Origin: Bacteroidota bacterium
GTDB lineage: Bacteria; Bacteroidota; Bacteroidia; Bacteroidales; Paludibacteraceae
NCBI GenBank assembly: GCA_030706465.1
Contig: JAUZOM010000022.1
Span: forward strand, 1-34,922
Direction: 5' to 3'
Length of the DNA: 34,922 nt
In this document: positions 1-34,922 of the stretch, piece after piece
Position numbering within the stretch: the stretch's first letter is position 1
Layout: each line of letters begins with the position of its first letter
The notes under the pieces: model-generated
Told to the model about the DNA's origin: nothing
Seen by the model: the letters and a program-made list of their open reading frames with translations, nothing else
Database searches by the model: none
Program-made: the position numbers and the translations under genes

Positions 1-187
1 TACCCCGAACCGATTTACGACAAATCAAATAACTCATCCTTTGTTTTAGATCATAAAAACTCGAAAAACATAAAATGTCTGAGTACAAATTGTATTTATT
101 ACGGTGCTTACCTTTCATTAATTGAAATGGGGCAGTTATTAAAAGTCGATAATGCGTCAATCCAGTCATATCAGAAAAATGCCGAAA
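1..187 (+). repeat. Direct repeat, left copy (187 bp)
   Basis: It matches 34736-34922 without gaps, with three substitutions at positions 33, 102 and 105. In the glycosidase frame these are AAC/AAT, TAC/TAT and GGT/GGC, all synonymous third positions. The copy starts at the first base of the window, so the true repeat may be longer. Confidence 0.97.
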
Positions 188-930
188 ATCTAAAGGCCAA
201 TATTTTAAAATATTTTTATTCTGAAGGAGAAAATAAACTCAACTATCTGATTGATCAGGATGGAAAGGTCGATAAATCACAGGAAGGATTAGGGATTTCT
301 TTTGCCGTAATATTCAATATTTTAAATTAGGATCAGGCCTTTAAGCTAATCCAAAATGCCACAACTTCAAAATACGGAATTACTTCAATCTATCCTGATT
401 TTCCCCGGTACTCACAAAGCAAACCTGGAAGACATAACAACATAATCTGGCCCATGGTGAACGGCTTTTTTGCAAAGGCTTCAATAATTTCAGGCAATCA
501 AGGTGCATTCTTAAAGGAATTGAATGGGTTAACCCAATTGGCATTAGACCAGGATAAGGGAAATTACAATTTCAGGGAAATTTACAACCCTAATACCGGC
601 GCTCCCGATGGTGGTTGGCAGAATGGCATCCATTGGAATTCATGTAAACTTCAAACCTGGTCGGCCACGGCCTATATTAACATGATCATCTTTGGATTAG
701 TCGGCATTCGGATTGAAAATGACAGGATTGAATTTTCGCCCTATTTGCCTGAAACCACCCATTACCTTGAGCTCAGAGATCTTAACTATCATCAGTCGAC
801 ATTAAATATCATCATTAAAGGTCATGGATCGAAGATTAAGTCTTTTTTGCTGAATGGAAAAAGTCAAAAAAACCATTCCATTGATTCAAAAATTAAAGGA
901 ACCAATGAAATAAAAATTGAACTGGAATAA
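1..930 (+). pseudogene. Six-hairpin glycosidase, 3' part, interrupted by in-frame TAG
   Basis: Frame 1 is open from the first base and reads as the middle and end of an (alpha/alpha)6 six-hairpin glycosidase. A single TAG at 328-330 breaks it. Translation continues in the same frame with DQAFKLIQNATTSKYGI and runs to TAA at 928-930. The downstream part has features usual in this fold: WPMVNGFFAKAS, an NFREIYNPNTGAPDGGWQ stretch, a WSATAYINMI helix and a C-terminal beta-sandwich. Because homology-like sequence continues on both sides of the stop, this is a nonsense mutation, a base error or read-through rather than two genes. The first 187 bp repeat almost exactly at 34736-34922, where the matching 5' part of such a gene lies. 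The exact GH family is uncertain; GH63, debranching-enzyme-like or MGH1-like are possible. Downstream lie a small exported protein and GH130. Confidence 0.7.
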
Positions 931-975
931 ACTTTCGATGCTGATTAAAAGGTGGGGCTTCGTTTAAAATGCCAT

Positions 976-983
976 TATATTTG
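976..983 (+). promoter_or_regulatory. Putative -7 box of the 1059 gene
   Basis: TATATTTG matches the Bacteroidota -7 consensus TAnnTTTG. It lies about 75 bp before the ATG at 1059. I saw no convincing -33 element. Confidence 0.4.
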
Positions 984-1058
984 AGACTAGATTAAAAATA
1001 TTAAATTGCGGTCTGAAGAATCATGAGTAATAAAATGATAAATTTAATATAGACAGAT

Positions 1059-1667
1059 ATGAATAAACTAACAATTTCGATCATATTATTTTTATTTTTG
1101 ATTATTTCTCAAGTAAAAGCAGACTCTTGGGAACAGGCAAAGACTATGTTTTTTTATTCTGAAAATAAAACTTTCATGCTAAAAGTAGTCCCATTAACAT
1201 ACCCTGAAAAAATGTTTAAAGCGAATTATAAAAGGCTGAAAAGGAAAAAAAAATTATCCGATAAAGACACTACTATCATACCCTGTACAGGTACACTTTA
1301 TAAAATTACAGCCACAGATACCTCAGTTGTTTGGGAAAGGAAATTGATAAACAGGATTTGTCCGGTATCTGCAATAATTTCTAATGATGGAAGTTCCGTT
1401 GTTACATTTGATAACTGGTTATCTATTGGCTATGGTTTTGATATTATGGTTGTATATAATGAACTTGGGGATTTGAAAAAACGTTTTCAATTGGAAGATA
1501 TATCGCCATTTCCAATAAATGATTATACAACTTCTATCTCGTCATTATATTGGTGTTGTGGTAAAAAATTTAAAGATAATGATCGCATTGAAATTTGCTT
1601 TGAAAATGAAAAAGAAACTATAATTAATCGGATTTTCAATGTAAAGAAACTGGCGTTTGAACTTTGA
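1059..1667 (+). CDS. Exported protein of unknown function, 202 aa
   Basis: I do not recognise a family with certainty. The N-terminus MNKLTISIILFLFLIISQ followed by VKADSWEQ looks like a Sec signal peptide cleaved near residue 21. The mature part is basic at residues 50-66 (YKRLKRKKKL) and then looks all-beta. It has a segment SAIISNDGSSVVTFDNW (about 109-125) and a Cys pair in LYWCCGKKF. Pattern and size recall small beta-propeller-like or beta-sandwich hypothetical proteins of Bacteroidota, but this is only an impression. The gene is visibly more AT-rich than its glycosidase neighbours, which may mean separate ancestry. It lies between the six-hairpin glycosidase and GH130 and has its own possible -7 box. 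Coding potential is supported by length, signal peptide and an ATG start; function is unknown. Confidence 0.75.
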   Translation: MNKLTISIILFLFLIISQVKADSWEQAKTMFFYSENKTFMLKVVPLTYPEKMFKANYKRLKRKKKLSDKDTTIIPCTGTLYKITATDTSVVWERKLINRICPVSAIISNDGSSVVTFDNWLSIGYGFDIMVVYNELGDLKKRFQLEDISPFPINDYTTSISSLYWCCGKKFKDNDRIEICFENEKETIINRIFNVKKLAFEL

Positions 1668-1913
1668 GCAATAACCTTTACATCAAATATCGTAAACATC
1701 ATGAATCTCATTCTCGCGTATCCCAAATCCTTTTGGGTTATGGCCGGGTAAATTCATTCCCCATATATAAACACTTGCCCATCATCAAAATATCGTTAAA
1801 TTTGAGAGTTATATTAAAAATACTTATTAGTGGTCTCAAGAATGGGGAGTAGCATATACAGAATATCATTATTTTCTAACCAAATACTACCGGTCCAACT
1901 CATGGTAATCACA

Positions 1914-1921
1914 TACTTTTG
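1914..1921 (+). promoter_or_regulatory. Putative -7 box of the GH130 gene
   Basis: TACTTTTG matches TAnnTTTG. Transcription would start near 1928, leaving a leader of about 27 nt before the ATG at 1955. It overlaps the base of a hairpin at 1922-1943. No clear -33 element is seen. Confidence 0.4.
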
Positions 1922-1946
1922 AAGTTAGAAAATTTGCTAACTTTTT
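1922..1946 (+). terminator. Hairpin with T-tail just before GH130
   Basis: AAGTTAG (1922-1928) pairs perfectly with CTAACTT (1937-1943) around an 8-nt loop, and the T-run extends to 1946. This looks like a weak intrinsic terminator for transcripts entering from upstream. It lies only 8 bp before the GH130 start codon. Its role is inferred from shape only. Confidence 0.4.
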
Positions 1947-1954
1947 AATTTATA

Positions 1955-2992
1955 ATGAAGCTTAAGAAATTTGCTGGAAATCCAATTTTATCTCCTAATC
2001 CTGAAAATGAATGGGAGAGCTTATTGGTGTGTAACCCCGCTGCATGGTATGAAGATGGTAAGTTTTCTCTTCTGTATAGGGCTGCCGGTCATGATGAGGA
2101 ACATTTTATACATATCGGCCTGGCAGAAAGCTATGATGGATTCCACTTTACGCGTGTTAGGGACACACCGGTTCTTTCTCCAGGCATCGGAAGTTTTGAT
2201 GGAGGATGCGTAGAGGATCCACGGATAGTAAAATTTGGCGATGAATACTATATTACTTACGCCTTTCGGCCATATCCTCCGGGACAGTATTGGAAAAACG
2301 AATACGATAAAGTTGAAACACCTGACCATAATGAATTCGCACCGAAATGTCTGGTCGAAAATATTGGAAACAGTGCATTAGCTGTATCAAAAGATCTGTT
2401 AAGTTTCAAGAAAATAGGTCGGCTGACAGAACCGAATGTAGATGACAGAGACGTTATTCTCTTCCCCGAAAAAATAAACGGAAAGTTTTATATGTTACAT
2501 CGGCCTAAGAGCTATGTAGGTGAAAACTATGGCACAGACTATCCTGCAATTCGCATAAAATCATCAAACGATTTAATGTCATGGAATGTTACCAGCACTA
2601 TTTTGTTAAAAGGAGAGGAATGGTGGGAAGTAAAAGTGGGCGGCAATACTCCTCCAATCAGAACTCCTGACGGGTGGTTATTATTATATCACGGCGTAGA
2701 TAATAATTTCACTTACCGTATCGGAGCATGTTTACTCGACCTAGATGACCCTACTAAAGTCTTATACAGAACGAAAGATTTCATTCTGGAACCTGAAACT
2801 GAAGAGGAGAAAAACGGGCTTTATAAATGGGGGGTTGTTTTCCCAACAGGTTGTGTTTTAACCAATGATATTCTTTATGTTTATTATGGCGCCTCCGACC
2901 AGTGGTGCTGTGTGGCTACTGCAAATATTCACGAGTTGACACAATTTATTAAAGACAATACTGATATGCAAAACATGAAAACATGCAGATAA
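1955..2992 (+). CDS. GH130 beta-mannoside phosphorylase
   Basis: The 345-aa protein has no signal peptide and should be cytoplasmic. GH130 five-bladed propeller motifs are clear: GNPILSP at the N-terminus, VEDPRI with the catalytic Asp near residue 88, DRDVILFPEKINGKFYMLHRP (165-184), EVKVGGNTPPIRTPDGW and LYHGV. R165, R183, K227 and H246 keep the spacing of the phosphate-binding Arg/Arg/Lys/His set of GH130 phosphorylases; the hydrolytic GH130 groups have lost this set. Phosphorolysis of a beta-mannoside, giving mannose 1-phosphate, is therefore likelier than hydrolysis. Residues about 105-135 look like an extra loop compared with short family members. The next gene is a symporter, which suggests import followed by intracellular phosphorolysis. 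The linkage and acceptor sugar (for example Man-beta-1,4-GlcNAc) cannot be told from sequence. Confidence 0.88.
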   Translation: MKLKKFAGNPILSPNPENEWESLLVCNPAAWYEDGKFSLLYRAAGHDEEHFIHIGLAESYDGFHFTRVRDTPVLSPGIGSFDGGCVEDPRIVKFGDEYYITYAFRPYPPGQYWKNEYDKVETPDHNEFAPKCLVENIGNSALAVSKDLLSFKKIGRLTEPNVDDRDVILFPEKINGKFYMLHRPKSYVGENYGTDYPAIRIKSSNDLMSWNVTSTILLKGEEWWEVKVGGNTPPIRTPDGWLLLYHGVDNNFTYRIGACLLDLDDPTKVLYRTKDFILEPETEEEKNGLYKWGVVFPTGCVLTNDILYVYYGASDQWCCVATANIHELTQFIKDNTDMQNMKTCR

Positions 2993-3010
2993 GAATTGGT
3001 TGAAAAACAA

Positions 3011-3018
3011 TAACTTTG
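3011..3018 (+). promoter_or_regulatory. Putative -7 box of the symporter gene
   Basis: TAACTTTG matches TAnnTTTG, 61 bp before the ATG at 3079 and just after the GH130 stop. It would give the symporter its own transcript besides read-through from GH130. Confidence 0.4.
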
Positions 3019-3078
3019 TGTAGTAATAAAACAATGATGATCAGATAAAGATTTATAAAAATTCCCCCTTAAAACTTT

Positions 3079-4683
3079 ATGTTTACAACAAACTTACCGT
3101 GGATAGACATCTCTATCATCATTGTCTATATTGTAGGCATAACATGGTGGGGACTAAAAAATGCCAAGAATAAAAATTCTAACGATTATTTTCTGGCTGG
3201 ACGGAGCATAAATTGGATTGTGGTCGGTCTTTCTTTGTTCTCTGCCAGTATTTCTACTTCAGCATTAATTGGTCACTCAGGTTCAACGTATCAATATGGA
3301 CTGGTTATTTTCAACTATAACCTTATCTCCATTTTTGTCATGATCTTTTTCGCATGGATATTTCTACCAGTTTATATTAAGTCAGGGGTTTTTACCATGC
3401 CTGAATTTCTTGAGCGCAGATTCGATCATCGATCAAAATTCTATTTTTCAGCTATTGCAATTATAGGGGGGATTTTTATGGATGTGTCTTCCATTTTATA
3501 TGGAAGTGCAATGATTTTTAAAATCATTTTTCCGGAATTGGATATACAGGTCATTGTGATCATTGCCGCCTTGATTGTAGCCTCATATACTATTCCCGGC
3601 GGACTTAATTCTGTCATCAAAACCGAGGTTATTCAAGCTTTGATTTTAATTATTGGATCGGTTATGTTGGCAGCAATCGCACGACAGAATGTAGGTGGAT
3701 GGGATGTCCTTAAGCAAAGATTTCATGATTCAGTGTATTTGCACCTTGTACGCAGCAGCGGCGATATTGCAATTCCATGGCCGGCACTATTCCTTGCGCT
3801 TCCGATTTTAGGATTTTACTTCTGGGGAAATAACCAACAATTGGTACAACGTGTTCTCTCTGCAAAATCGGTTGATCATGGTCGGAAGGGTGTTTTGTTA
3901 ACCGGTTTGCTTACACTGCTTACGCTCTACTTTATTTTCATCCCAGCTATGCAAGCCGCCGTCGCTTTTCCAAACACAAACCCCGTTGACGGCATTTACC
4001 CTAAAATGGTAACTTCCTGGATGCCAAATATTTTTCTTGGCATTATGTTAGCCGTCATGATTTCAGCACTTACAGCGAGTTTGAGTGCAACGTTGAATTC
4101 CGTCTCAACCCTGTTCACTATGGATTTCTATCGCAAAATGGATAAGAGAGCCAATTCTAAGAAACTAGTGCGGGTAGGTCAGCTATGTTCAACAATAGTA
4201 CTCATCATAGGTGTTCTCTGGGCACCACAGATCCAAAAATTCGGAACGCTCATCAACTATTACAATGAGCTGCTTTCTTATATAGGACCACCAATTGTTG
4301 CGGCATTTATGCTCGGGCTATTCTGGAAACGAGCCAATGCTACCGGCATTTTCTATGGTCTGCTCTCAACATTTGTCATGGCCGCATTTATGTTCTTCTA
4401 TGGTAAAGAGCATTTGATCCTATCAGTCCAAAATCCTGAAGCACCATTACATTGGTTGTATTTAGCTCCTATCAACTTTGTGTTTGTAAGCCTCGTTATG
4501 GTTGTAGTAAGCCTGTTGACGACCCCTCCACCAGCCGAAAAAATCGAGGGATATGTCATCACGAAGCAATTCTTTATAGAAGAGGCAAAATCGCATAAAA
4601 GCATAAAATTCTATGCTGACTTCAGAGTATGGGCAGTAGCCTTGTTCATTCTTTGTTTTCTGGTAATGCTTTTGTACTGGTAG
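3079..4683 (+). CDS. SSS-family sodium:solute symporter
   Basis: The 534-aa integral inner-membrane protein has about 13-14 hydrophobic segments. The N-terminus carries SSS hallmarks: a first membrane helix, then NDYFLAGRSINW and a LSLFSASIST segment with sodium-site-like Ser/Thr residues, then GSTYQYG. Later helices contain VSTLFTMDFYRK and SYIGPPIVAAFMLGLFWKRAN, typical of the SGLT/NIS-like fold. It probably imports a sugar or small glycoside with sodium. It follows GH130 by 86 bp on the same strand, so it is the likely entry route for the GH130 substrate. Its C-terminus has one more hydrophobic segment after a basic loop (residues about 490-534). The specific solute is not predictable. Confidence 0.92.
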   Translation: MFTTNLPWIDISIIIVYIVGITWWGLKNAKNKNSNDYFLAGRSINWIVVGLSLFSASISTSALIGHSGSTYQYGLVIFNYNLISIFVMIFFAWIFLPVYIKSGVFTMPEFLERRFDHRSKFYFSAIAIIGGIFMDVSSILYGSAMIFKIIFPELDIQVIVIIAALIVASYTIPGGLNSVIKTEVIQALILIIGSVMLAAIARQNVGGWDVLKQRFHDSVYLHLVRSSGDIAIPWPALFLALPILGFYFWGNNQQLVQRVLSAKSVDHGRKGVLLTGLLTLLTLYFIFIPAMQAAVAFPNTNPVDGIYPKMVTSWMPNIFLGIMLAVMISALTASLSATLNSVSTLFTMDFYRKMDKRANSKKLVRVGQLCSTIVLIIGVLWAPQIQKFGTLINYYNELLSYIGPPIVAAFMLGLFWKRANATGIFYGLLSTFVMAAFMFFYGKEHLILSVQNPEAPLHWLYLAPINFVFVSLVMVVVSLLTTPPPAEKIEGYVITKQFFIEEAKSHKSIKFYADFRVWAVALFILCFLVMLLYW

Positions 4684-4704
4684 AAAACAGGATCAACCTG
4701 ATTA

Positions 4705-4735
4705 TCTCATTGAGAACTGTCATGTCTGAATGAGA
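4705..4735 (+). other. Stem-loop in symporter 3' region
   Basis: TCTCATT (4705-4711) pairs with AATGAGA (4729-4735). No T-run follows, so it may stabilise the mRNA end rather than terminate. A weaker hairpin, CCTG/CAGG with a T-rich tail, lies at 4801-4820. Confidence 0.35.
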
Positions 4736-4837
4736 AAATAAACAATAACACATTTCTCAAATCATTTGTGGAAAATTCAGAATGTCACAAAACTTAAAGC
4801 CCTGCCAAGAAACAGGTTTTATTTTATCATTTTAAAA

Positions 4838-4878
4838 AAGCAAGGCATCAAAAATAATCATTTTTCAATGCCTTGCTT
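4838..4878 (-). terminator. Intrinsic terminator of the PUL operon
   Basis: AAGCAAGGCAT (4838-4848) and ATGCCTTGCTT (4868-4878) form an 11-bp perfect stem. Read on the minus strand it is followed by a run of six T. It sits 24 bp after the sulfatase stop codon and so ends the long minus-strand operon. Confidence 0.8.
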
Positions 4879-4901
4879 GTCACAATACAACTAAATATTA
4901 T

Positions 4902-6485
4902 CTATTTATTTACACCTTTTTTGATGACCTTTATCCCTTTGACCTCTTCCTCAATTGAAGGAACTTTGTATTGCTTTTCGAGTTCAGTCAATCGCTTTTT
5001 CAGTTTTTCAATAATCTGTTTGTATGCTTTATCGGAATAAATATTATTCATTTCTTTGGGATCGTTTTTCAAATCATACAGTTCCCAATTATCGCAATCA
5101 TAGTAGAAATGAATTAATTTATAACGATCAGTCCGGATGCCATAGTGTCGTTTCACGCTATGCCAGCCGGGGTATTCATAATAATGATAGTAAATATCGT
5201 CTCTTATTTTAGAAACTTTTTTCTCCAGTAAAGGCTTCATTGATACGCCCTGCATATCGGCAGGAATCTTAACTCCAGCATAATCAAGAATCGTTTCAGC
5301 AAAATCCAAATTCTGGACCATCTTGTCGCAAACCCATCCTTTTTGAATCTGGCCAGGATAGCGAACCAAGAGAGGCGTCTTAAGGGAAATGTCATACATA
5401 AAACGTTTATCGAACCACCCGTGTTCTCCCAGATAGAATCCCTGGTCTGATGTGTAGATAATAATTGTATTTTTAGCTAAGCCGCTCTTATCCAAATAAT
5501 CCAGAATCTTACCGACACTTTCGTCAACCGATTCAACAGTGGATAAGTAATCCTGAAGATATCTCCTTAGTTTCCATATGGCCAAATCTTTGCCTTTTAA
5601 ATTCAGTTCTTTGAATTGCTGATTCTTTTTTGCATACCCATTTTCCCATGCTGTTAATTGCGAAGGATTTAAACGGCTTAACCATGATTCGGTTTTAGCT
5701 GTTGGAAAGCCCGGTTTTAATGGGTCAAATAATTTCAGATCCTCGCTTTGGGTCATAACCTTTGCAATCTCCATCGCCTGTTCATGAGCTGCCGGACCAC
5801 GTGTGGCATAATCATCAAAGAAGTTTTCAGGAACAGGTATGTTGATCGAGTCGTATCTGTTTAGGTTCTTTATATCGGGCATCCAGTTACGGTGAGGTGC
5901 TTTGTGATGGATCATCAGACAGAAGGGTTTATTTTTGTCTCGTTTATGCTCCAGCCAATCCAGCGAATAGTCTGTGATCAGGTTGGTTACATAACCCTCT
6001 TTCCGTTCTTTCTTTCCATTATCGATAAAATCAGGATTGTAATAATCACCTTGCCCCGGGAGTATATTCCAATAGTTGAATCCGGTCGGATCACTCACCA
6101 GATGCCATTTCCCGATAATGGCTGTTTGATAACCCGCGCTCTGGAGTAGCTTAGGAAAAGTTTGCTGTGCTCCGTTAAACGTACAGTCATTATCATAAAA
6201 TCCATTCAGGTGACTGAATTTACCCGTAAGCAAAACCGCTCTTGATGGGCCGCAGATAGAATTGGCCACAAACGCGTTTGTGAACCTTACTCCCTGATTT
6301 GCAATCCGGTCAATATTGGGTGTCTTATTGAGTGCATGGCCGTAACTACTGATCGCCTGTTCGGTATGGTCATCACTCATGATATAAATGATATTGGGCT
6401 GTTGTGCTATCTTTTGTGCATTGACATTGATCGATAGCATTGTTGACCCAATTAGAAGCCCTTTAGGGAAAAGATTTATTTTCAT
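4902..6485 (-). CDS. S1-family sulfatase (GlcNAc-6-sulfatase-like)
   Basis: This 527-aa exported enzyme hydrolyses sulfate esters. The signal peptide ends near residue 23 (NVNAQ). The N-terminal metal-site segment IIYIMSDDH (32-40) precedes the maturation motif C78-G-P-S-R82, where the Cys becomes formylglycine. It is the Cys type, so it needs an anaerobic or FGE-type maturase; none is in the window. GKWHL and the second metal segment TSDQGFYLGEHGWFDKRFMY are intact. This last stretch resembles bacterial N-acetylglucosamine-6-sulfatases (S1_11-like), but the subfamily is a guess. Length is normal. It is the last gene of the operon, 103 bp after the oxidoreductase gene. It implies that the target glycan is sulfated. 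Confidence 0.92.
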   Translation of the reverse strand: MKINLFPKGLLIGSTMLSINVNAQKIAQQPNIIYIMSDDHTEQAISSYGHALNKTPNIDRIANQGVRFTNAFVANSICGPSRAVLLTGKFSHLNGFYDNDCTFNGAQQTFPKLLQSAGYQTAIIGKWHLVSDPTGFNYWNILPGQGDYYNPDFIDNGKKERKEGYVTNLITDYSLDWLEHKRDKNKPFCLMIHHKAPHRNWMPDIKNLNRYDSINIPVPENFFDDYATRGPAAHEQAMEIAKVMTQSEDLKLFDPLKPGFPTAKTESWLSRLNPSQLTAWENGYAKKNQQFKELNLKGKDLAIWKLRRYLQDYLSTVESVDESVGKILDYLDKSGLAKNTIIIYTSDQGFYLGEHGWFDKRFMYDISLKTPLLVRYPGQIQKGWVCDKMVQNLDFAETILDYAGVKIPADMQGVSMKPLLEKKVSKIRDDIYYHYYEYPGWHSVKRHYGIRTDRYKLIHFYYDCDNWELYDLKNDPKEMNNIYSDKAYKQIIEKLKKRLTELEKQYKVPSIEEEVKGIKVIKKGVNK

Positions 6486-6555
6486 TGCAAATTCGTTTAT
6501 ACTCGTGGTTCGTTTAATTCTTTAAACATTGTAATATGGCCGAATCTTTCGTCAG

Positions 6556-6568
6556 GTTAAACTTTGAT
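6556..6568 (-). promoter_or_regulatory. Partial match to the shared operator
   Basis: On the minus strand ATCAAAGTTTAAC is identical to 13 bp of the element upstream of the phosphatase operon. It lies in the 103-bp gap before the sulfatase gene, but no TAnnTTTG box lies at the expected distance. Confidence 0.25.
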
Positions 6569-6588
6569 TAAAAGTTATATACAAAAAT

Positions 6589-7746
6589 TTAATGTTTTAA
6601 ATAAATTGTTTTTCCTTCTTTGGCAGACAATACTGCGTTATAAAGAATTTCCATTGCCACGATATTCAAACTCAGGGAAGAAGGATCATTGGGGGCAAGC
6701 TTCACATTTTTCCTGACAACTGAAGCAAAAAACGAGAACGGGTTGTTGGCAATGGCTCTGTCTGCACCAATAGTCAGCTGTTCTTCAGGTGAATTTTCTT
6801 TGGTCCTGACCTTCATATGGACGCCATCGGAAGTAATGATGGACCCGGTTTTACCGTAGACCTCCATGTCTTTCCTGTTAAAAGGCCAGTTCCAGGATGC
6901 CTGAATTATTCCTTGCGCTCTTGGATAATTAACGATAATAGTTGCCTGATCATCTACTTTTGGATATAAATCGGGTTTTATTTGTTCTATGATGGCAGTT
7001 ACAGACACGGGTCTTTCACCGTTCATGATATAACTCATTAAATCAGCTCCGTAACAACCGAAATCGATGATGGCCCCACCTCCATTCTTAGCAGGATCGG
7101 TCAGCCAATTGGTGAAGTCCTTGCTGCAACCAATCTCGATAGGACCTTTATGTCCATCATGAAATACAAACTTCAGGGGTTCGCCAACCAGTTTATCCTG
7201 AACGATTTTTATATATGCATCTTTTGTGACCGGATACCATGTCGTTTCATAATTTGTAATGATCTCGATACCCCATTTGTCAGAAAGCTTCTTCATTTCC
7301 AGCGCCTCATGATAATTGAGCGCCAATGGCTTTTCTACCATTACATGAATCTTATGCGGGGCACAAATTCTGATAACATTAATATGATCACTGATAGATG
7401 TAAATACGGATACTGCTTCAGGTTTTGCTTTCGCTATTAACTCTTCAACGCTTTTGTAAATAATCTTGCGATCGATATGATATTGTTTGATGTATCGGGC
7501 AACAAGCGCCGTGTCTGGTTCAGCAATTCCTACAATTTCAATATCAGGATTTGAGGCGCTTTGAAAAACACCACGAACATGATCATGTACCAATCCGATA
7601 ATTCCAAGCCGAAGAGGCTTATTCTTCAGAGATTCGCTGTTTATCTGTCCTTTAGCTGTAAAACATATCAGAATTATTAAAGTAACAATTAAGCATATTT
7701 TATCGCTGAATTTTTTAAAGCATCCGGTTTTGTCATTTAAATTCAT
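6589..7746 (-). CDS. Exported Gfo/Idh/MocA oxidoreductase
   Basis: The 385-aa protein belongs to the NAD(P)-dependent Gfo/Idh/MocA family. A Rossmann strand LRLGIIGLVHDHVRG (about 46-59) keeps the first glycines but has His/Asp where the third glycine is usual. The family EKP motif is at 138-140, followed by the C-terminal alpha/beta domain with GGAIIDFGCYGADL. A hydrophobic segment (17-30, ICLIVTLIILICFT) before AKGQ looks like a signal peptide or membrane anchor, so the enzyme is probably periplasmic with a tightly held cofactor. This resembles secreted sugar oxidoreductases and NAD-dependent glycosidases such as GH109, though I cannot assign it to one. It lies between a GH31 and the sulfatase gene. 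The reaction is unknown; oxidation of a sugar hydroxyl is the general chemistry. Confidence 0.85.
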   Translation of the reverse strand: MNLNDKTGCFKKFSDKICLIVTLIILICFTAKGQINSESLKNKPLRLGIIGLVHDHVRGVFQSASNPDIEIVGIAEPDTALVARYIKQYHIDRKIIYKSVEELIAKAKPEAVSVFTSISDHINVIRICAPHKIHVMVEKPLALNYHEALEMKKLSDKWGIEIITNYETTWYPVTKDAYIKIVQDKLVGEPLKFVFHDGHKGPIEIGCSKDFTNWLTDPAKNGGGAIIDFGCYGADLMSYIMNGERPVSVTAIIEQIKPDLYPKVDDQATIIVNYPRAQGIIQASWNWPFNRKDMEVYGKTGSIITSDGVHMKVRTKENSPEEQLTIGADRAIANNPFSFFASVVRKNVKLAPNDPSSLSLNIVAMEILYNAVLSAKEGKTIYLKH

Positions 7747-7817
7747 ATAATGTGTTTTATGGTTATTTTGGTCGATCTTTTTAAAGCGCTTTTGGCCCGA
7801 AAAGAATATTCCCTTCT

Positions 7818-10190
7818 TTAAAGCTTTACGGATATCTTCGTTCCATTGTATTTTATTGCCTTGGCTGGCTTTAAAACAGATTGGATACCCAGGCCGTTTT
7901 TCTGATCAATCTTTACGACATTAAAAGTACGGTTTTTAACCATTCCGGGAAAGCATCCTTTTCTGTCTTCGATGGTCAGGTTCTGGCTTGCATTGTCCCA
8001 TTTGAAGTTGATAACAGCATAGACGCCATTTTCGTAATTATAGTTGTCATTTTCGTCTTCATAAAGTGTAAACTCTGCATCGGCACCCGGATATATGCGA
8101 AGTTCGAGTTGGCTGTCATCTCTTTCATTTGAATATTGCCTTAACGAACCCATCGGCAGAATAGAACCGGCCTTAACATAAAGTGGCATGATATCTATAG
8201 GTGCTTCACGCTGAAAATTCTGCCCGCCGGCCAGCTTTTTCCCTGTCCAGAAGTCAAACCAATCGCTACCCGATGGTAAATACACTTTCCATGTTTTCAC
8301 TTTTTCAAAACTGGTTTGCGTGGTTTTGTTTTTCTCAACAATGTACATTGAATCCGTGACCGGGCAAACCAAAATCGATTTTCCAAACAGATATTCGTTG
8401 TTGATATCGTAGACTTTCTTGTCATTGGAGAAGTCCATCACCAGTGGCCTCATAAAGGTTGAAGCCTTCGAAGTCACTTCCCATGATGTGGAGTAAATGT
8501 AAGGCAGCAAGCGATAACGCAGATTGATGAATTTATCGATTACATCAAAGGCCCAGTAACCTTTCTGTCCAAACTGATAGATTTCGCGAGGAGTATCGGT
8601 ACCATGCGAACGGAACATCGGACAAAAAGCTGCAAACTGAAGCCAACGAACATAAAGCTCCTGGTATGCAGGATCTTTCACACCCAGAGGGTAATGTTTC
8701 CCGGTAAAGAAGCCACCGATATCGGTGTTCCAATAAGGGATTCCGCTTATCGACATGTTAAGTCCATTGGAAATCTGATTGTGTAGTACATCCCATCGCC
8801 CTTGGATGTCACCCGACCAGGTAGTTGTAGCATTTCGTTGTTGCCCTGCAAAAGCAGAACGGGTGAGAATAAACACGCGTTTATCAGACGTCACTTTACG
8901 TTGGTGTTCGTAGACACCCAGTGTGGTTTGCAGGGGAAAGGCATTACAAACTGAACTGAAAGAACCGAGAAAAGTTTTGTTCTCACTTCCCGTGGATTTT
9001 GGATTCATTTGTTCGGGCTCGGTTGCATCAAGCCACCAGCCGTCCATACCAAGTGAGAAGATATTCTGGTTCATATAACGCCAATAAATATCACGGGCCC
9101 GGGGGTTGAATGCATCGTATACTTGTACATCGGGTGTTATGGGCCATGTGACAAGATCGAGCAACATGCCGTTTTGCTTAAATTCATTGAAGATTTTTGT
9201 CTTTACGCCAAATGATGGCCAGACAGAGATAATGATGTGTGCATTTAACCCATGTACGTTGTCAATCATTTGTTTGGGTCTTGGGAACAGCGGATTTCCA
9301 AATTCGGTTGAGTTCCAAACTTGATTACCCGATCCCCAGTATTGCCAATCCTGAACGATACCATCTAACGGTACATTTAATGCGCGATATTTCTTAATAA
9401 CATCAATCAGCTCGGTTTGCCCTTTATAACGTTCGCGGCTCTGCCAATAACCAAAAAGCCATCGTGGATACATGGGAGCCTGTCCGGTAAGATCACGCCA
9501 GGCAGCCAACCCCTTGTTGGCATCGTCACTTCTCAGGAAATAGTAATCTACACAATTTCCTGCTGCCGACTCAAAGGAGGTACCTGCAGGCTTATCCTCA
9601 AAAACGGTTGAAGAGGTATTGTCCCAAAACAGGCCGTAACCATTGGTCGAGTAGAAATAAGGGATGTCAATCTGCATGTTTGCCTGTTGCAGTGTAAGCC
9701 GTTGGTTACGCTGGTTCATACTTCCTTTCTGGTGTTGCCCCAATCCATAGATAGCCTCATCAGGCGTAAGTTGAAACGACTGACTGACTACTAAAGATTT
9801 CTCCAAAGCATCTTTTGAACGAACAAAACTGGCCCCCGGTTCTTTTTCGGCAAGTAGAAGTTTATCTGTCTTACTGAAAAACCGTATTTGTCCGCTTTTC
9901 AGGTCAATGCTAAGATTAAGTTTATTCCCGGAAACTTTTATGGAGTTACCGGATTGCTTTATCTGAAGATCAACTTTCGCAGGTGTTTTAATCACCGAAA
10001 AGCTCTTCTTGTTTACTGTTGAGCCTGTTGGCGACTTCAAAATACGTACGATATCGTTATTGAAAAACTGAACTTCAATGTCCAAAGCATTGATGGTTGT
10101 CTTCAACCCAAGATCAGTTTTTTGATAATTTTGAGCCGGTGTGAAAAGATACGTTGTTATGAAAATGAATAGCAAACAGACTTTTTTCAT
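7818..10190 (-). CDS. GH31 alpha-glycosidase, alpha-xylosidase-like
   Basis: The 790-aa exported enzyme has a signal peptide ending near LFTPAQ (20). An N-terminal beta-sandwich runs to about 230 (IYGLGQHQKGSMNQRN). The (beta/alpha)8 barrel carries nucleophile D388 in GMDGWWLDATEPE and acid/base D461 in WSGDIQGRWD. A C-terminal beta region follows from about 600. The WWxDATEPE signature is the one I associate with bacterial GH31 alpha-xylosidases of the CjXyl31A/BoGH31A type, although the PA14 insert of those proteins is absent. Alpha-xylosidase or a related alpha-glycosidase (glucose, galactose) are both possible. The stop of the GH110 gene lies 5 bp upstream, so the two are probably translationally linked. 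The substrate is inferred only. Confidence 0.9.
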   Translation of the reverse strand: MKKVCLLFIFITTYLFTPAQNYQKTDLGLKTTINALDIEVQFFNNDIVRILKSPTGSTVNKKSFSVIKTPAKVDLQIKQSGNSIKVSGNKLNLSIDLKSGQIRFFSKTDKLLLAEKEPGASFVRSKDALEKSLVVSQSFQLTPDEAIYGLGQHQKGSMNQRNQRLTLQQANMQIDIPYFYSTNGYGLFWDNTSSTVFEDKPAGTSFESAAGNCVDYYFLRSDDANKGLAAWRDLTGQAPMYPRWLFGYWQSRERYKGQTELIDVIKKYRALNVPLDGIVQDWQYWGSGNQVWNSTEFGNPLFPRPKQMIDNVHGLNAHIIISVWPSFGVKTKIFNEFKQNGMLLDLVTWPITPDVQVYDAFNPRARDIYWRYMNQNIFSLGMDGWWLDATEPEQMNPKSTGSENKTFLGSFSSVCNAFPLQTTLGVYEHQRKVTSDKRVFILTRSAFAGQQRNATTTWSGDIQGRWDVLHNQISNGLNMSISGIPYWNTDIGGFFTGKHYPLGVKDPAYQELYVRWLQFAAFCPMFRSHGTDTPREIYQFGQKGYWAFDVIDKFINLRYRLLPYIYSTSWEVTSKASTFMRPLVMDFSNDKKVYDINNEYLFGKSILVCPVTDSMYIVEKNKTTQTSFEKVKTWKVYLPSGSDWFDFWTGKKLAGGQNFQREAPIDIMPLYVKAGSILPMGSLRQYSNERDDSQLELRIYPGADAEFTLYEDENDNYNYENGVYAVINFKWDNASQNLTIEDRKGCFPGMVKNRTFNVVKIDQKNGLGIQSVLKPAKAIKYNGTKISVKL

Positions 10191-10195
10191 TTTAA

Positions 10196-12124
10196 TTATT
10201 TTTTTGTTTTATACTCCATCTCAGCCTTCATATTGATGTATTTATCGATATACTTGCTGTCATCACGCGTTACTGTAAGTCCTTGATCATCTCCCAGCTT
10301 TAAATCGGACGGCAACATAAAGGTTGTAGTAATATTTTTACCCAGAAAATCATTTGAAAATTTATTCCCCAAAATATTGACATTGCGGCAACCCTCTAAC
10401 AAAAAGTTAGACTTAATCCACGCGTAAGGCTTGTAGGTATATGTACGCGTCAGGGTGTTGTTGGTAAACTGTAGGTTGCCAACTGAACGGGCACGCAGGA
10501 CGGGGTAATCAAAAAAGTTAAACTTGTTATTTGTGATGATAATATTGCGATGATAGGGTAACCCCGTTTCTGTAGTCGGCCTGAATGAAGGCGTGATTGT
10601 GATTACAGCTTCTCCCCACTCCCATTTCCCGCCAAACTGAGATCCGGATGTAAGGCAATCATCAAACACATTATTTTGAATCTTCACGTTTTCAACGGCC
10701 CCGGATTCCAACCAAAACTGAAAGTCGCCCTCTATCAAGATCGCCGTACCGGCGGTGTTAAAATAGTTGTTTTCGATCACAACCCGCTTGGGGGTAGTGG
10801 CTCGAATACCGGTAGCCCGGTGGCGTTTCAGTATTTTGTTGTTGCGGACTTCAACTTCGGCCAACCACTCTGCACTTTCAATGGCATCATATTCGCCAAT
10901 AAATTCAGGTAGTTTTCCTTCAAACTCAATATGTATAATCCCGGTATAAAAATTCCCCTTATCCAACTTGACAGACTTCACCTTGCCCATGGCTGCACGC
11001 TGTCCTGTTTTATGATTGACAAACCAGACCTTATCTCCCGGCGCAAAGAAGGTCCCCTTCAAAGAGAGTACCTCCAAAGTATTTTTGTTGATTACATCGT
11101 TAACCAGGCAATACATATTGTGAACATTGATGTAGTCATCACCGCCGCCATTGTATTCGCTATTTTCTATTTTAATAAGACCCTTGCACCCTTTAATGTG
11201 AAAACCATCCGCCATATTTGAGAAAAGTCGTCCTTTAGATTTTCTGGCTATTATATCAACTTTATCAATAGAAATGTTCTCTGTGAAAGTTGCTTTAACC
11301 CCCATGCTACCGCCATGGTAGATCGTAACATTTTTCATCTTTACATCTTTACATCTGTCAAAATCGAAAGTGCACACGACATAGATACCATGATACATTG
11401 TAATGATATCACTTACATGAGGTTTGCGTTCCCATTTAAACGGGCCGTTAAACCGGATAGTCCCCGGAACTATTTCTGTGGCCTTTCCTTTAAAATAATC
11501 GCCTGCTGAATTATCGTGTGTACACGGAATAATTTTACCGGATGCCTTTTCAAACATTTCGTTGTCCTGGCAAAGATCCGTTCTCCATCCTTCGCCTGTA
11601 TAAAACACCTTCCCGTTATCAATTTCATAAGGATATTGCACTTTATCAATTTTGAGATCCACATAATTATCCGTAACCGTCATGAATTCTCCTTGTGTAA
11701 CCATCGGCCTATCCCAATCAATGGCAAAATTCGTAAAAGTGATGTTTTCACAATTATCAATTATAAAAGGAGCTGTCCGTCCATGCATGATGAATTCGGC
11801 TCCTTGCCCATCAATGGTTAAATTTTTGAGATTTCTGATAATAACACACTTATAGGTTGCCATAGAGTATCCTGCCGGTATATCAGCCAGAAAATCGTAA
11901 CGCCCTTTAGGGAAAACGATTGTTGTTGAAGAATAATTCTTTGCCTCTTCCAGCGCTTTCATGAAATATGGAATAGCATTCTCTTTTGTGTTGGGTTGTA
12001 GGCCGTATTTTGTAATATTAATTACTTCAGCCCTTGCTATTCCCAATGAAAAGAAGCATGCCAAGGCTATTAGCATACTTTTTATCATTGTACTTTTAGG
12101 TTTTTGAACTATCGAATTGTACAT
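10196..12124 (-). CDS. GH110 alpha-1,3-galactosidase-like beta-helix enzyme
   Basis: The 642-aa exported right-handed parallel beta-helix protein matches GH110. It has an opening INITKYGLQPNTKENA, the FPKGRYDF strand, LTIDGQGAEFIMHG (102-115) and the segment FTNFAIDWDRPMVTQG (130-145). Acidic clusters are NMADGFHIKG (D306) and GGGDDYINVHNMY (D329/D330). Their spacing and context fit the catalytic region of this inverting family, which removes terminal alpha-1,3-galactose from blood-group-B-like or linear alpha-Gal epitopes, or from carrageenan-type galactobiose. An alternative ATG at 12088 (MIKSMLIALACFF) gives a more compact signal peptide and may be the true start. It lies between GH2 and GH31 with gaps of 30 and 5 bp. 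It is the best clue that the substrate carries alpha-galactose. Confidence 0.85.
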   Translation of the reverse strand: MYNSIVQKPKSTMIKSMLIALACFFSLGIARAEVINITKYGLQPNTKENAIPYFMKALEEAKNYSSTTIVFPKGRYDFLADIPAGYSMATYKCVIIRNLKNLTIDGQGAEFIMHGRTAPFIIDNCENITFTNFAIDWDRPMVTQGEFMTVTDNYVDLKIDKVQYPYEIDNGKVFYTGEGWRTDLCQDNEMFEKASGKIIPCTHDNSAGDYFKGKATEIVPGTIRFNGPFKWERKPHVSDIITMYHGIYVVCTFDFDRCKDVKMKNVTIYHGGSMGVKATFTENISIDKVDIIARKSKGRLFSNMADGFHIKGCKGLIKIENSEYNGGGDDYINVHNMYCLVNDVINKNTLEVLSLKGTFFAPGDKVWFVNHKTGQRAAMGKVKSVKLDKGNFYTGIIHIEFEGKLPEFIGEYDAIESAEWLAEVEVRNNKILKRHRATGIRATTPKRVVIENNYFNTAGTAILIEGDFQFWLESGAVENVKIQNNVFDDCLTSGSQFGGKWEWGEAVITITPSFRPTTETGLPYHRNIIITNNKFNFFDYPVLRARSVGNLQFTNNTLTRTYTYKPYAWIKSNFLLEGCRNVNILGNKFSNDFLGKNITTTFMLPSDLKLGDDQGLTVTRDDSKYIDKYINMKAEMEYKTKK

Positions 12125-12154
12125 AATATGGGTTGAATGAATTCTCTTTCAGCT

Positions 12155-14998
12155 TTATTTTAGCGAACAATTTAGTCCATCAGCAACAATTTTTACTCCT
12201 GTGATTTTATTCAAAGCCGGAATATTGATTTCGATTTTTTTATTTTGATTCGGTAAAAGGCTAAAATAGCCATCGGAAGCATAAGCAGGTAAAATTATTT
12301 CTCCTGTTGCCGAATTCACAACATTCAATTTAATAAAAGTGGCTATATTCTTTCCTGTATTTTTAATTTTGCAGGAAATCATGTTGTTCTCTTTTTTAAC
12401 ATTTGAAAGAGCCAGTCTAGTGCTGTTAATCTTTCCTAAATCCGGGGGCGATACATCATATTGATCTTTTAGCCAATAATCATTTTCAGATATCAATTTA
12501 TCATTACTGCCCGTAAGTGTAAGCCTGAATAACACCAATCCTGAGTTATTCTGAGGAATATCGGTTACCCACAAATCCGTTTTGGCGTTCGCAGGAACAT
12601 CAACTTTCTCTTCGTGTGTCATGAGTTGTTTGCCGGAAGTATTAAAGATAGTCAATTTAGCTTTCGCATTTTTGATTTCCTTTAGCGATGCATTAATCAC
12701 AACTACTTTATGGTTATTCAGATTCCATTGTATATGCTGTGGCTCGCATCCTTTTTTGCTTCCGTAGAATGAGCCGAAAGTTTCGTAGTCGTAAGAATAG
12801 GTCTGCCACATCATGCTTGGCCATGCAGGATGAGACATCCAGAGCAGTACCCCGCTGGCATTATTCCACAGTTTATGATTCCAGGCTTCAAACATGGCAC
12901 GGTGATTATTGAAATTTAGAACCTGTGCACGTTTACAAAACTCTTCTGCATTCTGACAACTGTCTTTACCCAAAGCATTTATGCGTCTAATATACTCTTT
13001 CCAGTCGTATCCATTTAAGTGCAAATCGTGATAATACCAGACATCGCTGATTGGCCATATATCCTCCTTAGCAATAAATTTTTTCAGGGTTTGATAAGCA
13101 GGCATAGATATTGTTCCGAACTCAGTGTTGAAACCATCTGCAATGTTGTTATAGTATTTTATTGGATCCGGGAAAAACTGATGAGGACCACTGATCAACA
13201 TATTTATAACAACAGAATTACCTATATAGTGTCTGGAGCCATCTTCTTTGGCGATAAGTTGTTGTATTCGTTCTTCCAATTCAGCAGGAGCATATCCCTC
13301 ATTTCTTGCACACCAAAGTGCAATCGATGGATGATTCCGGAATCGTTTCACAATCTCGGTAGTATTTTGCATGAAAAGATCATTATCTGCAGGGTTCAGA
13401 TTGTGTCCTCCGGTAGACATTGAAAAGTCATTCCAAACCAACATACCATATTTATCGCAAAGGTTATAGAAACTTTCTTCAGTAGACTCACCGGTCCAGT
13501 TGCGAATCATATTGAAATTTTCCTCCTTATGTAATCTGAAGTAGGGTTCCAGAAATTCGTTTGAAGTATTTTTCATGGCATCATCCATACCCCAATTTCC
13601 ACCCTTACAATAGATCGGTTTACCGTTTACCTTGATCACCAAAAAAGGATTTCCTTGTTCAACTTCGGTAAAATTGGTTAAATCGACGCCCTCTCTGACT
13701 TTGGCTATTACGGTATTTTTATATGTGTTACCATAAGGCCTGCAGTTTAGGAAATCAAAAAGCGGTGTCTCTTTCTGCTTAACATCAGTAGGTGAATATT
13801 CAATTCGCCAATCTTGTTTATTGGCAACATCGACTGTAAACTGATATGAAAGCTCACGGATACCAAACTGAACGTTTTTTGTAAATAATGTCTCGCCCTG
13901 ATTTGATGCCGTGATTTTCAACGTATATAATGACTGTTTTCCATAACCATTAGGCCACCATAAACGAGGGTTTCTTAGATTTAAAGCAGGAAATTCATCT
14001 GAGGAGAAAATCACCAACCTGTTCTCTTTTGGATTCAACGTTATTTGCTTATGAACATCTATCCCTTCAGTATTACAGGCCAGGTCAAAGGTTTGTTTTT
14101 CATCCCCCGAGTTGTAGAGAGGCGCTTTAATAATAATTTTCGCAGAAGTAGTATCTGGCAAAGGCAGATCTGTAATTACCTGCGGGTCTTTCAGCTCAAC
14201 ATCACTGTTTAAACAAAGTCTTACATCCTGCCAAATACCAATATTTCTATCCCTGATACCAGGCACCCAATCCCAGCCTTCAGATGAAATAAAGGTAGGG
14301 CCATCCAAACAAAGAAGACCGCCATTAGGCCCCCAGCCTGCTTTGTTCTCTTCGTGTGGAATTCCTGCATTGTTTGGAGGATAAATATGAACTGCCAGAA
14401 CATTGTTTGTGCTTTTAAGCAGATTGCGTGTATCAAAATAGCCTCTTTTAAATGCTCCGGCAATGTTACCAAGCAATTTCCCGTTTAACCAGATATCTGC
14501 TCTGTAGTTAATACCATTAAACAATAAGTGTGATAGCTTTTTCGTCTCTGTTGTCGGAACATCAAACTTTACCCTGTACCACCAATCCATCCGGCACAAC
14601 GTATCAGGAATATAAAGATTATTTAGTCCATAATACGGGTTGGGATATACGCCCTGGTTGACCAATGTGGTTAAAACAGTACCGGGAACCGTTGCATTGT
14701 ACCATTCCGCTGTGTTATATGTATTATCCATTATTGGTTGCGCAACGGTTTTGTTTCCGTCTGTCAGCTCCCAACCAGATGCAATGATATACTGGTCATC
14801 TTTATCATACCGAAGAGTGCCTTTTAAATCCTGCTTCTTCAAACGGACAGTTTGAGGAACAGGGGCTTTTGACTTAGGTAACTCGGTCGGGGCCTGCTTT
14901 TGCGCTAATCCATAATTGGGTTTAAAATTAAATTGTGCGAAAGCAGTATTGATTATTCCACAAAGAAACAAAAACAAAAAAGCTATCCTTATCTTCAT
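12155..14998 (-). CDS. GH2 glycosidase, exo-glucosaminidase/mannosidase-like
   Basis: The 947-aa exported GH2 enzyme has a signal peptide ending at AFAQ (about 22). The N-terminal sugar-binding jelly roll (residues about 65-265) includes NGINYRADIWLNGKLLG and HIYPPN. An immunoglobulin-like domain follows. The catalytic barrel runs from about 450 to 770, with RNWTGESTEE, acid/base E567 in CARNEGYAP and nucleophile E626 in DGFNTEFGT. Extra C-terminal Ig-like domains follow. The arrangement and length resemble exo-beta-D-glucosaminidases (CsxA type) and endo/exo beta-mannosidases rather than classical beta-galactosidases; exact specificity is open. It lies 10 bp after the GH31 stop. A close paralogue on the plus strand (28683-31563) shares long near-identical stretches such as GPTFISSEGWDW but is frame-disrupted. 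Confidence 0.9.
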   Translation of the reverse strand: MKIRIAFLFLFLCGIINTAFAQFNFKPNYGLAQKQAPTELPKSKAPVPQTVRLKKQDLKGTLRYDKDDQYIIASGWELTDGNKTVAQPIMDNTYNTAEWYNATVPGTVLTTLVNQGVYPNPYYGLNNLYIPDTLCRMDWWYRVKFDVPTTETKKLSHLLFNGINYRADIWLNGKLLGNIAGAFKRGYFDTRNLLKSTNNVLAVHIYPPNNAGIPHEENKAGWGPNGGLLCLDGPTFISSEGWDWVPGIRDRNIGIWQDVRLCLNSDVELKDPQVITDLPLPDTTSAKIIIKAPLYNSGDEKQTFDLACNTEGIDVHKQITLNPKENRLVIFSSDEFPALNLRNPRLWWPNGYGKQSLYTLKITASNQGETLFTKNVQFGIRELSYQFTVDVANKQDWRIEYSPTDVKQKETPLFDFLNCRPYGNTYKNTVIAKVREGVDLTNFTEVEQGNPFLVIKVNGKPIYCKGGNWGMDDAMKNTSNEFLEPYFRLHKEENFNMIRNWTGESTEESFYNLCDKYGMLVWNDFSMSTGGHNLNPADNDLFMQNTTEIVKRFRNHPSIALWCARNEGYAPAELEERIQQLIAKEDGSRHYIGNSVVINMLISGPHQFFPDPIKYYNNIADGFNTEFGTISMPAYQTLKKFIAKEDIWPISDVWYYHDLHLNGYDWKEYIRRINALGKDSCQNAEEFCKRAQVLNFNNHRAMFEAWNHKLWNNASGVLLWMSHPAWPSMMWQTYSYDYETFGSFYGSKKGCEPQHIQWNLNNHKVVVINASLKEIKNAKAKLTIFNTSGKQLMTHEEKVDVPANAKTDLWVTDIPQNNSGLVLFRLTLTGSNDKLISENDYWLKDQYDVSPPDLGKINSTRLALSNVKKENNMISCKIKNTGKNIATFIKLNVVNSATGEIILPAYASDGYFSLLPNQNKKIEINIPALNKITGVKIVADGLNCSLK

Positions 14999-15008
14999 AT
15001 TTTCATTA

Positions 15009-17147
15009 TTACATTTTTACCTTCAGTTGATTGGCTTTCAACCAACCCTTTTCTAACACTTTTGATTTTGTTATCAGTTTTATTTTGAACAATTTAGTCT
15101 TCGTTTTAAGTGTTCCCGCAGTTTGTTTTACATCTATATTAACCATATTGTCTTTTGTTATGGCCGTAAAAGTCCACATGACGTACTCTCCTTTTTTATA
15201 ACCAAAGCCATCATTTGCATCTTCATACAAACTACCGGTAGCCCGCCCCTTTGCATCCAACGAAATGAATAATGTAAGCGAGTCCGTACTATACTGGGCA
15301 GTACTTTGAATCAGATTTCCGACCGGTACTATTGATCCTTCCCGCTGTAAAATATCTGCCTGGTATTTATCGTTTTTACTGTCCTCACCATTTACTGAAA
15401 TCGTCTTCCAGTTACCCTTGGGGATCAAATTATTTTTAGCCCACTTAGGTACAATCAAAAGATTGTCTCCCAATAAAAAGTTTTCGTCATCTGTACGTAA
15501 CTTCAGATCTTTTATATCAGCAAAAAATGTAGGTCGCATTACCGGCATGCCTGTTGTTGCAGCTTCATGGAACAGTGTATAGATATATGGCATCAACCGA
15601 TAACGTCTGTTAATTGCCGTTTGACATGCTTTTTCCACTTCAGGGCCAAAGGCCCATGGCTCTTTATTGTTTGTTCCTTTTGCAGCATGCCCCCTTGCAA
15701 ATGGAAAGAAGACACCCATTGACATCCATTGGGCAAATAAATCCGGGGATGTTTTATCGCCAAATCCGCCAATATCCGGACCGTTAAATGCTTGTCCCGA
15801 AAGGCCAAAATTAAGCGACATCGGTATCGACATTTTCATGTGCTCAACAGTTCCCAAATTGTCACCTGTCCATGTTGCACTGTACCGTTGGCTACCCAAG
15901 TAACCAGACCGGGAGAGTACAAACGGACGCTTATCAGGATTTGCTTTCAGTATTCCTTCCATGGTTGCTCTTACCATCAACATTCCATAGACGTTATGAT
16001 AGCGCAAATGACTTCCTTCGGGCAAACCACCTCCACCTCTGTTAATGTTATTCTCAGGCATTGTCCAGGTTGGCACATTGAAAACAGAAGGATCGTTCAT
16101 ATCGTTCCAGACACCATCAATCCCTGTAGCCATGAAATTTTTATATAAGCCGGACCACCACTCACGTGTCTTTGGTCTGGTGAAATCAGGAAAGACACAT
16201 TTACCCGGCCAAACCTCGCCAAGATAATCTTTACCTGTTGCATCCTTCACCCAATTATCCTGTTTGGTGCCTTCGTCATAAACAGAATATCCTTTTTCTT
16301 CTTTCACTCCCGGATCAATCATCCAAACGCCTTTCATTCCTCTTTTGTGGAGATAGTCATTCATCTCTGTCGGGTTCGGATATTTGGTTTTGTCGAAAGT
16401 AAATATTTTGAACTTGTCCATGTAATCAATGTCAAACCAAATCACATCACATGATATTTTATGATTAATGAAACCGTCGGCAACTTCTTTTGCCCTTGAA
16501 TCAGGCTCATACGACCATCGGCATTGCTGATAGCCCAGGCTCCAAAGCGGAGGCATATACATTTTCCCAATCAGACCGGATAAAGCCATAACTACCTCCT
16601 GTGGGGTTTTGCGTTCAATAATCACCACCCGAAAAGCAGGACCTTCCGAAATAAAACGAATGCTATCAGTCAGTATTAATTTCTGTTTCCAGGTATTATC
16701 GGCAATGATTCCAAATGCAGTACCATCCGCACGAACACCCAAAACCCATGGGTGCGTATGATACAGTCGTTTCCCATCGGCTCTCTTGTACCCCGGCGTA
16801 TCTGTATTCCATAGGTCTATTGTTGTGCCATTCCGCAAAAGAGGACCTGTAACTTCACCTGTACCGTAAAGACTTACACCCTCCCCAACAGGGAATGCTG
16901 CACAGGTCTCCTTTCCAACATGGTAAAAGGAGGGAACAAGTTTCCAACCTAAAGGAATTTCTCCAATAGCAGTAGGTTCTTTTTCAAATGCTAATGAGGG
17001 TAAGTTAGCACCCGGATTAAAATCAGAAGGATAGAAGATTGCAATCTGAGATCCAATAAGCTTATTCCGCTTCTCAATACTTTTACCGCCAGTAATTGCA
17101 AGAGATGCTACTAAAAGCATCACAATGGTTGCGTTGAATTTGTTCAT
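15009..17147 (-). CDS. GH31 alpha-glucosidase-like enzyme
   Basis: I take the start as the ATG at 17147 (MNKFNATIVMLLVASLA), because it begins a proper signal peptide. An earlier in-frame start at 17177 would add ten residues. The 712-aa protein has an N-terminal beta-sandwich with SLYGTGEVTGPLLRN, then CRWSYEPDSRAKEVADGF and WFDIDYMDKFKIFTFD. The nucleophile is D349 in GVWNDMNDPSVF, the acid/base D429 in ATWTGDN, and NGPDIGGFG follows. The WNDMNDP signature is typical of alpha-glucosidases, unlike the WWLDATEPE of the other GH31 in this operon. The two therefore probably hydrolyse different linkages. It is exported to the periplasm or surface. The 96-bp gap to the upstream gene shows no clear promoter. 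Confidence 0.92.
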   Translation of the reverse strand: MNKFNATIVMLLVASLAITGGKSIEKRNKLIGSQIAIFYPSDFNPGANLPSLAFEKEPTAIGEIPLGWKLVPSFYHVGKETCAAFPVGEGVSLYGTGEVTGPLLRNGTTIDLWNTDTPGYKRADGKRLYHTHPWVLGVRADGTAFGIIADNTWKQKLILTDSIRFISEGPAFRVVIIERKTPQEVVMALSGLIGKMYMPPLWSLGYQQCRWSYEPDSRAKEVADGFINHKISCDVIWFDIDYMDKFKIFTFDKTKYPNPTEMNDYLHKRGMKGVWMIDPGVKEEKGYSVYDEGTKQDNWVKDATGKDYLGEVWPGKCVFPDFTRPKTREWWSGLYKNFMATGIDGVWNDMNDPSVFNVPTWTMPENNINRGGGGLPEGSHLRYHNVYGMLMVRATMEGILKANPDKRPFVLSRSGYLGSQRYSATWTGDNLGTVEHMKMSIPMSLNFGLSGQAFNGPDIGGFGDKTSPDLFAQWMSMGVFFPFARGHAAKGTNNKEPWAFGPEVEKACQTAINRRYRLMPYIYTLFHEAATTGMPVMRPTFFADIKDLKLRTDDENFLLGDNLLIVPKWAKNNLIPKGNWKTISVNGEDSKNDKYQADILQREGSIVPVGNLIQSTAQYSTDSLTLFISLDAKGRATGSLYEDANDGFGYKKGEYVMWTFTAITKDNMVNIDVKQTAGTLKTKTKLFKIKLITKSKVLEKGWLKANQLKVKM

Positions 17148-17243
17148 CGTATTATTTTTAATGGTTTTACAAAACACAATAACCCTTTCAGAAATGGAAT
17201 TTTATGAAATGACTATTTTTTTGTAAAATCAACTTTTCCTCAT

Positions 17244-18467
17244 TCATTTTCGTCCGAGAAAAGGCACATAAGTTTTCACTGGTTTGTCTTCCTGAAATAA
17301 TTTTTTAAAATAGTTATAGGTGGGCGTGTATGATCCGTCGGCCCTCCTTAACCAATAACCTTTATACTGGTTATTGTCATGTACAGCGACGTGTGAACGT
17401 GTATTCTTTTCTGAAATTTCATTACAGTAAATCTGCCAATCAAAAACATAAACCACACCCCAGTTCAACAAATACTCTAATTGTGTTTTTACAGACAACA
17501 ACTGGACATTAGCTGTCGAATCACTGACTGTCACTGTATAAGGATAGCGTCTTTCTTCGTATCCAAACTCTCCAATCATGAGGTTATGCTCACCATACAA
17601 TTTACTGGGAGGCGTTTTGGTTTTGATATAATTTAAACGCTGTGTAATAGTATTCAGCTTATCCAACGATCTGCTTGAATAAGAAGAGTAAGAATAAAGA
17701 TCATTATGTGTGTGGGGCACAACTTCGTCAATGGCATAGGGAGGAGGCGTCCAATTATCGAAGACCATGTTCACCTCAAAGGCATTGGCAACAACAACCC
17801 CTTTCATACCAACTTCAGCACGAGCACGATCTACAGCATCCTGACGGGTATTTGTCCAGTCGATCATTCCCTGTATTGCAATTTTGGTTTCCTCAGCCGT
17901 ATGGCTTTTAGTGGCGAGATGCCCATCAGCCTCCCAGTTCTGGAATATAAAAGTTTTCCCTGTGTTCCTGTAGGTAGTCAACAGATATTTTGTTAATGCA
18001 TAATATTCATCAGACACCAACTTTATTTCGTCTTCTGAAAACCCGTCTCTCCAGTTTATTTTAATATTTCCATCTGTCATCTCGAGTGAATAAGTCTTGA
18101 AAGGCATATTAAAAAGCTCCTTAAAATAGAGGGTTTTAGCCAGGTCGACATAACTTAACCTATTTACATCGGTAGGCCATTTTGAATTGTATGAGTACTT
18201 ATTGGCAACATCATTAAACCAAACTTTTATACATTTCGATCCTAATTTTAATATTTCTTCAGCACCTTCTATGAGATAAGGTTTATTTGTGAAATTGTAT
18301 CTACCATTAACATGAGCAATTCCGACTACTTCGCTGACAGGTTTTAAGATTTCATTCGAAGGCCTGGAAACATTTTGTGCACATACTGAAGCCTGATCCA
18401 TAGAAATGAATCCAAAGAACAGAAGTACGATAAAGCTCAAACTTACGAGCTTAAATATTTTTTTCAT
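17244..18467 (-). CDS. Clan GH-A-like glycosidase, unclassified (paralogue 1)
   Basis: The 407-aa exported protein (signal peptide ending near VCAQ, 31) is probably a TIM-barrel glycosidase. FIFQNWEADGH (E179) has the form of a clan GH-A acid/base strand end. NLMIGEFGYEER (E300) has the form of a nucleophile strand end, and HTHNDLYSYSSYSSR resembles the intermediate strand. The opening GRYNFTNKPYLIEGAEEILKL with CIKVWF is also barrel-like. I cannot match it to a numbered GH family; GH5-like and recently created endo-glucanase families are candidates. It could be an endo-enzyme that cuts the main chain, since no other endo-acting enzyme is recognisable in the locus. The next gene upstream (18483-19730) is a close tandem paralogue, 15 bp away. 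Confidence 0.7.
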   Translation of the reverse strand: MKKIFKLVSLSFIVLLFFGFISMDQASVCAQNVSRPSNEILKPVSEVVGIAHVNGRYNFTNKPYLIEGAEEILKLGSKCIKVWFNDVANKYSYNSKWPTDVNRLSYVDLAKTLYFKELFNMPFKTYSLEMTDGNIKINWRDGFSEDEIKLVSDEYYALTKYLLTTYRNTGKTFIFQNWEADGHLATKSHTAEETKIAIQGMIDWTNTRQDAVDRARAEVGMKGVVVANAFEVNMVFDNWTPPPYAIDEVVPHTHNDLYSYSSYSSRSLDKLNTITQRLNYIKTKTPPSKLYGEHNLMIGEFGYEERRYPYTVTVSDSTANVQLLSVKTQLEYLLNWGVVYVFDWQIYCNEISEKNTRSHVAVHDNNQYKGYWLRRADGSYTPTYNYFKKLFQEDKPVKTYVPFLGRK

Positions 18468-18482
18468 GTGTATCTTATTTTA

Positions 18483-19730
18483 TTAAAGTTGTGTTTTGGG
18501 TCGTTGTGCTTTTACTTTTGCATTACCATTAAATAATCCTTTGAAATAATCGTAAGTAGGAGTTAAAGAGTTGTCAGGGCGTATAAGCCAGTAACCCTTT
18601 AGATTATTAATACCCAAATCTACTCCCCGGCTTTCGCTACTAAGTGAAATCTTCCCGGTACTATCTACTTCTTCATTGCAGTAAATCTGCCAATAAAATA
18701 TATAGGATACGCCCCAATCCAAAAGATATCTGAGTTGTTCCTTAACAGAATATAATTGAGTTTGACCGCTTATGTCGGTTATCGGATTAATGTAAGGCCA
18801 TGGGCCTCTCTCTTCATACCCAAATTCGCCGATCATTAGGTTGTAACTTCCATACATCTTGCTAGGTGGAATTTTTGTTTTGATATATTGTAACCTGCTT
18901 TTTATTGAGCTTAGGTCATTAAGCGCTCTGCTCGAGTATGAAGAGTATGAGTAAATATCGCAATGTGTATAGGGCGCTACCACATCTATCGTATAAGGTC
19001 CCGGATTGTAATTTGAAAGAACTGAATTTACTTCAAAAGCATTGGCTACTACTACACCCTGCAAACCAACTTCTTTTCGCGCCTGTGTAACTGCATCCTG
19101 ACGAGCATTTGTCCAATCAATCATTCCTTGTATTGCTTTCGGAACAAGTGCTGGATCCATATTATAAGGAGCAAGATGATTATCTGATTCCCAATTCTGT
19201 AGTATAAAAGTCTTCCCGGAATTTTTATAAGTTGTTAGTAAATATTTTGTAAGATCATACATTCTACTAAACACTAAGTTTTTTTCGCTTTCAGAGAGTC
19301 CATCTCTCCAATTTATCTTATCATCGTTTATTTCAAGGGAATATACTTTGAAAGGCATAGAAAATAGCTGCTGAAAATAGGGGGTTTGCGCTACCTCAAC
19401 ACAACTGTAATTAGCCACGTCAGAGGGCCACGAAGAATTATATGGATATTTTTTTGCAACATTCTCAAACCAGACCTTAATACATTTTGAGCCCAACTTA
19501 AGAATTTCATCAGCTCCTTCGATAAGATAAGGTTTTCCGGTAAAATGGTATTGCCCACCCGCATGACATACGCCCAATACCTCGCTTATATTAGTGGAGT
19601 CAATAGGAGCGACTAATTTACTCGAGTCAACAGTATTTTTAATTGAATCGGATTTTGATTTAGAACAAGAAATACCAAAATAAGCGAATAATAAGATTAT
19701 TCCCAGCAGTGCACTAATTCTATTCCACAT
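18483..19730 (-). CDS. Clan GH-A-like glycosidase lipoprotein (paralogue 2)
   Basis: The 415-aa tandem paralogue of the next gene shares the same order of motifs: GKPYLIEGADEILKLGSKCI, LYSSYS-type strands, ILQNWESDNHLA (E181) and NLMIGEFGYEERG (E302). Unlike its partner it is a lipoprotein: the N-terminus MWNRISALLGIILL ends in the lipobox FGISC (Cys22), followed by a Ser/Lys/Asp-rich linker to about residue 50. It is thus probably surface-anchored, while paralogue 1 looks soluble. This pattern fits a surface endo-enzyme paired with a periplasmic one, as in many Sus systems, but that is inference. The residues between the motifs differ considerably, so the duplication is not recent. A palindromic element separates it from the DUF3823 gene. 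Confidence 0.7.
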   Translation of the reverse strand: MWNRISALLGIILLFAYFGISCSKSKSDSIKNTVDSSKLVAPIDSTNISEVLGVCHAGGQYHFTGKPYLIEGADEILKLGSKCIKVWFENVAKKYPYNSSWPSDVANYSCVEVAQTPYFQQLFSMPFKVYSLEINDDKINWRDGLSESEKNLVFSRMYDLTKYLLTTYKNSGKTFILQNWESDNHLAPYNMDPALVPKAIQGMIDWTNARQDAVTQARKEVGLQGVVVANAFEVNSVLSNYNPGPYTIDVVAPYTHCDIYSYSSYSSRALNDLSSIKSRLQYIKTKIPPSKMYGSYNLMIGEFGYEERGPWPYINPITDISGQTQLYSVKEQLRYLLDWGVSYIFYWQIYCNEEVDSTGKISLSSESRGVDLGINNLKGYWLIRPDNSLTPTYDYFKGLFNGNAKVKAQRPKTQL

Positions 19731-19760
19731 AATATTACCTTAAGATACAAGAATAAAGAA

Positions 19761-19888
19761 ATGAGTATGTCCCAAAAGTTTATTTATGTTATCGGATTTC
19801 AGTAAGTGTATTAGGCTTACTTTTCTGACAAGTAGAGACTTGAAATGTTGAGTCTCTACGACATAACAGACTTTTGGGACGCCTCATT
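19761..19888. repeat. Palindromic MITE-like or cloverleaf element
   Basis: GTCCCAAAAGT (19769-19779) and ACTTTTGGGAC (19871-19881) are perfect 11-bp inverted repeats, with ATGAG (19761) and CTCAT (19884) as outer arms. Inside are two more stems: AGTAAG/CTTACT (19801-19821) and GTAGAGACT/AGTCTCTAC (19832-19859). Together they could fold as a cloverleaf. Ends of this kind (GTCCCAAAAG) are common on insertion sequences, so a non-autonomous element is possible. It could also act in the operon mRNA as a processing or attenuation structure. Confidence 0.75.
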
Positions 19889-19908
19889 ATTTTGAATAAT
19901 GCATTCGG

Positions 19909-20652
19909 TTAAAGTGTCAGAGCAATTTGAATAGGAGCCGAATAATTCCATTTTGGAGTACTTCCTGCAGAAGCATCTGTACTTTTCACTAATGCCCCTA
20001 CCCGAAACCAGAATTTTGTTCCTATCGGATATTTAGTGAAATTATTACTCTGTTTTGACAAGTCAATCTGAAGAGTGAATACCTCTGTTGCTCCAACAAC
20101 TCTTTTCACTGATAATGCAGCTGAATTAACGAGCTTAGAACCAAAGCTAACAACAGGATCAATGTGAGAAAATAATTGTACCTGATCAACACTTGCTAAG
20201 TTATTATGAAGTGTTTTCAATGTAAACGTAGCAATCACCATTGTGCCAACTTGTGTTAAACTTGTAACATTTATCTTGATATAGGGCTGAACAATAAAAT
20301 TTAACTCATTATCACCTTTTTTGATAACAAAATTCTTCACTGTATCAACATTCAGAAAGTTCGCATCTTTAATGAAAAAATTGTACACCCCCGGAAACAT
20401 CAAATTGTTACGATAAGTTCCATCTCCTTTGAGACCCATGGTCTGTTTTGTTGGTGAAGCAAAATTTCCTTGCTCCATATAGGTTATTTTAACGCCTAAT
20501 CCTGAGACATCTGATTGAACAGCAACTCCTGCAGAATCTACAATTTTTCCAAAAACAGCAGCGGTAGGCGGTGTGTAATTGTCCAATTTACATGAGAAGG
20601 AAAAAAGTAAGACAATGCTAATAGATAAATAAAATAATGATTTCATTTTCAT
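19909..20652 (-). CDS. DUF3823 lipoprotein of the Sus system
   Basis: The 247-aa protein has a lipoprotein signal ending in the lipobox FSFSC (Cys21) followed by KLDNYTPP. Residues about 32-125 form a beta-sandwich of the DUF3823/carboxypeptidase-regulatory type (AVFGKIVDSAG, GTYRNNLMFPGVYNFFIKDA). The second half is another beta domain ending in PKWNYSAPIQIAL. Proteins of this family follow susC/susD pairs and are thought to be surface glycan-binding partners like SusE/F. It has no catalytic signature. Palindromic elements lie on both sides, which may set its expression level separately from susD and from the enzymes downstream. A second ATG two codons later (20646) is an equally good start. 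Confidence 0.85.
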   Translation of the reverse strand: MKMKSLFYLSISIVLLFSFSCKLDNYTPPTAAVFGKIVDSAGVAVQSDVSGLGVKITYMEQGNFASPTKQTMGLKGDGTYRNNLMFPGVYNFFIKDANFLNVDTVKNFVIKKGDNELNFIVQPYIKINVTSLTQVGTMVIATFTLKTLHNNLASVDQVQLFSHIDPVVSFGSKLVNSAALSVKRVVGATEVFTLQIDLSKQSNNFTKYPIGTKFWFRVGALVKSTDASAGSTPKWNYSAPIQIALTL

Positions 20653-20671
20653 ATTTCTTTATATTTAAGAA

Positions 20672-20814
20672 GAGGCTGTTTAACTTTTTTCGGAGTTTTC
20701 AGAAATATGTATTCTCAATTGTGGATCATTTCAATTTTAAAACGATCTGCTTTCGCTGAGATAATATCTGATATTTCTATATTGTATTCCGTTTTTAAAA
20801 GTTAAACAGCTTCT
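20672..20814. repeat. Inverted-repeat element between susD and DUF3823
   Basis: GAGGCTGTTTAACTTTT (20672-20688) is mirrored by AAAAGTTAAACAGCTTCT (20797-20814), about 17 bp with one mismatch. A further CGGA/TCCG pair lies just inside. The roughly 108-bp interior is AT-rich and holds no gene. It has the shape of a MITE or an IS remnant; as RNA it would form a long stem in the operon mRNA. Confidence 0.75.
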
Positions 20815-20824
20815 GAGTTATTTT

Positions 20825-22765
20825 TTAATTATTTGGAATTAAGCCATTAGCTGCCGTACCTGGAATTCCAAGGTAATATTCGCTAATTGAACCTAAATAA
20901 GTCATTAACGTTTCTGTGGGCGACACGTCTCTGACAAAGAAGAAACTAGGCTTGGTTGTTGTCAGATCTAACATTGGACATAGTATTTTATGTTTAAATG
21001 AATTGTAAGTTGCTGCCAACTGACGTCTTCTAATCAAGTCCCACATATTAATACTACCTTCCATTGCAAATTCCACTCTTCTTTCTCTGATTACATTTTC
21101 AAGACTTACGGGAGCGGGTAACATGTAGGTGTGCCCTGCTCTTTGTCTGATAATATTTACAGCAATTGTAGCCTTATTTACAGCATCATCAGTAGTGTAG
21201 CCGCTCATAATAACAGCCTCAGCATAATTTAACAGCACCTCAGCATAACGCATATCAATAAAATCGGTAGTTACACTTCCCACAGTCGGGAGAGGAGTAT
21301 TACTCTCTTTGATGCCTTTTCTGATTAGAAAACCTGATTTCGAGTGCTGGGCATCATTGCCAAATCCTGAATATGAAGAACCCGTAGATCCTCCATATGA
21401 GTAATAAGTAACCCCATCTTTAACAGCGCTCCCATCCGTTAGATAAAGACTTGTACCATCTGGTTTTACAAGCCCTGCCTGAATATGAATGGTTGATTTT
21501 TTCCAAGTAGACATTGGAGTTATAAGCGTAGCAAACATTCTGGCGTCTTTACCTGCAAATATATCCTGAGGATTGTCATAGTGTATGTAACTAGCCTGTG
21601 TTCCTTTCTGAAAGACACTATAATTTAGCGAATTATCAAGTCTCGTATTGATTGGTACACTTGCACCTTTTGAGGTATACGTTTCATATGTATCAACTAA
21701 ATCAAGCGTTGGATTCATTCGTGCACCACTAGGCCACCCTGCATTTGTTTCTGCAGCACATTGGTAAAGGTCCCAGCTATGACCTGTCGTACTTCCCGGT
21801 AAAGTCCATCCTTTGGCAAAAATAACTTCCACTGCTGCACTGTTTGGGTCTTCGAATAGTTTCTGATAATTTACCTGTGCGTCTGCAGGACTTGCAGGGT
21901 GTGGCATATAGAGTCCAAATCCTGATGCGGCTATATCTTTAGTTGGATCGATAATATGTAGTGACGCTTGAATACATCTATTATAATATTGATTATCAAG
22001 ATCTGGGTATGAACTCAATGCTCCAATTAGTTTTGCATCTACCGCCTGACCAACACCGGTCACAGGATAGTGTGCCAATGATGCAGCATACAACGCTACT
22101 CTTGATTGCAAAGCCCAGGCTGCCCACTTTGTTGCACGTCGTGGTTGAGTTGGTTGCAAATATTTTGCAGCAGTATCACATTGATTAAGTATATAATCGT
22201 ACGTATCTTTCTCTGTTGCACGTTTTAATTTTAATACTGAAGGATCTCCTCCTGAATAATTCTGATTATCTTCAATGATAGGCACGCCACCATACCTTTT
22301 TACCAATGCAAAATAAGTATATGCTTTTAAAAATGCAACTTCACCAATCAATGATTGTTTTTGAGCTGCAGACATCACACTGGGTTTAATTGAAGGTATC
22401 GCTGCCTTAAGGGTATTAATATCACGAATGAGTACAAATGCAGGATCCCAATAAGAATATGACGCAACATTTTTAATATATGCGATATGCCATCCTTTGG
22501 AATATAAAGCATCAGGAGTACACATTGGAGGAAATAATCCATCGCATCCACTAAACTTGTTAAACCCAGAGCTTAAATCGAAGTTATAATCTTCGATGGG
22601 TAACTGATAATATATAGACGACAGATAGGCCTGGATGCCTTGAGCATCACTATACAAGGCATCTGATGTAATCTTATTTTTAACTTGTAAATCCAGGAAT
22701 TTGCTGCATGAAAAACACAGCATGGAAATTACACTTATAATTATTATACGGTTTATTTTTTTCAT
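20825..22765 (-). CDS. susD-like: SusD-family outer-membrane glycan-binding lipoprotein
   Basis: The 646-aa lipoprotein has the lipobox MLCFSC (Cys20) followed by SKFLDLQVKNK. The N-terminal region has the SusD/RagB TPR helices (LIGEVAFLKAYTYFALVKRYGGVPII, about 142-167). The C-terminal part ends in the typical DMRYAEVLLNYAEAVI and VIRERRVEFAMEGSINMWDLIRRRQ segments. It forms the hinged lid over its SusC partner and captures oligosaccharide at the cell surface. Only 12 bp separate it from the susC stop codon. Length is slightly above the usual 500-600 aa. An inverted-repeat element follows its stop codon, which could lower transcription of downstream genes relative to susCD. Confidence 0.97.
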   Translation of the reverse strand: MKKINRIIIISVISMLCFSCSKFLDLQVKNKITSDALYSDAQGIQAYLSSIYYQLPIEDYNFDLSSGFNKFSGCDGLFPPMCTPDALYSKGWHIAYIKNVASYSYWDPAFVLIRDINTLKAAIPSIKPSVMSAAQKQSLIGEVAFLKAYTYFALVKRYGGVPIIEDNQNYSGGDPSVLKLKRATEKDTYDYILNQCDTAAKYLQPTQPRRATKWAAWALQSRVALYAASLAHYPVTGVGQAVDAKLIGALSSYPDLDNQYYNRCIQASLHIIDPTKDIAASGFGLYMPHPASPADAQVNYQKLFEDPNSAAVEVIFAKGWTLPGSTTGHSWDLYQCAAETNAGWPSGARMNPTLDLVDTYETYTSKGASVPINTRLDNSLNYSVFQKGTQASYIHYDNPQDIFAGKDARMFATLITPMSTWKKSTIHIQAGLVKPDGTSLYLTDGSAVKDGVTYYSYGGSTGSSYSGFGNDAQHSKSGFLIRKGIKESNTPLPTVGSVTTDFIDMRYAEVLLNYAEAVIMSGYTTDDAVNKATIAVNIIRQRAGHTYMLPAPVSLENVIRERRVEFAMEGSINMWDLIRRRQLAATYNSFKHKILCPMLDLTTTKPSFFFVRDVSPTETLMTYLGSISEYYLGIPGTAANGLIPNN

Positions 22766-22777
22766 AATCTTTTCTTA

Positions 22778-25700
22778 TTAAAATGTAATATTCAATCCCA
22801 AATTATATGTCTTGGTCAAAGGATAGCCATATTCAGCGCCGTATTCACCTTCGCCCCTTTCCGGGTCGAAATCTTTGAGCAGCTTATCACAGAAGGTGTA
22901 CAGATTACTACCATTTACATAAATCCTGAGATTTTCAATTTTCAATTTGTGAAGATATTTTTGTGGAATGGTATAGCCAAACTCAAGTGTTTTGATTCTT
23001 AAGTAAGAAGCATTTCTTCTCCACAAACTATTTTCAAGGTGCACCGAACTGGCGCTGTTGATATCTCTTGTAGCAGGGAATGTTCCGGGTATCCATTGAC
23101 TATCTTCGTTAAAAGGATCTGCCATATGCCATCTGTCCATAAAATATTCAGGAGCATTCATTTGTGCATAGAAAGGAGTAGCATATGCTTCTTTTAACAG
23201 GATGGTATAATTTGCAGCACCTTGCATCAGAACGTTTACATCAAAACCTTTCCATCCAGCATTCAGGCTGATGCCATACTGCAAGGGTGGCTGTCCTGAA
23301 GAATAATCAACAGATCCGCCATTTGCACTTTGACCTGTCCAAAACATTGGAATCATATCTTTCGAGTCGATCAACCCATCACCATTTACATCCTTATAGA
23401 TAGGGTCACCGGGAAGTTGTTTAGAATTTCCTGCACCAGCATCCATAAATACAGGATAGCTTCTAATTTGGGCCAGACTAGTAAATTGACCTATTATTTC
23501 ATACCCCCATATTATGTTTTTGTTTCTATATGATTTATCGTTTCTCCACTTATCATAAGTTGATTGATAAGGACCTTGCTCAATATAGAGGTTCATAGAT
23601 TGAGAGATGTTCAAATTGGCATTAATACCATATGAAAAATCACCAATTTTATTGTTGTGTGAAGCCGAAAGTTCAATACCTTGAACCCTATCGGAGTTTA
23701 AATTTTCTTGAGGTAAAGTGGCCCCAAAAGTATTGGGCAAAGAACCGTTTCTATAAGCTAAAAGCCCCGTCCTATCCCTTCGGTAAAGGTCGAAGGTGAA
23801 ACCCAATTTGCCCTTAAAGACATCCAGGTCAAACCCCAGGTCAGTCGTTGTTGATTTTATCCATGTTAAATTTTGATTCACCAATACCGGTGATTGAACA
23901 TTTCCAGTCCACGTACCTTCGGTAAATTCATATCCTGTCGTTGCTCCTGTACGATAACCACTGACATACTGGAATGGAGATCCGGCATCCTCACCTGTAA
24001 GACCATACGACCCTCTTAATTTTAAATTATTAATGAAAGATATATTATTCTTAAAGAATTCTTCTTCCGAAACCCGCCATCCTGCTGAAACTACAGGGAA
24101 AAATCCCCATCTTTTTTCAGGAGCATAGCGGTAGCTGCCATCATATCTGAATGCAAACTCAACTAGGTATTTCTTTGCGTAATCATAATTAAGACGTCCG
24201 ACATAAGACATATTTGCAGTCTGACTTTCACTCCCATCTGTGGACTGATTGGTTAGTCCGGCCTGATTGATTACATCTACTGTGTAGAAATCATAATTTC
24301 TTACGGCTTTCAACATTGAACTGTTTGTTTTCCGCTGTTCAAACAATAATGTCGCTGAAATATTATGATTTTTTGCAATAACGGTATTATATAATAATTG
24401 TGCCTGTAAACTAAGCCTGTCATCGTAGTTTGTTACACCTGCAATATTGTTGCTGTTTGCTGTATTTGCGTAAACAGGATCCCCTGTCGTAGGGTCTGCT
24501 AAGTAAAATTTAATAGCCTTGTTAAGATATTTACTAATTTGAGAAGTATAGTCAAATGCAACTAATCCCCTAACTTTAAGCCCCTTGACAAAAGGCACAT
24601 CGTAAGTCAAACCTGCTGAAGATTGTAGAAAATTAGTTTTGAATGAATTATACCCAGCTAAATCAGTTCGTATTAAAGCAAGTGGATTTGTGCTTGAAGC
24701 TATATACGCTGGAAAGTCAGGGTCGTTATTGATATATGGTTTTTGAAATGGAGCTGCAGCTACCGTACCTTTGAAAATACCCATAAAGCCCCCTGCATTC
24801 TGGTTGTTGATATCACGACGCCCCAAAATGTTCAAATCCATTACCAGTCCTTTTGAAAGATTAACCGAAACATTTGATCTGACATTAATTTTCTCGTAAT
24901 TAATTGCATTTGTTTTCAACAAACCTCCATCTTTAGTATCGCCGATGCTTACAAAATAATTAGCCACATCCGTACCACCACGTAACGAAACGTTATGTTG
25001 CTGCTGTGTTGCATATGATTTCATTGTCTGATCATACCAGTTTACGCTTTCATAACCTGGTAATACACCATCTTTGTATTTTTTAGTTTCATCAGCCGAA
25101 TAGGTAGTCCCATTCCATAAATTTGATTTCAACTCATTCTGAAGATCAACCCATTCTGATCCGTTAACCATCCGCGGAACGTTTGTTGGAGTAGACCATC
25201 CCATATTTCCATTGTATGAAACTTTTAATTGGCCCTTCTCGCCCTTCTTTGTGGTGACAATTACGACACCATTATCCGCACCAATACCATAAATAGCTGC
25301 TGAACCATCTTTTAATACTGAAATACTTTCGATATCATTAGGATCTATGCGTTGAAATTCATCAGCTCCACCTCTAAGCACACCATCTATTACGAAAAGA
25401 GGTGTCCCGAATCCCCTTATATTTATTGCTGTAGTCGTGGCACCCGGCAAACTGTTGCTTTGCCTGATCTGAAGTCCTGCTACTTTACCCTGTATGTTTT
25501 GAATCAGGTTGGGACTCCTGCTCGACAAAATATCTTTTGATTTGATACTTGAAATTGCACCTGTCAAAGTTGCCTTTTTTTGAATACCATAGCCAACTAC
25601 CACGACTTCATCCAAAGTCCTACTCTCTTCTTTGAGAATAATTGATAATGGCGTTTCTTTCACAACCAACTCGGTTGAAATATAACCAAGAAAACGACAG

Positions 25701-25909
25701 ATCAACGTTTTTCCTTTATCTACGTCGATAGTAAACCTGCCGTTTAAATCAGTAACCACACCCTTCTGCGTTCCCTTCACAAGTATGGTTGCTCCGATTA
25801 TGGGTTGCCCCTTCTCGTCATTCACTGATCCATTAACCTTAAGGACTTGAGCAGAAACGCTAAACCCCAGAAAGAATAATAGAATTAAAAAAGTCAATAA
25901 TTTTTTCAT
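22778..25909 (-). CDS. susC-like: SusC-family TonB-dependent transporter
   Basis: I place the start at the ATG at 25909 (MKKLLTFLILLFFLGFSVSAQ), which opens with a signal peptide. A TTG-initiated extension to 25945 lies too close to the promoter. The 1043-aa protein has an N-terminal carboxypeptidase-regulatory-like domain (NGSVNDEKGQPIIGATILVKG), the conserved LDEVVVVGYG stretch before the plug and a plug domain with QNIQGKVAGLQIRQ and FVIDGV. A 22-strand barrel follows, ending in the aromatic LNITF. There is no N-terminal anti-sigma-interacting STN domain, so control is probably not by an ECF sigma/anti-sigma pair. This agrees with the divergent AraC-type regulator. It imports oligosaccharides across the outer membrane with SusD. 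It is the first gene of the long minus-strand operon. Confidence 0.97.
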   Translation of the reverse strand: MKKLLTFLILLFFLGFSVSAQVLKVNGSVNDEKGQPIIGATILVKGTQKGVVTDLNGRFTIDVDKGKTLICRFLGYISTELVVKETPLSIILKEESRTLDEVVVVGYGIQKKATLTGAISSIKSKDILSSRSPNLIQNIQGKVAGLQIRQSNSLPGATTTAINIRGFGTPLFVIDGVLRGGADEFQRIDPNDIESISVLKDGSAAIYGIGADNGVVIVTTKKGEKGQLKVSYNGNMGWSTPTNVPRMVNGSEWVDLQNELKSNLWNGTTYSADETKKYKDGVLPGYESVNWYDQTMKSYATQQQHNVSLRGGTDVANYFVSIGDTKDGGLLKTNAINYEKINVRSNVSVNLSKGLVMDLNILGRRDINNQNAGGFMGIFKGTVAAAPFQKPYINNDPDFPAYIASSTNPLALIRTDLAGYNSFKTNFLQSSAGLTYDVPFVKGLKVRGLVAFDYTSQISKYLNKAIKFYLADPTTGDPVYANTANSNNIAGVTNYDDRLSLQAQLLYNTVIAKNHNISATLLFEQRKTNSSMLKAVRNYDFYTVDVINQAGLTNQSTDGSESQTANMSYVGRLNYDYAKKYLVEFAFRYDGSYRYAPEKRWGFFPVVSAGWRVSEEEFFKNNISFINNLKLRGSYGLTGEDAGSPFQYVSGYRTGATTGYEFTEGTWTGNVQSPVLVNQNLTWIKSTTTDLGFDLDVFKGKLGFTFDLYRRDRTGLLAYRNGSLPNTFGATLPQENLNSDRVQGIELSASHNNKIGDFSYGINANLNISQSMNLYIEQGPYQSTYDKWRNDKSYRNKNIIWGYEIIGQFTSLAQIRSYPVFMDAGAGNSKQLPGDPIYKDVNGDGLIDSKDMIPMFWTGQSANGGSVDYSSGQPPLQYGISLNAGWKGFDVNVLMQGAANYTILLKEAYATPFYAQMNAPEYFMDRWHMADPFNEDSQWIPGTFPATRDINSASSVHLENSLWRRNASYLRIKTLEFGYTIPQKYLHKLKIENLRIYVNGSNLYTFCDKLLKDFDPERGEGEYGAEYGYPLTKTYNLGLNITF

Positions 25910-25962
25910 AAATATGTCATTAAATTTTAAAAAAATGAAATGCAATTGTTTTTAATTCGGAG

Positions 25963-25970
25963 CAAATATA
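25963..25970 (-). promoter_or_regulatory. Putative -7 box of the susC operon
   Basis: On the minus strand this reads TATATTTG, a perfect TAnnTTTG. It lies about 54 bp before the susC ATG at 25909 and 40 bp downstream of the shared TCAAA element. Confidence 0.65.
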
Positions 25971-25990
25971 AGATTCACATTTTCGTTGCT

Positions 25991-26026
25991 CTTGTTATTT
26001 TACGCTGATCTTTGATACTATTTTGA
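25991..26026 (-). promoter_or_regulatory. Shared operator upstream of susC
   Basis: Read on the minus strand it begins TCAAAATAGTATCAAAG and ends AACAAG. By my count 29 of 36 bases match the element at 33937-33972, without gaps. Two TCAAA half-sites are 11 bp apart, one helical turn, as in AraC-family direct-repeat sites. The position relative to the -7 box is the same as in the phosphatase operon. Confidence 0.6.
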
Positions 26027-26132
26027 ACATATTTTTTTTATATTACTTCATTAATTTGATTTATAGATCGATATATAATAATATAAACACAATACTTTAT
26101 TGTCCTAAAATGATGTTATATTGAACTATTAC

Positions 26133-26140
26133 TATATTTG
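26133..26140 (+). promoter_or_regulatory. Putative -7 box of the AraC regulator gene
   Basis: TATATTTG on the plus strand, 25 bp before the ATG at 26165. It overlaps a TTG at 26138 that could otherwise be read as the start codon, and so argues for the ATG. Confidence 0.55.
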
Positions 26141-26164
26141 CAGTTATTTAAATTTTTTCAAAAT

Positions 26165-27034
26165 ATGAGTAAAGTACAGCGCGAAGTTACACCACTTGAT
26201 AAGGAAGACCTATTTATATTACTCGATCATAAACATGCTAAGTTTGATTACCCACTTCATTTTCATTCTGATTATGAACTGAACATGGTTCTCAATACCT
26301 CGGGCAAACGTATTGTTGGCGACACGATTGAACCATTTGAAAACGAAGATCTTGTTTTGGTCGGTCCCGGCTTACCTCATGCATGGAAAGCACCATCAAA
26401 CGTTGACACACACGTAATAACCATCCAGTTTCAAGAAGCAATAAACAGTTCATTTCTCTTGGAAAAACGCGTATTCGCACCTATTCGCGAATTACTTGAG
26501 CGGTCTAAAAGAGGCATATTTTTTAGTGGAAAGAGCTTTAGCAATATTCGTCAAAAACTATTATTACTAAGCCAGTCACGCGGCTTTAATACCTCTTTGG
26601 AATTTTTCAGTATTCTCAATGACCTGGCTACCGCTCAAGAACAACGGTTGATCGCCAGTCCGTCTTATGACAGTTCATTATTAATGCGCGACTCAAGAAG
26701 CAGAAGAATTGAAAAAATATGTAAGCACATTGAAGATAATTTCAGCAGGGAAATTACACTTGTTGAGATAGCTGAATTGGTCAATATGTCAGAATCGGCC
26801 GTAAGCCATTTTTTCAAAAAAAGAACAAGCCGTACTTTCATTTCTTATCTCACAGAGGTCCGAATCGGTTATGCGGCCCGTTTACTTGCAGAAACGACAC
26901 AAAGTATTTCCGACATTTGTTTTCAATCCGGCTTTGAGAATTTGTCAAATTTTAACCGAACCTTCAAAAAGCACAAACACCAAACGCCCTCTGAATACCG
27001 GATTGATCTTCAAAAAATCATCACTAAATTCTAA
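26165..27034 (+). CDS. AraC-family transcriptional regulator
   Basis: The 289-aa protein starts at the ATG (MSKVQREVTPL). The in-frame TTG nine codons earlier lies inside the -7 box. The N-terminal half is a cupin sensor domain (YPLHFHSDYELNMVL and VGPGLPHAW, with metal- or ligand-type His residues). The C-terminal half (about 185-285) is a double helix-turn-helix domain: HIEDNFSREITLVEIAELVN, SESAVSHFFKKRT, then DICFQSGFENLSNFNRTFKK and TPSEYR. It has no membrane segment, so it senses a cytoplasmic ligand, possibly a sugar released by the imported glycan. It is divergent from susC across a 255-bp region with promoters for both sides. It is the obvious candidate to bind the shared TCAAA element. 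Confidence 0.93.
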   Translation: MSKVQREVTPLDKEDLFILLDHKHAKFDYPLHFHSDYELNMVLNTSGKRIVGDTIEPFENEDLVLVGPGLPHAWKAPSNVDTHVITIQFQEAINSSFLLEKRVFAPIRELLERSKRGIFFSGKSFSNIRQKLLLLSQSRGFNTSLEFFSILNDLATAQEQRLIASPSYDSSLLMRDSRSRRIEKICKHIEDNFSREITLVEIAELVNMSESAVSHFFKKRTSRTFISYLTEVRIGYAARLLAETTQSISDICFQSGFENLSNFNRTFKKHKHQTPSEYRIDLQKIITKF

Positions 27035-27114
27035 ATATTAAATTCGGTATTCTGATCTCTATTTTAAAAAAGCTCAAAGAATCCGACATTCAACACTTTA
27101 CTCATCATTATATT

Positions 27115-28575
27115 ATGAAAGTCGCTAAAATAATCAGGAAGTATATTTTTCCTGCTTTTCTTGTGACTTTACCGCTAATAGTAAAGCCACAAAACATTAA
27201 TTTAAAGCCATTGCTTTTACAAGGAAGAGTAGTATGCAATGGAAAAGGAATAAATGATGTAAGTGTAACCGATGGTATCAATATTTGCAGAACTGATGCA
27301 AATGGAATGTACAAACTACAAAGCACTAAACAGACCCCGTTTGTATATTTCTCCTCCCCCTCCGGATATGAAGTCCCGGTAAAGCTTTCCGTACCACAAT
27401 TTTTCCGGGTGATACCTAAGAATGTCTCTGCAACACTAAAGAACGATTTCGAGCTAAAGAAAATGACGCACGATGATAACAAACACGGCTTCATTGTTTG
27501 GGTAGACCCGCAGGTAGCCAGACCAGAACAAATAGCGCCCATGAAGGATGTCGTTAATGATTTGCATGATTTTCTCAAGGAAAACAAATCCGTTCCTTTT
27601 CATGCGATGGGCTGTGGTGATATTATCAGCGATAATCATGCGTTTTTCTACACTACCCGCCAGGCATTGGCTACGCTTGGAATTCCCTTTTATCAGTCGA
27701 TAGGGAATCATGATATTGATTTTTACGGCAAATTAAACGAAGTAGCTTCAAAGTCGTATGAAGCGCGGTTTGGCCCTACTTATTATTCGTTCAATAGGGG
27801 AAAGATACATTATGTCGTCCTGAACGATGTCTTTTATATCGGACGCGATTACTTTTATATTGGTTATCTGACAGGTCAACAGCTCGACTGGCTGGAACAG
27901 GATCTTAAATATGTCCGGAAGGGCTCTACCGTTGTCGTTTGCTTCCACATTCCATCGGCACTCGACCAAAGCGATATCAAGACCTTTAGCTATTCCAACA
28001 TCTCAACCTCCCTGACCAATAAAAAGGGGCTTTACGATCTGTTAATGCCGTTCAACACGCATATTATCTCCGGACACCTGCATTCCAACATTAATGTATC
28101 TGTCAAGCCAAATATCATGGAACACATCCATTCGTCTGTGTGCGGAGCATGGTGGCAAGGAACCGTTGCCACTGATGGAACACCAAAAGGCTATGGCGTT
28201 TTTAAAGTAGATGGCGATAGCATATCATGGTTTTTCAAAAGTCTGGGGAAAGATAAAAGCTACCAGTTCAAACAGTACCCTCTGGGAGCGAATCCCGAGC
28301 AGCCCGATTATATTACCGTAAACGTGTGGAACTGGGATTCGAAATGGAAAGTTTATTGGTACGAAGATGGAGTTAAAATAGGGGAAATGGAAAACTATAA
28401 AGGGCTAGATCCTCAATCCGTAACAGAATATTCAAACACTGATAAACTGGTTTACAAATGGATAAAGTCTGGAACGACAGACCATCTTTTCCGATTTAAA
28501 CCTTCGTCTAAATCAGCTAAAATTAAAATAGAGGTTGTAGACCGGTTTGGAACCACTTACACCAGTACGCTCTAG
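27115..28575 (+). CDS. Exported calcineurin-like phosphoesterase
   Basis: The 486-aa protein has an N-terminal hydrophobic segment (11-25) that probably acts as a signal peptide. A carboxypeptidase-regulatory-like beta domain follows (LLLQGRVVCNGKGINDVSV to about 115), then the metallophosphoesterase domain and a C-terminal beta domain (from about 370, YITVNVWNWDSKWKVYW). Metal ligands are D131 in VWVDPQ, D169 in GCGDI, N198/H199 in GNHD, H278 in CFHIP and the GHLH motif at 320-323. The first motif is D-x-Q instead of the common D-x-H, as in the calcineurin N/C-domain group of Bacteroidota. It could remove phosphate mono- or diesters from the glycan. It follows the regulator by 80 bp and precedes the broken GH2 by about 107 bp. 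Confidence 0.9.
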   Translation: MKVAKIIRKYIFPAFLVTLPLIVKPQNINLKPLLLQGRVVCNGKGINDVSVTDGINICRTDANGMYKLQSTKQTPFVYFSSPSGYEVPVKLSVPQFFRVIPKNVSATLKNDFELKKMTHDDNKHGFIVWVDPQVARPEQIAPMKDVVNDLHDFLKENKSVPFHAMGCGDIISDNHAFFYTTRQALATLGIPFYQSIGNHDIDFYGKLNEVASKSYEARFGPTYYSFNRGKIHYVVLNDVFYIGRDYFYIGYLTGQQLDWLEQDLKYVRKGSTVVVCFHIPSALDQSDIKTFSYSNISTSLTNKKGLYDLLMPFNTHIISGHLHSNINVSVKPNIMEHIHSSVCGAWWQGTVATDGTPKGYGVFKVDGDSISWFFKSLGKDKSYQFKQYPLGANPEQPDYITVNVWNWDSKWKVYWYEDGVKIGEMENYKGLDPQSVTEYSNTDKLVYKWIKSGTTDHLFRFKPSSKSAKIKIEVVDRFGTTYTSTL

Positions 28576-28682
28576 CCTTTGAAAAACAAAATATTGCTAA
28601 ATCTTTAGATCGGGATCAATCTGTATCCCTACAATTGATTACCCGAACACCAAACCATCAACTTCCATCTATCCGATTAATC

Positions 28683-31563
28683 ATGACAAGAATAAAGCAT
28701 TTTATTAGACCAAGATTCAGAGCAATAGCATTTGGGCTCTTGCTTTTAGGAATATCCCCGACTTTTGCCCAGACATCAACGCTCAATTTTGGTCTCAACC
28801 AGCATCAATCTTCTGCAACGTTGCCAACATCGACGGTTAAACCCGAAAATCCCGTTCGAAAAACAAAAGCTAACATTCCGGCTACCCTTCAAAAAGTGAC
28901 AGACAACGAGTATCTGCTATCTTCAGGATGGGAAATGACTGATGCAGATCAGGTAATCGGTTCCGGTCAATCCATCTTTTCTTCTGAATTCAACACCTCC
29001 GGTTGGTTCAATGCCACTGTCCCCGGAACAGTACTCACAACCCTGGTAGATCAGGGACTTTATCCCGATCCCTATTTTGGACTAAATAATATGTCCATTC
29101 CTGATTCGCTTTGTCGAAAAGACTGGTGGTACCGTCTGTCTGTAAAACTACCCGCAGACTTCTCGCAGAAATCTGTTTGGCTGTTGTTTAACGGAATCAA
29201 CTACAAGGCTGATATATGGCTGAATGGCAAACTGCTCGGTCGGATTGCCGGCGCGTTTCACAGAGGAGCGTTTGATGCTACAAAGTTTATCCGTACTTCA
29301 GATAAAAACATTCTGGCTGTTCATATCTATCCACCCCAGAACCCCGGTATTCCACACGAAGAGTCGTCCAAAACCAATGCAGGTCCAAATGGCGGGCAGT
29401 TGTGTATGGATGGCCCAACATTTATCTCCTCCGAAGGCTGGGACTGGATTCCGGGTATCCGCGACCGTAACATCGGTATCTGGCAGGATGTACGTCTGCG
29501 CCTGACCGATGCAGTGACGATTAACGACCCCCATGTGGTTACAGACTTACCCTTGCCAGATACTTCACAGGTGGCCATTACGGTGCAGGCAAGCATCAAT
29601 AACCATTCACAGAAAGCTCAGAAAGTAATGGTCACCGGACAAATTGAAGAGGTAGAATTCAGCAAAACATTTGATTTAAAGCCGAATGAATCTCGTGTTG
29701 TAACATTCTCACCCTCCGAATTTCAACAGCTCATTATTAAAAATCCCCGGCTCTGGTGGCCAAATGGATATGGCCGGCCGGAACTGTACCGGTTGAAAAT
29801 ACAGGCAAAAATGAGTGACGGAAGATTTTCAGATCAGCAGGAACTTCGTTTTGGTGTCCGCGAATTTAGTTATGAACTGGCTATCGCTCAACAAAAAGGC
29901 ACAATGTGGAGAGTTGAATTCAATCCGGTAAAGACTGCCGGAAAAGTCATGTTCAATAATATTGATCGTCAGGATGTCGGACAGGGAACCTTCCTTCCCA
30001 GACTAGCCCAGACTAGCCGCTTCGGTTGATTCTTCCTTGTTGACTTCTATTGATAAGAATAGCGACAACCCATTTCTAACCATCAAAGTAAATGGAGTTC
30101 CCGTTTTCTGCAGGGGCGGTAACTGGGGAATGGACGATGGCATGGAACGTGTTTCCCGTGAAAGGCTGGAGCCATTTTTCAAATTTCACCGTCAGGCCAA
30201 TTTCAACATGATCAGGAACTGGACAGGTGAAAGTACCGAAGAAGTCTTCTACGATCTTTGTGACGAATATGGAATGTTGGTCTGGAACGATTTTTGGCTT
30301 TCAACCGAAGGGCATAATCTGAATGTGAACGACAACAACCTTTTTATGTCCAATGCTACCGATGTGGTTAAACGGTTTCGCAACCATGCATCCATTGTCG
30401 TCTGGTGTCCGCGTAACGAAGGCTATGCTCCTGCACAGATCGAGGGCCCCCTGGCCGAACTGATTGCAAACGAGGACGGAACCCGAATCTATCAACCCAA
30501 TTCACGCAATCTCAACCTCCGTCCCAGCGGACCATGGAACTTCATGACCGATCCGGCTGAATATTACCGGAAGATTGCTGAAGGATTTTCTACTGAAATC
30601 GGAACTCCTTCAGTGCCTACCGCATCCACCATCCGTTCGTTTATGCCTGTAGAAGATCAATGGCCTATCAGCGACACCTGGTATTACCATGATTTACACA
30701 GTGGACAAAAGGATTACATAAAAGCCATTGATGCCAGATATGGTAAGAGTGCAAACCTCGATGACTTTTGCAAAAAAGCACAATTGGTCAATTACGACAG
30801 TCACCGTGACATATTCGAAAGCTGGAATAGTAAAATGTGGAAAAAGGCAAGCGGAATGTTGCTTTGGATGAGTCATCCGGCATGGCCTAGCATGGTGTGG
30901 CAGTCTTATTCCTGGGATTACGAAACCTTTGGATCGTTTTTTGGCGCCAAGAAAGCCTGCGAGCCGGTTCACATTCAAATGAATCTTAACGATAATAAAG
31001 TGGTCATAATAAATACCACATTAAGGAATTATGAACAGCTGTCGGCTAAAATGGAACTCTTTGACCTAAAAGGGAAAAAGATCTACAACAAAAACCTGAT
31101 GGTGAATGTACAAGCTAACCGGCTCACCGACTGCTTCATGGCTGAATTGCCTACAGAGAGGCCGGCTATTTACCTGATTAGATTAACCCTCTCCTCAGGA
31201 AACACCGTGTTGTCCCAAAACGATTACTGGAAAAGCGACCAGAATAACGGAAGCTTTGAAGAGTTTAATCATCTCGCAAATACACGTTTGAATGCAAGAA
31301 TCATAAAACGACAAAATGGGCTGGCAACAATAATGGTAACGAACGATTCAAAATCACCCGCCATTAGTTTAAAATTCAATCTACGCAACCCGAAGAGCGG
31401 CAAGATCATACTTCCTGTTAATATTTCCGACGGGTATTTCACATTGATCCCCGGAGAAAAAAAACAAATAGTAGCGGAATGGAACAGTTCTTTGCAGAAG
31501 AATCCGGAAGTAACTGTAGAGGGCTATAATGTGAAATTACAGCCCCTTCTGACGATTCAATAA
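28683..31563 (+). pseudogene. GH2 glycosidase, frameshifted by 10-bp duplication
   Basis: Two partial reading frames, up to the TGA at 30029 and from about 30037 on, together make one GH2 enzyme paralogous to 12155-14998. I take the start at the ATG 28683 (MTRIKHFIRPRFRA), which begins a signal peptide ending at FAQT. The first part has the sugar-binding and Ig domains (GPTFISSEGWDWIPG). The second has the barrel with acid/base Glu in CPRNEGYAP and nucleophile Glu in EGFSTEIGT, plus C-terminal Ig domains. The break is an exact tandem copy of CAGACTAGCC. Removing one copy restores an unbroken frame (FLPRLAASVDSSLLTSIDKN) and a 956-aa protein, close to the paralogue's 947. As it stands the catalytic domain would not be made with a signal peptide. 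All catalytic residues are intact, so the lesion is recent, strain-variable or an assembly error. Confidence 0.88.
29999..30018 (+). repeat. Tandem 10-bp duplication in GH2
   Basis: CAGACTAGCC occurs twice back to back (29999-30008 and 30009-30018). Ten bases shift the frame by one. No slippery heptamer or pseudoknot that would suggest programmed frameshifting is evident. Confidence 0.97.
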
Positions 31564-31626
31564 TCAATAACACAGCAGCTTGCAATGTAATTCAAAGATT
31601 CTGCTGATTCATGTCCTAAAAATCAA

Positions 31627-31670
31627 GAAGCTCCTTTGGCCTCATCAAATGACCTAAGGAGCTTCCTTTT
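31627..31670. terminator. Bidirectional terminator between GH2 and EEP gene
   Basis: GAAGCTCCTT (31627-31636) pairs with AAGGAGCTTC (31656-31665), a 10-bp perfect stem followed by CTTTT on the plus strand. On the minus strand it is followed after a few bases by a five-T run. It separates two convergent units. Confidence 0.75.
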
Positions 31671-31701
31671 AAATAACATCAAACAAAAAATGTGTTATCG
31701 T

Positions 31702-32568
31702 TTAATTGATCTTCACCTCAACCAGAACCGGTAGATGATCGGAAGGATAGAAAAGGCCAAATGAATCAGACAAAACGCCATGCCTTAAAACTTCAACTTT
31801 CGGATTGATAAAGACAAAGTCTATTTTAACAGGCATTACCTTTACGTCGAACCCACCGCTGGTGCCTTCAGGGCCATAGGGTAGCGTTTGCGATTTATCC
31901 TGCGCATCGTTCAACTCTTTCAGAAGCATTTGAATAGGCAATGACTTTTTTGTCAGGTTAAAATCTCCGGTAAGGATTAACGGCTGGTTTTCCTTATTAA
32001 TCTCTTTAATAGATTTCAGGATGAGTTTTGCCGACTCTTCACGTGCCTTGTTTCCCATATGATCAAAATGGGTATCAAAGACATAAAAGGTCTTCTGTGT
32101 AATCTTATCTTTCAGTTTTATCCAGGTAACAGTTCTGTTGCATTGTGCATCCCAACCCCGACCCGGTCTATCGGGAGTCTCGCTGAGCCAGAACATTCCG
32201 TCTTTTTCTTTTGTGAATCTGCCTGTCTTATAAAAAATAGCCATGTGTTCACCAAGTCTTTTACCATTATCACGACCAACGCCTACATGCGCAAAATCGG
32301 GAAAACTCTTGACCAGGTCGTCCATTTGTTCCGGAAGGGCTTCCTGCACATTGAAAATATCTGCCTGGTGAAATCTCAGTAACCCGGCAACCTTATCTTT
32401 TCTAAGGGGCCAGGCATTTACACCATCATCGGGGGTGTTCATTCTGATATTATAAGTAATCACATTAAAAGGTGCATTTTTAACACCTTGACCCATAGAT
32501 GTATTGCCGAATAGCAATATCATCATTATTCCGGGAATCACAAAAGAAAACGTTTTTGATAGCCTCAT
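31702..32568 (-). CDS. Exported EEP-family phosphohydrolase
   Basis: The 288-aa protein of the endonuclease/exonuclease/phosphatase fold has a signal peptide ending near SMGQG (28). Family motifs are complete: ITYNIRMN (N40), FNVQEALPEQ (E76), FDTHFDH (165-170), LTGDFNL (D202, N204), KIDFVFI (D250) and YPSDHLPV (D277, H278). These bind magnesium and catalyse phosphodiester or phosphomonoester cleavage. Exported members of this type are frequent in Bacteroidota PULs and are less likely to be nucleases than sugar- or lipid-phosphate hydrolases; the substrate is unknown. The gene follows the purple-acid-phosphatase-like gene by 37 bp and must share its promoter. It is one of three exported phosphoesterases of unrelated folds in the window. 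Confidence 0.9.
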   Translation of the reverse strand: MRLSKTFSFVIPGIMMILLFGNTSMGQGVKNAPFNVITYNIRMNTPDDGVNAWPLRKDKVAGLLRFHQADIFNVQEALPEQMDDLVKSFPDFAHVGVGRDNGKRLGEHMAIFYKTGRFTKEKDGMFWLSETPDRPGRGWDAQCNRTVTWIKLKDKITQKTFYVFDTHFDHMGNKAREESAKLILKSIKEINKENQPLILTGDFNLTKKSLPIQMLLKELNDAQDKSQTLPYGPEGTSGGFDVKVMPVKIDFVFINPKVEVLRHGVLSDSFGLFYPSDHLPVLVEVKIN

Positions 32569-32605
32569 TTCATTATTTATTTTAAAAAAATAAAGTGGTT
32601 TATCA

Positions 32606-33853
32606 TTATTTAATCAATTTGAAATAATCAATTTTCACCCCGTGATTATCGTACACATCATACCGGATACTATTGCCTTCAATCATCATGATGGCAAAGT
32701 TATACATTTTCACCTTAGAAGTATAGACCATAGAAGGCATGTCACTGCCCCCGGTTCCGGTTGGTTGTCCTCCTGCAGAACCATTGGTAATATATACCGT
32801 TCCTGCCGGATGCTGATAAATATGATCATCTTTTTGCGGCAACACCTGATCATTGCGGATAGCTGTGTGCCTTTCATAAACATGACGATGGCCAGCCAAA
32901 CAAAGGTCCACCTTGTATTTGTCAAGCAATGGCGCTAACCTTTCATGCCATCCGTCAACCTGACTCCAACCGAATGAATAAAGCGGATGGTGTAAATAAA
33001 GGATTATCCATTTGATATTTTTATCTTTCCGTGCTTTTGATAAATCATCTTCCAGCCACCGGTATTCCAAGGATCTTTTGGCATATGCAAAATTAGTAGC
33101 TACAGCAGCATCTTTCTCACTCTGTCCTGAATTGACAGCCACAAAATGCGTGTTCCCATAATTGAACGAATAATTAATAGCACGGCCTGGCAGGTTGATG
33201 AACTCATAGTAAACAGGGAATGGCTTTTGAAACCCGCTGTCGGCTGCGTTATTACTTACGTCATGATTGCCAGGAACATGCATGAAAGGAGCTATTGCAT
33301 TTACGGGTTGCGCACACCTGAAAAAGCCCTCCCACTTAGCTGCTACGGGGCCGGCGTTTACAATGTCACCCATATGGATTGTAAACTGAATGGGGTAACG
33401 CTGCAGCTGTTGTACGATAGTGTCGGTCTGTTCAAAATGGGTATTGAATTCATTGTCCTGTGTATCTCCCCAAACGCCAACGACAAATTTGTCCTGGCTT
33501 CCTGTAGCAGGTGCCGTTCTGAACCTATAAACGTTGCTCCATCCCTCTTCGGCCGATCCACACTTGTAATAATAGATAGTATTGGGTTTTAGTTGCGTTA
33601 GAGTGGCTTTGTAAATATTCACTTTGCCCTTATAAGAAAAATGACTGATCGCTTTTTGCGAATGAGACAGTCGATCATCCGTACCGTACATAACCATACC
33701 TTCATTTAGCTTACTGCCCCACCATGTAATAGCCATTTTTGTTGACGTTTCATCTTTGTCATTCCAGCTAAGATGTACGCCCTGTGTCTGTGCAAAGGTG
33801 AATGAGAAAAGTAAAAATGTTGATGCCACCAAAAGCCTTACAAATTGTTTCAT
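32606..33853 (-). CDS. Purple-acid-phosphatase-like metallophosphoesterase
   Basis: The 415-aa exported protein has a signal peptide ending at FTFAQ (21). An N-terminal fibronectin-III-like domain (VHLSWNDKDETSTKMAITW to about 113) is characteristic of purple acid phosphatases. Metal-binding motifs follow in order: VGVWGDTQ (D130), IHMGDIV (D163), VPGNHDV (N197, H198), LYLHHPLYS (H288/H289) and AGHRHVYER (321-329). It probably hydrolyses phosphomonoesters in the periplasm or at the surface. It is the first gene of a two-gene minus-strand unit with the EEP gene. Its promoter carries the same upstream element at the same spacing as the susC operon, which ties it to the PUL rather than to general phosphate starvation. 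Confidence 0.92.
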   Translation of the reverse strand: MKQFVRLLVASTFLLFSFTFAQTQGVHLSWNDKDETSTKMAITWWGSKLNEGMVMYGTDDRLSHSQKAISHFSYKGKVNIYKATLTQLKPNTIYYYKCGSAEEGWSNVYRFRTAPATGSQDKFVVGVWGDTQDNEFNTHFEQTDTIVQQLQRYPIQFTIHMGDIVNAGPVAAKWEGFFRCAQPVNAIAPFMHVPGNHDVSNNAADSGFQKPFPVYYEFINLPGRAINYSFNYGNTHFVAVNSGQSEKDAAVATNFAYAKRSLEYRWLEDDLSKARKDKNIKWIILYLHHPLYSFGWSQVDGWHERLAPLLDKYKVDLCLAGHRHVYERHTAIRNDQVLPQKDDHIYQHPAGTVYITNGSAGGQPTGTGGSDMPSMVYTSKVKMYNFAIMMIEGNSIRYDVYDNHGVKIDYFKLIK

Positions 33854-33908
33854 ATTATAAATAGGAAATTGATTTAAATAAAAATTTGCAACTGTTTCTA
33901 CTCCTGAA

Positions 33909-33916
33909 CAAATGTA
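33909..33916 (-). promoter_or_regulatory. Putative -7 box of the phosphatase operon
   Basis: On the minus strand this reads TACATTTG, matching TAnnTTTG. It lies 56 bp before the ATG at 33853, almost the same leader length as at susC. Confidence 0.6.
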
Positions 33917-33936
33917 GGGGACCCGACGTCACCCTC

Positions 33937-33972
33937 CTTGATTTTTTATGTTAAACTTTGATATTATTTTGA
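33937..33972 (-). promoter_or_regulatory. Shared operator upstream of the phosphatase operon
   Basis: On the minus strand it begins TCAAAATAATATCAAAG and ends ATCAAG. It aligns without gaps to 25991-26026, and the offset to the -7 box is identical. The TCAAA half-sites are again 11 bp apart. Confidence 0.6.
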
Positions 33973-34264
33973 GGATTTTGGAAAAAAACAGCCAAGAGAC
34001 TTTGGGAGTATTCGATAAACATTGGGGTTGAAGTATCGGTCATTTCGGACCTCCATGGATGGAGATTCAGCTTGAAAAATCATTGAACGAATTCGCAATG
34101 GCCCTTCGGCTCCGCACTGGGACGGGTCGTCGTAGAACCTCATTTTTTTGTAATTTTAGCCTTTAATTTCCCCACTCGTTTTGATATTTTAATAGGGATT
34201 CCAGCCATTAGAATATAATTTTTCAAAAAAGAGACCGGCAATAAAAAATTATAAATATTTAATT

Positions 34265-34922
34265 ATGAGAAATTTAGTTTTTGCTTTTTTACTGCTATTA
34301 TCAGGCAACCTGGCTGCTCAAAAAATCTTTTGTGATAATTCGGAATATTCTGATGCTTTTAAACTTGCCATTAATACGGTTGATATGAATGTCAGAAGAG
34401 GGATATTGGCTGCCGGGGGTGATTATGGTGGGGAATGGACCAGAGATATTGCGATTAATACCTGGAATGGGGTAAGTTTTTTAAGACCGGAAGTGGCCAA
34501 ACAATCGTTGTGGAGTGTCACTATCAGAAAAGATTCGATCGGCCATCAATATTGGGATCAAATTATTTGGGTAGTAGCAGCCCTGAACCATTATAAAGTT
34601 ACCGGTGATCTGGAATTTCTGAAACAGTCCTATCGATGTTCGGCGAATACACTTAGGCATTTACAGGATTATGCATTTGACAATAAATATGGTTTGTTTA
34701 CCGGCCCATCTGTCTTTAATGATGGCATCGCGGGATACCCCGAACCGATTTACGACAAATCAAATAATTCATCCTTTGTTTTAGATCATAAAAACTCGAA
34801 AAACATAAAATGTCTGAGTACAAATTGTATTTATTATGGCGCTTACCTTTCATTAATTGAAATGGGGCAGTTATTAAAAGTCGATAATGCGTCAATCCAG
34901 TCATATCAGAAAAATGCCGAAA
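34265..34922 (+). CDS. Six-hairpin glycosidase, 5' part, cut by window end
   Basis: From the ATG at 34265 the frame is open for 219 codons to the window edge. The signal peptide MRNLVFAFLLLLSGNLAAQ is clear. The mature part has EWTRDIAINTWNG (about 70-82), HQYWDQIIWVVAALNHYKV and GLFTGPSVFNDGIAGYPE. These are helix-hairpin segments with conserved acidic residues as in (alpha/alpha)6 glycosidases of the debranching-enzyme, GH63 or MGH1-like type. The last 187 bp equal the first 187 bp of the window apart from three synonymous changes. Joining end to start through that overlap would give one gene of about 466 codons with the TAG still inside. The true 3' end of this copy is not visible. Family and substrate are unassigned. 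Confidence 0.8.
   Translation, partial: MRNLVFAFLLLLSGNLAAQKIFCDNSEYSDAFKLAINTVDMNVRRGILAAGGDYGGEWTRDIAINTWNGVSFLRPEVAKQSLWSVTIRKDSIGHQYWDQIIWVVAALNHYKVTGDLEFLKQSYRCSANTLRHLQDYAFDNKYGLFTGPSVFNDGIAGYPEPIYDKSNNSSFVLDHKNSKNIKCLSTNCIYYGAYLSLIEMGQLLKVDNASIQSYQKNAE
34736..34922 (+). repeat. Direct repeat, right copy (187 bp)
   Basis: Partner of 1-187. It reaches the last base of the window, so the repeat may continue beyond it. Confidence 0.97.

Follow-up and report, generated by a model that had tools for sequence, protein, structure and literature searches.

Candidate operators of an AraC-type one-component regulator at a fixed distance from the promoters of a susC operon and a phosphatase operon in a Bacteroidota gene cluster

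The 34,922-nucleotide contig JAUZOM010000022.1 of a Bacteroidota bacterium (Paludibacteraceae), which was analysed over its full length and is termed the window, carries two similar elements on its minus strand, one upstream of a susC operon and the other upstream of a phosphatase operon. This raises the question of whether both operons are controlled by one regulator and, if so, by which one. The original prediction had described a shared element at identical spacing, and the sequence bears this out: 29 of 36 bases are identical without gaps (26026-25991 versus 33972-33937), the first T of the element lies 56 bp before a perfect TAnnTTTG box in both places (55 bp when counted from the C of the half-site), and the stretches between element and box are unrelated upon sequence comparison. 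Element e1, the putative operator of the susC operon (25991..26027), consists of half-site 1 (CAAAATAGTAT, 26025-26015) and, 21 bp further on, a degenerate half-site 2 (26004-25994). From the C of half-site 1 to the first base of its -7-type box (TATATTTG, 25970-25963) there are 55 bp. Element e2, the putative operator of the phosphatase operon (33937..33973), is built from half-site 1 (CAAAATAATAT, 33971-33961) and a degenerate half-site 2 (33950-33940), and the C of this half-site is likewise 55 bp from the start of its -7-type box (TACATTTG, 33916-33909). The inner structure had been read as two TCAAA half-sites 11 bp apart. This reading had to be given up, as relatives have kept a different unit, CAAAATARTAY, which is followed 21 bp downstream by a degenerate copy.

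A scan of the 4,338,497-base genome with the composite motif CAAAATARTAY-N44-TAnnTTTG resulted in matches without mismatch at e1 and e2 only. The same holds for the 17-base core TCAAAATARTATCAAAG, for which six further places in this genome have 2 mismatches. A dispersed repeat of the REP or MITE type, which requires many genomic copies, was rejected, as there are only two exact copies. Base composition leads to an expectation of about 0.016 exact composite matches per genome, but the weight of this value is limited by the fact that the pattern was partly chosen on e1 and e2 themselves. When up to 3 mismatches are allowed, the composite (105+117 matches in the whole genome) is hardly commoner than a backward control (103+101). 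Within the window alone, the 17-mer is found twice at up to 3 mismatches, which is unremarkable because 18 of 100 shuffles reach this number. For these two reasons, the case rests on the comparison with other genomes.

Promoters of the housekeeping sigma factor of Bacteroidota have the consensus of a -7 box TAnnTTTG and a -33 TTG. At both e1 and e2 the -7 box is perfect, and no TTG is found 16-27 bp before the box. The start codon follows the box after 53 bp in the case of susC and after 55 bp in the case of the phosphatase gene.

The probable susC operon (4902..25909, minus strand, gaps of 5-178 bp) codes for SusC, SusD, a DUF3823 protein, two proteins without Pfam domain, a GH31 and a GH2 protein, a GH110-like protein with GLAA-B domains, another GH31 protein, a Gfo/Idh/MocA protein and a sulfatase. 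The phosphatase operon (31702..33853, minus strand) has two genes with a gap of 37 bp, one purple-acid-phosphatase-like (32606-33853) and under e2, the other from the endonuclease/exonuclease/phosphatase family (31702-32568). On the plus strand, a GH130 gene (1955-2992) and a sodium:solute symporter gene (3079-4683) together cover 1955..4683, and both are frequent neighbours of the regulator in relatives. The combination of GH130, GH2, GH31, GH110-like and sulfatase proteins suggests that the substrate is a decorated mannose-containing glycan, without fixing which one.

Two further observations concern the contig itself. A GH2-like gene (28635-31563, plus strand) is split in two frames (28635-30029 and 30037-31563), and a related GH2 gene is found in a single frame at 12155-14998. 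In addition, the contig ends (1-187 and 34736-34922) are near-identical (184 of 187 bases) and both look like parts of one gene; at the contig start, this gene copy has an in-frame stop at about base 328. This could be a tandem copy, reflect strain variants or be an assembly effect.

Between susC and the phosphatase operon, the window codes for an AraC-family one-component regulator of 289 aa (26165..27034, plus strand), which is the proposed binder of e1, e2 and perhaps of a third site, e3. A C-terminal double HTH is recognized by Pfam (PF12833, E 1.5e-23; PF00165, E 6.2e-15), and by Foldseek this region matches AraC-type DNA-binding domains in the PDB. Pfam shows no N-terminal domain at E 0.001. 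The AlphaFold model (mean pLDDT 88.5, pTM 0.75) has strands between residues 17 and 89 and matches the regulatory domains of RhaR and AraC (Foldseek E 5.1e-6 to 6.5e-4), and the N-terminus is predicted to be a beta-rich, cupin-like ligand/dimer domain. Over the whole length, the best structural matches are other AraC-family proteins, namely ToxT, CsvR and Rns. The NCBIfam AraC model gives 70.7 bits, compared to a cut-off of 208 bits. The protein and its sites have the characteristics of AraC/XylS one-component systems, which are a double HTH, a predicted cupin-like N-terminus and, judged by sequence only, a direct repeat of about 21 bp beside the promoter. Two other identities were rejected. 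The 289 aa contain only HTH families and no sensor, kinase or receiver domains as in an HTCS, and in SusR-like systems the site centres of the direct repeat are 67 or 77 bp apart according to the portion of the account that covers them (PMC3878776), compared to a spacing of 21 bp here.

Relatives of the regulator were fetched as 80 named loci, nearly all titled Bacteroidota (L122 is titled Planctomycetota), and the best homologues in the same genus show 52, 49, 41 and 40% identity. With at most 1 mismatch, CAAAATARTAY occurs within 250 bp upstream of the AraC homologue in 18 of the 23 closest loci (3.3 expected from shuffles), and YAAAATARTAY is found without mismatch over the same distance in 20 of the 57 further loci (0.98 expected). 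The distance to the box is also fixed. Among 110 sites with at most 1 mismatch, 15 have their half-site at exactly 55 bp from a TAnnTTTG box and 17 at 34-35 bp, and any other distance is represented by at most 3 sites. In 33 aligned sites from relatives, a second copy of the half-site, which is degenerate in the window, follows 21 bp downstream. The difference of 20-21 bp between the two distances corresponds to two helical turns and would fit one operator with two half-sites, of which the distal one may have been kept in the clade of the window and the proximal one in others, mostly Sphingobacteriaceae and Chitinophagaceae.

A half-site at 34-35 bp from the box, usually GATAAAATARTAT, was noted for L106, L115, L116, L118, L123, L124, L126, L130, L131 and L134-L138. 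Loci of this type are mostly from Sphingobacteriaceae and Chitinophagaceae, and their recognition helix carries Arg instead of His. In L094 and L110, Arg is combined with a spacing of 55 bp.

A maximum-likelihood tree of 81 homologues, on which the labels 55 and 34 bp were assigned by hand from site distances, places the window protein within a starred clade of 17. In this clade, a core that deviates at no more than 1 position, with a perfect box at 55 bp, is found next to the regulator in 13 of 16 relatives. L060 and L065 have a site with 2 mismatches, that of L060 being located before susC at about 3 kb from the regulator. The closest homologue, L059, has a site with 3 mismatches, which, as in the window, lies in the space that separates its AraC gene from a divergent susC-like gene, and which reaches 36.2 on the weight matrix described below although it is outside the training set. 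Conservation is observed directly in that all 16 clade relatives have a site beside the regulator or before a nearby susC (with a perfect box in 13 of them and two or three mismatches in the other 3). No candidate of fitting spacing (at most 3 mismatches, within 350 bp of the gene) was found in 28 of the 80 loci, and all of these but L060 are from outside the clade of the window.

In 48 genomes of the genus, 92 composite sites were found with at most 1 mismatch, compared to 50 for the backward control. Sixteen of the 92 have one of 37 AraC homologues at a distance of no more than 20 kb, where at most 0.91 are expected (14 of 90 when the two sites of the window are left out), and 5 of the 6 exact composite sites are near an AraC homologue. 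Single matches with 1 mismatch are often due to chance, given that the backward control is as high as 50 and that 76 of the 92 have no detected AraC homologue nearby. Most of these 76 may be chance matches. In a sample of the class, the exact composite TTCAAAAWARTAY-N44-TAnnTTTG has one match each in 5 of 395 genomes, compared to 1 match of the backward control. The four matches besides e1 have no AraC homologue within about 1.5 kb and were set aside as probably due to chance.

The weight matrix has 68 columns and was derived from 31 sites of other genomes and none from the window. The pattern of core plus box, with no more than 2 mismatches, was used to pick the training sites; two of 33 sites selected in this way were dropped as they do not start with TT, and the TT count (31 of 33) predates this step. 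As a result of this selection, independent evidence comes solely from TT, from the second half-site and from the bases that follow the box. Contigs are shared by some of the training loci (L064 with L039/L040; L069 with L041/L042), and identical sites were kept once. When both strands of the window were ranked, e1 came first (23.4) and e2 second (20.6). None of 1500 dinucleotide shuffles reaches 20.6, while at least one of a separate set of 200 does (maximum 23.7). The two sites remain first and second without the box columns (19.3 and 15.0), where the best of 200 shuffles has 22.5. The training sites have a leave-one-out median of 43.9, and the scores of e1 and e2 with the box fall far short of it. 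A -33-type TTG at 21-25 bp before the box occurs in 2 of the 31 training sites. Autoregulation of the AraC gene is not supported, as the fourth-ranked match (26074, plus strand, score 1.0) misses the register of the TATATTTG box ahead of AraC by about 4 bp.

From these comparisons we infer, with good confidence, that e1 and e2 are operators to which the AraC-type one-component activator encoded at 26165-27034 binds, and that they constitute a local PUL regulon. The earlier proposal that the AraC protein beside susC serves both operons is retained in its main part, being backed by the conserved site, its spacing and its place, by a matrix blind to the window, and by residue 215 as described below. 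The view of the phosphatase operon as a distant target is not retained: this operon is within the same contig-long 35-kb gene cluster, which points to local PUL control.

This regulon may have a third member. Ahead of the GH130-symporter operon there is a degenerate candidate site, e3 (1857..1921, plus strand), with half-sites CAGAATATCAT (1859-1869) and CCAAATACTAC (1880-1890), the first being 55 bp before the box TACTTTTG (1914-1921). It ranks third on the matrix when the box is included (1859, plus strand, score 4.8), but with 235 of 1500 shuffles as high, this is not significant alone. The half-sites can be aligned with the region before GH130 of G041 and G042; the surroundings are poorly conserved, and the regulator beside GH130 is only about 40% identical there and is found on another tree branch. 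Because of the box spacing of 55 bp, the alignment with G041 and G042, and the occurrence of the symporter in the neighbourhood of the regulator in 13 of 21 named loci that were compared, e3 is a plausible weak site.

In relatives, sites precede a symporter gene, susC and genes for secreted proteins, one of which has an acetylesterase domain. Several sites occur per cluster, as in G032 (three within 25 kb) and G040 (four within 20 kb). By its sites, the window would be a local regulon of the same kind. The proteins downstream of the three L041 sites have an acetylesterase domain, Por secretion tails, YDG and weak matches to fn3, and no phosphatase is among them. A homologue of the purple acid phosphatase was found neither in 47 genus relatives (E <= 1e-60) nor among the best up to 4 candidates per genome in 394 class relatives (E <= 1e-90). 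Without a close homologue in the genomes searched, there is no orthologous confirmation of e2, and the phosphatase operon may therefore be an addition to the regulon that was made in this lineage.

The genome contains a second member of the subfamily, a paralogue on contig C26 which is 37.5% identical to the window regulator and has its own site 55 bp before its box. This site reaches 23.8 on the same matrix, so that the matrix alone cannot separate the two regulators. A distinction is provided by residue 215 in the recognition helix. In 30 loci with good sites, this residue is His in 14 and Arg in 16, and the base at -2 of the half-site is T in 13 of the 14 His loci (A in the other) and G in all 16 Arg loci. 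This correlation between protein and DNA is directly observed, but as the 51 Arg proteins coincide with one 51-row clade on the tree, it corresponds to one evolutionary change. Exceptions occur among weaker candidate sites with 2-3 mismatches (for example in L083, where His goes with G, and in L085, where Arg goes with A). The window protein has His215, with T at -2 in e1 and C in e2, while the C26 paralogue has Arg and its site has G. The residue thus seems to fit the flanking base, which disfavours the paralogue as the binder of e1 and e2.

Sites resembling the operator and located 55 bp before a box were also seen at C26:2936 (L142), C327:3390 (L141) and C79:35424. They have AAAGTATCATA and a GGATRAA second part in common and probably belong to the C26 AraC paralogue.

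The alternative that survives best is that e1 and e2 are real AraC-type operators which are bound by another protein, most likely the C26 paralogue or the DNA-binding domain of an HTCS. The score and spacing of the C26 site would agree with this, there are 19 first-look candidates in the AraC search of the genome, and motifs of Bacteroides HTCS are direct repeats with an average spacing of 21 bp in the part of that work drawn on here (PMC3878776). We nevertheless consider it improbable: besides the mismatch of residue and base, e1 lies between susC and the AraC gene of the window, which is the placement of the L059 site, and the susC site of L060 has a TATCAAA extension in common with e1 and e2.

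In the proposed mechanism, each operator is a direct repeat with half-sites 21 bp, or two helical turns, apart, of which the promoter-distal one is the strong CAAAATARTAY and the promoter-proximal one the degenerate copy. Measured to TAnnTTTG, the distance is 55 bp from the start of the distal half-site and 34 bp from that of the proximal one, and the latter ends 23 bp before the -7 box. Neither promoter has a TTG around -33. The contact that is thereby lost would most likely be provided by the regulator, whose proximal subunit would be seated directly ahead of the polymerase site, and transcription would be activated in this way. By general promoter rules, this layout is that of a class II activator of the AraC type, which stands in for a contact that the promoter lacks. 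The N-terminal domain would bind an inducer, probably an oligosaccharide released from the glycan of the PUL, and in the induced state the susC operon and the phosphatase operon would be turned on together, perhaps along with the GH130-symporter operon via e3.

The sign of regulation could be the opposite, with the regulator binding e1 and e2 but acting as a repressor, or in both ways. AraC itself can play both roles, and comparative data give the geometry of binding, not its sign. However, a site just upstream of the promoter, in fixed helical phase and with the -33 TTG nearly always absent (also from all but two training sites), fits activation and not occlusion, so that we regard repression as a shade less probable still than another binder. 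Finally, it is most improbable that the similarity of e1 and e2 is due to chance or to a copied promoter fragment without a regulator, as AT-rich sequence, the shuffle count of the 17-mer in the window, similar gaps from box to start codon and partly alike leader regions are outweighed by the window-free matrix that picks out both sites, by the same spacing in 13 clade relatives and the scores of sites in relatives, which together have already largely refuted this explanation, and by the unrelated sequence between element and box, which is unexpected of a recent copy.

Work on PUL control has mostly been concerned with hybrid two-component systems and sigma/anti-sigma pairs, and to our knowledge, operators have seldom been established for the one-component AraC proteins that are encoded next to PULs. 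Known counterparts are AraC and RhaS/RhaR from E. coli, which are sugar-responsive one-component activators; the AraC operator has direct-repeat half-sites 21 bp apart beside the promoter. The predicted structure of the window regulator matches the regulatory domains of RhaR and AraC as well as AraC-type HTH domains, but unlike these proteins it is paired with a -7 promoter of Bacteroidota. The HTCS regulons of Bacteroides, as far as described in the relevant sections of one account (PMC3878776), are similar in the control of susC/susD PULs by AraC-type HTH domains, in predicted operators that are direct repeats averaging 21 bp, and in being mostly local. They differ in that an HTCS is a membrane sensor with kinase and receiver, while the window regulator is a one-component protein of 289 aa, and neither CAAAATARTAY nor a fixed distance of 55/34 bp to TAnnTTTG was found in those sections. 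An AraC-type regulator, FG28_RS02325, is present in a marine beta-mannan PUL of Muricauda sp. MAR_2010_75, likewise with a GH130 phosphorylase, a symporter and SusC/D; the likeness to the window is one of gene content, and no operator was found in the portions of that account on which this comparison draws (PMC9860051). Titles and abstracts, together with parts of PMC10766802, PMC12125979 and PMC11253607, did not reveal this operator or its geometry for the subfamily, in a search that covered mainly open literature.

It is conceivable, and we put it forward tentatively as a reading that has slightly less than even chances when taken as a whole, that a widespread AraC subfamily of Bacteroidota has an operator code of its own which we have not found described. 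Its members would recognize a YAAAATARTAY half-site 21 bp from its partner, the strong half-site being 55 bp before the -7 box in the clade of the window or 34-35 bp before it in other families, mostly Sphingobacteriaceae and Chitinophagaceae. His or Arg at position 215 would pair with T or G at -2, by which paralogues in one genome would be insulated from each other. The regulon would be local to the PUL, and new operons, such as the phosphatase operon, would enter it via one correctly spaced site. Since operator, box distance and the rule linking residue to base can be read from sequence, regulons of this subfamily would be predictable in uncultured Bacteroidota, and the window, if this holds true, would show how an accessory operon joins a PUL by the gain of one spaced site.
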